Below, one piece after another: positions 1 to 64,000 of a stretch of 64,000 nucleotides of DNA. The notes beneath the pieces were generated by a model, which did no database searches, was not told where the DNA came from, and saw nothing but the letters and a program-made list of their open reading frames with translations. The stretch comes from Cellulosimicrobium sp. Marseille-Q4280 (GTDB lineage: Bacteria > Actinomycetota > Actinomycetes > Actinomycetales > Cellulomonadaceae), in assembly GCF_943181405.1 (NCBI RefSeq), contig NZ_CALPBY010000002.1, positions 620,001-684,000 of the forward strand, given 5' to 3'. The translations under genes and the position numbers were made by a program. Positions within the stretch are counted from its first letter, which is position 1. Each line of letters begins with the position of its first letter.

Positions 1-605
1 GGACGGGCGGAGAGCACGAAGTAGGCGCCCAGACCGACCGCGGCTCCGAGCGCCAGGAGCACGCCGAGCACGTCGAGGCTCGCGCCGCCCGGGTCCACGA
101 CGAGGACCAGACCGGCGACCGCGACGGCGCACCCGGCGAGGGTGAGCCCCGGCGGGACGCGTCGCGTCCGTGCCCACGCGAGGCCCACGAGGAGCACGGG
201 AGCCAGGTACTCGATCAGCAGGGCGACCCCGACCGGCAGGCGCTCGACGGCCGCGAAGTAGCACAGCTGGGTCGCGGCGACCGCCACGAGCCCGAACCCG
301 AGCACGAGTCGCCACTCGCGACGCAGCGCGCGACGGCTCCCTCGCAGGGCGACGGCCGCGAACGGCGCCAGGACGAGCGCCGAGCAGAGGGCGCGGGCGA
401 GCACGGCCGCCCCGGGCGTCCACCCGGCCTCGAGCAGCGGCTTGACGAACGGTCCGCTCGCGCCGAACGCGAGGGCGGACGCGAGCCCGAGGACGATGCC
501 CGTCGCGGGCCGGTCGCCGACGCCGCCGCTCGGCAGGGCGTCCGGCGCACCGGGGACGGGGGTGCCCGGGAGAGGTGCGCCGGACGGCGGGCCGTCGGGG
601 GTCAC
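1..605 (-). CDS. EamA/DMT-family drug/metabolite transporter, 3' end outside window
   Basis: Inner-membrane permease of the drug/metabolite transporter superfamily (EamA); substrate not predictable. The reverse-strand frame is open to the window edge and encodes alternating hydrophobic helices with EamA-like loops, such as ASALAFGASGPFVKPLLEAG (first helix), a central CYFAAVERLPVGVALLIEY segment and later VLLVGLAWARTRR, so at least six membrane segments are present. It starts at a GTG whose bases overlap the plsC stop (GTGA), implying translational coupling to the upstream acyltransferase. The first 28 residues are Pro/Gly-rich and probably cytoplasmic. A Der GTPase is often found at this place after cmk-plsC in actinobacteria; here it is replaced by a transporter. 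The C-terminus is missing only because the window ends. Confidence 0.8.
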   Translation of the reverse strand, partial: MTPDGPPSGAPLPGTPVPGAPDALPSGGVGDRPATGIVLGLASALAFGASGPFVKPLLEAGWTPGAAVLARALCSALVLAPFAAVALRGSRRALRREWRLVLGFGLVAVAATQLCYFAAVERLPVGVALLIEYLAPVLLVGLAWARTRRVPPGLTLAGCAVAVAGLVLVVDPGGASLDVLGVLLALGAAVGLGAYFVLSAR

Positions 606-1306
606 GGCGCCGGTCGCCCCTCGCGGTTCGGGTCGTCCAGCGGCAGCGCGATCCCCGAGCCCGCCACGGTGTCGGCGACGAGGACGGCGAGCGCGTGCCG
701 GATCCGCTCGTTGGCGTCCTCGAGCGCCTGCTTGCCGCTCACGCCGGGGACGCGCGCCACGACGACCGGCTCCCCGAAGCGCACGACGAGGCGGCGGCGC
801 AGGCCGGGGACGTGGTTGACGCCCTCCCCGGTGCGCCGCGTGCCGAGGACGGCGACGGGCACGACCCGGGCGTGGCCGTTGAGCGCGAGCCATGCGACCC
901 CCGCGCGCGCCGCGGTCGCGTCGCCACGACCCCGGTTGCCCTCGGGGAAGACCCCGACCGCGCCCTCCCGGCGCAGCACCGCGAGCGCCGCCGCCAGGGC
1001 GGGGCGCCCGCCCTGCCGGTCGACCGGGATCTGCCCGGCGGCGCGCAGCACGGCGCCGACCGGCCCGACGAACATCTCCTCCTTGACGAGGACGTGCAGC
1101 GGCCGCGGCGAGACGCCGAGCACGACGGGACCGTCGACGACGCCGGTGTGGTTCGCGGCGAGCACGACCGGGCCGTCGGCCGGGACGTTCTCGAGACCCT
1201 CGACGCGCGTCGCCCACACCACGCGGGCGAGGAAGCGCCCGACCCACCGCGACCACGCCGGCCCCGCGGGCGACGGGACGCGAGGCGCGGGTGCCGCGCC
1301 GCTCAC
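602..1306 (-). CDS. plsC: 1-acyl-sn-glycerol-3-phosphate acyltransferase family protein (PlsC-like)
   Basis: Acyl-CoA/ACP-dependent acyltransferase of phospholipid synthesis, acting at the membrane face. At 234 residues it has normal length for short actinobacterial PlsC proteins. The HX4D catalytic motif is at His53-Asp58 (NHTGVVD) and the glycerol-phosphate binding block is FPEGNR at 120-125, where most relatives have FPEGTR, so one position is variant. It starts with ATG overlapping the cmk stop (ATGA), and its own stop overlaps the GTG of the transporter, placing it inside the cmk-plsC-transporter operon. Acyl specificity (lysophosphatidic acid or another lysolipid) cannot be read from the sequence. 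Confidence 0.87.
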   Translation of the reverse strand: MSGAAPAPRVPSPAGPAWSRWVGRFLARVVWATRVEGLENVPADGPVVLAANHTGVVDGPVVLGVSPRPLHVLVKEEMFVGPVGAVLRAAGQIPVDRQGGRPALAAALAVLRREGAVGVFPEGNRGRGDATAARAGVAWLALNGHARVVPVAVLGTRRTGEGVNHVPGLRRRLVVRFGEPVVVARVPGVSGKQALEDANERIRHALAVLVADTVAGSGIALPLDDPNREGRPAP

Positions 1307-2076
1307 GGCGCGGGGCGGGGGCCCACCGCTCGCCCTGTGGTCCGCTCGACGACGGCCAGCACCGCGTCGACCGTCTGCTGGAGGTCGAGGTCCGACGAGT
1401 CGACCGTCGCGACGCCGTCCGCGGCGACCTGGAACTGGGAGACCGTCGAGTCGTCGCGGTCGCGGCGCAGCACCTGGTCCCTGGTCGCCTCGACAGCCGC
1501 CGCGTCCGCGGTGCCGTGCACGTCGAGCGAGCGGCGGGCGAGGCGAGCCTCCTCGCTCGCGGTGAGCAGGACCCGCACGTCGGCGTCCGGCGCGACGACG
1601 GTCGTGATGTCACGGCCCTCGGCCACGACGCCGCGCCCGGCGGAGAAGCCGGCCGGGCCGTGCTCCGTCTCGATGACCGCGCGCTGCACGCGGCGCAGCT
1701 CGGCACGCACGTCGAGGTTCGTCGCGACGGCGCTCACGGCCGTGGAGATCTCCGTGCTGCGGATCGCCTCGCCGACGTCGGTGCCGTCGACGTGGACGGT
1801 GGGGTCGTCGGGGTCGAGGCCCACCGCGAGCGGCATGACGCGCACGGCGCGCGCGACGGCGACCCTGTCGTCCAGGTCCTCACCGCGGTGCAGGCACCAC
1901 CAGGTCGCCGCGCGGTACATGGCGCCCGTGTCGAGATAGGCGAGGCCGAGCCGTCGTGCGACGCCCTTCGCGACGCTCGACTTGCCCGAGCCGGACGGCC
2001 CGTCGATCGCGATCGTCAGCGGGGCGGCGGCGCTCCGGTCGGCGCCGGCGTCGGTGCTCGGCGTGCCCTGCGTCAT
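1303..2076 (-). CDS. cmk: (d)CMP kinase
   Basis: Phosphorylates CMP and dCMP to the diphosphates with ATP in the cytosol. The P-loop GPSGSGKS lies at residues 26-33; the CMP-binding insert and the RDITTVVAPDADVRVLLTA lid-proximal segment follow. With 257 residues it is slightly longer than typical Cmk because of an Ala/Thr-rich N-terminus of about 20 residues. The ATG at 2076 was chosen because a strong Shine-Dalgarno sequence (GGAGGA) sits 7 bases upstream; the open frame continues upstream without Cmk similarity. It is followed by plsC with an ATGA overlap. Confidence 0.95.
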   Translation of the reverse strand: MTQGTPSTDAGADRSAAAPLTIAIDGPSGSGKSSVAKGVARRLGLAYLDTGAMYRAATWWCLHRGEDLDDRVAVARAVRVMPLAVGLDPDDPTVHVDGTDVGEAIRSTEISTAVSAVATNLDVRAELRRVQRAVIETEHGPAGFSAGRGVVAEGRDITTVVAPDADVRVLLTASEEARLARRSLDVHGTADAAAVEATRDQVLRRDRDDSTVSQFQVAADGVATVDSSDLDLQQTVDAVLAVVERTTGRAVGPRPAP

Positions 2077-2135
2077 CTCGTCTCCTCCCCGCGCGTCGTC
2101 GCGCGTGCTCACCGGGGTCACCGGGGTGGCTGCGC

Positions 2136-2498
2136 TCACTGGGCGAGGTCCCGGCGGAGCGCGGTCGCGCCGTGCAGGTACACGTGCTGGACGTCGGCGC
2201 GGTCGACGTCCAGCTCGGCGTGGGCCATCAGCCGCACGACGCGCGGCAGCGCGCCGGGGACCGCGATCTCCGTCGCGCACATCAGCGGGACGTCCCCCAG
2301 GCCCAGCTCCCGGGCCGCCGCGGCCGGGAAGTCGGACACGAGGTCGGGCGTGCACGTGAAGAGGATCGAGATGAGCGATGACGTGTCGACCCGGTTCGCG
2401 TCGAGCACCTCCTGCACGAGCTCGCGCGTACGCGCGAAGAGGTGCTCGCGCTCGTCGGCGTCGAGCTGGGTCGCGCCCCGGATGGCCCGGACCGGCAT
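2136..2498 (-). CDS. aroH: Chorismate mutase, AroH class
   Basis: Converts chorismate to prephenate for phenylalanine and tyrosine synthesis. At 120 residues it matches the small trimeric AroH fold (B. subtilis type), not the all-helical AroQ type. Recognisable blocks are the N-terminal VRAIRGATQLDADE, containing the active-site Arg of RGAT, then CTPDLVSDFPAAAARELG, and MCATEIAVPGALPRVVRLM, containing the second conserved Arg. An AAGGAGC ribosome-binding site precedes the ATG by about 8 bases. It lies between rluB (44 bp upstream) and cmk (59 bp downstream) on the same strand. No prephenate dehydrogenase gene is next to it. Confidence 0.93.
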   Translation of the reverse strand: MPVRAIRGATQLDADEREHLFARTRELVQEVLDANRVDTSSLISILFTCTPDLVSDFPAAAARELGLGDVPLMCATEIAVPGALPRVVRLMAHAELDVDRADVQHVYLHGATALRRDLAQ

Positions 2499-2542
2499 GG
2501 GTGGTGCTCCTTCGTGCGGTGGTGCGGACGTCTCGCCGGTCC

Positions 2543-3574
2543 TCAGAGGTCGACGGCGGACATGAGGGTCCCGAGCTCGGTGCGCCCGAGCACGCGCGTC
2601 GTGCCGGGGCGCAGGTTGCCGAGCGCGATCGGGCCGATGCGGGTGCGCACGAGGCGCGTCACCGGGTGGCCGACCTCCTCGAACATGCGCCGCACGACGC
2701 GGTTGCGGCCCGAGTGCAGCACGATCTCGACCATCGTCTGGTCGGCGACCTGGTCGACCACGCGGTAGGAGTCGGCGCGCACGACGCCGTCCTCGAGCTC
2801 GATCCCGTGGAGGAACTTGTTCGCGACGTTGCCCGGGAGCTTGCCCTGCACCGTCACCAGGTAGGTCTTCGCGATCTCGTGGGACGGGTGCGCGAGGCGG
2901 TTGGCCAGCTCGCCGTCGTTCGTCAGCAGGATCAGTCCCTCGCTGTCCGCGTCGAGCCGGCCGACGTGGAACAGCCGCTCCGAGCGGTCCGCGACGAGGT
3001 CGGTGAGCGACGTGCGCCCGTCCGGGTCGTGCATCGTCGACACGACGCCCTGCGGCTTGTTCAGCGCGAGCGTGACGCGCGTCGTGTCGAGCTGCAGGCG
3101 CATGCCGTCCACGTGCACGACGGCGGTCGCCGGGTCGATGCGCACGCCCAGCTCGCGCACCTGGACCCCGTCGACCTCGACACGACCGTCCGAGATGAGC
3201 TCCTCGCACGCGCGGCGCGACCCGAGACCGGCCGACGCGAGGACCTTCTGCAGCCGCACGCCGTCCTCGACGTGCACGTCGCGGACCGGCTCCGTGGGCT
3301 CCGTGCGCGGACGACGGCGCTGCTGCTGCGCCGCGGCAGGCCGTGCGCCGGGACCGACCCGCGCGCCCCGGCCGGCACCGCCCGGTGCACCGCCCCGACC
3401 CGACGACCCGCGACCGGAACCACCACCGGAAGCGCGAGCGGCGCCGCCCGCGCCCCGGCCGGTGCCGCCCGCGCCCCGGCCGGTGCCTCCGGCGCCCCGG
3501 CCGGCCTCGCGGCCCTGCCCGTCCTCGCGTCGACGTGACCCGTCGCCGTCCCGGCGTCGGTCTCCTGTGCTCAT
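2543..3574 (-). CDS. rluB: 23S rRNA pseudouridine synthase RluB/RsuA family with Gly/Arg-rich N-terminal tail
   Basis: Isomerises a uridine of rRNA to pseudouridine. An S4 RNA-binding domain (about 106-160: RLQKVLASAGLGSRRACEE) is followed by the RsuA/RluB catalytic domain with GRLD at 205-208, Asp208 being the expected catalytic residue, and the GRNRVVRRMFEEVGHPVTRL block. Residues 1-95 are an Arg/Gly/Pro-rich tail containing three copies of a seven-residue TGRGAGG-type repeat; such tails are usual in actinobacterial homologues and probably aid RNA binding. Its start overlaps the scpB stop (ATGA), the common scpA-scpB-rluB arrangement. 343 residues in all. Confidence 0.93.
   Translation of the reverse strand: MSTGDRRRDGDGSRRREDGQGREAGRGAGGTGRGAGGTGRGAGGAARASGGGSGRGSSGRGGAPGGAGRGARVGPGARPAAAQQQRRRPRTEPTEPVRDVHVEDGVRLQKVLASAGLGSRRACEELISDGRVEVDGVQVRELGVRIDPATAVVHVDGMRLQLDTTRVTLALNKPQGVVSTMHDPDGRTSLTDLVADRSERLFHVGRLDADSEGLILLTNDGELANRLAHPSHEIAKTYLVTVQGKLPGNVANKFLHGIELEDGVVRADSYRVVDQVADQTMVEIVLHSGRNRVVRRMFEEVGHPVTRLVRTRIGPIALGNLRPGTTRVLGRTELGTLMSAVDL
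3443..3505. repeat. Three tandem 21-bp repeats inside rluB
   Basis: Two identical 21-bp units (3443-3463 and 3464-3484) and a third with three changes (3485-3505) encode the Gly/Arg heptads of the RluB tail. The units are in frame, so copy-number change would lengthen or shorten the tail without a frameshift. Confidence 0.85.
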
Positions 3575-4317
3575 CGCTGTCCTTCGTCCGTGCCCTCGTC
3601 GTGCGCCGCGTCGGTCGACGCGGCGTCGTCGGGCGTCTGTGCCGCCGAGGGCCGTCGCGGACCGGCCGACCTCAGGTCGGCGAGCCCGTCGATCCCCTCG
3701 AGATCGTCCATCCCCGGCAGGTGCGGCGCGAGCGGGGGCAGCTCGTCGAGCGACGAGAAGCCCATGCGCTCAAGGAAGTACCCCGTGGTGCCGAACAGGC
3801 CTGCGCCCGTGTGCGGGTCCTGCCCGACCTCGGCCACGAGCCCGCGCGCGGCGAGCGTGCGCACCACGCCGTCGACGTTCACGCCCCGGACCGCGGACAC
3901 CTGCCCCCGGCTGACCGGTTGACGGTACGCGATGACGGCCAGAGTCTCCAACGCCGCCTGGGTCAGCCGGGCCGTCTGACCGCCCCGGACGAACCGGCCG
4001 ACGGCGTCGGCGTGCGCCGGTGCGGAGTACACGCGCCAGCCGCCGCCCGCCTCGCGCAGCTCGAAGCCGCGCGGCCGGGAGCCGTCGTCGCCGCGGTACT
4101 CGGCCGCGAGGGTGACGAGCGTCTCGGCGACCTCGTCCGTCGGCACGGCCAGCGCCGCCGCGAGCTCGACCACGGGGATCGGCTCGTCCGCGACCATGAG
4201 CACCGCCTCGAGCGCGGCGGGGAGCCCGCCCGGCAGCTCGTGGACGTCGGGCAGGTCGGCGACGTCGTCCACCGTCACCGCCTCGTCGACGGCTCGGCCG
4301 TCCTCGACCTCGGTCAC
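3571..4317 (-). CDS. scpB: SMC-Scp complex subunit ScpB
   Basis: Winged-helix (kite) subunit of the condensin-like SMC-ScpA-ScpB complex, needed for chromosome compaction and segregation. 248 residues. Typical signatures are ALEAVLMVADEPIPVVELA near the N-terminus, LETLAVIAYRQPVSRGQVSA and GRDPHTGAG-like GQDPHTGAGLFGTTGYFLE. The GTG at 4317 overlaps the scpA stop (GTGA). The frame continues upstream but only ScpB homology from MTEVEDG onward makes sense. The C-terminal 40 residues are acidic and low in complexity. Confidence 0.93.
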   Translation of the reverse strand: MTEVEDGRAVDEAVTVDDVADLPDVHELPGGLPAALEAVLMVADEPIPVVELAAALAVPTDEVAETLVTLAAEYRGDDGSRPRGFELREAGGGWRVYSAPAHADAVGRFVRGGQTARLTQAALETLAVIAYRQPVSRGQVSAVRGVNVDGVVRTLAARGLVAEVGQDPHTGAGLFGTTGYFLERMGFSSLDELPPLAPHLPGMDDLEGIDGLADLRSAGPRRPSAAQTPDDAASTDAAHDEGTDEGQR

Positions 4318-5249
4318 GCGTGCACCTCCGCTACGTCGCGCTCCAGGACGACCTCCTGGTCGCGTCCCTCGTTCTGCTCGTCGCCCTCGTCGAACTCGCT
4401 CCCGACGCCGGCCGCGAGGCCCGTGCCGTCCTCCCCTGCCCACCGGACGGTGAGCTCGCCGAGCGGGGAGAGCTGGTCGAACCCGACCAGCCCTTCCCGG
4501 AAGAGCTCGAGCAGCGCGAGGAAGCGCGCGACGACCACGACCGTCTCCCCCGCGTCCGCCACGAGGGCGCGGAACGTCGTGGCGCCCTGCCGTCGCACGT
4601 GGGCCGCGACGACCTCCGCCTGCTCGCGCACGCTCACCGCGGGGGCGTGCAGGTGGGCGAGGTCCACCCCGGGCGGGGGCGCCTTCGGCGCGAGCGCTCC
4701 CGCGGCGAGCGCCGCGAGGCGGTCGGGACCCATCGTCCACACGAGCTCGGGCAGCAGCGCGGCGAGGTGCGGCTCGAGCTGCACGACGCGCGGGAACCGC
4801 CGGCCCTGGCTCTCGAGCCGTTCGGCGAGCACGCCCGAGACCTCCTTGTACGCCCGGTACTGCAGGAGCCGGACGAACAGCACGTCGCGTGCCTCGAGGA
4901 GGGCGAGGTCGTCCTCGTCGTCGACGATGCCCGACGGGAGGAGGCGGGCCGCCTTGAGGTCGAGGAGCGTCGCCGCGACGACGAGGAACTCGCTCGCCGT
5001 CCCGAGGTCCCAGCCGGGATGCTCCTGGCCCGCCGCGTGCGCCTCGGCCGCCGCGCGCTCCTGCTCCCGGATGTGGGCGATGAAGTCGTCGGTCACGCGC
5101 CCGAGCGCGATCTCCGTGATGTCGAGCTTGTGCTTCGTGATGAGCGACAGCAGCAGGTCGAACGGGCCGTTGAAGTTGTCCAGCCGGACCTCGAAGCCGC
5201 GCTGCTCGGTGCGCGCGGACGGGGCGTCGGTGTCAGGCGGCGTCGCCAC
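4314..5249 (-). CDS. scpA: SMC-Scp complex kleisin subunit ScpA
   Basis: Kleisin that bridges the SMC heads. 311 residues from the chosen GTG. Core signature is FEVRLDNFNGPFDLLLSLI near residue 19, followed by HKLDITEIALGRVTDDFIAHI, with the C-terminal winged-helix part (ELFREGLVGFDQLSPLGEL). The GTG at 5249 overlaps the ParA gene by 17 bp. An alternative start at 5291 would add 14 residues without family similarity and was not preferred. The gene is coupled to scpB by GTGA. Confidence 0.92.
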   Translation of the reverse strand: MATPPDTDAPSARTEQRGFEVRLDNFNGPFDLLLSLITKHKLDITEIALGRVTDDFIAHIREQERAAAEAHAAGQEHPGWDLGTASEFLVVAATLLDLKAARLLPSGIVDDEDDLALLEARDVLFVRLLQYRAYKEVSGVLAERLESQGRRFPRVVQLEPHLAALLPELVWTMGPDRLAALAAGALAPKAPPPGVDLAHLHAPAVSVREQAEVVAAHVRRQGATTFRALVADAGETVVVVARFLALLELFREGLVGFDQLSPLGELTVRWAGEDGTGLAAGVGSEFDEGDEQNEGRDQEVVLERDVAEVHA

Positions 5250-6231
5250 GGGCGACCAGCTCCCGCGCGAGCTGTCGGTAGGCCTGCGCACCCGGGTGGT
5301 TCGGCGCGTACACCGTGATGGGCTCGGCGGCGACCGACGCGTCGGGGAACTTCACCGTGCGCCCGATGACCGTCTGGAGCAGCTTGTCCCCGAACGCCTC
5401 GTGCACGCGCGCCACGACCTCGCGGGAGTGCAGCGTCCGCGAGTCGAACATCGTGGCGAGGATGCCGTCGACGTCGAGGCGCGGGTTGAGCCGGTCGCGC
5501 ACCTTCTCGATCGTCTCGACGAGCAGCGCCACGCCGCGCAGCGCGAAGAACTCGCACTCGAGCGGGATGAGCACGCCGTGCGCGGCCGTGAGCGCGTTGA
5601 CGGTCAGCAGGCCGAGCGACGGCTGGCAGTCGACGAGGATCACGTCGTACTCGTCGACGACGGGGCGCAGCACGCGGGCCAGCACGGACTCGCGCGCGAC
5701 CTCGCCGACGAGCTGCACCTCCGCCGCGGACAGGTCGATGTTCGCGGGCAGGACGTCCAGGTTCTCGACGTCCGTGCTCACGATCACCTCGTGCACGTCG
5801 GCGCCGCGCTCCATCAGCAGGTTGTAGACCGTGCGGTCGAGCTCGTGCGGGTTCACCCCGAGGCCGACCGACGCCGCGCCCTGGGGGTCGAAGTCGACGA
5901 GCAGCACGCGGCGCCCGCACTCGGCGAGCGCGGCACCGAGGTTGATCGTGGTGGTCGTCTTGCCGACGCCGCCCTTCTGGTTGCACATCGCGATGATCCG
6001 ACCGGGGCCGTGCGACGCGAGCGGGGCGGGGTCGGGGAACACCGGGAGCGGGCGGCCGACGACGTCGAGGAGACCCAGCGCGTCGACGTGCGCCGCGGGC
6101 TCCGACGACGCACCCGCCTGGCGGTCCGACGGGGAGTCCGGCGGGGCGGCGGGGCGGGCGCCGGCACCGGGCGCGGGGGACGTGCCGCCGGGCTCGTGCT
6201 GGGGCTCGGCCCGGCTGCTCACGTCCGCCAC
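5233..6231 (-). CDS. ParA family (SMC-associated) ATPase
   Basis: Deviant-Walker ATPase of the ParA/Soj family. CNQKGGVGKTTTTINLG holds the signature Walker A (residues 86-92), followed by LLVDFDPQGAAS and the Walker B-like VILVDCQPSLGLLTVNAL. The N-terminal ~75 residues are Pro/Ala/Gly-rich, common in the actinobacterial copy that lies directly before scpAB. The gene has no parB beside it and is surrounded by xerD and scpAB, so it is the second, scp-linked ParA rather than the origin-proximal parA of the parAB pair; a role in nucleoid organisation with SMC is inferred. 332 residues, GTG start. Confidence 0.9.
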   Translation of the reverse strand: MADVSSRAEPQHEPGGTSPAPGAGARPAAPPDSPSDRQAGASSEPAAHVDALGLLDVVGRPLPVFPDPAPLASHGPGRIIAMCNQKGGVGKTTTTINLGAALAECGRRVLLVDFDPQGAASVGLGVNPHELDRTVYNLLMERGADVHEVIVSTDVENLDVLPANIDLSAAEVQLVGEVARESVLARVLRPVVDEYDVILVDCQPSLGLLTVNALTAAHGVLIPLECEFFALRGVALLVETIEKVRDRLNPRLDVDGILATMFDSRTLHSREVVARVHEAFGDKLLQTVIGRTVKFPDASVAAEPITVYAPNHPGAQAYRQLARELVARGDAA

Positions 6232-6297
6232 GGGATCGCAGCCCCCCCCACCCGCCCGTGTGCACGCGCCCGCGCGCCGCGAGTCCGGTCGGTCCGG

Positions 6298-7296
6298 TCA
6301 GCCGAGCGCGCGGGGGTGCGAGGCCGTGTAGACCTCGCGCAGCGTGTCTGGCGTCACGAGGGTGTAGATCTGCGTCGTCGTCACGGACGCGTGCCCGAGC
6401 AGCTCCTGGACCACGCGCACGTCCGCGCCGCCCGCGAGAAGGTGCGTGGCGAACGAGTGGCGCAGCGTGTGCGGGGAGATCCGCTCGGGGTGCGCCAGCC
6501 CGGCGCGCTCCGCGGCCGTGCGCAGCACGGCCCACGCGCTCTGGCGCGACAGCCGCGCACCGCGCGTGTTGAGGAACGTCGCCGGGGTGCCTCGCCCGCG
6601 CGCGGCGAGGTCCGGGCGGCCACGCACCAGATAGGCGTCGAGAGCGCGCCGCGCGAACGACCCCACCGGCACCACGCGCTCCTTGCCACCCTTGCCGAGC
6701 AGCCGCACGGCCCCGGTGTCGAGGTCGAGGTCGTCGACGTCGAGGCTCACGGCCTCCGAGATGCGCGCCCCCGTCGAGTACACGAGCTCGAGCAGCGCCC
6801 GGTCGCGCAGCGGAGCGGCACCGTCACCCGCCCCTGCGGCGTCGAGGATGCGCTCGACCTCGTCGGTCGAGATCGCCTTCGGCAGCCGCCTGCCCTGCGC
6901 GGGCGGACGGACGTCCACCGACGGGTCGCCGTCCGCGAGGCCCTCCGCCGCGCAGAAGCGGTGCCAGCCCCGCACGGCGGCCACGGACCGGGCCGTGGAC
7001 GACGGCGAGAGGCACGCCCCGCCGTCGGACCCCGTGCGCAGCGCCGTGACGTAGTGGGCGACGTCCTCCGCGACGACGTCGCGCACGGCGTGGTTGCCGC
7101 GCCCGGCGAGGAACGCGACGTAGCGCGTCAGGTCGCGGCGGTACGCCGCGACCGTGTTCGCCGACAGGCCGCGTTCCACGGCGAGGTGCGCCAGGTACTC
7201 GCGCGTCGCGCGGTCGAGCGCGTCGGGCACGACGACGGGCGCTGCGGACCCGGCGGGCGCCGGCTCGCCGGCTCGGGCGGAGAGGGCAGGTGGCAC
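6298..7296 (-). CDS. xerD: Site-specific tyrosine recombinase XerD
   Basis: Resolves chromosome dimers at dif together with XerC. All tyrosine-recombinase catalytic residues can be placed: Arg178 (GARISE), Lys202, His276 and Arg279 ([12 protein letters not shown]), His302 ([12 protein letters not shown]) and the nucleophile Tyr311. The N-terminal SAM-like core-binding domain covers about 25-120. 332 residues, slightly long because of a 24-residue N-terminal extension. It is the first gene of the block running through the ParA gene and scpAB, as in many actinobacteria, so it is a housekeeping recombinase and not a mobile-element integrase. Confidence 0.94.
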
Positions 7297-7387
7297 GGGA
7301 CCATCATGCCCGCGCGGACGGACGCCGCGGCGGAGGCGGTCCCGAGGACGACCGTGCCAGCAGGTGCCGGCGCGTCGTCGGCAGGTG

Positions 7388-8386
7388 TCAGAAGGGCAGG
7401 AAGACGTCGACCGCGACGGCGACGAACAGCAGCGTCAGGTAGGTGATCGACGCGTGGAAGACCTTCATCGCGCCGATCTTGCCGCGCGACGGGTCCTGCG
7501 CACGGCGCAGCATCGTCACGCACGACGCCATGAACCACACGCCGAGGACGGTCGCGACGACCCCGTACACCCACGTCATGCCCGCGAGCGGCCACAGGGC
7601 GAGCGACGACGCGACCATTGCGAGCCCGTACACGATCATCTCGCGCGCGACCTTGCGGTCGTCCGCGACGACGGGGAGCATCGGGACGCCCGCGGTCTCG
7701 TAGTCGCGCCTGAACTTGATCGACAGCGGCCAGTAGTGCGGCGGCGTCCAGAAGAAGATGACCAGGAAGAGCGCGACGGCGGCCCAGCTCAACGAGTCCG
7801 CGACGGCGGACCACCCGATGAAGACGGGCATGCAGCCGGCGATCCCGCCCCAGACGATGTTCTGCGGGGTGCGGCGCTTGAGGATCATCGTGTAGCCGAC
7901 GACGTAGATCGCGATGGCGGCGAACGTCAGCCAGGCCGAGAGCGCGTTGACGAGCACGGCGAACCACACGAGCGCCACGACGCCGAGCACCGTCGCGAAG
8001 ACGAGCGCCGCGCGCGGCGTGACCTCTCCCGTGACCAGCGGGCGCCGCTTGGTGCGGTTCATCATCTCGTCGATGTCGCGGTCGAGGTAGCAGTTGTAGA
8101 CGTTCGCGGACGCGGCGGCGAGGGTGCCGCCCACCAGCGTCGCGACGACGAGCCAGAAGTCCGGGAAGCCGCCCGCCGCGAGGATCATGGTCGGGACGGT
8201 CGTGACGAGCAGGAGCTCGATGATGCGCGGCTTCGTCAGCGCGACGTACGCGCCGACGCGCTCTTTCACCCCGCGAGCAGCGACGGCCGCGGAGGGACGC
8301 GCCGTCTCGTCCGCCGACCCGGGGGTCGGCACGGTGCGCGACGGGACTCCGGTCCCGTCGATCGGTGCCTGGCTCGTGGTGTGCAC
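7388..8386 (-). CDS. ctaB: Protoheme IX farnesyltransferase (heme O synthase)
   Basis: Integral-membrane UbiA-family prenyltransferase that attaches farnesyl to heme b, giving heme O for the aa3 cytochrome oxidase. The Asp-rich motif is [20 protein letters not shown]; the second loop carries [17 protein letters not shown]. About eight or nine transmembrane helices are evident. The hydrophobic core begins after a ~45-residue polar leader. The GTG at 8386 is preferred (GGAAC-type ribosome site upstream); an ATG at 8453 would add 22 residues and remains possible. The gene diverges from tkt, the usual actinobacterial arrangement. Confidence 0.9.
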
Positions 8387-8740
8387 GCGCTTCGGTGTTC
8401 CGTTCTGAGGTGGGGGGCGAGCGGGGACGGACCACCGGCCGTCCCCGAGCATCGTACGTCGCGACCTGCCACGGGGCCGACCGCACGAGCCCGCACATTG
8501 TGTGAGATCCGACCGAAATCCACGACGTGAGCACCCACCGGGCGTGATCCCGGCACGTGTATAGGCTGGGTCACGCAACCGCGCTGCGCTGCACCGTGCC
8601 GTCGACAGTCTGACGAGCCGGTCGCGCCGTCCCTGCCGCGGCCCCGACCGAGGTCGGGGCGGACCGGCGGAGCAGGGCGACGGCTGCTTCGAGATGTCGC
8701 GAGGATCCGGGGCGCGCGCTCCGGACGGGAATGAGGTTCG
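8387..8740. promoter_or_regulatory. ctaB-tkt divergent intergenic region with tkt promoter
   Basis: This 354-bp region contains no gene I can support. For tkt a good -10 (TATAGGCT, 8560-8567) is visible, but no convincing TTGACA-like -35. It would give a leader of about 165 nt. The same octamer occurs at the gap promoter on the opposite strand. No terminator or riboswitch class was recognised. Confidence 0.5.
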
Positions 8741-10903
8741 GTGAACGCGTTGTCCCCTGCTCACACGCCCCTGGACTGGACGGACCTGGACGACCGGGCC
8801 GTCAAGGCGATCAAGGCGCTCGCCGCCGACGCCGTGGAGAAGGTCGGGAACGGCCACCCGGGCACGGCGATCTCGCTGGCACCCGCGGCCTACCTGCTGT
8901 TCCAGAAGGTCATGCGCCACGACCCGGCGGACTCCCACTGGGTCGGCCGCGACCGCTTCGTGCTGTCGGCGGGCCACTCGTCGCTCACGCTGTACCTGCA
9001 GCTGTTCCTCGCCGGCTACGGCCTGGAGATGGAGGACATCGCCGCGCTGCGCACGTGGGGGTCGAAGACCCCGGGCCACCCCGAGTACAAGCACACCAAC
9101 GGCGTCGAGATCACGACCGGGCCGCTCGGCCAGGGTCTCGCGTCCGCCGTCGGCATGGCCTTCGCGTCCCGCCGCGAGCGCGGCCTGCTCGACCCGAACG
9201 CGGCGCCGGGCGAGTCGCCCTTCGACCACCACGTGTACGTCATCGCCTCCGACGGCGACCTGCAGGAGGGCGTGACGTCCGAGGCGTCCTCGCTCGCGGG
9301 CCACCAGCAGCTCGGCAACCTCGTGGTGATCTGGGACGACAACAAGATCTCGATCGAGGACGACACCGACATCGCCTTCACCGAGGACGTGCTCGCGCGC
9401 TACGAGGCCTACGGCTGGCACACCCAGCGCGTGGACTTCACGAACGGCGGCACGGGCTACGCCGAGGACGTCGACGCACTCTCCGCGGCCCTCGAGTCCG
9501 CGAGGGCGGAGACCGGCAAGCCCTCGATCATCGCGCTGCGCACGATCATCGGCTGGCCCTCGCCCACCAAGCAGAACACCGGCGGCATCCACGGCTCCGC
9601 GATGGGCGCCGACGAGGTCCGCGGCCTCAAGGTCGAGCTCGGCCTCGACCCCGAGGCGACGTTCGCGATCGACGACGACGTGCTCGCCCACACCCGGTCC
9701 GTCGCCGAGCGCCAGGGCGACCAGCGTGCAGCGTGGGACACCGCCTTCGAGGCCTGGAAGACGGCCAGCCCGTCGGGCGTCGAGCTGCTCGAGCGCCTCA
9801 CGACGCGCACCCTGCCGGACGGCTGGGAGGACTCGCTCCCCGCGTTCGAGCCCGGCAAGGACATCGCGACCCGCGCGGCGTCGGGCAAGGTGCTCACCGC
9901 GCTCAAGGACGTGCTGCCGGAGCTGTGGGGCGGCTCGGCCGACCTCGCGGGCTCGAACAACACGACCATGGACGGCGAGCCGTCGTTCGTGCCCGTCGAG
10001 CACGCGACGAAGAAGTTCCCGGGCCACGAGTACGGCCGCACGCTGCACTTCGGCATCCGCGAGCACGCGATGGGCTCGATCCTCAACGGCATCGTCCTGC
10101 ACGGCGGCACGCGCGCCTACGGCGGCACGTTCCTCACGTTCTCCGACTACATGCGCCCGGCCGTCCGTCTCGCCGCGCTCATGCAGATCCCGTCGACGTT
10201 CGTGTGGACGCACGACTCCATCGGCCTCGGCGAGGACGGACCGACGCACCAGCCGATCGAGCACCTCGCGGCGCTGCGCGCCATCCCCGGTCTCGACGTC
10301 GTGCGTCCGGCCGACGCCAACGAGGTCGCGTGGGCCTGGCGCACGATCCTCGAGACGACCGAGCGCCCCGCCGGTCTGATCCTCACGCGCCAGAACGTCC
10401 CGACGTTCCCGCGCGGCACGGACGGCTTCGCGGACGCCTCGGGCACCGCGCGCGGCGGCTACGTGCTCGTCGACGCCGAGGGCACGCCCGACGTCATCCT
10501 GCTCGGAACGGGCTCCGAGGTGCAGCTCGCCGTCGAGGCGCGCGAGCAGCTCGCGGCCGAGGGCGTGCAGGCACGCGTGGTCTCGCTGCCGAGCCGCGAG
10601 TGGTTCGACCTGCAGGACGACGCGTACCGCGAGTCGGTCCTGCCGGCCTCGGTCCGGGCTCGCGTCTCCGTCGAGGCGGGCGTGGCGCAGGGCTGGCGCG
10701 AGCTGGTCGGCGACGCCGGCCGCATCGTGAGCATCGAGCACTACGGTGCGTCGGCCGACTACAAGGTCATCTACCGCGAGTTCGGCATCACGGCCGAGGC
10801 CGTCGCGGCCGCCGCGCGCGAGTCGATCGGCGCGGCGCGCGGTGGCGACGCACCCGGCGGGCCCGCGAAGCCCGTCGAGGGCGGCACTGGCGACCTCGCC
10901 TGA
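8741..10903 (+). CDS. tkt: Transketolase
   Basis: Thiamine-diphosphate enzyme that moves two-carbon units between sugar phosphates in the non-oxidative pentose phosphate pathway. 720 residues. The TPP motif starts at [14 protein letters not shown] and ends about 30 residues later at WDDNKISIE; substrate-binding blocks are [16 protein letters not shown] and [15 protein letters not shown]. It begins with GTG 8741. The C-terminus carries a Gly/Pro-rich extension of about 20 residues ([14 protein letters not shown]) not needed for catalysis. It is the first gene of tkt-tal-zwf-opcA-pgl. Confidence 0.96.
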
Positions 10904-10916
10904 CCGACCGTAGATT

Positions 10917-10952
10917 CCGAGGTGGGGCCCCGGTCCCGGCGCCCCACCTCGG
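10917..10952 (+). terminator. Perfect 12-bp inverted repeat after tkt
   Basis: CCGAGGTGGGGC (10917-10928) pairs perfectly with 10941-10952 across a 12-nt loop, 13 bases after the tkt stop. No U-run follows. It may attenuate transcription into tal or protect the tkt 3' end. A second 7-bp hairpin lies at 10960-10980. Confidence 0.55.
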
Positions 10953-11045
10953 ACCTGCGCCACGGGTCACGCGCCCGTGGCACCGCGCCGGGACGGACCG
11001 CCGGGGTCGACGAGGCCCCGTCGAGGTACCACGAGAGGACCCCTG

Positions 11046-12188
11046 ATGACGCAGACCACCGTCCCCGGACCGATCGAGCAGCTCACGCAGGCGGGGGTGT
11101 CGATCTGGCTCGACGACCTCTCCCGCGAGCGCCTGCGCTCGGGCAACCTCGCTGACCTCGTCGCCACGCGCGGCGTCGTCGGCGTGACGACGAACCCCAC
11201 GATCTTCGCCGCCGCCCTGTCGAAGGGCGACGCCTACGACGCGCAGCTCGCCGAGCTCGCGCCGGCCGGCACCGACGCCGCGGCCGTGGAGGCCGCCGTC
11301 GAGCGCATCACGACCGACGACGTGCGCGCGGCCGCAGACCTCCTGCGCCCGCTGTACGACGCCACCGACGGCGTCGACGGTCGCGTCTCGATCGAGGTCG
11401 ACCCGCGGCTCGCGAACGAGGACGCCGCGGCCACGGTGGAGGTCGCCGAGCGCCTGTGGCGCACGATCGACCGGCCCAACGTCTTCATCAAGATCCCGGC
11501 GACCCTCCCGGGCCTCGAGGCGATCACGCAGACCCTCGCCCAGGGCATCAGCGTCAACGTCACGCTGATCTTCTCGCTCGAGCGCTACCGCGCTGTCATG
11601 GACGCGTTCGCGACGGGCCTGGAGCAGGCGCGCGCGGCAGGAATCGACCTCGGTCCGATCGGCTCGGTCGCGTCCTTCTTCGTCTCGCGCGTGGACACGG
11701 CGGTGGACGCCGCCCTGGAGAAGGTCGGCAGCCCGGAGGCGCTGGACCTGCGCGGCCAGGCCGCGGTCGCCAACGCACGCCTCGCGTTCGAGGCCTACGA
11801 GGAGTTCAGCGGCACGGACCGCTGGCGCTCGCTCGCCGCGGCCGGCGCCCGCCCGCAGCGCCCGCTCTGGGCGTCCACCGGCGTCAAGAACCCGGAGTAC
11901 CGCGACACGATGTACGTCGACGAGCTCGTGACCGACGGCGTCGTGAACACCATGCCCGAGGGCACCCTCCAGGCGTTCGCGGACCACGGCGTCGTGACCG
12001 GCGACACGGTGACGGGCACGGCCGCCGCGGCCCGGCGCACGGTCGAGACGGTCGAGTCGTTCGGCGTCTCGCTCACCGAGGTGACCGCCCGCCTCGAGGC
12101 CGAGGGCGTGCGCAAGTTCGAGGACAGCTGGACCGAGCTCCTCGAGACCACCGCCGAGAACCTGCGCAAGGCCGCCGGCCAGGGCTGA
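11046..12188 (+). CDS. tal: Transaldolase
   Basis: Transfers dihydroxyacetone between sugar phosphates by a Schiff-base mechanism. 380 residues, the length of the actinobacterial/cyanobacterial long transaldolase subfamily. [13 protein letters not shown] (phosphate and substrate loop), [13 protein letters not shown] (the Lys of IKIPAT is the expected Schiff-base lysine), [11 protein letters not shown] and [12 protein letters not shown] are diagnostic. A GAGAGGA ribosome site precedes the ATG by about 6 bases. It is separated from tkt by 142 bp that contain two hairpins and from zwf by 106 bp. Confidence 0.96.
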
Positions 12189-12218
12189 CGCCCGTCCCGG
12201 TCCGCGAGCAGCCCCACG

Positions 12219-12254
12219 GGCGTGCCGCGTCCCCTCCTAGGATCGCGGCACGCC
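12219..12254 (+). promoter_or_regulatory. 11-bp inverted repeat with TAGGAT in its loop, before zwf
   Basis: GGCGTGCCGCG (12219-12229) pairs perfectly with 12244-12254; the 14-nt loop ends in TAGGAT (12238-12243), a good actinobacterial -10. The element could be a tal 3' hairpin, a zwf promoter under a palindromic operator, or both. zwf starts 40 bases downstream. Confidence 0.45.
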
Positions 12255-12294
12255 TCAGACCTCTCCTCTCCTTCGAACGGAACGGTGCCACCAG

Positions 12295-13836
12295 GTGAGA
12301 CCGGCCAAGATCACGGCAGAGCACAACCCCCTGCGCGACCCCCTCGACCTGCGACTGCCTCGCATCGCGGGCCCGTGCGGGCTCGTCATCTTCGGCGTGA
12401 CGGGTGACCTCGCGCGCAAGAAGCTCATGCCCGCGGTGTACGACCTCGCGAACCGCGGCCTCCTCCCCCCGGGCTTCGCCCTCACCGGTTTCGCGCGCCG
12501 CGACTGGGAGGACCAGGACTTCGCCCAGGTCGTCCACGACGCGGTCAAGGAGCACGCGCGCACCCCGTTCCGCGAGGCGACGTGGCGCCAGCTCGCGGAG
12601 GGCATCCGCTTCGTGCAGGGCTCGTTCGACGACGACGACGCGTTCGAGCGCCTGCGCGAGACCGTCGAGACGCTCGACGCGGAGCGCGGCACGGGCGGCA
12701 ACCACGCCTTCTACCTCTCGGTCCCCCCGGGCGCGTTCCCGGTCGTCTGCCGCCAGCTCGCCGAGTCCGGTCTCTCGCGCTCCGAGGGCGACGCCTGGCG
12801 CCGGGTGGTCATCGAGAAGCCGTTCGGGCACGACCTGGAGAGCGCGCGCGAGCTCGACGCGGTCGTCTCCGAGGTCTTCCCGCCGGACTCCGTCTTCCGC
12901 ATCGACCACTACCTCGGCAAGGAGACGGTCCAGAACCTCCTCGCCCTGCGTTTCGCGAACCAGATGTTCGAGCCGATCTGGAACGCGCACTACGTCGACC
13001 ACGTGCAGATCACCATGGCCGAGGACATCGGCATCGGCGGTCGCGCGGGCTACTACGACGGCATCGGCGCCGCGCGGGACGTCATCCAGAACCACCTGCT
13101 GCAGCTCCTCGCGCTCGTCGCCATGGAGGAGCCCGTCTCGTTCGACGCCCCCTCGCTGCGTGCCGAGAAGATCAAGGCGCTGTCGTCCGTCCGGCTGCCG
13201 CGCGAGCTGTCGCGGCACACCGCGCGGGGCCAGTACGCCGCCGGTCTGCAGGGCGGCGAGGAGGTCATCGGCTTCCTCGACGAGGACGGCATCTCCCCCG
13301 ACTCCAAGACCGAGACCTACGCCGCGGTCCGCGTCGACATCGACAACCGCCGCTGGGCCGGCGTGCCGTTCTACCTGCGCACCGGCAAGCGCCTCGGGCG
13401 CCGCGTGACCGAGGTCGCGGTCGTGTTCAAGAAGGCGCCGCACCTGCCGTTCGAGACGTCGCAGGCGTCCGACCTCGGCAACAACGCCCTCGTCATCCGC
13501 GTGCAGCCCGACGAGGGCGTGACGATGCGCTTCGGCGCCAAGGTCCCCGGGACGGCGATGGAGGTCCGCGACGTCACGATGGACTTCGGCTACGGCCACG
13601 CCTTCACGGAGTCCTCCCCCGAGGCCTACGAACGCCTGATCCTCGACGTCCTGCTCGGCGACCCGCCGCTGTTCCCCACGCGCGAGGAGGTCGAGCTGTC
13701 GTGGAAGATCCTCGACCCGATCACCGCGCACTGGGCCGCGAAGGGCAGGCCCGAGCAGTACCGCTCCGGCACCTGGGGCCCCGCGTCCGCCGACGAGATG
13801 CTCGCACGCGACGGCCGCTCGTGGCGGCGCCCGTGA
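12295..13836 (+). CDS. zwf: Glucose-6-phosphate 1-dehydrogenase
   Basis: Oxidises glucose 6-phosphate to 6-phosphogluconolactone with NADP, the entry to the oxidative pentose phosphate pathway. 513 residues. The nucleotide fingerprint is GVTGDLARKKLMPA near residue 34, and the catalytic His lies in RIDHYLGKETVQN (about residue 203). The GTG at 12295 is the only reasonable start. It is followed by opcA, its assembly and activation factor, in the same operon. Confidence 0.96.
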   Translation: MRPAKITAEHNPLRDPLDLRLPRIAGPCGLVIFGVTGDLARKKLMPAVYDLANRGLLPPGFALTGFARRDWEDQDFAQVVHDAVKEHARTPFREATWRQLAEGIRFVQGSFDDDDAFERLRETVETLDAERGTGGNHAFYLSVPPGAFPVVCRQLAESGLSRSEGDAWRRVVIEKPFGHDLESARELDAVVSEVFPPDSVFRIDHYLGKETVQNLLALRFANQMFEPIWNAHYVDHVQITMAEDIGIGGRAGYYDGIGAARDVIQNHLLQLLALVAMEEPVSFDAPSLRAEKIKALSSVRLPRELSRHTARGQYAAGLQGGEEVIGFLDEDGISPDSKTETYAAVRVDIDNRRWAGVPFYLRTGKRLGRRVTEVAVVFKKAPHLPFETSQASDLGNNALVIRVQPDEGVTMRFGAKVPGTAMEVRDVTMDFGYGHAFTESSPEAYERLILDVLLGDPPLFPTREEVELSWKILDPITAHWAAKGRPEQYRSGTWGPASADEMLARDGRSWRRP

Positions 13837-13951
13837 GCCCCCGCAGCCGCTCGCGCCACCCCGCCGACCGCGCCGACCGCGCCGCCGGACGGCACCGACC
13901 CGCGCGTCACCCGGCGCGCACCGCCAGCACGCGACCGGGGAGGACCCCGCG

Positions 13952-14869
13952 ATGATCATCGACCTGCCCGACACCACGACGAACGCGGTGAACAAGCGCC
14001 TCGTGCGCCTCCGGGACGAGGGCGGCGCGATCGCCCTCGGTCGTGTCCTGACCCTCGTCGTCATCGCGCGCGAGTCCGACGTGGAGACGTCGATCGAGGC
14101 CGCGAACGACGCGAGCCGTGAGCACCCCTGCCGGGTCGTGGTCGTGGCTCCCGCGACGCGCGGCAGCAGCGCGCGTCTCGACGCCCAGATCCGCGTCGGC
14201 GGGGACGCCGGCGCGTCGGAGGTCGTCGTGCTGCGCACCTCCGGTCCGCTGCACGAGCACGCCGACACCCTCGTCATGCCGCTGCTCCTGCCCGACGCAC
14301 CGATCGTCGTGTGGTGGCCCGGCGAGCCGCCGGCCTCGCCCGACGACGACCCCGTCGGCGCGATGGCGCAGCGCCGCATCACCGACTCGATCACGGCGAA
14401 GGACCCCGCGGCCACGCTCGCGGCGCTCGCGACCACCTACGGCCCCGGCGACTCGGACCTGGCCTGGGCGCGCGTCACGCTGTGGCGCGGGCTCATCGCC
14501 GCCGCGCTCGACCAGCCGCCGTACGACCCCGTGACGAGCGTGACCGTCGAGGGGCAGGCGAAGCACACGTCGCTCGACCTGCTCGCCGCGTGGCTCGGTC
14601 AGCGCCTGCGCTGCCCCGCGGAGGTCGTGCGACGCCGGGGCGCCGAGGCGATCACGCGCGTGACGCTCGAGCGCAAGAGCGGTCCCGTCGTCCTCGACCG
14701 GCCCGACGGCCGCACCGTCACGATCAGCCAGCCCGGCAAGCCGGACCGCCGGGTCGCCCTGCCGATCCGCACGCTCAGCGAGGCCCTCATCGAGGAGCTG
14801 CGACGCCTCGACCCCGACGAGATCTACGGCGAGGTGCTGACCAAGGGGCTCACCAAGGTGGGCGCGTGA
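13952..14869 (+). CDS. opcA: Glucose-6-phosphate dehydrogenase assembly protein OpcA
   Basis: OpcA promotes oligomerisation and activity of Zwf in cyanobacteria and actinobacteria. 305 residues. N-terminal TTTNAVNKRLVRLRDEGGA and central LLPDAPIVVWWPGEPP are typical of the family. A GGGGAGGA ribosome site sits 8 bases before the ATG. The stop overlaps the GTG of pgl (GTGA), so the two are translationally coupled. The gap of 115 bp to zwf has no hairpin as strong as those after tkt and tal. Confidence 0.95.
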   Translation: MIIDLPDTTTNAVNKRLVRLRDEGGAIALGRVLTLVVIARESDVETSIEAANDASREHPCRVVVVAPATRGSSARLDAQIRVGGDAGASEVVVLRTSGPLHEHADTLVMPLLLPDAPIVVWWPGEPPASPDDDPVGAMAQRRITDSITAKDPAATLAALATTYGPGDSDLAWARVTLWRGLIAAALDQPPYDPVTSVTVEGQAKHTSLDLLAAWLGQRLRCPAEVVRRRGAEAITRVTLERKSGPVVLDRPDGRTVTISQPGKPDRRVALPIRTLSEALIEELRRLDPDEIYGEVLTKGLTKVGA

Positions 14870-15678
14870 GCGGCGACGGCACCGTGACCCACGGGACTGC
14901 CCACGCCTCGCACGCACGCCTCGTCGTCGTGCACCCGGACGGCACCGTCCTCGCCGAGGCCGTCGCCTCGCGCCTCGTGACGCGTCTCCTCGACGTGCAG
15001 TCGACGCGCCGCCCCGTGCACGTCGTCCTGACGGGCGGGACGGTCGGGATCGCGAGCCTCGCGGCCCTCGCGCGCCACCCGGCGCGCGACGCCGTCGACT
15101 GGTCCGGCGTGCACCTGTGGTGGGGGGACGAGCGCTTCCTCGCGTCCGGAGACCCGGACCGCAACGAGACGCAGGCCCGGGACGCGCTCCTCGCCCACCT
15201 CCCGCACCTCCCCGCGGAGAACGTGCACCCGATGCCGGCGGCCGACGTCGTCGCGACGCTGGAGGACTCCGCGGCGCGGTACGCGGAAGAGCTCGCCGCG
15301 CACGCCGTCGGCGGCTCGGCCGTCCCGGAGTTCGACGTCCTGCTCCTCGGGATGGGACCGGACGGTCACGTCGCCTCGTTGTTCCCCGGCCACCCCGGCC
15401 TGGACGTGTCAGGGGTGCCGACGGCGGGTGTGCACGGGTCGCCGAAGCCTCCGCCGGAGCGCGTGACCCTGACGTTCGAGGCCCTCACGGCCGCGCGCCA
15501 GGTGTGGGTCGTCGCGGCGGGCGCGGAGAAGGCGCCGGCAGTGGCGTCGGCGCTCGGCGGCGCAGACCGGCACGACACCCCCGCTGCCGCCGTCGCGGGG
15601 ACCGAGCGCACGCTCTGGCTCGTCGACGTCGCGGCAGCCGGGACCGGCGACGCGGCCGAGGTCAGCGCGAAGGGCTAG
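14866..15678 (+). CDS. pgl: 6-phosphogluconolactonase
   Basis: Hydrolyses 6-phosphogluconolactone, the step after Zwf. 270 residues in the NagB/Pgl fold. Family blocks are VVLTGGTVGIASL (phosphate loop), LWWGDERFLASGDPDRNETQA, containing the catalytic-site DER, and DVLLLGMGPDGHVASLFPGH. The GTG start overlaps the opcA stop. It is the last gene of the operon and is followed by a bidirectional terminator. Confidence 0.94.
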   Translation: MSGDGTVTHGTAHASHARLVVVHPDGTVLAEAVASRLVTRLLDVQSTRRPVHVVLTGGTVGIASLAALARHPARDAVDWSGVHLWWGDERFLASGDPDRNETQARDALLAHLPHLPAENVHPMPAADVVATLEDSAARYAEELAAHAVGGSAVPEFDVLLLGMGPDGHVASLFPGHPGLDVSGVPTAGVHGSPKPPPERVTLTFEALTAARQVWVVAAGAEKAPAVASALGGADRHDTPAAAVAGTERTLWLVDVAAAGTGDAAEVSAKG

Positions 15679-15739
15679 ACCCGGTCCGTCCGTGTGCGCG
15701 GCGTGGGACGACGCACCTCCCGGCCACGCACCCCACGAC

Positions 15740-15781
15740 GACGGCCCGCCTCCCCACGCTCGGCGTGGAGGGGCGGGCCGT
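15740..15781. terminator. Bidirectional terminator between pgl and rbpA
   Basis: A 19-bp GC-rich stem (15741-15759 with 15763-15781, two non-Watson-Crick positions) around a TCG loop lies between the convergent genes pgl and rbpA, with weak T-richness after it on the plus strand. Confidence 0.75.
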
Positions 15782-15855
15782 CCCGTTCGGGTCTCCTCGG
15801 GGGACGCCTGCGTCCCGCGACCCGGTGACGCGTGACGCGGAGCCTGCAGGTGTTC

Positions 15856-16203
15856 TCAGCGTCCGCGGCGGGCGCGCAGCGCGGCCAGGGCCTCGTCGAG
15901 GATCGCGACGCCGTCCTCGTCGGAGCGCCGCTCCTTCACGTACGCGAGGTGCGTCTTGTAGGGCTCGTTGCGCACCGGGACCGGCGGATTCTCGGGGTCC
16001 TGGCCGGCGGGGAAGCCGCACCGCGGGCAGTCCCAGGTCTCGGGCGCCTGGATGTCGGCCTCCGACGAGAAGCTGGGCCGGGTCTCGTGGCCGTTGGCGC
16101 ACCAGTACGAGACCCCGAACCGGGGAGCCATGTCGCCGCGCTCGGACTCGCCGAGCGGTCCGGCCCCCACCCGCGACCCGCGGATCGCGCTACCACCTGC
16201 CAC
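15856..16203 (-). CDS. rbpA: RNA polymerase-binding protein RbpA
   Basis: Actinobacteria-specific factor that binds the primary sigma factor and core polymerase and stabilises the open complex. 115 residues from GTG 16203, which follows a GGGGGAG ribosome site. N-terminal IRGSRVG is the conserved tail that reaches the polymerase cleft. The core has metal-ligand candidates Cys35, His39, Cys59 and Cys62 (YWCANGHET and CPRCGFPAG). The C-terminus HLAYVKERRSDEDGVAILDE is the sigma-interaction helix. An upstream ATG would add 19 residues with no family similarity. Confidence 0.94.
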   Translation of the reverse strand: MAGGSAIRGSRVGAGPLGESERGDMAPRFGVSYWCANGHETRPSFSSEADIQAPETWDCPRCGFPAGQDPENPPVPVRNEPYKTHLAYVKERRSDEDGVAILDEALAALRARRGR

Positions 16204-16273
16204 GTCTACTCCCCCGTCATGCGTGCCACCGTCGGCACCCGGTCGTTGCAGGCGGAGCACCTCGCCCCGCCCG

Positions 16274-16297
16274 ACGCCGCCCCGTCCAGGGCGGCGT
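16274..16297 (-). terminator. Terminator-like hairpin after secG
   Basis: A perfect 9-bp stem (ACGCCGCCC on the plus strand) with a 6-nt loop begins 3 bases after the secG stop. Confidence 0.55.
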
Positions 16298-16299
16298 GG

Positions 16300-16542
16300 T
16301 CAGCTCACCTTCTGGATCAGACCCAGCAGGACGATGACGACGGCCCAGACGAGCGCGAAGGTCACCGTGATGCGGTTGAGGTTGCGCTCGGCGACGCCGG
16401 AGCTGCCCACGGAGCTCGAGATCCCGCCGCCGAACATGTCGGAGAGGCCGCCGCCCTTTCCCTTGTGCATGAGCACGAGCAGGGTGAGGAAGCCGCTGGT
16501 GAGAACCAGCAGGATCTGGAGGATGATGCGCAGCACGTCCAC
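16300..16542 (-). CDS. secG: Preprotein translocase subunit SecG
   Basis: Small membrane subunit of SecYEG. 80 residues with two transmembrane helices (about 4-25 and 58-76) joined by the conserved glycine-rich cytoplasmic loop HKGKGGGLSDMFGGG. Normal length and order for actinobacteria, downstream of tpiA. A -10 candidate TACTCT lies at 16636-16641, suggesting its own promoter with a leader of about 90 nt. Confidence 0.95.
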   Translation of the reverse strand: MDVLRIILQILLVLTSGFLTLLVLMHKGKGGGLSDMFGGGISSSVGSSGVAERNLNRITVTFALVWAVVIVLLGLIQKVS

Positions 16543-16741
16543 GAGTACGTCCTTGAGGCTCAGGGCCGGCTCGACGAGGTCGAGGGCGACCGCACGGTTG
16601 TCGTGCGCAGGCCGTGGCCTGCCGCACAGGGGACAAGAGTAGGCGACGCAAGGCCACCACGGCCAACCTCCGCCGAGGCGTCTCGCGTGCTGGCCACCGC
16701 GGCCCGTCCGCGCGAGGCGGACGCGGACGCGAGGCGGGGCA

Positions 16742-16779
16742 CCGCGGTCCCCGGTCGCACGAGCGACCGGGGACCGCGG
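16742..16779 (-). terminator. Terminator of the gap-pgk-tpiA operon
   Basis: A perfect 17-bp stem (16742-16758 with 16763-16779) with loop ACGA begins 8 bases after the tpiA stop. Confidence 0.8.
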
Positions 16780-16786
16780 GCACGGG

Positions 16787-17578
16787 TCACGCGGTCGCGT
16801 GCGCCTGGTAGCGGGCGATCTTCGCGAACTCCTCGGGGTCGAGGCTCGCGCCGCCGACGAGCGCGCCGTCGACGTCGGGCTGCGCCATGATCGCCGCGAC
16901 GTTCGACGACTTCACGGACCCGCCGTAGAGGACGCGCGTCGCGGCGGCGACGTCACCGTCGTAGAGGTCGCCGAGGGCACCACGGATCGCGCCGCAGACC
17001 TCCTGCGCGTCCTCGGGCGTCGCGACCTCGCCGGTGCCGATGGCCCAGACGGGCTCGTAGGCGATGACGAGGTCGGCGATCTGCGCCGCCGGGAGACCCG
17101 CCAGCGCACCCTCGACCTGCGCGAGCGTGTAGGCGATCTGCTCGCCCGCCTTGCGGACCTCGAGGCCCTCGCCCACGCAGAGGATCGGCGCGAGGCCCTG
17201 GCCGACGGCCGCGACGATCTTCTCGTTCACGAGCGCGTCCGACTCGCCGTGGTACTGGCGGCGCTCGGAGTGCCCGATCACGACGTAGGAGACACCGAGC
17301 TTCGAGAGCATCGACGCGGAGATCTCGCCGGTGTACGCGCCCTCGGCGTGCGCCGAGACGTCCTGGGCGCCGTACTTCAGCTCGAGCTTGTCGGCGTCGA
17401 CCAGTGTCTGCACGGAGCGCAGGTCCGTGAAGGGCGGGAGCACGGCGACCTCGACGGCCGCGTAGTCGTGCTTGGCGTCCTTGAGGGTCCACGCCAGCTT
17501 CTGCACGGTGTGCGTCGCCTGGTGGTGGTCCAGGTTCATCTTCCAGTTGCCCGCCATGAGCGGGGTGCGGTTCGCCAC
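16787..17578 (-). CDS. tpiA: Triose-phosphate isomerase
   Basis: Interconverts dihydroxyacetone phosphate and glyceraldehyde 3-phosphate. 263 residues. Active-site residues are Asn11 and Lys13 (NWKMN), His103 (IGHSERR) and Glu175 ([11 protein letters not shown]); phosphate loop GGSVKSSN. The GTG at 17578 aligns with the family start and has a GAGAAG ribosome site. It follows pgk by 74 bp with a perfect hairpin between. Confidence 0.97.
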
Positions 17579-17597
17579 GATCGTCTTCTCTCGTCGT

Positions 17598-17631
17598 GAC
17601 GCGCGGCCCCGGTCCCCCAGGGCCGCGCGTC
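17598..17631 (-). terminator. Intercistronic 12-bp hairpin between pgk and tpiA
   Basis: GACGCGCGGCCC (17598-17609) pairs perfectly with 17620-17631 across a 10-nt loop. It lies between co-directional genes, so it is probably an attenuator or an mRNA-stabilising element rather than an operon end. Confidence 0.6.
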
Positions 17632-17652
17632 GGGGATGTACTAGGGCGGGGT

Positions 17653-18852
17653 TCAGGCCTCGAGGACCGAGATCCCCGGCAGCTCCTTGCCCTCGAGGAA
17701 CTCGAGGCTCGCGCCGCCACCGGTCGAGATGTGGCTGAAGCCGGCCTCGTCGAACCCGAGCGTGCGCACGGCCGCGGCGGAGTCGCCGCCGCCGACGATC
17801 GTGAACGCTCCCTGGGTGGTCGCGTCGACGAGCGCCTGCGCGACGGCACGCGTGCCGCCGGCGAACGCGTCGAACTCGAAGACGCCCATCGGGCCGTTCC
17901 ACACGACCGTCTTCGCGTCGACGATCTTGCTCGCGAACAGCTCGCCCGAGGCGGGACCGATGTCGAGCCCGATCTTGTCAGCGGGGATCGCGTCGGCGGC
18001 GACGACCTCGTGCGGCGAGTCGGCCGCGAACGCGTCCGCCACGACGATGTCGGTCGGCAGGACGATCTCGACGCCGTTCTTCTCGGCGTCGGCGAGGTAG
18101 CCCTTGACCGTCTCGATCTGGTCCGCCTCGAGCAGCGACTTGCCGACCTGGTGGCCCTGCGCCGCGAGGAACGTGAACACCATGCCGCCGCCGATGAGGA
18201 GCCGGTCGGCCTTCGTGAGCAGGTTCGCGATGACCCCGAGCTTGTCGGAGACCTTCGAGCCGCCGAGCACGACGGCGTACGGCCGCTGCGGGTCCTCGGT
18301 AGCGCGCTTGAGGGAGTCGACCTCCTTGAGCACGAGCTGGCCGACGGCGGCGGGCAGCACCTGCGCGACGTCGTAGACCGACGCCTGCTTGCGGTGCACG
18401 ACGCCGAAGCCGTCGGACACGAACGCGTCGGCGAGGCCCGCGAGGTCGTTCGCGAGGGACCGGCGCTCGGCCTCGTCCTTGGAGGTCTCGCGCGCGTCGA
18501 AGCGGATGTTCTCGAGCAGCGCGACCTCGCCCTCGCCGAGACCGGCGACGGTCTCCTGCGCCGACGGGCCGACGACGTCCTCCGCGAGGTGCACCGGCAC
18601 CCCGAGCAGCTCGCCGAGACGGGCCGCGACGGGTGCGAGCGAGTACTTGGCGTCCGGCTCGCCCTTGGGGCGGCCGAGGTGCGCCGTGACGACCACCTTC
18701 GCGCCGGCGTCGGTGAGCCTCTTCAGCGTCGGGAGCGCCGCACGGATGCGGCCGTCGTCCGTGATGGTCGTCCCGTCGAGCGGGACGTTGAAGTCGGAGC
18801 GGACCAGCACGCGCTTGCCGCGCAGGTCGCCCAGGTCGTCGATGGTCTTCAT
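17653..18852 (-). CDS. pgk: Phosphoglycerate kinase
   Basis: Makes ATP from 1,3-bisphosphoglycerate. 399 residues. N-domain substrate block [19 protein letters not shown], the hinge-proximal [10 protein letters not shown] and the C-domain nucleotide loops WNGPMGVFE and GGGDSAAA are all intact. The ATG has a TAGGAG ribosome site 6 bases upstream. Middle gene of gap-pgk-tpiA. Confidence 0.97.
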
Positions 18853-18920
18853 GCGGTCTCCTACGGTTCGGTCGCCGTCGTGCGGCGCGCGGCTCGGCCG
18901 GCGCGGCCCGCACATGAGGA

Positions 18921-18967
18921 CGTCCGCGTGCGCGTCACCGGCCGTGGCCGGGACGCGCACGCGGACG
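18921..18967 (-). terminator. Intercistronic 16-bp hairpin between gap and pgk
   Basis: CGTCCGCGTGCGCGTC (18921-18936) pairs perfectly with 18952-18967; the 15-nt loop contains a further short complementarity. This is the strongest of the intercistronic repeats in the window. Confidence 0.65.
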
Positions 18968-19004
18968 CATGGTGCTCAGGGCTGGCGCTACGGGAGCGGC
19001 AGGG

Positions 19005-20393
<1,389 letters not shown>

Positions 20394-21374
20394 TCACAGG
20401 TCGAGCAGCTCGGGGCTCAGTCCGGCCTCGGTGTCAGGGATCCCCAGCTCTGCCGCCCTCTTGTCCGCGGTCGAGAGCAGCCGGCGGATGCGGCCCGCGA
20501 CGGCGTCCTTGGTCAGCGGCGGGTCGGCGAGCTGTCCGAGCTCCTCGAGGGACGCCTGCTTGTGCGCCAGGCGCAGCTCGCCCGCCTCGCGCAGGTGGTC
20601 GGGAAGGTCGGGACCGAGGATCTCGAAGGCCCGCTCGACACGAGCGCCCGCCGCCACGGCGGCCCGTGCGGAGCGACGCAGGTTCGCGTCGTCGAAGTTC
20701 GCGAGCCGGTTCGCCGTGCCGCGGACCTCCCGCCGGGTGCGCCGCTCCTCCCAGACGAGGACCGCGTCGTGCGCCCCGAGCCGCGTGAGGAGCGCGCTGA
20801 TCGCGTCGCCGTCGCGGATGACCACCCGGTCGATGCCACGAACCTCGCGCGACTTCGCGGAGATCCCGAGGCGTCGTGCCGCGCCCACGAGCGCGAGCGC
20901 GGCCTCGGGTCCGGGGCAGGTCACCTCGAGCGCGGACGAACGTCCCGGCTCCGTCAGCGAGCCGTGCGCGAGGAACGCCCCGCGCCACGCCGCCTCGGAC
21001 TCCTCGACCCCGCCCGAGACGACCTGCGGCGGGAGGCCGCGCACGGGGCGTCCGCGCTGGTCCAGGAGCCCGGTCTGGCGGGCGAGCGACTCGCCGTCCC
21101 GCACGACGCGCACCACGTAGCGGCTGCTCTTGCGCAGGCCGCCCGCCGAGACGACGATCAGCTCGCTCGTGTGCCCGTAGACGTCCGCGATGGTCTCGCG
21201 CAGGCGCCGGGCGGCGATCGCGGTGTCCAGCTCGGCCTCGATGACGATGCGACCGGAGATGAGGTGCAGGCCCCCGGAGAAGCGGAGCATCGCCGAGACC
21301 TCCGCCTTGCGGCAGGAGGTCTTGTCCACCCGCACTCGTGCCAGCTCGTCCTTCACCTGTGCCGTGAGCGCCAT
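20394..21374 (-). CDS. whiA: Sporulation/cell-division regulator WhiA
   Basis: DNA-binding protein with an N-terminal degenerate LAGLIDADG-homing-endonuclease domain and a C-terminal helix-turn-helix, controlling division genes in Gram-positives. 326 residues. Landmarks are [14 protein letters not shown] at the start, [19 protein letters not shown]-like [37 protein letters not shown] and the C-terminal [25 protein letters not shown] (the HTH). The ATG is preceded by CAGGAT six bases upstream, a leaderless-type -10, so it may have its own promoter inside the uvrC-rapZ-yvcK-whiA cluster. Confidence 0.95.
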
Positions 21375-21486
21375 GGCGACATCCTGCCATCGATCGACGG
21401 GCCGGGCGGTCGGTCCGAGCGGCACCGTGCCCCGCCGCGAGCACCGGCACGGCCCCCGTCGCGCGCCCTGCGGACCGAGGACCGGA

Positions 21487-22452
21487 TCAGCGCGTGCGCG
21501 TCCCGACGTCGCCGAGGAAGTCGTCGAAGACGTCGCGGTAAGCCGCCGCGAGACGCAGGGCGTCGTGGCGTGCGGTGCCGTCACCGAGCGCCACCTGGCG
21601 CAGCAGGAGACGTGCTCCCATCCGCTGGGCCGCCTCGGCGAGCTGCTCCGTGTCCTCGACCGCGGTCGGGTCCGCGACGACGGCGTCGATGAGGAGCCCG
21701 GGCGCGTGCTTGTGCAGCGCCTCGAGGTGGTCGGTCGCCGACAGACCGTACGTCTCGCCGGTCTCGCTCGACAGGTTGAGCGTCACGCAGCGACGCGCGC
21801 TCGTCTCGTGCAGCGCGGCGGCCAGCTCGGGGACCAGCAGGTGCGGCATGACGGAGGAGAACCACGACCCGGGACCGAGGACGACCCAGTCCGCGTCCCG
21901 CACGGCGGCGACCGCCTCGGGGCAGGCCGGCGGGTCGGGCGGCACGAGCCGCAGCTGCTCGATGCGGCCGTGGGTCACCGCGACCTCGCTCTGACCGACG
22001 ACGGTCTCGAGCCCGTTCCCCGTCCGTACGTCCGCCTCGATCCCCAGCGGCACCGCCGCCATGGGGAGCACGCGACCGCGGGCCCCGAGCAGGCGTCCGA
22101 CCCAGTCGAGCCCGGCGACCGGGTCGTCGAGGAGCTCCCACAGCGCGACGATGAGCAGGTTCCCCACGGCGTGGTTGTCGAGGTCGCCCTCGGACGTGAA
22201 CCGGTGCTGCAGGAGCGCGCTCCACGTGCGACCCCACTCGGAGTCGTCGCACAGCGCCGCGAGCGCCATGCGCAGGTCTCCGGGGGGCAGCACGCCGAGC
22301 TCCGCCCGCAGCCGCCCGGACGACCCGCCGTCGTCGGCCACGGTGACGACGGCGGTGAGCCGGTCGGACATGAGCCGCAGCGCCGACAGGCTCGCGGACA
22401 GCCCGTGCCCGCCGCCGAGCGCGACGACCGCCGGGGACCTCCTCGTGACCAC
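21487..22452 (-). CDS. yvcK: Gluconeogenesis factor YvcK family protein
   Basis: UDP-sugar-binding CofD-like protein involved in carbon-source adaptation and cell-wall metabolism. 321 residues. N-terminal [18 protein letters not shown] and [18 protein letters not shown], then [18 protein letters not shown] and [14 protein letters not shown], match the family throughout. GTG start, 7 bases after the rapZ stop, whose AAGGAGTGA supplies the ribosome site, so the two are coupled. Confidence 0.95.
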
Positions 22453-22459
22453 GTCCGGC

Positions 22460-23398
22460 TCACTCCTTCCCGAGGTCGCGTGCCGTGACGGTCACGCGCT
22501 GGCCCTGTGCGCGCAGGCGCGTGGCGATGGCCTCGCTGATCGCGACGGAACGGTGCTTCCCGCCCGTGCACCCGACGGCGATCGTGACGTACCGCTTCTC
22601 CTCGCCGAGGTAGCCCGCGAGGACCGGCTCGAGGGCGCTGACGTAACGGTCCACGAACTCGATCGCACCCGGCCGACCGAGGACGTAGTCACGCACCGGG
22701 AGGTCCCGGCCAGTGAGGTGGCGCAGCTCGGTGATCCAGTACGGGTTCGCGAGGAAGCGCACGTCGACCACGTGGTCCGCGTCGAGGGGCAGGCCGTACT
22801 TGAAGCCGAACGACACGACGTTGATCCGCAGGGTGTCGGGCGTGCCGTCGGCGACGGCGGACCGCACCTCGCGTGCGAGGTCGTGCACGTTGAGCTCGGA
22901 CGTGTCGATGACGACGTCGGCGCGCTCCTCGAGGCTCGCGAGCAGGCGTCGCTCCTCCCCGAGACCGTCGAGGATGCGGCCCTCCCCCTGCAGCGGGTGC
23001 GGGCGGCGCACCTGCTCGTACCGGCGGACGAGGACCTCGTCCGAGGCGTCGAGGAACAGGATGCGGTAGAAGACGCCGTTCTGGCGCAGGTGGTCGAGGA
23101 CCTCCACCAGGTCGGTGAAGAACTCTCGACCGCGCACGTCCACGACGGCGCCGATGCGCTCGAGCGTCGACCCGGAACGGGTCATGAGGTCGACGAGCGG
23201 CACGATCATGCGCGGCGGCAGGTTGTCGACGACGTACCAGTCGAGGTCCTCGAGGACCGCGGCGGCGCGCGAGCGCCCCGCGCCGGACATGCCGGTGATG
23301 ATGAGCACCTCCGGCGCGCGGCGCTCGGGCGCGTGCGTGGCCGCCTCGATCGCCGGGATGCCGCTCGGGACCGTGGTCGGGGAGGGTTCCGGTCTCAT
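22460..23398 (-). CDS. rapZ: RNase adapter RapZ / P-loop nucleotide-binding protein
   Basis: Conserved neighbour of yvcK; in enterobacteria the homologue is an RNase E adapter that senses glucosamine 6-phosphate, while its role in actinobacteria is less clear. 312 residues. The Walker A is ITGMSGAGRSRAAA with Arg in place of the usual Lys, then VVDNLPPRMIVPLVDLM, FLDASDEVLVRRYEQVRRPHP and the C-terminal IAVGCTGGKHRSVAISEAIA, containing the small-molecule pocket. CATGCT lies six bases before the ATG and no good ribosome site is seen. Confidence 0.93.
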   Translation of the reverse strand: MRPEPSPTTVPSGIPAIEAATHAPERRAPEVLIITGMSGAGRSRAAAVLEDLDWYVVDNLPPRMIVPLVDLMTRSGSTLERIGAVVDVRGREFFTDLVEVLDHLRQNGVFYRILFLDASDEVLVRRYEQVRRPHPLQGEGRILDGLGEERRLLASLEERADVVIDTSELNVHDLAREVRSAVADGTPDTLRINVVSFGFKYGLPLDADHVVDVRFLANPYWITELRHLTGRDLPVRDYVLGRPGAIEFVDRYVSALEPVLAGYLGEEKRYVTIAVGCTGGKHRSVAISEAIATRLRAQGQRVTVTARDLGKE

Positions 23399-23418
23399 GG
23401 TCCCAGCATGCCAGCCGG

Positions 23419-25542
23419 TCACGGCCGGACGGTGGCTGCGTCCGTGACCGGTGTGTCCGTGGCCGCCCCCGGCGCGGAGGTCGTGCCGCCGTCCGCGAGC
23501 GCGGCGACGACGGCCTGCGCGGTGCGCGCTCCCATCCCCGGGACCGTCGCGATCTCCTCGGCGCTCGCCGCGCGCAGCCGCTTGACCGAGCCGAAGTGCT
23601 TGAGGAGCGCGGCCTTGCGCGCCGGCCCGAGGCCGGGGACGTCGTCGAGCGCCGAGGCCGTCATGCCCTTGCTGCGCTTCCTGCGGTGCTGGCTGATCGC
23701 GAACCGGTGCGCCTCGTCGCGGACGCGCTGCAGCAGGTACAGGCCCTCTGACGAGCGCTGCAGGATCACCGGGTAGTCCTCGCCCGGGAGCCAGACCTCC
23801 TCGAGGCGCTTCGCCAGGCCGCACAGCGCGACGTCGTCGACTCCCAGCTCGGCGAGCGCGCGGGCGGCCGCCGCGACCTGGGGCGGGCCGCCGTCGACCA
23901 CGACGAGGTTCGGGGGGTAGGCGAAGCGCGCACGACGGTCCGTCGGGGTCTCGGGATCGACCTCGCCGCTGCGCGGCACGTACCCGGCGACGGCTGCCGC
24001 GCGCTCCGCCTCGCGGTCCGCGGCGTCGGCCCCACCGCCGACCTCGTCGGCCTCGAGGTCCATCTCGACCTCTCCCGAGTGGGAGCGGTCCGCGACGTAC
24101 CGCTTGAACCGGCGCGAGATGACCTCGTGCATCGCGGCGGTGTCGTCGCGTGCGCCGTCGCCCTCCGGCCCGCGGATCGTGAAGTGGCGGTACTCGCTCT
24201 TGCGGGCGAGCCCGTCCTCGAAGACGACCATGGACGCGACCTGGTAGGTGCCCTGGTTGTGCGAGACGTCGTAGCACTCGATCCGCAGGGGTGCCGTGTC
24301 GAGGTCGAGCGCCTCCTGGATCTCGCGCAGCGCAAGGCTGCGCGTCGTGAGGTCGCCCGCGCGGCGCGTGCGGTGCAACGCGAGCGCGTGCTCGGCGTTG
24401 GTCCGGACGGTCGCGGCAAGCTCCTTCTTGTCCCCGCGCTGCGGGACGCGCACGTCGACGCGGGCGCCGCGCAGGCCGGTCAACCACGTGGTCACCTGGT
24501 CGGTGTCGGGCGGCAGGACGGGGACGAGCACCTCGCGCGGCACGACGTCGCGGGCACCGCCGCGCGCACCCGCCCCGGTGCGTGCGTCGACCGCCGCAGC
24601 CTCCTCCGCCGCGCCGTAGACCTGCTGCAGGAGGTGCTCGACGAGCTCGGCGTCCGTGACGTCCTCGACCTTCTCGACGATCCAGCCGCGCTGACCACGG
24701 ATGCGACCACCGCGGACGTGGAACACCTGGACCGCGGCCTCGAGCTCGTCGCCCGCGAGCGCGAACACGTCGGCGTCCGTCGCGTCGCCGAGCACGACGG
24801 CGTTCTTCTCCGTGGCCCGCTGGAGCGCCCCCAGGTCGTCGCGCAGGCGCGCCGCGGCCTCGTACTCCATCGCAGCCGCGGCCTCGCGCATCTTGCGCTC
24901 GAGGCGCTTCACGAACCGCTGCGTGTCCCCCGCCATGAAGTCGCAGAAGTCCTCCGCGAGGGCCTTGTGGTCCTCGGGGGTGATGCGCCCGACGCACGGG
25001 GCGGAGCACTTGTCGATGTAGCCCAGCAGGCACGGCCGGCCCGTCTGGTGCGCACGCTTGAAGACGCCCGCGGAGCACGTGCGCACGGGGAAGACGCGCA
25101 GCAACAGGTCGAGCGTCTCGCGGATCGCCCACGCGTGGCCGTACGGACCGAAGTACCGCGTACCGGGACGCTTGGCGCCGCGCATGACCTGCGCGCGCGG
25201 GAACTCCTCGCCCATCGTCACCGCGAGGTACGGGTAGGACTTGTCGTCGCGGTACTTGACGTTGAACCGCGGGTCGAACTCCTTGATCCACGTGTACTCG
25301 AGCGCGAGCGCCTCGACCTCGGTCCCGACGACGGTCCACTCGACGGACGCCGCCGTGGTCACCATCGTCTGGGTGCGGTGGTGCAGGTTCGCGACGTCCT
25401 GGAAGTAGCTCGACAGGCGTGCCCGCAGGTTCTTCGCCTTGCCGACGTAGATGACGCGGCCGTGCTCGTCCCGGAACCGGTAGACCCCGGGCGAGGTCGG
25501 GATCTCCCCCGGCGCAGGGCGGTACGTCGCGGGGTCAGCCAT
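23419..25542 (-). CDS. uvrC: Excinuclease ABC subunit UvrC
   Basis: Dual-incision nuclease of nucleotide excision repair. 707 residues: GIY-YIG nuclease at the N-terminus ([20 protein letters not shown]), the Cys cluster region [19 protein letters not shown], a UVR motif near 210 ([20 protein letters not shown]), the RNase H-like 5'-incision domain ([21 protein letters not shown] and [12 protein letters not shown]) and C-terminal helix-hairpin-helix repeats ([20 protein letters not shown]). The ATG is 7 bases after TAGGCT, so a very short or absent leader is likely. First gene of the uvrC-rapZ-yvcK-whiA cluster. Confidence 0.97.
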
Positions 25543-25549
25543 GGTCTCC

Positions 25550-25636
25550 AGCCTAGGTCAGCGCACCGACAGGAGGTCGCCGGTGGGGTTCGGTCGGTCA
25601 CGAGCCGATGTGAGCCGGGTCACCGGCCGTTAGGGT
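25550..25636. promoter_or_regulatory. Divergent leaderless-type promoters of uvrC and osmC-like gene
   Basis: Minus strand: TAGGCT (25550-25555) lies 7 bases before the uvrC ATG. Plus strand: TAGGGT (25631-25636) lies 7 bases before the OsmC-family ATG. Neither gene has room for a normal leader. Confidence 0.6.
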
Positions 25637-25643
25637 GACCGGC

Positions 25644-26129
25644 ATGAGCGCACAGCACGGGTACTCCGCGACGGTCCGCTGGACCGGCGCCGGCACGAGG
25701 GGCACGAGCTCCTACACCTCGTACGACCGGGACCACGACGTGCTGCTCGACGGACGCCCGCCACTGCCCGGGTCCGCCGACCCGGCGTTCCGCGGAGACC
25801 CGACGCGCTACAGCCCCGAGGAGCTGTTCGTCGTCAGCATCTCCCAGTGCCACATGCTCTGGTTCCTGCACCTCGCCGCGGCGGCGGGCGTCGTCGTGCG
25901 CGAGTACGTCGACGACGTCACCGGCACGATGCGCGTCGAGTCCGGCGGCGAGGGCCAGTTCACCGACGTGACGCTGCACCCGCGCGTGGTGGTCGACGAC
26001 GGCCCGGGCACCGACGACGAGGCCCTCGCCGTCCTGCACCACCGCGCGCACGACCACTGCTTCATCGCGCGCTCGGTGAACTTCCGCGTCCTCGTCGAGC
26101 CGGCTCCGGCGCGGCGCGCCGCCGCCTGA
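25644..26129 (+). CDS. OsmC/Ohr family peroxiredoxin-like protein
   Basis: Cytosolic protein of the OsmC fold, whose members reduce organic hydroperoxides with two cysteines. 161 residues. YSPEELFVVSISQCHMLWFLHLAA carries the first family cysteine, and HHRAHDHCFIARSVNF the second, so both thiols of an active OsmC/Ohr protein are present. The ATG at 25644 is preferred over the GTG at 25635 because TAGGGT forms a -10 exactly seven bases upstream. Single gene, divergent from uvrC. Confidence 0.87.
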   Translation: MSAQHGYSATVRWTGAGTRGTSSYTSYDRDHDVLLDGRPPLPGSADPAFRGDPTRYSPEELFVVSISQCHMLWFLHLAAAAGVVVREYVDDVTGTMRVESGGEGQFTDVTLHPRVVVDDGPGTDDEALAVLHHRAHDHCFIARSVNFRVLVEPAPARRAAA

Positions 26130-26230
26130 CGCTCTCCAGCCGCGCCGGTCGTCGGCACGACGCGACCGCGCCCTGGCGCCTCCACGACGTCGGTCGTCGC
26201 GACGACCGGGGACGAGAGGGACCGGCGCCG

Positions 26231-29224
<2,994 letters not shown>

Positions 29225-29230
29225 CGAAGA

Positions 29231-29269
29231 ATGGTACGACCGACCACCGACACTCGCACAGATGTTCGA
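29231..29269 (-). promoter_or_regulatory. uvrA promoter with LexA/SOS box
   Basis: On the minus strand TCGAACATCTGTGCGA (29254-29269) agrees with the Gram-positive LexA consensus TCGAACN4GTTCGA-type palindrome except at two positions of the right arm. It covers the -35 position of the -10 TACCAT (29231-29236), so bound LexA would block polymerase. This predicts DNA-damage induction of uvrA. Confidence 0.75.
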
Positions 29270-29348
29270 CGCGTCTCCCCCGGATCCGCACGTCCCGGTC
29301 CCCGCAGGTCCACGCCCGTCGCGTCGGCGCGACCGGCAGACTGTGCGC

Positions 29349-30110
29349 ATGACGTACACGGGCACGGTCGTGGTGGGAGGTCCGGCGGACGTCCGCCGGC
29401 TCGACGAGCTGGAGATCCGCAAGGTGGCGGTCGGCCGGATGGCGAACGACGCGTACCTCCTCACGTGCCGGCGCACCGGCGACCAGGTCCTCGTCGACGC
29501 CGCGGCCGAGCCGCGCCGGCTGCTCGCCCTCCTCGCCGAACCCGCCGAACCCGCCGAACCCGCCGACGCGCGGCGGAGCCCCACGTCGTCCGGCGGCGAC
29601 CCGGCGAGTCGCCTGACGACCGTCGTCACGACCCACCGCCACCACGACCACGTCGGGGCGCTGGCCGACGTGGTCGCCGCGACCGGGGCCGTCCTCGCGG
29701 TCGGGGACGCCGACGCCGACGCGGTCACGGCGGAGACCGGGGTCCCCGTCGGCCGGAGGCTGCACCACGGGGACACGGTCGCCGTCGGGCGGTCGCTCCT
29801 CGAGGTCGTCGCGCTGCGCGGCCACACCCCGGGGTCGGTCGCGCTCGCCTACCGCGAGCCCTCGCCCGCGCGCGCCCCCGACGCCGTGGCCCGACGGGTG
29901 CACCTGTTCACCGGCGACTCGCTGTTCCCCGGCGGCGTGGGGAACACCGACCACGACCCCCAGCGGTTCGCCCAGCTCCTCGACGACGTCACCGAGCGGG
30001 TCTTCGAGCGGTTCGACGACGACACGTGGGTCTACCCGGGTCACGGTGCCGACACGACGCTCGGCGCGGAGCGCCCCCACCTCGAGGCGTGGCGCGCCCG
30101 CGGCTGGTGA
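29349..30110 (+). CDS. MBL-fold metallo-hydrolase
   Basis: Metallo-beta-lactamase-fold hydrolase of the glyoxalase II-like group. 253 residues. The metal motif is [11 protein letters not shown] (HxHxDH), with [11 protein letters not shown] supplying the next His, [14 protein letters not shown] the bridging Asp and YPGHGADTT the last His. An in-frame short repeat gives [11 protein letters not shown] at about residues 63-73 between the N-terminal strands. The place beside uvrA is conserved in actinobacteria, where the homologue has no proven substrate. CAGACT lies six bases before the ATG. Confidence 0.88.
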
Positions 30111-30126
30111 CGAGGGCGCGGGGGCG

Positions 30127-30870
30127 TCAGCGCGCGCCGCTCAGCTCGCGCGGCTCGATCCGCCCCTCGACGGCTCTGGACGAGCCGTCGGCGTCCACCT
30201 CGCGGCGCACCTCCCACGCGCCAGCGCCGCGGACCTCGGTGACCGCCTCCACGAGGTGCCCGCCCCGGTAGACGAGTCCCACGCCGTCGTCCGTCGCGTA
30301 CGAGGTGGGCAGCGTCCCCTCCGCCACGAGACGCTGCAGGAGCGGCCGGCGGCCGGGCTCCGCGTCGTAGTGGACGCCGTTGCCGTACGGCACGAACGCG
30401 AGACCGTCCGTGACCGGCCGCAGCTCCGGTCCGAACGAGTCCGTCGGGCCGCCGACGTGCCAGCACAGCGACCCGGCGCTGATGCCCGCGAGCACGACGC
30501 CGCTCTCCCCCACCGCGTGCAGGATCTCGGGCAGGCCGTGCGCCCGCCAGACCGCGAGGAGGTTGACGACCGACCCGCCTCCGACCCACACGACGTCGTG
30601 CTCGCGCAGGAAGGCCTCCACGTCGTCCACGTTCGGCATGCTGAACAACGACAGGTGGGACATCCGCACCCCGGCGACGCGCGCGGCCTCGTCGAGCTCC
30701 GCGTGGAACCACGACTGGTCGCCGCCGGCCGTGCCCACGTGGCACACGCGCGGTGTGCCGGCGACGCCGGCGAGCTCGGTGGCGTGTCGGACGATCGGCC
30801 CGAGCGCAATGCGGGTCCGGTGCCCGGGCGCGTACCCGCCGGACGTGGCGAGGATCGTGAGGTCGCTCAT
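30127..30870 (-). CDS. Peptidase E-like (S51 family) / class I glutamine amidotransferase-like protein
   Basis: Serine-hydrolase fold related to alpha-aspartyl dipeptidase and cyanophycinase. 247 residues. The nucleophile elbow is AGISAGSLCW (Ser of GxSAG), preceded by VVWVGGGSVVNLLAVWR, the oxyanion/binding loop. Substrate is unknown; dipeptides with N-terminal Asp are the family guess. TAGGGT (30879-30884) lies eight bases before the ATG, so the transcript is probably leaderless. It converges on the MBL gene with 16 bp between stops. Confidence 0.85.
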   Translation of the reverse strand: MSDLTILATSGGYAPGHRTRIALGPIVRHATELAGVAGTPRVCHVGTAGGDQSWFHAELDEAARVAGVRMSHLSLFSMPNVDDVEAFLREHDVVWVGGGSVVNLLAVWRAHGLPEILHAVGESGVVLAGISAGSLCWHVGGPTDSFGPELRPVTDGLAFVPYGNGVHYDAEPGRRPLLQRLVAEGTLPTSYATDDGVGLVYRGGHLVEAVTEVRGAGAWEVRREVDADGSSRAVEGRIEPRELSGAR

Positions 30871-30878
30871 GCGCCGCG

Positions 30879-30884
30879 ACCCTA
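30879..30884 (-). promoter_or_regulatory. -10 of the peptidase E-like gene
   Basis: TAGGGT, eight bases upstream of the start codon; no ribosome site between them. Confidence 0.5.
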
Positions 30885-30998
30885 GGTGCCCTGCGCCGTG
30901 GCCGCCACGTCATTCCGGCACGGGGTCGGGGACGACCTCCGCACGGCTGCCGACGGACGGGCCTCCGCGCCCGCCCGGAGCCCTGCTTCAATGGCGCC

Positions 30999-31298
30999 AT
31001 GCCGATCCACGCCGTGACCTACGTCTACCCCGCCCGCCCCGCCGAGCTCGACGCGGTCCGTGCCGAGCACCGGGCCTTCCTCCGCGGGCTGCACGAGCAG
31101 GGGACGCTCCTCGCGTCGGGGCCTCTGCCCGCGACGGACGACGCAGCCGCCGGTGCGCTCCTCGTGCTCGACGCCGGCTCCCCCGTCGCCGCGGCCGAGA
31201 TTCTCGACGCCGACCCGTTCGCGCGCGCCGGCCTGGTGGCCGAGCGCACGGTGCGCCCGTGGTCGCCCGTGATCGGGGACTGGGCCCACCGCGCCTGA
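30999..31298 (+). CDS. YciI-like family protein
   Basis: Small (99 residues) ferredoxin-like fold protein of the YciI family. Typical pieces are the N-terminal VTYVYPARPAELDAVRAEHRAFLRGLHEQ split across the first helix, then GTLLASGPLP and the Asp-containing EILDADPFARAGLV. Function in most bacteria is unknown; some members are dioxygenase-like or accessory enzymes. TTCAAT sits six bases before the ATG. Single gene between two minus-strand genes. Confidence 0.85.
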   Translation: MPIHAVTYVYPARPAELDAVRAEHRAFLRGLHEQGTLLASGPLPATDDAAAGALLVLDAGSPVAAAEILDADPFARAGLVAERTVRPWSPVIGDWAHRA

Positions 31299-31302
31299 CG
31301 GG

Positions 31303-32409
31303 CTACGGCGCGTCGCGCGTCGCCGGGGCGTCCCCGACGGCCGTCGCGTCGACCGGCTCGGCCTCCGCGGTGCTCCGTCCCTCGACCGTGGAGGCGCCCT
31401 CCACCGCGTCGGCGGCCACGTCCCGCGACGCCACCGCGCCCTGGGCCCGCGTGCGCAGCAGGCTCGCGACGGTCGTCACGAGAAGAGCGCCGACGATGAC
31501 GACGAGCGAGAGCCAGATCGGGACGGTCGGCACGGCCTCGAGGTGCTCGCCGCCGTTGATGAACGGCACGGTGTTCTCGTGCAGCGCCTCGAGCACGAGC
31601 TTGACCCCGATGAACCCGAGGATCACCGCGAGACCGATCGGCAGGTAGACCAGCCGCTCGAGCAGTCCGCCGAGCAGGAAGTACAGCTGGCGCAGGCCCA
31701 TGAGGGCGAACACGTTCGTCGTGAAGACGATGAACGGGTCCTGGGTCAGCCCGAAGATGGCCGGGATCGAGTCGAACGCGAAGAGCAGGTCGGTGCTGCC
31801 GATCGCGAGGAAGACGACCACGAGCGGCGTGAAGACCTTCCGGCCGTCCTCCACGGTGCGCAGGCGTCCGCCGTCGTACCGCGTGCCGATCGGCAGCACG
31901 CGGCGCAGCAGACGGACCGCCCGGTTCTCCTGGTACTCCTCGGCGTCGTCACCACCGGTGACGAGCTTGATCGCGGTGTACACGAGGAACGCGCCGAACA
32001 GGTAGAACACCCAGACGAACTGCTCGAGCACCGCCGCACCCGCGAGGATGAACGCCCCGCGGAGCACCAGGGCGACGATGATCCCCACCATGAGCACGCG
32101 CTGCTGCTGCTCCTTGGGCACCGCGAACCTCGCCATGATGATGACGAAGACGAAGAGGTTGTCGACCGACAGGCTGTACTCCGTGAGCCAGCCTGCGTAG
32201 AACTCCCCCGCGGGCGCTGCTCCCCCGACGGCACCGACGATCGCCCCGAAGGCGAGCGCGAGCGCGACGTAGAACCCGACCCACAGCGCGCTCTCGCGCA
32301 TCGACGGGACGTGCGGGCGCCGCCCGACGACGAACAGGTCGACGAGGAGGAGGACGCCGAGCGCCGACAGCGACGCCCACTCGAACCAGAGCGGGAGCTC
32401 GTGGACCAT
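31303..32409 (-). CDS. TerC family integral membrane protein (second of operon)
   Basis: Membrane protein of the TerC/Alx family, whose members export manganese or help metallate secreted proteins. 368 residues, about nine transmembrane helices. Acidic membrane motifs are TEYSLSVDNLFVFVIIM and IGSTDLLFAFDSIPAIFGLTQD split between helices, with FINGGEHLEAVP near the end. A C-terminal polar tail of ~55 residues is not conserved with its neighbour. The ATG overlaps the upstream terC stop (TGATG), so it is coupled to it and falls under the same riboswitch. Confidence 0.92.
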   Translation of the reverse strand: MVHELPLWFEWASLSALGVLLLVDLFVVGRRPHVPSMRESALWVGFYVALALAFGAIVGAVGGAAPAGEFYAGWLTEYSLSVDNLFVFVIIMARFAVPKEQQQRVLMVGIIVALVLRGAFILAGAAVLEQFVWVFYLFGAFLVYTAIKLVTGGDDAEEYQENRAVRLLRRVLPIGTRYDGGRLRTVEDGRKVFTPLVVVFLAIGSTDLLFAFDSIPAIFGLTQDPFIVFTTNVFALMGLRQLYFLLGGLLERLVYLPIGLAVILGFIGVKLVLEALHENTVPFINGGEHLEAVPTVPIWLSLVVIVGALLVTTVASLLRTRAQGAVASRDVAADAVEGASTVEGRSTAEAEPVDATAVGDAPATRDAP

Positions 32410-33413
32410 CAAGAACCTTCTTCGATGCGTGCGTCCTCACGACGACGGTCGGCGTTCGACCTCGCGAGGCTCGCGACGGTGGTGACCGTCAGGACGACGA
32501 GGATGAAGCCCAGCGAGACGGCCGTGGAGATCTCGGGGATGGCGGTGACGTGCTCGCCACCGTTGATGAAGGGCACCTCGTTGGTGTGCAGCGCGTGGAT
32601 GACGAGCTTGATGCCGATGAACCCGAGGATCGCCGCGAGGCCGTAGTTGAGGTAGACGAGGCGGTCGAGCAGCCCGTCGATGAGGAAGTAGAGCTGGCGG
32701 AGGCCGAGCAGCGAGAACGCGTTCGCCGCGAAGACGAGGTAGGTCTCCTGGGTCAGGCCGAAGATCGCCGGGATCGAGTCGACGGCGAAGAGCAGGTCGG
32801 CGCTGCCGATCGCGATCATGACGATGAGCATCGGCGTGATGAACCGCTTGCCGTCGATCTTCGTGGTCATGTGGTCCTCGACGTACGTGTCCGTCGTCGG
32901 GAACAGGCGCCGCGTGAGGCGCAGGACCGCGTTCTCCTTGAACTCCTCCTCGTGCTCGGTCCCGGAGCGCGCCTGCGCGATCGCGGTCCAGATGAGGAAG
33001 GCGCCGAAGATGTAGAAGACCCAGGCCCAGTTCTCGATGACGGCGGCACCCAGGAGGATGAAGATCGTGCGCAGGACCAGCGCGATGGTGATCCCGATGA
33101 GCAGGACCTTCTGCTGGTAGAGCCTCGGGACCCTGAAGCTGGTCATGATGAGGACGAACACGAAGAGGTTGTCGACCGACAGGCTCTTCTCGGTGATGTA
33201 CCCGGCGAAGTACTCGCCGCCGTACGTGCCGCCCCAGACCACCCAGACGATCACGCCGAACACGAGGGCGACGGCGACGTAGGCGATGGACCACCGCGTG
33301 GCCTCGCGCAGGCTGGGGGCGTGGGGTGTTCGGACGTGGCCGACGTAGTCGACGGCGAGCATCGCGAGGATGACGCCGACGGTGACGATCCAGACCCAGA
33401 CGGGGACGTCCAT
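32409..33413 (-). CDS. TerC family integral membrane protein (first of operon)
   Basis: 334 residues, paralogous to the next gene: SLSVDNLFVFVLIM, IGSADLLFAVDSIPAIFGLT and FINGGEHVTAIPE correspond one to one. Expected role is Mn(II) efflux or metal supply to exported enzymes, strengthened by the upstream manganese-type riboswitch. The ATG at 33413 has GGAGG 8 bases upstream; the open frame continues 20 codons upstream but through the riboswitch, so that extension is rejected. Confidence 0.93.
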   Translation of the reverse strand: MDVPVWVWIVTVGVILAMLAVDYVGHVRTPHAPSLREATRWSIAYVAVALVFGVIVWVVWGGTYGGEYFAGYITEKSLSVDNLFVFVLIMTSFRVPRLYQQKVLLIGITIALVLRTIFILLGAAVIENWAWVFYIFGAFLIWTAIAQARSGTEHEEEFKENAVLRLTRRLFPTTDTYVEDHMTTKIDGKRFITPMLIVMIAIGSADLLFAVDSIPAIFGLTQETYLVFAANAFSLLGLRQLYFLIDGLLDRLVYLNYGLAAILGFIGIKLVIHALHTNEVPFINGGEHVTAIPEISTAVSLGFILVVLTVTTVASLARSNADRRREDARIEEGS

Positions 33414-33420
33414 GCAGGTA

Positions 33421-33452
33421 ACCTCCGGTACGTAGCACTGAGTACCGAAGGT
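33421..33452 (-). promoter_or_regulatory. Shine-Dalgarno sequestering hairpin of the terC riboswitch
   Basis: ACCTTCGGTAC (minus strand, 33452-33442) can pair over 11 positions (one G-U) with GTACCGGAGGT (33431-33421), which contains the ribosome-binding site. The 5' arm is also the 3' strand of riboswitch stem P1, so the two structures exclude each other. Confidence 0.7.
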
Positions 33453-33573
33453 CTCTTCCGCCACGCAGCGCACGACCGTCGAGGACGGGACGGAGGCTGC
33501 GGGACCGGTGACACCGGACCGACGACTGCGCCGGTCGTGATGACGACATCACCGCGGAGGAATACTCCCCTTC
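33447..33573 (-). promoter_or_regulatory. yybP-ykoY (Mn2+) riboswitch
   Basis: The minus strand has the class landmarks: 5' GAAGGGGAGTA (33573-33563), a central GTCGTCA element (33547-33541), and a 3' GAGACCTTC that closes P1 with GAAGG. The length of about 127 nt, the position immediately before a terC-type gene and the expression platform all fit. With metal bound P1 forms and the ribosome site is released (ON switch). The preceding -10 is TATGCT at 33585-33590. Confidence 0.82.
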
Positions 33574-33651
33574 AACGAGGAGCCAGCATAGGCCATGCGG
33601 GCTCCCCAGGGCACAACGTCGCCGGAGAGCGAGACCATCCCGCCCGCGTGG

Positions 33652-35760
33652 TCAGGCCGTGGCCGCCTGCATCTGCCGCAGCTCCTTCTTGAGCCCCGAG
33701 ATCTCGTCGCGCAGGCGCGCCGCGAGCTCGAACTGGAGCTCTCCGGCCGCGGCGTGCATCTGGTCGCTGAGCTCCTGGATCAGCTCGGCCAGGTCGCTCG
33801 CCGCGGCGCCCGCGAGGCGGTTGCCCGTCGTCGCCCCCTCCTTCGGCCCACCCGGCACCGGGGCCCTGCCCTTGGCGCCCTTGCCCGGCTGGCGGAAGCC
33901 GCCCGCGAGCAGCTCGGCGGTGTCCACGTCCTCGCGCGCGAGCATGTCGGTGACGTCGGAGATGCGCTTGCGCAGCGGCGTCGGGTCGATGCCGTGCTCG
34001 AGGTTGTACGCGACCTGCTTCTCGCGCCGTCGGTCGGTCTCCTCGATCGCCGCCGCCATCGCGGCCGTGATCCTGTCCGCGTACATGTGCACCTGGCCCG
34101 AGACGTTGCGGGCTGCGCGGCCGATGGTCTGGATGAGCGACGTCGGGGAGCGCAGGAAGCCCTCCTTGTCGGCGTCGAGGATCGCGACGAGCGACACCTC
34201 CGGCAGGTCGAGGCCCTCGCGCAGCAGGTTGATGCCGACGAGCACGTCGTACTGGCCGAGCCGCAGCTCGCGCAGCAGCTCGACGCGACGCAGCGTGTCG
34301 ACCTCGGAGTGCAGGTACCGCACCCGCACGTCCTTCTCGAGCAGGTAGTCCGTCAGGTCCTCGGCCATCTTCTTGGTGAGGGTCGTGACGAGCACGCGCT
34401 CGTTGCGGTCCGCCCGCTCGCGGATCTCGTGCAGGAGGTCGTCGATCTGACCCGTCGTGGGCTTGACCACGACCTCCGGGTCCACCAGGCCGGTCGGTCG
34501 GATGATCTGCTCGACCACGCCGTCGGACATCGACAGCTCGTACGAGCCCGGCGTCGCGGACAGGTAGACCGTCTGGCCGATCCGCTCGACGAACTCCTCC
34601 CACCGCAACGGCCGGTTGTCCATCGCGCTGGGGAGCCGGAAACCGTGGTCGACGAGGCTGCGCTTGCGCGACATGTCACCCTCGAACATCGCGCCGATCT
34701 GCGGGACGGTCACGTGCGACTCGTCGATGACGAGGAGGAAGTCCTCGGGGAAGTAGTCGAGCAGCGTGTTCGGCGGCGTGCCCTGCACGCGGCCGTCGAT
34801 GTGGCGCGAGTAGTTCTCGATGCCGGAGCACGTGCCGATCTGCCGCATCATCTCGATGTCGTAGGTGGTGCGCATGCGCAGGCGCTGCGCCTCGAGCAGC
34901 TTGTTCTGCTGCTCGAGCTCCGCGAGGCGTTCCGTGAGCTCCGCCTCGATCGACGTGATCGCCCGCTCCATGCGCTCCGGCCCGGCGACGTAGTGCGTCG
35001 CGGGGAACACGTGGATCGACGGCTCGGACCGGACGACGTCGCCCGTCAGCGGGTGCAGCGTCTGGATCGACTCGATCTCGTCGCCGAAGAACTCGATCCG
35101 GATCGCCAGCTCCTCGTACACCGGGATGATCTCGACCGTGTCGCCGCGGACGCGGAACGTGCCGCGCGTGAACGCCAGGTCGTTGCGCGTGTACTGCATG
35201 GTGACGAACTGGCGCAGGAGGTCGTCGCGCTCGACCTGCATGCCGACGTCGAGCCGCACCATGCGGTCCACGTACTCCTGGGGCGTGCCCAGGCCGTAGA
35301 TGCAGGACACGGAGGCGACGACCACGACGTCGCGCCGCGTGAGGAGCGAGCTCGTCGCCGAGTGCCTCAGGCGCTCGACCTCGTCGTTGATGGACGAGTC
35401 CTTCTCGATGTAGGTGTCCGTCTGCGCGATGTACGCCTCGGGCTGGTAGTAGTCGTAGTACGAGACGAAGTACTCGACGGCGTTGTTCGGGAGCAGCTCG
35501 CGGAACTCTGTGGCGAGCTGCGCGGCGAGCGTCTTGTTGGGCGCCATGACGAGCGTCGGGCGCTGCAGCTCCTCGACGAGCCACGCCGTCGTCGCCGACT
35601 TGCCGGTACCGGTCGCGCCGAGCAGGACGACGTCCTTCTCCCCCGCACGGACGCGACCGGCGAGGTCCGCGATGGCCGTGGGCTGGTCCCCCGAGGGCTG
35701 GAACTCCGAGATCACCTCGAAGGGCGCGGCGGTTCGCTGCAGGTCGGTCACGGGGCGCAT
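33652..35760 (-). CDS. uvrB: Excinuclease ABC subunit UvrB
   Basis: Helicase-like damage-verification subunit that links UvrA and UvrC. 702 residues. Walker [15 protein letters not shown] near residue 46, the beta-hairpin [30 protein letters not shown] (motif II), the TIGRAARN motif VI, and a C-terminal UVR domain ([20 protein letters not shown]) for UvrC contact. The ATG at 35760 is seven bases after TACGGT, a leaderless-type promoter. Unlike uvrA, no SOS box is visible nearby. Confidence 0.97.
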
Positions 35761-35832
35761 GGAACCCACCGTACGGCCCGCCACCCACACCCACACGCGG
35801 CGTCAGCCGAGGGCTGAAGGGTCAGCGACGGA

Positions 35833-36450
35833 TCAGGACTCCGCGCCCGCCGCGAGGACCGGCTCGCGCGCGCCGGCGAGCGCAGCCCGCGCCACGACCG
35901 TCACCGCGCGCACCTGGTCGTCGATCGCCAGGACCTGCGCGGAGGGCACGTGGACGAAGCCGGCGCGCAGGTCGGGCGCACCGGCCGCGTGGTGCATGAG
36001 CTGGTAGAAGGTGGCGTTGCAGACGTACGTGCCGGCGGTGTTCGAGACCTCGGCGGGCAGCCCTTCCGCCCGCAGCGCGGCGAGCGCGCCCTTGAGCGGC
36101 AGACCGGACCAGTAGGCCGCCGGGCCGCCCGCGACGACCGGCTCGTCGACCGGTGCGGCGCCCGCGTTGTCGGGGATCCGCGCGTCGACCACGTCGATCG
36201 CGACGCGCTCCAGCCGGACGGCCTGCGACCCGCCCGCCAGGCCGAGCGCGAGCACGACGGACGGCGCGTGCTCCCGGATCGCGTCCTCGAGGACCGGCCA
36301 CGCGCCGTCGAACGTGCACGGCAGGCGGACCGCGACGACGTCGTCGCCGACGAGCTCGCACCCGCGGGCCGCGAGCGCCCGTGCGGTCTCCCACGACGGG
36401 TTGGTGTCGTCCCCGCCGAACGGTTCGAACCCGCTGACCAGGACGGTCAC
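35833..36450 (-). CDS. pcp: Pyroglutamyl-peptidase I
   Basis: Cysteine peptidase that removes N-terminal pyroglutamate. 205 residues. FEPFGG starts the family block and the catalytic triad can be placed at Glu81 (RLERVA), Cys144 (GTYVCNATFY) and His167 (GFVHVP). The GTG overlaps the coaE stop (GTGA), so translation is coupled to dephospho-CoA kinase, a link with no obvious metabolic meaning. uvrB begins 72 bp downstream. Confidence 0.93.
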   Translation of the reverse strand: MTVLVSGFEPFGGDDTNPSWETARALAARGCELVGDDVVAVRLPCTFDGAWPVLEDAIREHAPSVVLALGLAGGSQAVRLERVAIDVVDARIPDNAGAAPVDEPVVAGGPAAYWSGLPLKGALAALRAEGLPAEVSNTAGTYVCNATFYQLMHHAAGAPDLRAGFVHVPSAQVLAIDDQVRAVTVVARAALAGAREPVLAAGAES

Positions 36451-37070
36451 GCGTCGGCCTCGCTCTCCTCGTCGAGCTCCGTGCAGACCTTGGCCCAGAG
36501 GTCGTCGACCTGCGCGCGGAGCGCGTCCGGCGGCCCGCCCCCGTCGAGCGTGACGTCGGCGACCGCGAGCCGTGCGGCGTCGTCGGCCTGGGCCCCGATC
36601 CGGGCGGCGGCCTCGACGGGATCGAGACCGCGCGTCGCGAGCCGGTCGGCCCGCAGGTCGGACGGCGCGCGCACGACGACCACGAGGTGGAAGTGCGCGG
36701 GGTCGCCGGTCTCGACGAGCAGCGGGATGTCGTGCACGACGACGGCCCGGGGGTCGGCCGCGGCGGCCGCGGCCTCGTGCTCCGCGGCCAGGCGGCGCAC
36801 CTCCGGGTGCACCACCGCGTTGAGGCGCTCTCGCGCCGCGTCGTCGGCGAAGACGATCCGGCCGAGCGCCGGGCGGTCGAGCGTCCCGTCGGCGGCGAGG
36901 ACCTGGGGGCCGAAGGCCTCGACGACCTCGTCGAGGCCGACCGACCCCGGCGCGACCGCCTCCCGGGAGAGGACGTCGTAGTCGATCACCACGGCGCCCA
37001 GCTCGGCGAAGCGTGCGAGGGCGACGGACTTGCCTGCCGCGATGCCTCCGGTCAACCCGATGCGGAACAT
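36447..37070 (-). CDS. coaE: Dephospho-CoA kinase
   Basis: Last step of coenzyme A synthesis. 207 residues. P-loop GLTGGIAAGKS at 5-15; the substrate Asp lies in VVIDYDVLSREAV, and the lid is HPEVRRLAAEH. The ATG at 37070 matches the family start exactly (MFRIGLTGG) and is six bases after CAGGAT. Upstream in-frame starts add unrelated residues. Confidence 0.95.
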   Translation of the reverse strand: MFRIGLTGGIAAGKSVALARFAELGAVVIDYDVLSREAVAPGSVGLDEVVEAFGPQVLAADGTLDRPALGRIVFADDAARERLNAVVHPEVRRLAAEHEAAAAAADPRAVVVHDIPLLVETGDPAHFHLVVVVRAPSDLRADRLATRGLDPVEAAARIGAQADDAARLAVADVTLDGGGPPDALRAQVDDLWAKVCTELDEESEADA

Positions 37071-37115
37071 GCGCCCATCCTGCCAGCCGGGTCCGCACGT
37101 CACCTGCGCGAGGCG

Positions 37116-37601
37116 TCAGGCGGTCCCCTCGCCGGCGACGGCCCGCAGCAGCCGCAGGAGCTCGCGCCGGTCCTCGGCGTCGAGGCGGGCGAGCAGCGTT
37201 CCCGCGCTGGACGAGCGTTCCGCCCCCACCTGCCGGACGACGTCCCGGCCGAGGGGGGTGAGCTCGACGAGGGTCGCGCGGCGGTCGAGCGGGTCGGGGG
37301 TGCGGCGCACGAGCCCGGCGGCCTCGGCGTCGTCGACCTTCGAGGTCACCGACCGCGGCGCGACGTCGAGCGCGGCCGCGACCGCGCCCAGCCGGCACGG
37401 ACCGTCGCAGCGGGCGAGGTGGCGCAGCATCCGGAACTGGCCGGGCGTGGTCCCTGCCGGCTCGAGACGCTCGCTCGCCTCGCGCCGTACGGTGCGCAGG
37501 GCGGCGTGCAGCAGCGACAGGAACTCCCCCGCCTCGTCCTCGCCGGCGTCACCGTGCGAGGAGGCGCCTCGCGCGGGGTGCTCGACGTCGTGATGGGTCA
37601 C
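37116..37601 (-). CDS. MarR family transcriptional regulator
   Basis: 161-residue winged-helix repressor. The recognition helix region is LGAVAAALDVAPRSVTSKVDDAEAAGLV, followed by the wing RTPDPLDRRATLVELTPLG. The first ~25 residues are polar and variable. It diverges from an ABC exporter and the space between contains an inverted repeat over the exporter -10, so it probably represses the exporter and itself. The inducing ligand is unknown. GTG start. Confidence 0.9.
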   Translation of the reverse strand: MTHHDVEHPARGASSHGDAGEDEAGEFLSLLHAALRTVRREASERLEPAGTTPGQFRMLRHLARCDGPCRLGAVAAALDVAPRSVTSKVDDAEAAGLVRRTPDPLDRRATLVELTPLGRDVVRQVGAERSSSAGTLLARLDAEDRRELLRLLRAVAGEGTA

Positions 37602-37642
37602 GAGCCGAGCGTACCCGCGCCGCGGCCTCTTGTGTCATCGCC

Positions 37643-37665
37643 TCATAGTGAGTTAGACTCAGCAT
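37643..37665. promoter_or_regulatory. Probable MarR operator over the exporter promoter
   Basis: TGAGT-TAG-ACTCA (37649-37661) is a perfect inverted repeat extended by imperfect flanks to about 21 bp. It covers TAGACT (37654-37659), the -10 of the exporter, which pairs with TTGTGT (37630-37635) at an 18-base spacing. Confidence 0.65.
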
Positions 37666-37767
37666 CATTCGCGCGAGAGGCCCCGCCCCCACGAGGTGCC
37701 CGCGCCCGCAGACCGGCGACCCACGCCGCAGCGGACGACCAGCGCTCCCTACCCCACGGGAGGCCAG

Positions 37768-39681
37768 ATGACGTACCCCACTTCCTTCTCCGGACCCGGC
37801 TCCGGCGGCGGGCGCGGCATGCGCTCGTTCCGCCAGGACTCCGCCGTCGCCCACAAGCGGCTGCACCGCGGCACCGTGCGCCGCGTCCTCACCTTCGCGC
37901 GTCCGTACCGGCGACAGCTCGCCGTGTTCCTCGCGCTGATCTCCCTCGACGCCGCCGCGGGCGCCGTCACTCCCCTCCTCTTCCAGCGGATCATCGACGA
38001 CGGGATCGTCGAGGGACGCGTCGACGTCGTCGTGAGGTTCGCCCTCGTCGCCGCCGGGCTCGCCGTCCTCTCGGGCGGCCTGGGCGTCGTCCAGCGCTGG
38101 TTCTCCTCGCGCATCGGCGAGGGCCTCATCGTCGACCTCCGGACCGCCGTGTTCGACCACGTCCAGCGCATGCCGCTCGCCTTCTTCGCCCGCACACGGA
38201 CCGGCGCGCTCGTGCAGCGCCTCAACGGCGACGTCCTCGGCGCGCAGCAGGCGTTCACGTCGACGCTGTCGAACGTGTTCTCCAACCTGCTGACGGTCGT
38301 CTTCGTGCTCGCCGCGATGCTCTCGATGTCGTGGCAGCTCACGCTCCTCGCGCTCACGCTGCTGCCCGCGTTCGTCCTGCCCGCACGCTGGGTGGGCAAG
38401 CGTCTCGCCGCGATCACGCGGGAGAGCTACGAGCTCAACGCCGAGGCCGCCCAGACGATGAACGAGCGGTTCAACGTCGCCGGCGCGCACCTCGTCAAGG
38501 TGTTCGGCGACCCCGAGCGCGAGTCCGAGCGCTTCGCGACCCAGGCCGGTCGGGTGCGCGACATCGGCGTCAAGCAGGCGATGTACGGGACGGTGTTCCG
38601 CGTCGGTCTGACCGTCGTCGCGTCCGTGGCCGTCGCCATCGTCTACGGGCTCGGCGGCGTCATGGCGATCGGCGGCTCCCTCACCGTGGGTACCGTCGTC
38701 GCGCTCACCGCCTACCTCGGCCGGCTCTACGGGCCCCTGACGGCGATGTCGAACGTCCAGGTCGACGTGATGACCGCGCTCGTCAGCTTCGAGCGCGTCC
38801 TCGAGGTCCTCGACCTCGAGCCCACGGTCGTCGACGCGCCCGACGCCGACGACCTCTCCGCCGACGTCGCGCGCCACGGCGCGAGCCTCGAGCTCGACGG
38901 CGTGCGGTTCCGCTACCCGTCGGCCTCCGAGGTCTCGCTCGCGTCGCTCGAGTCGGTCGCGCTCGACGGCGTGGACGCCACGACCGACACGCTGACCGAC
39001 GTCTCGTTCTCCGTCCCGGCCGGTGCGATGGTGGCGCTCGTCGGCGCGTCCGGCGCGGGCAAGACCACCGTGTCGCAGCTCGTCACGCGCATGTACGACC
39101 CGACGAGCGGTGCCGTCCGGATCGCCGGCCGCGACCTGCGCGACGTCACGCAGGAGAGCCTGCACGACGCCGTCGGCGTCGTCACGCAGGAGGCGCACCT
39201 CTTCCACGACACGATCGCCGAGAACCTGCGCTACGCCAAGCAGGACGCGACCGACGCCGAGATCGAGGCGGCGCTGCGCCGCGCCCACGTGTGGGACGTC
39301 GTCGCCGCGCTGCCGTCCGGCATCGAGACGGTCGTCGGCGACCGCGGCTACCGCATGTCCGGCGGGGAGCGTCAGCGCCTCGCGATCGCGCGCGTCTTCC
39401 TCAAGGCGCCGGACGTCGTCGTGCTCGACGAGGCGACGGCGCACCTCGACTCGGGGTCCGAGGCAGCGGTCCAGGCCGCGCTCGCCGAGGCGCTGCGTGG
39501 ACGCACGTCGCTCGTCATCGCCCACCGCCTGTCCACCGTGCGCGAGGCCGACCTCATCGTCGTGCTCGACGCGGGCCGCGTCGTCGAGACGGGCACGCAC
39601 GCCGAGCTCCTCGCGCGGCAGGGTCGGTACGCCGAGCTCTACCGCACGCAGTTCGCGGAATCCCCGGTCGCCGTGGCGTGA
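37768..39681 (+). CDS. ABC transporter ATP-binding/permease protein (exporter half-transporter)
   Basis: 637-residue type IV exporter half: six transmembrane helices (about 35-330) fused to an ATPase domain. Walker A is VGASGAGKTT near residue 427, signature MSGGERQRLAIAR near 529, Walker B VVVLDEATAHLD, H-loop IAHRLST. All catalytic residues are present, so it can work as a homodimer. Substrate is unknown; multidrug or lipid export is usual for MarR-linked copies. The ATG at 37768 has GGGAGG 6 bases upstream. Confidence 0.93.
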   Translation: MTYPTSFSGPGSGGGRGMRSFRQDSAVAHKRLHRGTVRRVLTFARPYRRQLAVFLALISLDAAAGAVTPLLFQRIIDDGIVEGRVDVVVRFALVAAGLAVLSGGLGVVQRWFSSRIGEGLIVDLRTAVFDHVQRMPLAFFARTRTGALVQRLNGDVLGAQQAFTSTLSNVFSNLLTVVFVLAAMLSMSWQLTLLALTLLPAFVLPARWVGKRLAAITRESYELNAEAAQTMNERFNVAGAHLVKVFGDPERESERFATQAGRVRDIGVKQAMYGTVFRVGLTVVASVAVAIVYGLGGVMAIGGSLTVGTVVALTAYLGRLYGPLTAMSNVQVDVMTALVSFERVLEVLDLEPTVVDAPDADDLSADVARHGASLELDGVRFRYPSASEVSLASLESVALDGVDATTDTLTDVSFSVPAGAMVALVGASGAGKTTVSQLVTRMYDPTSGAVRIAGRDLRDVTQESLHDAVGVVTQEAHLFHDTIAENLRYAKQDATDAEIEAALRRAHVWDVVAALPSGIETVVGDRGYRMSGGERQRLAIARVFLKAPDVVVLDEATAHLDSGSEAAVQAALAEALRGRTSLVIAHRLSTVREADLIVVLDAGRVVETGTHAELLARQGRYAELYRTQFAESPVAVA

Positions 39682-39728
39682 CGCGCCACCGGCCGTCGAG
39701 CACGCCCCGACGACCGCCGAGACACGGC

Positions 39729-39762
39729 GAAGGCCCGCCACCCCGAGGGGTGACGGGCCTTC
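39729..39762. terminator. Bidirectional terminator between ABC exporter and rpsA
   Basis: GAAGGCCCG at the base pairs with CGGGCCTTC, then one mismatch and five or six further pairs to a small loop; it lies between convergent genes. Confidence 0.8.
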
Positions 39763-39800
39763 GTGCTGTCCGCGTCGCGACCCGACGGGCCGCGGACGGA

Positions 39801-41294
39801 TCAGTTGCCGGTGAGCTTCTCGCGCAGAGCGGCGAGCGCCTCGTCCGAGGCGAGCGTGCCCGTCGCCTCGGCGGCCGGGGCCGACGAGTACGAGGAGCCG
39901 CTGCCCGCGGACGACGACGAGGAGGACGACGAGGACGAGTCGGAGCCCGACGGGGTCTCGTAGTCGGCCTTGAGCGCCTCGGCGACCTGCTTGCGGTGCG
40001 CCTCCCAGCGCTCGTGGGCCTTGGCGTACTCCGCCTCCCACGCCTCGCGCTGGGTCTCGAAGCCCTCGAGCCACTCGTTGGTCTCCGGGTCGAAGCCCTC
40101 GGGGTACTTGTAGTTCCCCTGGTCGTCGTACTCGGCGGCCATGCCGTAGAGCGCGGGGTCGAAGTCGTCCGACTCCGGGTCCACGCCCTCGTTGGCCTGC
40201 TTGAGCGACAGCGAGATGCGGCGACGCTCGAGGTCGATGTCGATGACCTTGACGAAGACCTCGTCACCGACGTTGACGACCTGCTCCGGCAGCTCGACGT
40301 GACGCACGGCGAGCTCGGAGATGTGCACGAGGCCCTCGATGCCGTCCTCGACGCGCACGAACGCACCGAAGGGGACGAGCTTGGTGACCTTGCCCGGGAC
40401 GACCTGACCGATCGCGTGGGTCCGGGCGAACGTCTGCCACGGGTCCTCCTGCGTCGCCTTGAGCGACAGCGAGACGCGCTCGCGGTCGAAGTCGACGTCC
40501 AGGACCTCGACCGTGACCTCCTGGCCGACCTCGACGACCTCGGAGGGGTGGTCGATGTGCTTCCAGGAGAGCTCGGACACGTGCACGAGACCGTCGACGC
40601 CGCCGAGGTCCACGAACGCACCGAAGTTGACGATCGAGGAGACGACACCGGGGCGCACCTGGCCCTTCTGCAGCGTCTGCAGGAAGGTGGAGCGGACCTC
40701 GGACTGCGTCTGCTCGAGCCACGCACGGCGCGAGAGCACGACGTTGTTGCGGTTCTTGTCGAGCTCGATGATCTTCGCCTCGATCTCCTTGCCGACGTAC
40801 GGCTGGAGGTCGCGGACACGACGCATCTCCACGAGGGACGCGGGCAGGAAGCCACGCAGACCGATGTCGAGGATGAGGCCGCCCTTGACGACCTCGATGA
40901 CGGTGCCGGTGACGACGCCGTCCTCTTCCTTGATCTTCTCGATCGTGCCCCAGGCGCGCTCGTACTGCGCACGCTTCTTGGACAGGATCAGACGGCCTTC
41001 CTTGTCCTCCTTCTGGAGGACGAGGGCCTCGACCGCGTCGCCGACGTTGACGACCTCACCGGGGTCCACGTCGTGCTTGATGGACAGCTCGCGGGAGGGG
41101 ATGACGCCCTCGGTCTTGTAGCCGATGTCGAGAAGGACCTCGTCGCGGTCCACCTTGACGATCGTGCCTTCGACGATGTCACCGTCGTTGAAGTACTTGA
41201 TGGTCGCGTCAACGGCGGCGAGGAAGTCCTCCTCGGTGCCGATGTCGTTGACGGCAACCTGGGGTGCGGACTTCGCGGGGGTAGAGATGGTCAT
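39801..41294 (-). CDS. rpsA: 30S ribosomal protein S1
   Basis: RNA-binding protein for mRNA loading on the 30S subunit. 497 residues with four S1 repeats (about 35-105, 121-187, 208-276, 293-362), e.g. GTIVKVDRDEVLLDIGYKTEG and GVVSSIVNFGAFVDLGGVDG spread over the repeats. After the last repeat comes an acidic Trp/Glu-rich linker and then a homoserine tract of eleven Ser within GSDSSSSSSSSSSAG, before a conserved-looking LREKLTGN end. The ATG is at 41294. Confidence 0.96.
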   Translation of the reverse strand: MTISTPAKSAPQVAVNDIGTEEDFLAAVDATIKYFNDGDIVEGTIVKVDRDEVLLDIGYKTEGVIPSRELSIKHDVDPGEVVNVGDAVEALVLQKEDKEGRLILSKKRAQYERAWGTIEKIKEEDGVVTGTVIEVVKGGLILDIGLRGFLPASLVEMRRVRDLQPYVGKEIEAKIIELDKNRNNVVLSRRAWLEQTQSEVRSTFLQTLQKGQVRPGVVSSIVNFGAFVDLGGVDGLVHVSELSWKHIDHPSEVVEVGQEVTVEVLDVDFDRERVSLSLKATQEDPWQTFARTHAIGQVVPGKVTKLVPFGAFVRVEDGIEGLVHISELAVRHVELPEQVVNVGDEVFVKVIDIDLERRRISLSLKQANEGVDPESDDFDPALYGMAAEYDDQGNYKYPEGFDPETNEWLEGFETQREAWEAEYAKAHERWEAHRKQVAEALKADYETPSGSDSSSSSSSSSSAGSGSSYSSAPAAEATGTLASDEALAALREKLTGN

Positions 41295-41421
41295 TGAGTT
41301 CGATGCTCCGATGCGGACAGGGAAGTCGAGCGGATAGGGAGTGTGCAGCCGCCCTGACGCGGACGACGTGCACGGTTGTGGTGGCGTGAGGCCTGACGAC
41401 AGGCGCAAGGCACCGCCGTCC

Positions 41422-41451
41422 ATCCTACGCGCGGCGGGTCACGAGGGTCAA
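41422..41451 (-). promoter_or_regulatory. Strong sigma-70-type promoter of rpsA
   Basis: TTGACC (41451-41446) and TAGGAT (41427-41422) are 18 bases apart, the best consensus promoter in the window. It predicts a leader of about 120 nt before rpsA. Confidence 0.8.
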
Positions 41452-41505
41452 CGCGGGCCCGGTGGCGGCCCGGGAGCTCGTCCCGTGGCCGCCTCCGGGC
41501 GGACA

Positions 41506-42531
41506 TCAGGCGAGGACGCGCGCCACGCGCAGGAGCTCCGCGGGGACTCGCTTGGGCCGCCCGGCGACCTCCGCGAGCGGGACGAGCTCGACCCGTTCGC
41601 CGCGCAGCGCCGTCATGACACCCGTCGTCCCGGCGCTCACGGCGTCGACCGCCGCGACCCCGAACCGGCTCCCGAGGATGCGGTCCGTCGGCGTCGGCTC
41701 GCCGCCGCGCTGCACGTGGCCCAGCACCGTGAGGCGGGTGTCGAAGCCGGTGCGCGCCGAGATCTCCGCGCTCACGCGCTCGCCCACGGACCCGGCGACG
41801 ATCTCGCCGAACCGCCCGAGCTGCTGCGTGAACTCCATCGACGACCCCTCGCGCGGCACCGCGCCCTCGGCCACGACGACGATCGAGAAGTTGGCGTGGG
41901 CGCGGTGCCGGTGGCGCAGGAACTTCACGACCTGGTCGATGTCGAACGGCTCCTCGGGAGCGAGGACGACCTCGGCACCGCCGGCGATGCCCGCGTTCAC
42001 CGCGAGCCAGCCGGCGTGACGACCCATGACCTCGACCACCATCACGCGGTTGTGGCTCTCCGCCGTCGTATGCACGCGGTCGAGCGCCTCGGTCGCGATG
42101 TTCACCGCGGTGTGGAAGCCGATCGACAGGTCCGTGCCCTCGACGTCGTTGTCGATCGTCTTCGGGATCGCGACGATCGGCACCCCGGCCTCCCCGACGC
42201 GGCTCGCGGCGTGCAACGTCCCGTCACCGCCGATGCAGATCATCGCGTCGAGCCGCTCGGCCTCGACGGTCGCGAGCACCGCGTCCATGCTCCCGTCCTC
42301 GGCGCTCGGGTGGAACCGGGCGGTGCCGAGCAACGTCCCGCCCACCGGCAGCACGTTGCGGATGTCCTGCCGCCCGAGCGGGTGGACGTCGCCGTCCACG
42401 ACGCCCCGCCATCCGTTGCGGAAGCCGATGATCGTGTGCCCGTACTCCCCCGTCCCCTGCTTCACCACGGCACGGATCGCCGCGTTGAGCCCGGGGCAGT
42501 CGCCGCCGCCCGTGAGAAGTCCGATCCGCAC
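41506..42531 (-). CDS. pfkA: 6-phosphofructokinase (PfkA group)
   Basis: Phosphorylates fructose 6-phosphate. 341 residues. LTGGGDCPGLNAAIR at 6-20, ICIGGDGTLHAA at 99-108, PKTIDNDVEGTD around 123-134 and GRHAGWLAV. Gly104 is the residue usually linked to ATP use, whereas Lys124 is the residue usually found in pyrophosphate enzymes; this mix is typical of the actinobacterial (group III) enzymes, so ATP is the best but not certain donor. GTG start with GGAGGA 6 bases upstream. The stop is about 210 bp from the rpsA start. Confidence 0.93.
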   Translation of the reverse strand: MRIGLLTGGGDCPGLNAAIRAVVKQGTGEYGHTIIGFRNGWRGVVDGDVHPLGRQDIRNVLPVGGTLLGTARFHPSAEDGSMDAVLATVEAERLDAMICIGGDGTLHAASRVGEAGVPIVAIPKTIDNDVEGTDLSIGFHTAVNIATEALDRVHTTAESHNRVMVVEVMGRHAGWLAVNAGIAGGAEVVLAPEEPFDIDQVVKFLRHRHRAHANFSIVVVAEGAVPREGSSMEFTQQLGRFGEIVAGSVGERVSAEISARTGFDTRLTVLGHVQRGGEPTPTDRILGSRFGVAAVDAVSAGTTGVMTALRGERVELVPLAEVAGRPKRVPAELLRVARVLA

Positions 42532-42749
42532 CTGGTCCTCCGTCTCGTCGTCGGTGCACCCTCGGCGCACCCTGCTCGGCGAGACGGAGGCGCTGCCCCC
42601 GCGGCGCCGCGTCCGCCACCAGCCTAGTCACGTGGGCGACCTCACCCGTGGCGCGTCCTGCCATCCGGGCGCGGCGGAGACCAAGGTCCCGGGCGCGACG
42701 GGACGACGTCCTTCCGGTCGCCGTCGCGCCGGCGGGCGAGAATGGCCGC

Positions 42750-43607
42750 ATGCCCTCGCACCCTGCAGGTCACGACCAGCACCGACCCGCGGCACCGGCC
42801 GCACCAGGTCCCGTCGCGCACGCCGGCTACCGCGACGTCTCCGACACCGACGGCGGCGGCGCCGGCCGGTCCTGGTGGGACGCGAACGCCGCCGAGTACC
42901 TCGACGAGCACGGCGACTTCCTCGGCGCGACCGACTTCCGCTGGTGCCCCGAAGGGCTGCGCGAGGAGGACGCCCACCTGCTCGGCGCCGTCGCCGGACG
43001 CCGGGTCCTGGAGGTCGGCGCCGGAGCCGCGCAGTGCTCGCGCTGGCTCGCGGCCCAGGGAGCCCTCGTCGTGGCGACCGACGTGTCGGGCGGGATGCTC
43101 GCCGCCGGCGCGGAGCTCGACCGGCGGAGCGGGGTGCACGTCCCCCTCGTCCAGTCCGACGCGCGCCGCCTGCCGTTCGCCGACGGGACGTTCGACGTCG
43201 CGTTCACGTCGTTCGGCGCGATCCCCTTCGTGCCCGACGCCGACGCCGTCCACCGCGAGGTCGCGCGCGTCCTGCGACCCGGGGGGACGTGGACGTTCTC
43301 CGTCACGCACCCGTTCCGCTGGGCGTTCCCCGACGACCCCGGCGAGCACGGCCTCACGGCGAACCGGTCCTACTTCGACCGCCGCCCGTACGTGGAGTCC
43401 GACGACGCGGGACGGGTCGTGTACGCGGAGTACCACCGGACCCTCGGGGACCACGTGCGCGACGTGGTCGCAGCGGGGCTGGTCGTGACCGACGTCGTCG
43501 AGCCGGAGTGGCCCGACGACAACCCCGAGGTGTGGGGCGGGTGGGGGCCCGTGCGCGGTGCGTACCTCCCCGGGACGGCGATCTTCCGCACGCGTCGACC
43601 CGGCTGA
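42750..43607 (+). CDS. Class I SAM-dependent methyltransferase
   Basis: 285 residues. Rossmann motif I is VLEVGAGAAQCSRWLAAQG near residue 85-103, motif II VVATDVSGGM, and the post-II block RRLPFADGTFDVAFTSFGAIP fits small-molecule methyltransferases. The first 40 residues are Pro/Ala/His-rich. Substrate unknown. Single gene, divergent from pfkA; GAGAAT lies six bases before the ATG. It converges on polA with 5 bp between stops. Confidence 0.87.
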   Translation: MPSHPAGHDQHRPAAPAAPGPVAHAGYRDVSDTDGGGAGRSWWDANAAEYLDEHGDFLGATDFRWCPEGLREEDAHLLGAVAGRRVLEVGAGAAQCSRWLAAQGALVVATDVSGGMLAAGAELDRRSGVHVPLVQSDARRLPFADGTFDVAFTSFGAIPFVPDADAVHREVARVLRPGGTWTFSVTHPFRWAFPDDPGEHGLTANRSYFDRRPYVESDDAGRVVYAEYHRTLGDHVRDVVAAGLVVTDVVEPEWPDDNPEVWGGWGPVRGAYLPGTAIFRTRRPG

Positions 43608-43612
43608 GCCCG

Positions 43613-46297
43613 TCAGTGACCGGCGTCGTGCCAGGTCGACCCTGCTCCGACGGACACGTCGAGCGGCACGTCGAGCTCTGCCGCGGCGCCCATCTCCGTG
43701 CGCAGCAGCTGCTCGACCTCGTCCCGCTCCCCCGGCGCCACCTCGACCACGAGCTCGTCGTGCACCTGGAGCAGGAGGCGCGAGCGCAGCCCGCGCTCGT
43801 CCAGCGCACGCTGCACGCCGAGCATCGCGACCTTGATGAGGTCGGCGGCGCTGCCCTGGATGGGCGCGTTGAGCGCCATGCGCTCGGCCATCTGCCGACG
43901 CTGGCGGTTGTCGCTCGTCAGGTCCGGCAGGTAGCGCCGACGGCCGAGGATGGTCGCGGTGTACCCCGTCGCGCGCGCCTCGTCGACGACGCCCGTGAGG
44001 TAGTCCCGCACCCCGCCGAAGCGCTCGAAGTAGTCGTCCATGAGCTTCTGCGCCTCGCCGACCTCGATCGTCAGCTGCTGCGAGAGGCCGAACGCCGAGA
44101 GCCCGTAGGCGAGCCCGTAGGACATCGCCTTGATCTTGGACCGCATCGCGGGCGTCACCTCGGCGGCGGGCACCTCGAAGACGCGCGAGCCGACGTAGCT
44201 GTGGAGGTCCTCGCCCGAGCGGAACGCCTCGATGAGGCCCTCGTCCCCCGACAGGTGCGCCATGATCCGCATCTCGATCTGGCTGTAGTCCGCGGTGAGG
44301 AGCGTCTCGTACCCCTCCCCGACGACGAACGCGCGCCGGATGCGGCGGCCCGCCTCGGTCCGGATGGGGATGTTCTGCAGGTTCGGCTCGGTCGAGCTGA
44401 GCCGGCCGGTCGCGGCGATCGTCTGCTGGAACGTCGTGTGGATGCGGCCGTCGTCCGCGACGGACTTGAGCAGGCCCTCGACGGTCTGGCGCAGGCGTGA
44501 CGCGTCGCGGTGCGCGAGCAGGTGCTCGAGGAACGGGTGCTGGGTCTTGACGAAGAGGTCCGCGAGCGCCGACGCGTCGGTCGTGTACCCCGTCTTGATC
44601 TTCTTCGTCTTGGGCATGCCGAGCTGGTCGAACAGCACCTCCTGGAGCTGCTTGGGCGACCCGAGGTTCACCTCGCGCCCGATGACCGCATAGGCCTCGG
44701 TCGCGGCCGTCACGACGAGGTCGCCGAAGTGCCTCTCGAGCTCGGTGAGGTACTCCACGTCGGCGGCGATCCCGGTCCGCTCCATGCGCGCGAGCACGCC
44801 GGTCAGCGGCAGCTCCAGGTCGGTCAGGAGGTGCCCGGCCCCGCGGTCGTCGAGCTCGCCGGTGAGGACGTCCGCGAGCTGGGCGACGGCGAGCGCCCGC
44901 ACCGCGTCGCGCTCCTGCTCGCCGTTCCCGTCGAGCGAGAGGTCGAGCGCGCCCTGCGCCTCGTCGCCCGCCGCGGTGTCCGGACGCAGCTCGCGGTGCA
45001 GGTGGCGCACGACGAGGTCCCCGAGGTCGTAGCCCCGCTGGTCGGGATGGCACAGGTACGCGGCGAGCTCGGTGTCGAACGTGACGCCGCGCAGGTCGAG
45101 GCCGCGAGCGGCGAGCTCGTGCCAGGCGGACTTCGACCCGTGCACGACCTTGGGGCGGTCCACGTCCACGAGCCACGCCGCGAGCGCCTGCTCGTCCGCC
45201 GGGGCGAGGTCGGCGAGGTCGAACGCGACGGCCGACCCCGCGTCGTCGGACAGGGCGAGCGCCCAGGCGTCGCCGCCCGCAGGCACGGCCTTCCCGGAGA
45301 CCTCGACGCCGAGGCGGCGCGCCCCGTGCTCCGCGAGCCATGCGCCCAGACCGCCGGGGACCACGTCCGCCACGTCGACGTCGAACCCTTCCTCGGTCTC
45401 GACCTCGCCCTCGGGTGCGATGGCGAACAGCCGGTCGCGCAGCGCGCGGAACTCGAGCGCGTCGAGCACCTGGTGCACGGCCTCCCGGTCCCACGGCCTC
45501 GCCGCGAGGTCGTCCGGCCCGACGGGCAGCTCGAGGTCGCACAGGAGCGCGTTGAGGCGACGGTTGAGCCGGACCTGCTCGACGGCGGCGCGCAGGTTCT
45601 CGCCCGCCTTGCCCTTGATCTCGTCGGCGCGCTCGAGCAGCGCCTCGAGGTCGCCGTAGGTCGTGATCCACTTCGCGGCGGTCTTCGGCCCGACGCCGGG
45701 GATGCCGGGCAGGTTGTCCGACGTCTCCCCCACGAGCGCCGCGAGGTCGGGGTACCGCTCGGGCGGCACGCCGTACTTCTCGACGACGGCCGCGGAGTCC
45801 ATGCGCGCGAGCTCGGAGACGCCGCGCTTCGGGTACAGCACCGTGACGTCCGGCCCGATGAGCTGGAACGAGTCGCGGTCGCCGGAGCAGACGAGGACCT
45901 CCATGCCCGCGGCGGCGCCCTGCGTGGCGAGCGTCGCGAAGATGTCGTCGGCCTCGTAGCCCTCGCGCTCGAGCGTCGGGATCCGCAGTGTCTCGAGGAT
46001 CTCCTTGATGAGCGGGACCTGTCCCTTGAAGGGCTCGGGGGTGGACTCCCGCGTGCCCTTGTAGCTCGGCAGGACCTCGGTGCGGAACGACTGACGACCG
46101 GCGTCGAACGCCACCGCGACGTGGGTGGGCTCCTCGTCCCGCAGCAGGTTGATGAGCATCGACGTGAACCCGTAGACGGCGTTCGTGTGCTGGCCCGTGG
46201 TCGTCGAGAAGTTCTCGGCGGGGAGCGCGAAGAACGCGCGGTAGGCCATGGAGTGTCCGTCGATGAGCAGCAGGCGGGGTCGCGCGGAGGTCGTCAC
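43613..46297 (-). CDS. polA: DNA polymerase I
   Basis: 894 residues: N-terminal 5'-3' flap nuclease (LLLIDGHSMAYRAFFALP, then GYEADDIFATLA), a central degenerate 3'-5' exonuclease domain, and a family A polymerase (motif A DYSQIEMRIMAHLSGD, motif C LQVHDELVVEV). In the central domain the catalytic DxE of motif I is replaced (RLGVEVSG), so proofreading is predicted to be lost, as in many actinobacterial Pol I enzymes. The GTG at 46297 lies seven bases after TAGGTT; an earlier ATG at 46318 would lie upstream of the predicted transcript. Confidence 0.95.
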   Translation of the reverse strand: MTTSARPRLLLIDGHSMAYRAFFALPAENFSTTTGQHTNAVYGFTSMLINLLRDEEPTHVAVAFDAGRQSFRTEVLPSYKGTRESTPEPFKGQVPLIKEILETLRIPTLEREGYEADDIFATLATQGAAAGMEVLVCSGDRDSFQLIGPDVTVLYPKRGVSELARMDSAAVVEKYGVPPERYPDLAALVGETSDNLPGIPGVGPKTAAKWITTYGDLEALLERADEIKGKAGENLRAAVEQVRLNRRLNALLCDLELPVGPDDLAARPWDREAVHQVLDALEFRALRDRLFAIAPEGEVETEEGFDVDVADVVPGGLGAWLAEHGARRLGVEVSGKAVPAGGDAWALALSDDAGSAVAFDLADLAPADEQALAAWLVDVDRPKVVHGSKSAWHELAARGLDLRGVTFDTELAAYLCHPDQRGYDLGDLVVRHLHRELRPDTAAGDEAQGALDLSLDGNGEQERDAVRALAVAQLADVLTGELDDRGAGHLLTDLELPLTGVLARMERTGIAADVEYLTELERHFGDLVVTAATEAYAVIGREVNLGSPKQLQEVLFDQLGMPKTKKIKTGYTTDASALADLFVKTQHPFLEHLLAHRDASRLRQTVEGLLKSVADDGRIHTTFQQTIAATGRLSSTEPNLQNIPIRTEAGRRIRRAFVVGEGYETLLTADYSQIEMRIMAHLSGDEGLIEAFRSGEDLHSYVGSRVFEVPAAEVTPAMRSKIKAMSYGLAYGLSAFGLSQQLTIEVGEAQKLMDDYFERFGGVRDYLTGVVDEARATGYTATILGRRRYLPDLTSDNRQRRQMAERMALNAPIQGSAADLIKVAMLGVQRALDERGLRSRLLLQVHDELVVEVAPGERDEVEQLLRTEMGAAAELDVPLDVSVGAGSTWHDAGH

Positions 46298-46304
46298 GGG
46301 TGCC

Positions 46305-46310
46305 AACCTA
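46305..46310 (-). promoter_or_regulatory. -10 of polA
   Basis: TAGGTT, seven bases before the polA GTG, without a ribosome site. The thioesterase gene starts on the other strand only seven bases away, so the two promoters must overlap. Confidence 0.5.
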
Positions 46311-46316
46311 TCGTCC

Positions 46317-46778
46317 ATGACCGACACGCACGGTGCCGACGGCGCCCGCCCAGCCCCCGCCGCTCCGGACGCCCCGCGGCACGCCTACGAGGCCCTCGGG
46401 CTGCGGACGGAGGGGACGCTGATCGAGCGTCTGGGCATCGAGCTGGAGGACGTCGCGATCGACCGGGTGACCGCTCGGATGCCCGTCGCCGGGAACACGC
46501 AGCCGGCCGGTCTGCTCCACGGCGGAGCCTCGGTCGCGCTCGCCGAGACGCTCGGGTCGGTCGCCGCGCAGCTGCACGCCGGGCCCGGCAGGGCCGCGGT
46601 CGGCATCGAGGTCAACGCGACGCACCACCGGTCCGCACGGGACGGGTGGGTGCACGGCGAGGCGGTCGCGGTGCACCGCGGCCGCACGACCGCGAGCTAC
46701 GAGATCGTGGTGTCGGACGACGCGGGTCGACGTGTGTGCACGGCTCGGCTCACGTGCATGATCCTCGACCTGCCCTGA
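46317..46778 (+). CDS. PaaI/YdiI-type hotdog thioesterase
   Basis: Acyl-CoA thioesterase of the hotdog fold. 153 residues. QPAGLLHGGASVALAETLGS carries the helix with the catalytic Glu, preceded by the HGG loop; VEVNATHHRSARDGWVHGEA is the long central strand pair. Substrate may be 1,4-dihydroxy-2-naphthoyl-CoA or a phenylacetyl intermediate; the sequence does not decide. Divergent from polA. The frame continues upstream, but the ATG at 46317 fits the family. Confidence 0.87.
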   Translation: MTDTHGADGARPAPAAPDAPRHAYEALGLRTEGTLIERLGIELEDVAIDRVTARMPVAGNTQPAGLLHGGASVALAETLGSVAAQLHAGPGRAAVGIEVNATHHRSARDGWVHGEAVAVHRGRTTASYEIVVSDDAGRRVCTARLTCMILDLP

Positions 46779-46802
46779 GCCCGGCAGGTCCGATCGGGAG
46801 GA

Positions 46803-47468
46803 TCAGCCGGTCAGGGTGCCGTGATCGGCGGAGGGCGGCGCGAGGTCCGCGCGACGGCGGTACTCCGCCTGGAAGTCGCGCAGGTCCACCGGGCCGCTCA
46901 TGCCCTCGGTGCGCGCACGACGTCGGCGCGCGATGAGGTCCTCGAGAGACCGCGTGCCCCGCCGGGCGGGCGCGAGGTCGGCGGCGAGCCGGCGCTGGAG
47001 CACCGCGGTCTGCACCACGCGGTGGCCGGCGACGGGACCGAAGCCGAGCCGGGAGAGGAAGCGCTGCACCCCGCGCGAGCCCGGGATGGGCACCGAGTAG
47101 ACGTGCGACGCACCGGACGACGCGGCGAGCTCGGCGGTCGCGCTGAGCAGGGCGTGGCCGACGCCGCGGCGTCGGGCGTCCTCGCCGACGTACACGGCCT
47201 CGACGTACAGGCTCGGCTCGTCGGCGAAGAGGTGGGGCTCGAGCACCCGGGCGAGGACGAACCCGACGGGACGGCCGTCCTGCAGCGCGACGAGCACGTT
47301 CCCCCCGGGGAGCGCGAGGAGCACCGACAGGTGACGGACGAGCCGGTCCATGTCGGGTGCGCAGATCTGCGCGCCCGACGCCGACTCGGAACGGGCCTCC
47401 GCGCACAGCGCGGCGACACCCGGCAGGTCGTCACCGACCGCTGGTCTGACCTCGACTGCTTGGCGCAC
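46803..47468 (-). CDS. GNAT family N-acetyltransferase
   Basis: 221 residues. The acetyl-CoA pyrophosphate loop is VGEDARRRGVGHALL (R/Q-x-x-G-x-G/A type), preceded by LYVEAVYV and followed by GVQRFLSRLGF. Residues ~165-221 form a basic C-terminal tail beyond the usual fold. The GTG at 47468 has GAGGAGGAG 4-6 bases upstream. A promoter candidate lies about 167 bases further up, so the leader is unusually long for this genome. Substrate unknown. Converges on the thioesterase. Confidence 0.83.
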   Translation of the reverse strand: MRQAVEVRPAVGDDLPGVAALCAEARSESASGAQICAPDMDRLVRHLSVLLALPGGNVLVALQDGRPVGFVLARVLEPHLFADEPSLYVEAVYVGEDARRRGVGHALLSATAELAASSGASHVYSVPIPGSRGVQRFLSRLGFGPVAGHRVVQTAVLQRRLAADLAPARRGTRSLEDLIARRRRARTEGMSGPVDLRDFQAEYRRRADLAPPSADHGTLTG

Positions 47469-47708
47469 CGCGCTCCTCCTCGTTCTCACCGTGGTCCGAC
47501 GGCACAGGGAGGACGTGGGGCGTGAGAAGGTCCACGTCGCTCCGGTACGAGACGACAGCTGCCGATGGCTGCCGACCGAGCACTACGTGGCGACCGCGTT
47601 CACCGCCCCGGAAACAACTGGACGCCAGTCCAAGACGATAGCCCTGTTACCTGGGTGTGACAAAGGCCCAGATCAGCGACCTCTGACACCGCGGTCATCC
47701 GAGAAGGG
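47469..47708 (-). promoter_or_regulatory. GNAT gene promoter and long leader
   Basis: TTTGTC (47664-47659) and TATCGT (47640-47635) are 18 bases apart. The transcript would have a leader of about 160 nt, with a possible 7-bp hairpin near 47560-47581. No gene is seen. It directly follows the ANTAR regulator gene. Confidence 0.5.
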
Positions 47709-48386
47709 TCAGGCGCCGCCGACCTGCTCGATGACGGCGTCCGCGACCTCGCGCATCGTGAGACGCCGGTCCATCGACGTCTTCTGGATCCAGCGGAACG
47801 ACTCGGGCTCCGACAGACCCATCTTCGTCATGAGCAGGCCCTTGGCACGGTCGACGCGCTTGCGCGTCTCGAACCGCTCCGCGAGGTCGGCGACCTCGGA
47901 CTCGAGCGCCGAGATCTGCGAGTAGCGCGAGATCGCGATCTCCACGGCCGGGAGCAGGTCCGCCGGGGTGAAGGGCTTGACGACGTACGCCATGGCCCCC
48001 GCGTCCCGGGCGCGCTCGACGAGCTCGGCCTGCGAGAACGCCGTCAGCAGCACGACCGGCGCCGCGTGGGCCTTGCCGATCTGCTCCGCCGCGGAGATGC
48101 CGTCGAGCTCGGGCATCTTCACGTCCATGACGACGACGTCCGGCTTGAGCTCGAGCGCGAGCTTCACGGCGGTCGCGCCGTCACCGGCCTCGCCGACGAC
48201 GTCGAAGCCGGCCTCGCGCAGCGTCTCCACGACGTCGAGGCGGATGAGCGCCTCGTCCTCGGCGACGACTGCGCGCCGTGCGGGACGACCCGTCGACGGC
48301 GGCGTCGTCTCGACGGGCTGGGGCTCGAGCATGGGGGGCAGGTCGAGCGGCTGCTTGTCCGCGGGCTGCGCTGTCTGGTCACTCAC
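47709..48386 (-). CDS. Response regulator with ANTAR RNA-binding domain (PdtaR-like)
   Basis: 225 residues: a ~35-residue Pro-rich leader, a receiver domain with acidic pair Glu43-Asp44, phospho-acceptor Asp88 (VVVMDVKMPELDG), Thr115 and Lys137, a coiled-coil linker, and an ANTAR domain (RVDRAKGLLMTKMGLSEPESF) for antitermination at hexaloop RNA hairpins. The place near polA and rpsA matches M. tuberculosis PdtaR. The cognate histidine kinase is not in the window. The GTG at 48386 is chosen because TACGAT (48394-48399) is seven bases upstream; the ATG at 48395 overlaps that -10. Confidence 0.92.
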   Translation of the reverse strand: MSDQTAQPADKQPLDLPPMLEPQPVETTPPSTGRPARRAVVAEDEALIRLDVVETLREAGFDVVGEAGDGATAVKLALELKPDVVVMDVKMPELDGISAAEQIGKAHAAPVVLLTAFSQAELVERARDAGAMAYVVKPFTPADLLPAVEIAISRYSQISALESEVADLAERFETRKRVDRAKGLLMTKMGLSEPESFRWIQKTSMDRRLTMREVADAVIEQVGGA

Positions 48387-48393
48387 GCTGCTC

Positions 48394-48399
48394 ATCGTA
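48394..48399 (-). promoter_or_regulatory. -10 of the ANTAR regulator gene
   Basis: TACGAT, seven bases before GTG 48386; it overlaps the alternative ATG, arguing against that start. Confidence 0.5.
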
Positions 48400-48487
48400 G
48401 TGCGCCCCACCCCGTGCCGCCCCCGGGTTTCACCCCCGGCGCAGTGTGATTCTCGCTCCACCTGGGCTGTGTGGTTCGATGGAGCCG

Positions 48488-48513
48488 CGCGCCGCCGGCA
48501 CGACGGCGGCGCG
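48488..48513 (+). promoter_or_regulatory. Perfect 10-bp hairpin directly before the tRNA
   Basis: CGCGCCGCCG (48488-48497) pairs with 48504-48513 around GCACGA and ends two bases before the mature tRNA 5' end; probably a leader hairpin or processing signal. Confidence 0.5.
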
Positions 48514-48515
48514 AT

Positions 48516-48589
48516 GCCCCGGTAGCCCAACCGGCAGAGGCGTTCGGCTCAAACCCGATCCAGTGTGGGTTCGAATCCCACCCGGGGCA
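48516..48589 (+). tRNA. tRNA-Leu(CAA), atypical short variable arm
   Basis: 74-nt cloverleaf. Acceptor GCCCCGG/CCGGGGC, D arm GCC/GGC, anticodon stem TTCGG/CCGAT (top pair T-T mismatch) with loop CTCAAAC giving anticodon CAA (48550-48552), variable region only 5 nt (CCAGT), T arm GTGGG-TTCGAAT-CCCAC, discriminator A. A CAA anticodon assigns it to leucine (UUG codons), but bacterial leucine tRNAs normally have a long variable arm. CCA is not encoded. Confidence 0.85.
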
Positions 48590-48615
48590 CCTCAGCACCG
48601 CTCCCCGCGGCGCCG

Positions 48616-49977
48616 TCACGACGTCCGTGCGGCGGGCAGCTCCGGCAGGTGCGCGTCGAGCAGCCAGGCGTCGAGGAGCCGGTCCACGTCTGCCCCGCCC
48701 TCGCGCAGCGTCCCCCGGAGGTCAGCGGTCGTCACCGAGCCGTGCCGGTAGGTCGACGTCCAGCGCTGCAGGAACGCGAAGAAGTCGCCGTCGCCGAGCG
48801 TCAGACGCAGGGCGTGCAGCGTCAGGGCCCCGCGCTTGTACAGACGGTCGTCGAACATGAGGTCCGGCCCGGGGTCGGCCAGCACGAGGTCCTGCGGCAA
48901 CGACGCGAGCCGCGCGCGAGCACCCCGCGCGTGCGCGTCGGCGCTCTCGCGGCCCGCCTTCTCCGACCACAGCCACTCGGCGTAGCACGCGAAGCCCTCG
49001 TTCAGCCAGATGTCCTGCCAGCGGGCGACGGACACGCTGTTGCCGAACCACTGGTGGGCGAGCTCGTGCGCGACGAGCCGGTCCCAGGTCCCGTCCCCGT
49101 CGAGGTGGTTGGCGCCGAAGATCGACAGTCCCTGCGCCTCGAGCGGGATCTCGAGGTCGTCCTCCGTGACGACGAGCCGGTAGCCCTCGGCGAACGGGTA
49201 CGGCCCGAACATCGCCTCGAACGCGCTCATCGTCTCGGCGTGCCGCGCCAGGTCGTGGCGCACGGCGTCCCGCTGCGACGCGTGCGCGAGGGCGGTCTGG
49301 GCGACGGGGGGCCGGACGGCGTCCAGGAGGCCGGAGAGGCCGGACCTGCGGCCGACGTCGAGGTCGTCGAACCGGCCGACGACCACGGTCGCGAGGTACG
49401 TGCACATGGGTGCGGTCGGGCCGAAGCGCCACGTCCGCGTCGACGCCCTGCGGGACACGCCGAGCAGCGGACCGTTGGCCGCCACCGCGTACCCCGCGTC
49501 GGTCGTCACCGTGATCTCGAACGTCGCCTTGTGCGCGGGTGTGTCGTTGCACGGGAACCAGGTGGGCGCGCCGTCGGGCTGGCCCGCGACCAGCGAGCCC
49601 TCCGTGAGCTCCTCCCAGCCGACGTCGCCCCACGGCCCGATCCACGGCCGGGGCCGCCCGCCGTAGACGACCTCGACGCGCAGCGCGGTGCCCCGCACGG
49701 CGACGCGCCCCAGCCGGACCGTCAGTCTCCCGCCGGCGTGCCCGAACCGCGCCGGGGCGCCGTCGACGGTCACGCGCGTCGCCTTGAGGTGGACGAGGTC
49801 GAGCTCGACGACGTCCACGTCTGCGTCCAGGACGACGTCCAGGATCGCGACGCCGTCGAGACGGTTGGGACGCACGCGGTACGCCAGCTCGAGCCCGTAG
49901 CGGTTCACGTGGTGGTCGGACGTGCCGCGGTGCGGGGCGTAGGGGTCGGGGCCGTTCAGCGATCGACGGTGAGCCAC
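48616..49977 (-). CDS. M1 family zinc aminopeptidase (short form), partner of the Pls-like synthetase
   Basis: 453 residues: the N-terminal beta-saddle domain and the thermolysin-like catalytic domain, but no long C-terminal helical domain. Zinc site HELAHQW at 304-310 with third ligand Glu327 (LNEGFA), and a Tyr in LYKRGALTLHAL as candidate transition-state residue. The usual GAMEN exopeptidase motif is replaced by LEAQGLSIFG (about 279-288). No signal peptide, so it looks cytosolic. It starts 55 bp after the synthetase stop on the same strand. Zinc aminopeptidases of this kind are known to degrade epsilon-poly-lysine in Streptomyces; that role here is inferred. Confidence 0.88.
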   Translation of the reverse strand: MAHRRSLNGPDPYAPHRGTSDHHVNRYGLELAYRVRPNRLDGVAILDVVLDADVDVVELDLVHLKATRVTVDGAPARFGHAGGRLTVRLGRVAVRGTALRVEVVYGGRPRPWIGPWGDVGWEELTEGSLVAGQPDGAPTWFPCNDTPAHKATFEITVTTDAGYAVAANGPLLGVSRRASTRTWRFGPTAPMCTYLATVVVGRFDDLDVGRRSGLSGLLDAVRPPVAQTALAHASQRDAVRHDLARHAETMSAFEAMFGPYPFAEGYRLVVTEDDLEIPLEAQGLSIFGANHLDGDGTWDRLVAHELAHQWFGNSVSVARWQDIWLNEGFACYAEWLWSEKAGRESADAHARGARARLASLPQDLVLADPGPDLMFDDRLYKRGALTLHALRLTLGDGDFFAFLQRWTSTYRHGSVTTADLRGTLREGGADVDRLLDAWLLDAHLPELPAARTS

Positions 49978-50032
49978 GGTCGGGCGTCCTCCAGGGTCGG
50001 GTCCGCCGCATCGTACGTGAGGACGGGCCCGC

Positions 50033-53000
50033 TCACCGCGCGCCCACCGGCCCGCTCCTCGGTCGAACGGGCGCGGGCAGCTCGCTCGTCCACGGGACGA
50101 TCGGGTTGCCGTGCCAGAGCGACCCCGGCGGCACGAGCTCGCCGCGCATCACGAGGGAGGCGGGACCGACGCGGGCGCCGTCCGCGACGACGGCGGCGGG
50201 CAGGATCACCCCGTGCGGGCCGATCGAGGCGCCCGGCGCCACGCGCACCGTGTCGAGGCTCATCACGCGGTCGTGGAACAGGTGGGTCTGCAGGACGCAC
50301 CCCCGGCCGACGGTCGCGCCGTCGTCCAGGTGCACCAGGTCGGCCTCGGGGAGCCAGTACGTCTCGCACCACACGCCGCGGCCGACGCGCGCGCCGAGCG
50401 TGCGCAGCCAGGCGGTGAGCAGCGGGGTGCCGTACACGTGCACGGCGAACCACGGCGCGGCGACCACCTCGACGAACGTGTCCTGGAGCTCGTTGCGCCA
50501 GACGAACGTGCTCCACAGGGGATGGTCACCCGCGCGGAACCGGCCCACCAGCACCCACTTGGCCGCCGTCGTCAGGAGCGCTCCCGTCGCCCCCGCGGCG
50601 AGCAGGACCACCCCGGACACGAGCGCGGCCGTGCCCAGACCCCGGGTGTCGACGACGGTCAGGAGCACGACGACCACCGCGACGGCCAGGTACGCCGAGC
50701 ACACGACGGCCGCCCAGCGCAGCACCTCGAACGCGCCCCGCGCGACGAGCAGCCGGGCCGGCGGCGAGAACGTCCGGGACTCGTCGGTCTCGCCCTGCGC
50801 GACGCGACGCAGCCGGGTCGGCGGGCTGCCGAGCCACGACGACCCGGCCTTCGCCTTCGCCGGTGCGGCGGAGAGCACGGCGACGAGGCCGTTCTTCGGC
50901 ACGGAGCGACCCGGCGCGGTGATCCCCGAGTTGCCGAGGAACGCGCGCTTGCCGACGCGCGCCCGGGCGACCCGGACCCAGCCGCCGCCGAGCTCGTAGG
51001 GAGCCACCATCGTGTCGTCGGCGAGGAACGCGCCCCGCGCGACCTCCATCATCGACGGGAGGCCGACCACGGTCGAGGCCTCGACGTCGCGCCCCACGCG
51101 CGCGCCGAGCAGGCGCAGCCACCCGGGCGTGAAGACGCTCGAGTACAGCGGGAACAGCGCGGTGCGCGCCGAGTCCATGAGCCGCTGCGTGACCCACGCC
51201 TGCCAGCCCTGCCGGCTGTGCGCGGCGTGGTAGCCCTCGCCGAGGCCGACGGCGAGGAGCCGGACGCTGGCGAGCACGAGCGCGGCGTACGTCGCCGCTG
51301 CCGCGAGCGCCGCGGCGGGGACCCACGCCGCGAGCGGTCCGAGCAGCGCCCCGACGTCCCGCGGGACGCCGGTCAGCGGCACGCCCGCGAGCAGCACGAG
51401 GAGCCCCGACGCGACGGCGAGCACCGGGAGCAGGCTCAGTGCGAGCCCGCTCAGCCCGTACGCGACCTCCCACCGGCGTCGCCGCGGGGGCCGCTCGTCG
51501 GGCCAGGGGTGCTTCACCTCGGTGCGGACCCGCACGGCGGGCGACCCCGCCCAGTACTCGCTCGCGCCCACGCGTCCCGCGACGCACGACCCCGCGGCCA
51601 CGTCCGCGCCCTTGCCGACCCGTGCACCGGGGAGGAGGGTCGAGCGGGCGCCGATCGTCGCGCCGGCTCCGACCCGCACCCTGCCGAGGTGGAGCGTGTC
51701 GCCGTCGAGCCAGTGCCCGGACAGGTCGACCTCGGGCTCGACCGCGCTCCCCTTGCCCAGGACGAGCATCCCGGTCACGGGGGGCAGCGCGTGCAGCTCG
51801 GCGTCGCGACCCACCTTCGCGCCGAGCAGGCGCGCGTACAGGCCGACGAGCGGCGCACCGGCCACCGTCACGCCACCGCTCGCACCGACCAGGCCCTCCG
51901 CCGCCCAGAGCCGCAGGTGGACGTTCCCGCCACGGGGATAGCTCCCCGGCCGCACGCCGCGCAGGAGCAGGCGCGCGCCGACGGCCGCGACGAGCAGGCG
52001 GCCCGGCGGGCTCACCAGCAGGAGCCAGCCGGCGACCACCCACCACCACGAGACCGGGCGGACGAACGGGAGCGACGTCGTGGCGGCGAGCACGTTGCCG
52101 AGGGCAGCCACCCAGACCAACCAGCGCAGCCCGGCGATCGTGCGCAGCGCGAGCACGACGAGCAGCTGCACCGCCTGCGTCCGCCACCCCACCGGGGCGG
52201 CCGGGCTCGTCGGCCGGGCCGTGGGCCCGCCACCCGGTGCGGTGCCGTCCGTGGCCGTGGCACGGGCCCCGGCGCCGCGCTCGACGAACGCGGCGAGCTC
52301 CCCCACCGACGGGTTGTCGTAGAGGTCGGCCACCGTGGTGCTCGGCAGGCGTTCGCGCAGCGCCGAGACCACTTGGGCCGCCGTGAGGCTCCCGCCGCCC
52401 AGCTCGAAGAAGTCGTCGTCCGCGACCTGCGGCGCGGCGCCGAGCACCGTCCGCCAGATGCCCGCGACCCATTCCTCGCCGGGGGTGAGCGGCTGGGCGT
52501 CGTCCGGCACGCGGGACTCCGCGGCGAGCCGCGCGCCCTCCGGCAGCGGCCACGGGAGCGCGTCGCGGTCGACCTTGCCCGACGTCCGGGTGGGGATCTC
52601 GTCGACGACCGCGAGGAGGGGGACGAGCGCGGCGGGGAGCGTGTGGCGCAGCGCCTCGACGCACGCCCGCGCGTCGAGCTCCTCTCCTCGACCCGGGTCC
52701 GGCACCAGGTACCCGACGAGCACCTGGTTCCCCGCCTCCGAGCGGCGGACGGCGCTCGCGGCGGCGCTCACGCCGTCGAGCCCGAGCAGCGCGGAGTCGA
52801 TCTCGCCGAGCTCGATCCGCCGGCCGCCGACCTTCACCTGGTCGTCGGCGCGCCCGACGAAGAGCAGCCCTGCGTCGTCGCGCACGACGAGGTCGCCCGA
52901 CCGGTAGGCGCGGTCCCACCCGAGGCCGGGGTGCGGGGCGTACTTCTCGGCGTCCTTGGCCGGGTCGAGGTAGCGCGCGAGCCCGACGCCGCCGATCACC

Positions 53001-54028
53001 AGCTCGCCCGTCGCACCGGGCGCGACCGGCGCGCCGTCGGGGCCGACGACCGCGAGGTCCCAGCCGTCGAGCGGCAGCCCGATGCGCACGGGACCGGGGC
53101 CCCCGAGCAGCGCGGCGCACGCCACGACGGTGGCCTCGGTCGGCCCGTAGGTGTTCCACACCTCGCGGCCCGGCACAGCGAGCCGGTCGACGAGATCGGG
53201 CGGGCACGCCTCGCCGCCGAAGATCAGCAGGCGCACGGAGCTCAGCGTCTCCGGCGGCAGGAGGCCCGCGAGCGTCGGGACGGTCGAGACGACGGTGATC
53301 CCCTGCTCCGCGACCCACGGACCGAGGTCGGCGCCCGTCCGCACGAGCGACCGGGGGGCGGGGACGAGGCACGCGCCGTGACGCCACGCGAGCCACATCT
53401 CCTCGCACGAGGCGTCGAACGCGACGGACAGCCCGGCCAGGACCCTGTCCCTCGGCCCGAGCGGGGCGTCCTGCAGGAAGAGCCGCGCCTCGGCGTCGAC
53501 GAACGCCGCCGCGCTGCGGTGCGTCACGGCCACGCCCTTGGGCGTGCCCGTCGACCCCGACGTGAAGATGATCCAGGCGTCGTCCTCCGGACCGGGACGC
53601 TCCCCCGTGCGCGGGCTGGGTCCGACGTCCGGCGGAACGGCGAGATGCCCGTCGTCACCCACGACCGCACGGACCCGCGCCTCGGTGAAGACGAGCTCCG
53701 CCCGCTCCTCCGGGTCGTCCTTGTCGACGGGGACGTAGGCCGCTCCGGCGGTGAGGATCGCGAGGATCGAGAGGTACAGGTCGGCGCGTCCGGACGTCGC
53801 CCGGACGCCGACCCGGTCCCCCGGCCCGACCCCCTGCTCGACGAGCCGGGCCGCCCGCGCACCGACCTCGGTGAGGAGCTGCGCGTAGGTCAGCGGCCGG
53901 CCGTCGTCGATCGCCGGGGCCTCCGGGTGGGCGGCCGCCGTCGAGGCGAGGACGTCGAGGAGCGTCCTCGGAGCGGGCGCGCGGTCGGCCGCGAGGAGAG
54001 GGTCGGGCGAGGTGGTGACGGGCTGCAC
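50033..54028 (-). CDS. Single-module NRPS-like membrane synthetase, epsilon-poly-L-lysine synthetase (Pls) family
   Basis: 1331 residues, close to the ~1320 of Streptomyces Pls. Order: adenylation domain (~25-500; IIFTSGSTGTPKG at 153-165, NTYGPTE at 292-298, TSGK at 482-485), thiolation domain with Ser547 in LGGGSLTAA, then six hydrophobic segments (two each near 618-690, 855-930 and 1100-1165) separating three tandem left-handed-helix/condensation-like domains (~700-850, 960-1095, 1170-1320). There is no canonical condensation or thioesterase domain. The A-domain pocket is D205 A206 E209 S248 I269 G271 T293 V301 V302 K485, pointing to lysine. GTG at 54028 with GGAG 4 bases upstream; the long open frame beyond it is non-coding. 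Confidence 0.85.
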   Translation of the reverse strand: MQPVTTSPDPLLAADRAPAPRTLLDVLASTAAAHPEAPAIDDGRPLTYAQLLTEVGARAARLVEQGVGPGDRVGVRATSGRADLYLSILAILTAGAAYVPVDKDDPEERAELVFTEARVRAVVGDDGHLAVPPDVGPSPRTGERPGPEDDAWIIFTSGSTGTPKGVAVTHRSAAAFVDAEARLFLQDAPLGPRDRVLAGLSVAFDASCEEMWLAWRHGACLVPAPRSLVRTGADLGPWVAEQGITVVSTVPTLAGLLPPETLSSVRLLIFGGEACPPDLVDRLAVPGREVWNTYGPTEATVVACAALLGGPGPVRIGLPLDGWDLAVVGPDGAPVAPGATGELVIGGVGLARYLDPAKDAEKYAPHPGLGWDRAYRSGDLVVRDDAGLLFVGRADDQVKVGGRRIELGEIDSALLGLDGVSAAASAVRRSEAGNQVLVGYLVPDPGRGEELDARACVEALRHTLPAALVPLLAVVDEIPTRTSGKVDRDALPWPLPEGARLAAESRVPDDAQPLTPGEEWVAGIWRTVLGAAPQVADDDFFELGGGSLTAAQVVSALRERLPSTTVADLYDNPSVGELAAFVERGAGARATATDGTAPGGGPTARPTSPAAPVGWRTQAVQLLVVLALRTIAGLRWLVWVAALGNVLAATTSLPFVRPVSWWWVVAGWLLLVSPPGRLLVAAVGARLLLRGVRPGSYPRGGNVHLRLWAAEGLVGASGGVTVAGAPLVGLYARLLGAKVGRDAELHALPPVTGMLVLGKGSAVEPEVDLSGHWLDGDTLHLGRVRVGAGATIGARSTLLPGARVGKGADVAAGSCVAGRVGASEYWAGSPAVRVRTEVKHPWPDERPPRRRRWEVAYGLSGLALSLLPVLAVASGLLVLLAGVPLTGVPRDVGALLGPLAAWVPAAALAAAATYAALVLASVRLLAVGLGEGYHAAHSRQGWQAWVTQRLMDSARTALFPLYSSVFTPGWLRLLGARVGRDVEASTVVGLPSMMEVARGAFLADDTMVAPYELGGGWVRVARARVGKRAFLGNSGITAPGRSVPKNGLVAVLSAAPAKAKAGSSWLGSPPTRLRRVAQGETDESRTFSPPARLLVARGAFEVLRWAAVVCSAYLAVAVVVVLLTVVDTRGLGTAALVSGVVLLAAGATGALLTTAAKWVLVGRFRAGDHPLWSTFVWRNELQDTFVEVVAAPWFAVHVYGTPLLTAWLRTLGARVGRGVWCETYWLPEADLVHLDDGATVGRGCVLQTHLFHDRVMSLDTVRVAPGASIGPHGVILPAAVVADGARVGPASLVMRGELVPPGSLWHGNPIVPWTSELPAPVRPRSGPVGAR

Positions 54029-54286
54029 ACTGCTCCAGGGCTGGTGGATGGTCCTGGGCGAAGGGTAGACGGGCCAGGTGCACGGCGGGCGAACGGACGG
54101 TGTCGGTGGACGGTGCCCCGGCGGTGCTCGGAGCTGTGCGCGGCGGCTGCGACGGCGCGTCGGCGGCCGCCGGGCCCGCGTCACCTGACGGAAACTCCCC
54201 GGACACACCGCGGTCGTACCGTCGCAGCACGACGCACGCACGGGACGCGGCGCCGCACGTGGCCGGTGACCGCGGAGGGGGGGTCC
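54029..54286. promoter_or_regulatory. Divergent region between the synthetase and GH92 genes
   Basis: 258 bp with no supported gene. Minus strand: -10 TACCCT (54069-54064), about 36 bases before the synthetase start. Plus strand: TACCGT (54217-54222), about 65 bases before GH92. No clear -35 or operator seen. Confidence 0.4.
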
Positions 54287-56542
54287 ATGACCGACAGCCT
54301 GCTCGACCTCGTCGACCCCTTCGTCGGCACGGAGGCCACCGCCCTGCCTCCTGCGACGGGTCTCGCGGCGACCTGGTGGGCGCCGAAGCCTCAGGTCGGG
54401 AACACCCACCCGGGCGCGTGCCATCCGCTCGGCATGGTGTCCGCGTGCGCGTACTCGGGCGCGTACCCCACCGGCTACGGGCGCTACGACATCAGCACGG
54501 AGGGGCTGCCGACGTCGCTCGCCGACGACCAGCTCGCGTCGGGCGTCACGCACTTCCAGCAGTCCGGCACCGGGGCGATCCGCAAGTACTACAACTACCT
54601 CCGGGTGACGCCGATGCTCGAGCCCCTCGACGCGCTGGGGCGCACGTGGGCGCTGCACGACGAGGTCGCCTCGCCCGGCTACTACGCGGCGACGCTCGCG
54701 AGCGGCGTGCGCTGCGAGGTGACGGTGGGGCCCAAGAGCGCCGTGCACCGCTTCACGTTCCCCGAGCACCCTGACGCCCGGATCGTCGTCGACCTCTCGC
54801 TCGGTGGCCTGGCCATCCCGTACGGCGCGACCGTCCCGCTGCGCGCCCACCTCGGGACCCTCGGACCGGGGTCCGCCTACGGCGAGATCGTCGTCGAGGG
54901 CGCACCGCTGGCCGCTCACCTCGAGTGCGACGCCCCGCGCTGGCGCCAGATGCTCTGGTACGACCGGCGCCTCATGCCGGGCAGCACGCGCCTGGAGTTC
55001 GGCGACATCCGGCCGACGACCCTGCGCCCGTTCGGTCTCATGTGGGCGGGACCGACGAGCGCGGGCCAGGTCGTCGAGCTGCGCGTCGGGTTCTCCCTGC
55101 GCGGCCCCGAGCGGGCCCGCGACAACCTCGTCACGGACTGCGGACCGGGACCGGCGTCGTTCGCGGAGCGACGCACGGTCACGACGGCCACATGGCGCGA
55201 GCACCTCGGTCGCGTCGAGGTCGACGGCGCGGACGACGAGCGCCGATCGGTCTTCGCGACGGCGCTCTACCACTCGCTCCTCAAACCCTGCCTCGCCCCC
55301 GACGAGAGCCCGTTCTGGCCGACCGACGGGCCGTTCGCGTACGACGTCTCGACGATGTGGGACATCTACCGCACGCAGCTCCCCCTGCTCACGACGTTCT
55401 TCCCGGAGCGCGCCGTCGAGCTCGCGACGGCGCTGCTGCACATCTGCGAGGAGGAGGGCAACTTCCCCATCGGCTACCGGATGGCGCGCGGCGCGGACCG
55501 GTTCTCGCGGCAGGCCAGCGCTCTCGTCCAGACGTTCCTCGCCGACCTGTGCGCGCTCGAGGTCCCGGGGATGGACTGGGACTGGGCCCTGGTCCACATG
55601 CACAACGACCTGCGCCGCACGTACGGGGAGGACTACCTCCTGCACGGCGTCGCGCACCCGATCAGCCACACGCTCGACCTCGCGTTCGGGTACTGGTGCA
55701 CCGAGCGGGTCGCGCGTCGCGTCGGCGACGTCGCGCTCGCCGACGAGCTCGCCCGGCTCGCCACCGGGTGGGCCAACGCGTTCGACCCGTCCACCGGGCT
55801 GCTGCACGACTCGACCTTCTACGAGGGCGGGCGCTGGAACTACTCGTTCCGCCTCGTGCACGACATGGCGGCACGGATCGCGCTCGCGGGAGGTGACGAC
55901 GCGTTCGTCGCGCTGCTCGACCGGTTCTTCGGGTACGGCGCAGAGCCGGTCGTCCAGCCGGGCGAGCGGCCCGGCGTCGCGGAGATGGCCGCGGGGTACG
56001 CGCTCGACCGGTTCGAGGGGCTGAACAACGAGCCCGACATGGAGGCCCCGTGGGCCTACCACTACGCGGGCCGGCCCGACCGCACGGCCGAGGTCGTGCA
56101 CGCGGCCGTGCACCAGCGGTTCGGCCCCGGTCCCGGTGGGCTGCCCGGCAACGACGACTCCGGCGGGCTGAGCTCCTGGTACGTGTGGGCGTCGCTCGGG
56201 CTGTTCCCCGTCGCCGGGCAGGCGCTCTTCCTCGTCAGCGCCCCGGCCTTCTCCGAGTCCCGTCTGAAGGTCCCCGGCGGGGTCCTCACGATCGAGACCA
56301 CCGGGTTCGCGCCGCCGGGCCGGTCGACGCCGCCGCAGTACGTCCGCGCCGCCTGGCTCGACGGGCGCCCGCTCACCCGGACCTGGGTCCCCGCGAGCAT
56401 CGTCCGTGGCGGCGGGCGACTCCTCCTCGAGCTCGGGTCGGAGCCGGCCGCGTGGGGCACCGCCCTCGCCGACAGGCCTCCGTCCTTCCCACCACCCCGG
56501 TACCTCACCACACCCACCCCACCCTCCCGGGAGACGCCATGA
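54287..56542 (+). CDS. GH92 family alpha-mannosidase, no signal peptide
   Basis: 751 residues over both GH92 domains. N-terminal LLDLVDPFVGTEA and GNTHPGACHPLGMV, the core NNEPDMEAPWAYHYAGRPD near residue 581 and GLPGNDDSGGLSSWYVWASL near 621 are the calcium and catalytic blocks of exo-alpha-1,2-mannosidases. The protein starts directly with the catalytic fold, so it should be cytosolic, unlike most GH92 enzymes, which are exported. The ATG has GGAGGGGG 5 bases upstream. Its stop overlaps the ATG of the next gene (ATGA), linking it to a glycosyltransferase. Confidence 0.92.
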   Translation: MTDSLLDLVDPFVGTEATALPPATGLAATWWAPKPQVGNTHPGACHPLGMVSACAYSGAYPTGYGRYDISTEGLPTSLADDQLASGVTHFQQSGTGAIRKYYNYLRVTPMLEPLDALGRTWALHDEVASPGYYAATLASGVRCEVTVGPKSAVHRFTFPEHPDARIVVDLSLGGLAIPYGATVPLRAHLGTLGPGSAYGEIVVEGAPLAAHLECDAPRWRQMLWYDRRLMPGSTRLEFGDIRPTTLRPFGLMWAGPTSAGQVVELRVGFSLRGPERARDNLVTDCGPGPASFAERRTVTTATWREHLGRVEVDGADDERRSVFATALYHSLLKPCLAPDESPFWPTDGPFAYDVSTMWDIYRTQLPLLTTFFPERAVELATALLHICEEEGNFPIGYRMARGADRFSRQASALVQTFLADLCALEVPGMDWDWALVHMHNDLRRTYGEDYLLHGVAHPISHTLDLAFGYWCTERVARRVGDVALADELARLATGWANAFDPSTGLLHDSTFYEGGRWNYSFRLVHDMAARIALAGGDDAFVALLDRFFGYGAEPVVQPGERPGVAEMAAGYALDRFEGLNNEPDMEAPWAYHYAGRPDRTAEVVHAAVHQRFGPGPGGLPGNDDSGGLSSWYVWASLGLFPVAGQALFLVSAPAFSESRLKVPGGVLTIETTGFAPPGRSTPPQYVRAAWLDGRPLTRTWVPASIVRGGGRLLLELGSEPAAWGTALADRPPSFPPPRYLTTPTPPSRETP

Positions 56543-57864
56543 ACCGCACCGACGCCACCCGCGACCGCCGACTCGTGATCGTCGTCCGCGCCGACCCCGT
56601 GATCTGCGGCCACTCCGGAGAGGCGCGCAACCTCGCGGAGGCCGCGCTCCACCGAGGGTTCACCGACGTCCGGATCGTCACGTGGCCGGTCGACCGGCTG
56701 CGCGAGGCCGGGCTGCCGCTCAAGCCGCTCGACACCGTCCTGCCCTACAGCCCGGGCATCACCGTCGAGCGGCCGGAGCCCGTCGGCGACTACAAGGTCC
56801 CCGACGGCCGGTACCTCGCCGGGCTCACGGGTCGGCTCGTCGAGCTCTTCACCGACGGCGTCCCGACGGTCTGCCTCTCGCTCTACCTCAGCCCGCACAC
56901 GACCGCGGTCTCCGACGCGGTGCGGGTCGCGCGCAGCACCGGTCTGCCGGTCGACGTCGCGACCGTCGCCGAGGCCGTCGGCTCGGACGTGACGAACGTC
57001 GTGCGCTCGTGCGTCGAGGCCGGGCGGTTCGGCGCCGCCGCGCACGTGCTCGCCGACTACCTGTCCAGCGACCTGTGCGTCGCGGTGTCCCGCTACACGC
57101 GCGACCTCATCGTCGAGTGCGCCCAGGAGATCGACGACCGGCACGGCACCTTCTTCGCCCCGCAGTGCCGCGAGCGCGTGCGGGTCTCGTACCCAGCGAT
57201 CGACACGAGCGCGTACACGGACCTCGACCCCGAGGAGACCGCCGCCGTCCTCGCGCGACGAGGGCTCCACGCGGACGGCTACGTGCTGTTCCTCTCGCGG
57301 CTCGCCGCCGCGAAGGGCGTCGACGACCTGATCGAGGGGTTCGCGCGCTCCGGTGCGGCCACGACGCACCGGCTCGTCGTCGCGGGCCGCGGCCCGCAGG
57401 AGGCGGAGCTGCGCGCGCAGGCCGCCGCGAGCGCGGTCGCCGACCGCATCACGTTCCTGGACGACGTCGACGACGCGGAGAAGCCGCACCTCATGGCGGC
57501 GAGCGCCGCGTTCGTGCTCCCGAGCAAGCCGCGACCCGAGTTCGTCGAGACGTTCGGCATCGCCCTCACCGAGTCGATGCTCGCGGGCGGCGGGCCTGTC
57601 GTGACGACCGACACCGGAGGCATCGGCGAGGCCGTCGGTGACCACGCGACGATCGTCCCGGTCGCCGACCCGGCGGCGATCGCCCGCGCCCTCGACGAGA
57701 TCCTGGCGGCCGACCCGGCGGCGCGTGCGCGCGCGCGAGAGGCCGCGCGCGCCCACGCCCTGCAGTTCGACCGTGCCACCGTGCTCGACGGCATGCTGCG
57801 AGCGCTCGCGCTCAGCCCCGACGCTCCGGCATGGCTCACACCGTGGGAGCCGGCCGCCGTGTGA
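56539..57864 (+). CDS. GT4 family glycosyltransferase
   Basis: 441 residues, GT-B fold. N-domain ADPVICGHSGEARNLAEAAL, C-domain LFLSRLAAAKGVDDLIEGF and VAGRGPQEAEL, and the EX7E donor site ETFGIALTE near residue 335 followed by GGPVVTTDTGGIGEAVG. Donor and acceptor cannot be told. No membrane segment. Coupled to GH92 by ATGA, suggesting synthesis and turnover of one cytosolic or membrane-surface glycoconjugate. Its last 29 bases overlap the end of the converging nucleotidyltransferase gene. Confidence 0.9.
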   Translation: MNRTDATRDRRLVIVVRADPVICGHSGEARNLAEAALHRGFTDVRIVTWPVDRLREAGLPLKPLDTVLPYSPGITVERPEPVGDYKVPDGRYLAGLTGRLVELFTDGVPTVCLSLYLSPHTTAVSDAVRVARSTGLPVDVATVAEAVGSDVTNVVRSCVEAGRFGAAAHVLADYLSSDLCVAVSRYTRDLIVECAQEIDDRHGTFFAPQCRERVRVSYPAIDTSAYTDLDPEETAAVLARRGLHADGYVLFLSRLAAAKGVDDLIEGFARSGAATTHRLVVAGRGPQEAELRAQAAASAVADRITFLDDVDDAEKPHLMAASAAFVLPSKPRPEFVETFGIALTESMLAGGGPVVTTDTGGIGEAVGDHATIVPVADPAAIARALDEILAADPAARARAREAARAHALQFDRATVLDGMLRALALSPDAPAWLTPWEPAAV

Positions 57865-58735
57865 CGTCCGGGGCGTACCGGTCCACGAGACCGCGGAACG
57901 CCTCGGCGGCCGTCTCGCGCGCCGCCGCACGCTTCCCCGCGACACCGTCGGCCGCCACGCCGTTCCTCGCCGTCCCGACGGCCGTCCGCGCACGGTCCAG
58001 CTCGTCCTCGACGAACCTCGCGAGAACGCCCGGGACCGTGCCCGTGCCGGCCTCGCGCGTGACCGCCTTGCGCGCCACGAGGTCCGCCGCCGCGCGCACG
58101 ACGACGCCCGGCGCGGCGGACTCCTCGAGAAGCCGCAGCAGGTCGATCGGCGGCGCCACCGCGCCGTCGTGCACGCGCAGCCAGCGCAGGGCCGCGGCGG
58201 GACGCAGGACGTAGAAGAACGTCTTGAGGCGCGGCCCGGCGGCGCCGGCACCGGCGACCAGAGCGCCGTCGTCGCCCGCCCCGTGCCGTCGCCCCTGGGC
58301 GAGCGCGACGTGCAGATAGTGCCGACGCATGTCGTCACGGTTCACGACCTGCTCCGCGAGCCGCAGCATCTCGGCCCGGAACCCGTCGTCCCCGCGATAG
58401 ACGATCCGCGACCGCAACCACTCCGTCACGGTCGCGTTCCCGCGCACCATCAGGCGCACGGCCTTGAGCAGGTCCCAGCCGTTGACGTCGAGCACGGCGT
58501 CGAGCGGCGTCTCGACGACGTCGCGCGCCGGCCAGGGGTCGAGGTAGTCCGCGCGCGACCGCACGTACAGGAAGCGGCAGTCGTAGTCGGAGTCCGGCGA
58601 CGGGAAACCCCAGGCCTGGCTCCCGCTCTCCACGGCGAGCGGGATCGCGACCCGCTCGTCCCGCACCACGGCGTCGAGCCGCGCGTCGACCCGACGCACG
58701 ACCTCGGGGTCCAGGGAGTCGGGCACGGCGCGCAT
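57836..58735 (-). CDS. YcgL/COG3541-type nucleotidyltransferase
   Basis: 299 residues with the polymerase-beta-like signature GSQAWGFPSPDSDYDCRF (GSx9DSDYD) at about 38-55, VMVRGNATVTEWL-type helix and YYLHVA-like HYLHVALAQ. Predicted cytosolic nucleotidyltransferase of unknown target. Only 6 bases separate TACCAT from the ATG, a leaderless-type start. The 3' end overlaps the glycosyltransferase by 29 nt in antisense. Confidence 0.85.
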   Translation of the reverse strand: MRAVPDSLDPEVVRRVDARLDAVVRDERVAIPLAVESGSQAWGFPSPDSDYDCRFLYVRSRADYLDPWPARDVVETPLDAVLDVNGWDLLKAVRLMVRGNATVTEWLRSRIVYRGDDGFRAEMLRLAEQVVNRDDMRRHYLHVALAQGRRHGAGDDGALVAGAGAAGPRLKTFFYVLRPAAALRWLRVHDGAVAPPIDLLRLLEESAAPGVVVRAAADLVARKAVTREAGTGTVPGVLARFVEDELDRARTAVGTARNGVAADGVAGKRAAARETAAEAFRGLVDRYAPDVTRRPAPTV

Positions 58736-58741
58736 CCCGAG

Positions 58742-58747
58742 ATGGTA
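58742..58747 (-). promoter_or_regulatory. -10 of the nucleotidyltransferase gene
   Basis: TACCAT, six bases before the start codon, identical to the uvrA -10 in sequence and spacing. Confidence 0.5.
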
Positions 58748-58827
58748 GGGGCGTCGCCGGGTCGCTGTCGCTCCGTTTCCGTCCAGCTCGACCGCTCACG
58801 CCGCCACCTCGAGAGTGCGGTACGACG

Positions 58828-58869
58828 ACGCCCGGGTGGGTGCGCCGTGCGGCGCGCCCACCCGGGCGT
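58828..58869 (-). terminator. Terminator of pyk
   Basis: A 19-bp stem (one G-T pair) with a 4-base loop lies 33 bases after the pyk stop, the longest terminator in the window. Confidence 0.85.
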
Positions 58870-58902
58870 CAGGTCGTGCGCACCCTCACGGGTGCGACGG
58901 CG

Positions 58903-60333
58903 TCACTTCCGGGTGTCGGAGTGGTCGCCGATCTTGTGCACGAGGATCGAGTTCGTCGTGCCGGGCTGGCCGACCGGCGCGCCGGACACCACGACGACGA
59001 GGTCGCCGACCTCGGCGAGACCGTTGGCCTGCAGGGTCGTGTCGACCTGGCCGACCATCGCGTCCGTGTTCTCCACCTCGGGGACCTGGTACGTCTGCGT
59101 GCCCCACGTGAGCGACAGGACGTTGCGCACGTGCTCGCGCGGCGTGAAGGCGAGCAGCGGGATCGACGAGCGCAGGCGCGACATGCGACGCGCCGAGTCG
59201 CCCGACTGCGTGAACGTCACGAGGTACTTGACGCCGAGGATCTCGCCGATCTCCGCAGCGGCACGGGTGATCGCGCCACCGCGGGTGTGCGGCGTCGAGC
59301 CGAGCGGGGCGATGCGCTCGCGTCCGGCCTCCTCCGTCGCCTCGATGATGCGGGCCATCGTCTGGACGGTGAGGATCGGGTACTCCCCGACGCTCGTCTC
59401 GCCGGACAGCATGACCGCGTCCGCGCCGTCGAGCACGGCGTTGGCGCAGTCCGACGCCTCGGCGCGCGTGGGGCGCGGCGAGTTCGTCATGGACTCGAGC
59501 ACCTGCGTGGCCACGATGACGGGCTTCGCGTTGCGGCGCGCGAGCTCGACGATGCGCTTCTGCACGAGCGGGACCTGCTCGAGCGGGAGCTCGACCGCGA
59601 GGTCGCCGCGCGCGACCATGACGCCGTCGAAGGCGTCGACGATCTCGGCGAGGTTGTCGATCGCCTGCGGCTTCTCGATCTTCGCGACGACCGGGACCGT
59701 GCGGCCCTCCTCGTCCATGATCGCCTTGACGTCGTCGAAGTCGGCCGCGGAGCGAACGAACGACAGCGCGATGATGTCGGCGCCGAGGCGCAGCGCCCAC
59801 CGGAGGTCGTCGCGGTCCTTCTCGGACAGCGCCGGGACGGAGACGGCGACCCCGGGCAGGTTGATGCCCTTGTTGTTGGACACCGGGCCGGCGACCTCGA
59901 CGCGGGTGACCACGCGCGGTCCCTCGACCGCCGTGACCCGGACGAGCACCTTGCCGTCGTCGATGAGCAGCGGGTCCCCGACGCGTGCGTCGCCCGGCAG
60001 GCCCTTGTGGGTCGTCGAGACGAGCTCCTTGGTGCCGACGACGTCCTCGGTCGTGATGGTGAACGTGTCACCCTCGTCGAGCCAGTGCTTCTCGTCGCCG
60101 CCGAAACGCCCGAGGCGGATCTTCGGCCCCTGGAGGTCGACGAGGACGGCGACGGAGCGGCCCGAGGCCGCTGCGGCCTCACGGACGCCGTGGTAGACGG
60201 CCTCGTGCTCCGCGGCGCTGCCGTGGCTCCGGTTGATCCGGGCCACGTCCATCCCGGCGTCGACGAGCGCCTTGAGCTGCTCCTTCGACTCGGTCGCGGG
60301 TCCGATGGTGCAGACGATCTTTGCTCTGCGCAT
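58903..60333 (-). CDS. pyk: Pyruvate kinase
   Basis: Makes pyruvate and ATP from phosphoenolpyruvate. 476 residues. MRRAKIVCTIGPATES start, RINRSHGSAAEHE, catalytic Lys in VVAKIEKPQAIDN, metal site MVARGDLAVELPLEQVP and RNAKPVIVATQVLESM are intact. The C-terminal allosteric domain is present. The ATG at 60333 has GGAG only two to four bases upstream, a tight spacing. gltD ends 111 bp upstream. Confidence 0.96.
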   Translation of the reverse strand: MRRAKIVCTIGPATESKEQLKALVDAGMDVARINRSHGSAAEHEAVYHGVREAAAASGRSVAVLVDLQGPKIRLGRFGGDEKHWLDEGDTFTITTEDVVGTKELVSTTHKGLPGDARVGDPLLIDDGKVLVRVTAVEGPRVVTRVEVAGPVSNNKGINLPGVAVSVPALSEKDRDDLRWALRLGADIIALSFVRSAADFDDVKAIMDEEGRTVPVVAKIEKPQAIDNLAEIVDAFDGVMVARGDLAVELPLEQVPLVQKRIVELARRNAKPVIVATQVLESMTNSPRPTRAEASDCANAVLDGADAVMLSGETSVGEYPILTVQTMARIIEATEEAGRERIAPLGSTPHTRGGAITRAAAEIGEILGVKYLVTFTQSGDSARRMSRLRSSIPLLAFTPREHVRNVLSLTWGTQTYQVPEVENTDAMVGQVDTTLQANGLAEVGDLVVVVSGAPVGQPGTTNSILVHKIGDHSDTRK

Positions 60334-60444
60334 ATCTCCAGCCTCTGGTTCTCCGACCGGCCGCGAGCCGGTCGTCGCGGGGTGCCCCTCCCAGGATGCC
60401 CCGCTCATCGTCCCGGCGCCGGACACCCGGCGCCGGGGTGCACG

Positions 60445-61903
60445 TCAAGCGCGCAAGGACACGGTGCTCGCGCGTACCGGCGCGGGCAGCTCCGTCCCTC
60501 CCTGAAGGTAGGCGTCGACGGAGGCCGCCGCCGCCCGACCCTCGGCGATCGCCCACACGATCAGCGACTGACCGCGCCCGGCGTCCCCCGCCACGAAGAC
60601 GCCGGGGAGCGTCGACGCGAAGTCGTCGTCACGGGCCACGAGCCCGCGGTCCGTCAGCCCGGCCTCCGACTGCCCCGTGAGGGTGTGCGTCTCGGGACCG
60701 GTGAAGCCCATCGCGACGAGCACGAGGTCTGCGGGGATCTCGCGCTCGGTGCCCGCCTTCGGCACGCGGCGGCCGTCGGGCAGGTACTCGGTCTCCGCGA
60801 CGCGCAGCGCCGTGACCCTTCCCGCCTCGTCACCGAGGAGCTCGACGGTCGACGCGAGGTACTCGCGCTCGCCGCCCTCCTCGTGCGAGGACGACACCTC
60901 GAAGACGATGGGGTCGGTCGGCCAGGGCTGGCTCGCGGCCCGCTCGAGCGGGGGCTGCTTGCCGATGGCGAGGGTCGTGACGCTCGCCGCGCCCTGGCGC
61001 AGCGACGTGCCGAGGCAGTCGGAGCCGGTGTCGCCGCCGCCGATGACGATGACGTGCTTGCCCGTCGCCGTGATCTGCCCGGGGACCTCGTGACCTGCGA
61101 CGACCTCGTTCGCCTGGTGGAGGAACTCCATCGCGAAGTGGACGCCGTCGAGCTCGCGGCCGGGGATCGTGAGGTCGCGCGGCACCGTGGCGCCCGTCGC
61201 GACGACGACCGCGTCGAAGCGGGCGCGCAGCTCGTCCCACGTGATGTCGACGCCGATCTCGACGCCGGGGCGGAACCGCGTGCCCTCGGCCTCCATCTGC
61301 GCGATGCGGCGGTCGATGTGGACCTTCTCGAGCTTGAAGTCGGGGATTCCGTAGCGCAGCAGCCCGCCGATCGCGTCGTCCCGCTCGTACACGGCGACCG
61401 TGTGGCCGGCGCGCGTGAGCTGCTGCGCGGCGGCGAGCCCGGCCGGGCCGGACCCGACGACGGCGACCGTCGAGCCGGTGAGGCGCTGAGGCACCTGCGG
61501 CGTGACGTAGCCCCGGGCGAACGCCTCGTCGATGATCGAGACCTCGACGTTCTTGATCGTCACCGCCGGCTGGTTGATGCCGAGCACACAGCTCGACTCG
61601 CACGGCGCCGGGCACACGCGACCCGTGAACTCCGGGAAGTTGTTCGTCTCGTGGAGGCGGTCGATCGCGTCGGCCCACTGCTCGCGGTAGACGAGGTCGT
61701 TCCACTCCGGGATGAGGTTCCCGAGCGGGCAGCCCTGGTGGCAGAACGGGATGCCGCAGTCCATGCAGCGGCCCGCCTGCTCCTTGAGGAAGACCTGCCC
61801 CTCCTCGAGGTGGGCGTGCACGTCCTGCCAGTCCCGCAGGCGCACGGCGACGGGCCGGTTCGGCGGGAGCTCGCGCTCCCGCACCTTCAGAAAGCCACGG
61901 GGG

Positions 61904-61911
<8 letters not shown>
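60445..61911 (-). CDS. gltD: Glutamate synthase small subunit
   Basis: NADPH-oxidising beta subunit of GOGAT. 488 residues. N-terminal iron-sulfur region [17 protein letters not shown] and [18 protein letters not shown] motif [13 protein letters not shown] and NADPH motif [15 protein letters not shown]. The GTG at 61911 overlaps the gltB stop by 8 bp. Standard gltB-gltD order. Confidence 0.95.

Positions 61912-64000
<2,089 letters not shown>

Follow-up and report, generated by a model that had tools for sequence, protein, structure and literature searches.

Judging by sequence, two adjacent genes of Cellulosimicrobium sp. Marseille-Q4280 very probably encode a Pls synthetase of the lysine-code type, which would make epsilon-poly-L-lysine, and a PldII-type M1 peptidase, which would hydrolyse this polymer in the cell. 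Both lie on the reverse strand of the window, the 64,000-nucleotide stretch of contig NZ_CALPBY010000002.1 that was analysed here: the synthetase gene (pls) at 50033..54028 (-) and the M1 gene at 48616..49977 (-), with a gap of 55 bp between them (49978..50032, -), and they are probably co-transcribed as a single operon. The original prediction of an epsilon-poly-lysine-type pair is supported by the TIGR02353 match of the synthetase, its match to 7wew, the identical lysine code and the clade of the peptidase; the identity of the product is predicted from these features. The same prediction placed such a pair outside Streptomyces, which is true for Cellulosimicrobium but not new, the precedent being Corynebacterium variabile (PMC8117764). 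Because Pls-peptidase operons outside Streptomyces, with a product shown to be epsilon-poly-lysine, were already published in that work, the Cellulosimicrobium pair adds another example of a system known from Streptomyces and Corynebacterium.

Architecture of the synthetase

The pls gene begins with GTG and encodes a Pls/PosA-family nonribosomal peptide synthetase (NRPS) of 1331 residues, assigned by Pfam, TIGR02353 and the match of its adenylation domain. The adenylation (A) domain (residues 13-497; 52538..53992, -) is followed by a thiolation or carrier (T) domain (residues 519-582; 52283..52474, -; PF00550, 53.9 bits), in which Ser547 of an LGGGS motif is the predicted phosphopantetheine site, and by an NRPS terminal domain (residues 620-1310; 50099..52171, -) with six transmembrane (TM) helices and the soluble domains C1-C3. 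Pfam matches comprise AMP-binding (29-352), AMP-binding_C (409-485), PP-binding (519-582) and a hexapeptide repeat (784-818), and they include no condensation or thioesterase domain at E 0.001. A search of the C-terminal region against TIGR02353 (NRPS_term_dom), which had been proposed as a check, gave 713 bits, well over the cut-off of 423.1. Predicted helices and hydropathy place three TM pairs at about 615-688, 851-926 and 1105-1161, and these set apart three tandem domains of hexapeptide type in the order A-T-TM-C1-C2-C3; the stretch 83-102, within the A domain, was barely over the hydropathy threshold and was left out of the TM count. The coordinates given at the outset were exact, and the Pls-like architecture claimed there (domain order, six helices, three soluble domains, no thioesterase) was confirmed, with Pfam and hydropathy in agreement; the match goes well beyond what chance would give.

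The AF2 model of the terminal domain has a pLDDT of 84 and a pTM of 0.88. Codon-position G+C marks the pls and M1 frames alike as genes. The host genome holds one TIGR02353 match over the cut-off and four others far under it. The closest protein to the synthetase comes from Cellulosimicrobium sp. PMB13 (93% identity), and the listed Cellulosimicrobium homologues carry the NCBI label 'Pls/PosA family'.

Substrate code

Among solved A domains the best match is that of epsilon-poly-lysine synthetase 7wew, at 654 bits; the NRPS ranked second scores 393. Given so wide a lead of Pls, a generic NRPS reading was ruled out, and no placement with capsule or siderophore NRPSs emerged. The ten code residues (205, 206, 209, 248, 269, 271, 293, 301, 302 and 485) read DAESIGTVVK, their positions having been located by way of the GrsA motifs, which we take to mark the equivalent residues here. 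The comparison with Pls structures suggested along with the prediction came out in its favour, as 7wew carries the identical ten letters in a pairwise alignment. The same code occurs in all of the 80 nearest genome loci (the best 80 of at least 595), the window's own copy, L001, being counted separately. The spacing of the code residues is in step with the PosA numbering of PMC10522769 (partial text), a source that likewise names 7WEW as epsilon-poly-L-lysine synthetase and in which code position 2 tracks chain length: Phe goes with DAP/DAB, Met with ornithine and Ala with lysine.

The M1 peptidase

The M1 gene, also with a GTG start, encodes a zinc peptidase of 453 residues with matches to PF01433 (98.2 bits, cut-off 27.7) and PF17900 and an intact HEXXH-(18)-E zinc site (H304, E305, H308, E327); it lies exactly where an M1 zinc aminopeptidase had been reported, 55 bp downstream of the synthetase. 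The enzyme class had been linked to epsilon-poly-lysine degradation, and this assignment would agree with the position of the protein in the Pls-linked M1 clade. A tree was built from 53 M1 proteins, of which 30 belong to the lysine-code group, 19 are unlinked and four lie beside Phe-code synthetases; Streptomyces albulus PldII is not among them. A branch with 100/100 support separates the 30 lysine-code-group proteins from all the others; one of the 30, L152 of genome G155, is not adjacent to its own synthetase. The window peptidase groups (100/100) with M1 proteins of Streptomycetaceae, namely Streptomyces sp. SPB162 (L060) and Actinacidiphila glaucinigra (L038).

One loop of the peptidase reads IPLEAQG, and ALETQ is found in most unlinked M1s. 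P278 and C143 are invariant in 116 rows of the Pls-linked group (80 loci and 36 from other genomes, L152 and a few same-strain entries included), and the 19 unlinked M1s have A or S at the position of P278 and mostly S, V or G at that of C143. P278 shares a loop with E280, which we take to be the counterpart of the M1 exopeptidase motif; the Pls-linked clade would therefore have an altered site for the amino end of the substrate.

A hydropathy scan, as distinct from a signal-peptide predictor, revealed neither a signal peptide nor a TM segment in the window peptidase. Among its relatives (the best 80 of at least 595), none of the 80 has an N-terminal stretch above the hydropathy threshold and three have a hydrophobic stretch elsewhere in the chain. 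The lack of a visible export signal speaks for the cytoplasm rather than a site outside the membrane, and protection would accordingly act within the cell.

Linkage of the pair across genomes

All of the best 80 of at least 595 loci have a peptidase relative downstream of the synthetase on the same strand; the peptidase match begins within about 160 bp of the synthetase match in 75 and 0.6-2.2 kb farther on in the remaining five (L045, L047, L051, L057 and L065). Being the best 80, these loci represent the near end of the family, and a more even sample was given by 197 genomes of the host's class. TIGR02353 matches occur in 42 of these genomes (52 matches). The peptidase matches fall into two sets, 33 that score at least 396.8 bits and all others at no more than 287.8 bits, and 32 of the 33 close copies lie within 6 kb of a TIGR02353 match on the same strand. 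An M1 partner accompanies 32 of the 34 lysine-code synthetases (33 codes read plus the window copy); in genome G155 the partner is on a different contig from the synthetase, and in G038, where the terminal domain is divergent, no partner was found. The other 18 of the 52 matches comprise four Phe-code synthetases, 12 proteins without an A domain in frame and two partial matches (G018), and for the A-less and partial ones no peptidase appeared within 6 kb among the matches listed, which cover all but the weakest.

The synthetase of G038 (L153, 2051-6187, +) joins a lysine-code A domain to a terminal domain like that of the A-less type and looks like a chimera. The A-less TIGR02353 proteins measure 860-1190 residues (L086, L094, L116-L119, L125, L127-L130 and L154); L125 starts at a contig end and its A domain may be cut off. 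Several of these loci adjoin an ORF with the A-domain code DIWQSTADDK or similar, and the A-less terminal domain is perhaps served in trans by a separate NRPS.

Phe-code synthetases and their peptidases

In the genus labelled g26 a TIGR02353 protein is present in 14 of 15 genomes, and in 13 of the 15 the synthetase match is followed, some 0.8 kb downstream and on the same strand, by an M1 from a different group. All 12 readable codes of these Phe-type synthetases are DFEY[IL]GTVTK, L198 being cut by a contig end. At locus L131 the synthetase occupies 1832-6019 (+) and the M1 gene 6809-8242 (+), with a frame matching Pfam BPL_N between them (5964-6764); a Phe-code synthetase with such an M1 gene downstream also occurs in L132-L134 and L191-L199. 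A 255-residue ORF also read between the two L131 genes is apparently a wrong-frame reading, the BPL_N frame being the one at this place.

The N-terminus is signal-like in all 13 Phe-linked M1s (14-residue hydropathy 1.67-2.59, three of them above 2.0), and the corresponding N-terminal value is at most 1.21 in 80 PldII-type proteins (the best 80 of at least 595). Four of the Phe-linked proteins were placed in the 53-protein tree, where they form a group of their own (100/100). One g26 genome, G216, carries the lysine code instead, and a PldII-type M1 (408 bits) follows about 4.6 kb downstream. Judged from these sequences, the Phe-code pairing seems to be a case in which a poly-amino-acid synthetase acquired a peptidase for a second time, independently of the first, and the Phe-code enzymes presumably use a shorter diamino acid. 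As a tentative generalisation, to which we give somewhat less than even weight, matched peptidases may have been recruited at least twice, a cytoplasmic M1 clade with Ala/lysine-code synthetases and a secreted M1 clade with Phe-code synthetases. No Phe-code synthetase with an M1 partner was found in the titles and abstract openings of the open-licence papers listed.

Distribution within Cellulosimicrobium

Among 17 Cellulosimicrobium genomes, pls occurs in five and the M1 gene in the same five; the other 12 have neither, and two of these are only 83% and 75% complete. The present/absent site extends over window positions 48592-54299, from a tRNA-Leu(CAA) gene (48516..48591, +) to a GH92 glycoside hydrolase gene (54266..56542, +; ATG at 54287), both of which border the pair from outside. 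In five pair-less genomes (G002, G004, G005, G010 and G013) the flanks match to the end of tRNA-Leu(CAA) or slightly beyond and again from the GH92 gene onwards, with 96-159 bp in between as opposed to 5.7 kb in the window; coordinates indicate a similarly short polA-GH92 spacing in G014, and in G006, G007, G008, G009 and G011 the window match ends just past the tRNA gene. With regard to the copies that are present, tRNA-Leu adjoins the pair in the window, G012 and G016; it was not found in the 13.5 kb around the pair in G001, where polA is 17 kb off, and in G003 the contig ends next to the peptidase gene.

In an unrooted polA tree two changes are enough, and the pair-less G014 is sister to the pair-bearing G003 (100/98), so that loss is the simpler reading. 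A mobile island, as the tRNA-Leu neighbour might suggest, is unsupported, since the polA tree needs just these two changes. Beside the tRNA-Leu gene the window encodes an ANTAR-domain response regulator (47709-48395, -). A gene of the RlaP family (RNA repair pathway DNA polymerase beta family; 57836-58735, -; PF10127, 198 bits) lies near the GH92 gene and a glycosyltransferase gene.

Comparison with known systems

The operon of C. variabile DSM 44702 resembles the window pair in domain order, Pls-type code and the presence of the peptidase in the operon, and its host is likewise a non-filamentous actinobacterium (PMC8117764). Its product was demonstrated by expression in Streptomyces coelicolor, whereas that of the Cellulosimicrobium pair is predicted, and the genus differs. 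The same work records pls homologues in Brevibacterium, Arthrobacter, Microbacterium, Rhodococcus and others and calls the natural role of the polymer less well understood; similar clusters are described in Agrococcus and Microbacterium (PMC12067966, partial text). No report of epsilon-poly-lysine from Cellulosimicrobium was found in the titles and abstract openings of the open-licence papers listed. Both names occur in PMC9855443 and in PMC12689991; in the latter (partial text) the cluster is assigned to strain EKR5.2, which is placed there among germicidin-cluster (Streptomyces-type) strains.

In S. albulus, pls and pldII form one operon (PMC4361855, partial text), which is similar to the window in that the synthetase is followed by a degrading aminopeptidase (PMC4361855, PMC9223678, both partial text). 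According to these excerpts the two genes overlap by 4 bp, in contrast to the 55-bp gap in Cellulosimicrobium, and PldII is described as an endo-type enzyme located outside the membrane (PMC9223678), whereas the window M1 has no visible export signal. The delta-poly-ornithine synthetase PosA of Acinetobacter baumannii belongs to the same A-T-terminal domain family, and the model of its terminal domain has three beta-helices packed together above six TM helices, as in the window protein; it differs in that code position 2 is Met (ornithine) and the operon consists of a single gene, where the window has Ala (lysine) and a peptidase (PMC10522769, partial text). Synthetases of poly-diaminobutyrate and poly-diaminopropionate share the architecture but have another code and a context other than the pls-peptidase operon (PMC8117764).

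Proposed mechanism and alternative explanations

By analogy with the characterised Pls and PosA, the A domain would adenylate L-Lys and load it onto the T domain, and the terminal domain would form the bond between the carboxyl of the loaded residue and a further lysine's side-chain amine. A bundle of three left-handed beta-helices is predicted for the terminal domain, and His1249 in C3 is proposed as the catalytic base, like that of hexapeptide acyltransferases, because in a residue survey it was the sole histidine conserved across all 27 compared terminal domains. The A-T part and C1-C3 would be located on the cytoplasmic side and the chains would exit across the membrane. The peptidase would cleave chains left in the cytoplasm or coming back into it, and in this way would shield the producer and recover lysine.

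Since one kind of enzyme makes all of these polymers and prediction from the code is indirect, the product might instead be delta-poly-ornithine, gamma-poly-diaminobutyrate, beta-poly-diaminopropionate or epsilon-poly-beta-lysine. We consider this improbable: DAESIGTVVK equals the code of the lysine enzyme and is unlike both DMEHNGTVSK of PosA and the beta-lysine type DGESISVVNK, and Phe-type codes differ from it at position 2. The peptidase, for its part, could be a house-keeping M1 enzyme found there by chance, since M1 relatives abound, with matches at E 1e-20 or better in 112 of the 197 class genomes; this is hardly credible and was ruled out, as nearly all close copies adjoin pls, both genes are present or missing together in the genus and the Pls-linked peptidases form a clade of their own.

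A more serious contender, although short of being the preferred reading, is that the peptidase chiefly sets chain length or recycles lysine rather than protecting the producer. PldII is the main degrader of the product according to PMC9223678 (partial text), and the lack of a visible export signal fits intracellular turnover; the tight gene pairing agrees with both views, and the same authors ascribe the stalling of late pldII-repressed cultures to damage by the polymer. It is rather unlikely, but deserves some weight, that the host strain keeps the pair silent or that the genes have lost their function there, considering that C. variabile itself yielded no product and its Pls went undetected by proteomics (PMC8117764), and that at least two losses or gains occurred within the genus. 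Against this, both frames are open, the zinc-site and code residues are intact, and identity to the other copies in the genus is 82-93% for the synthetase and 76-84% for the peptidase.

Significance

With a lysine-code Pls and a PldII-type peptidase as the favoured interpretation, Cellulosimicrobium joins the organisms likely to produce this antimicrobial polymer of food grade, and the synthetase and its degrader appear as one conserved unit across many actinobacteria. If matched peptidases were indeed recruited more than once, the peptidase clade would tell the polymer of a synthetase whose code is unread. The missing export signal makes the membrane side of degradation directly testable, and the patchy presence of the pair in a single genus, where at least five genomes have the site empty, offers close comparisons on the purpose of the polymer.
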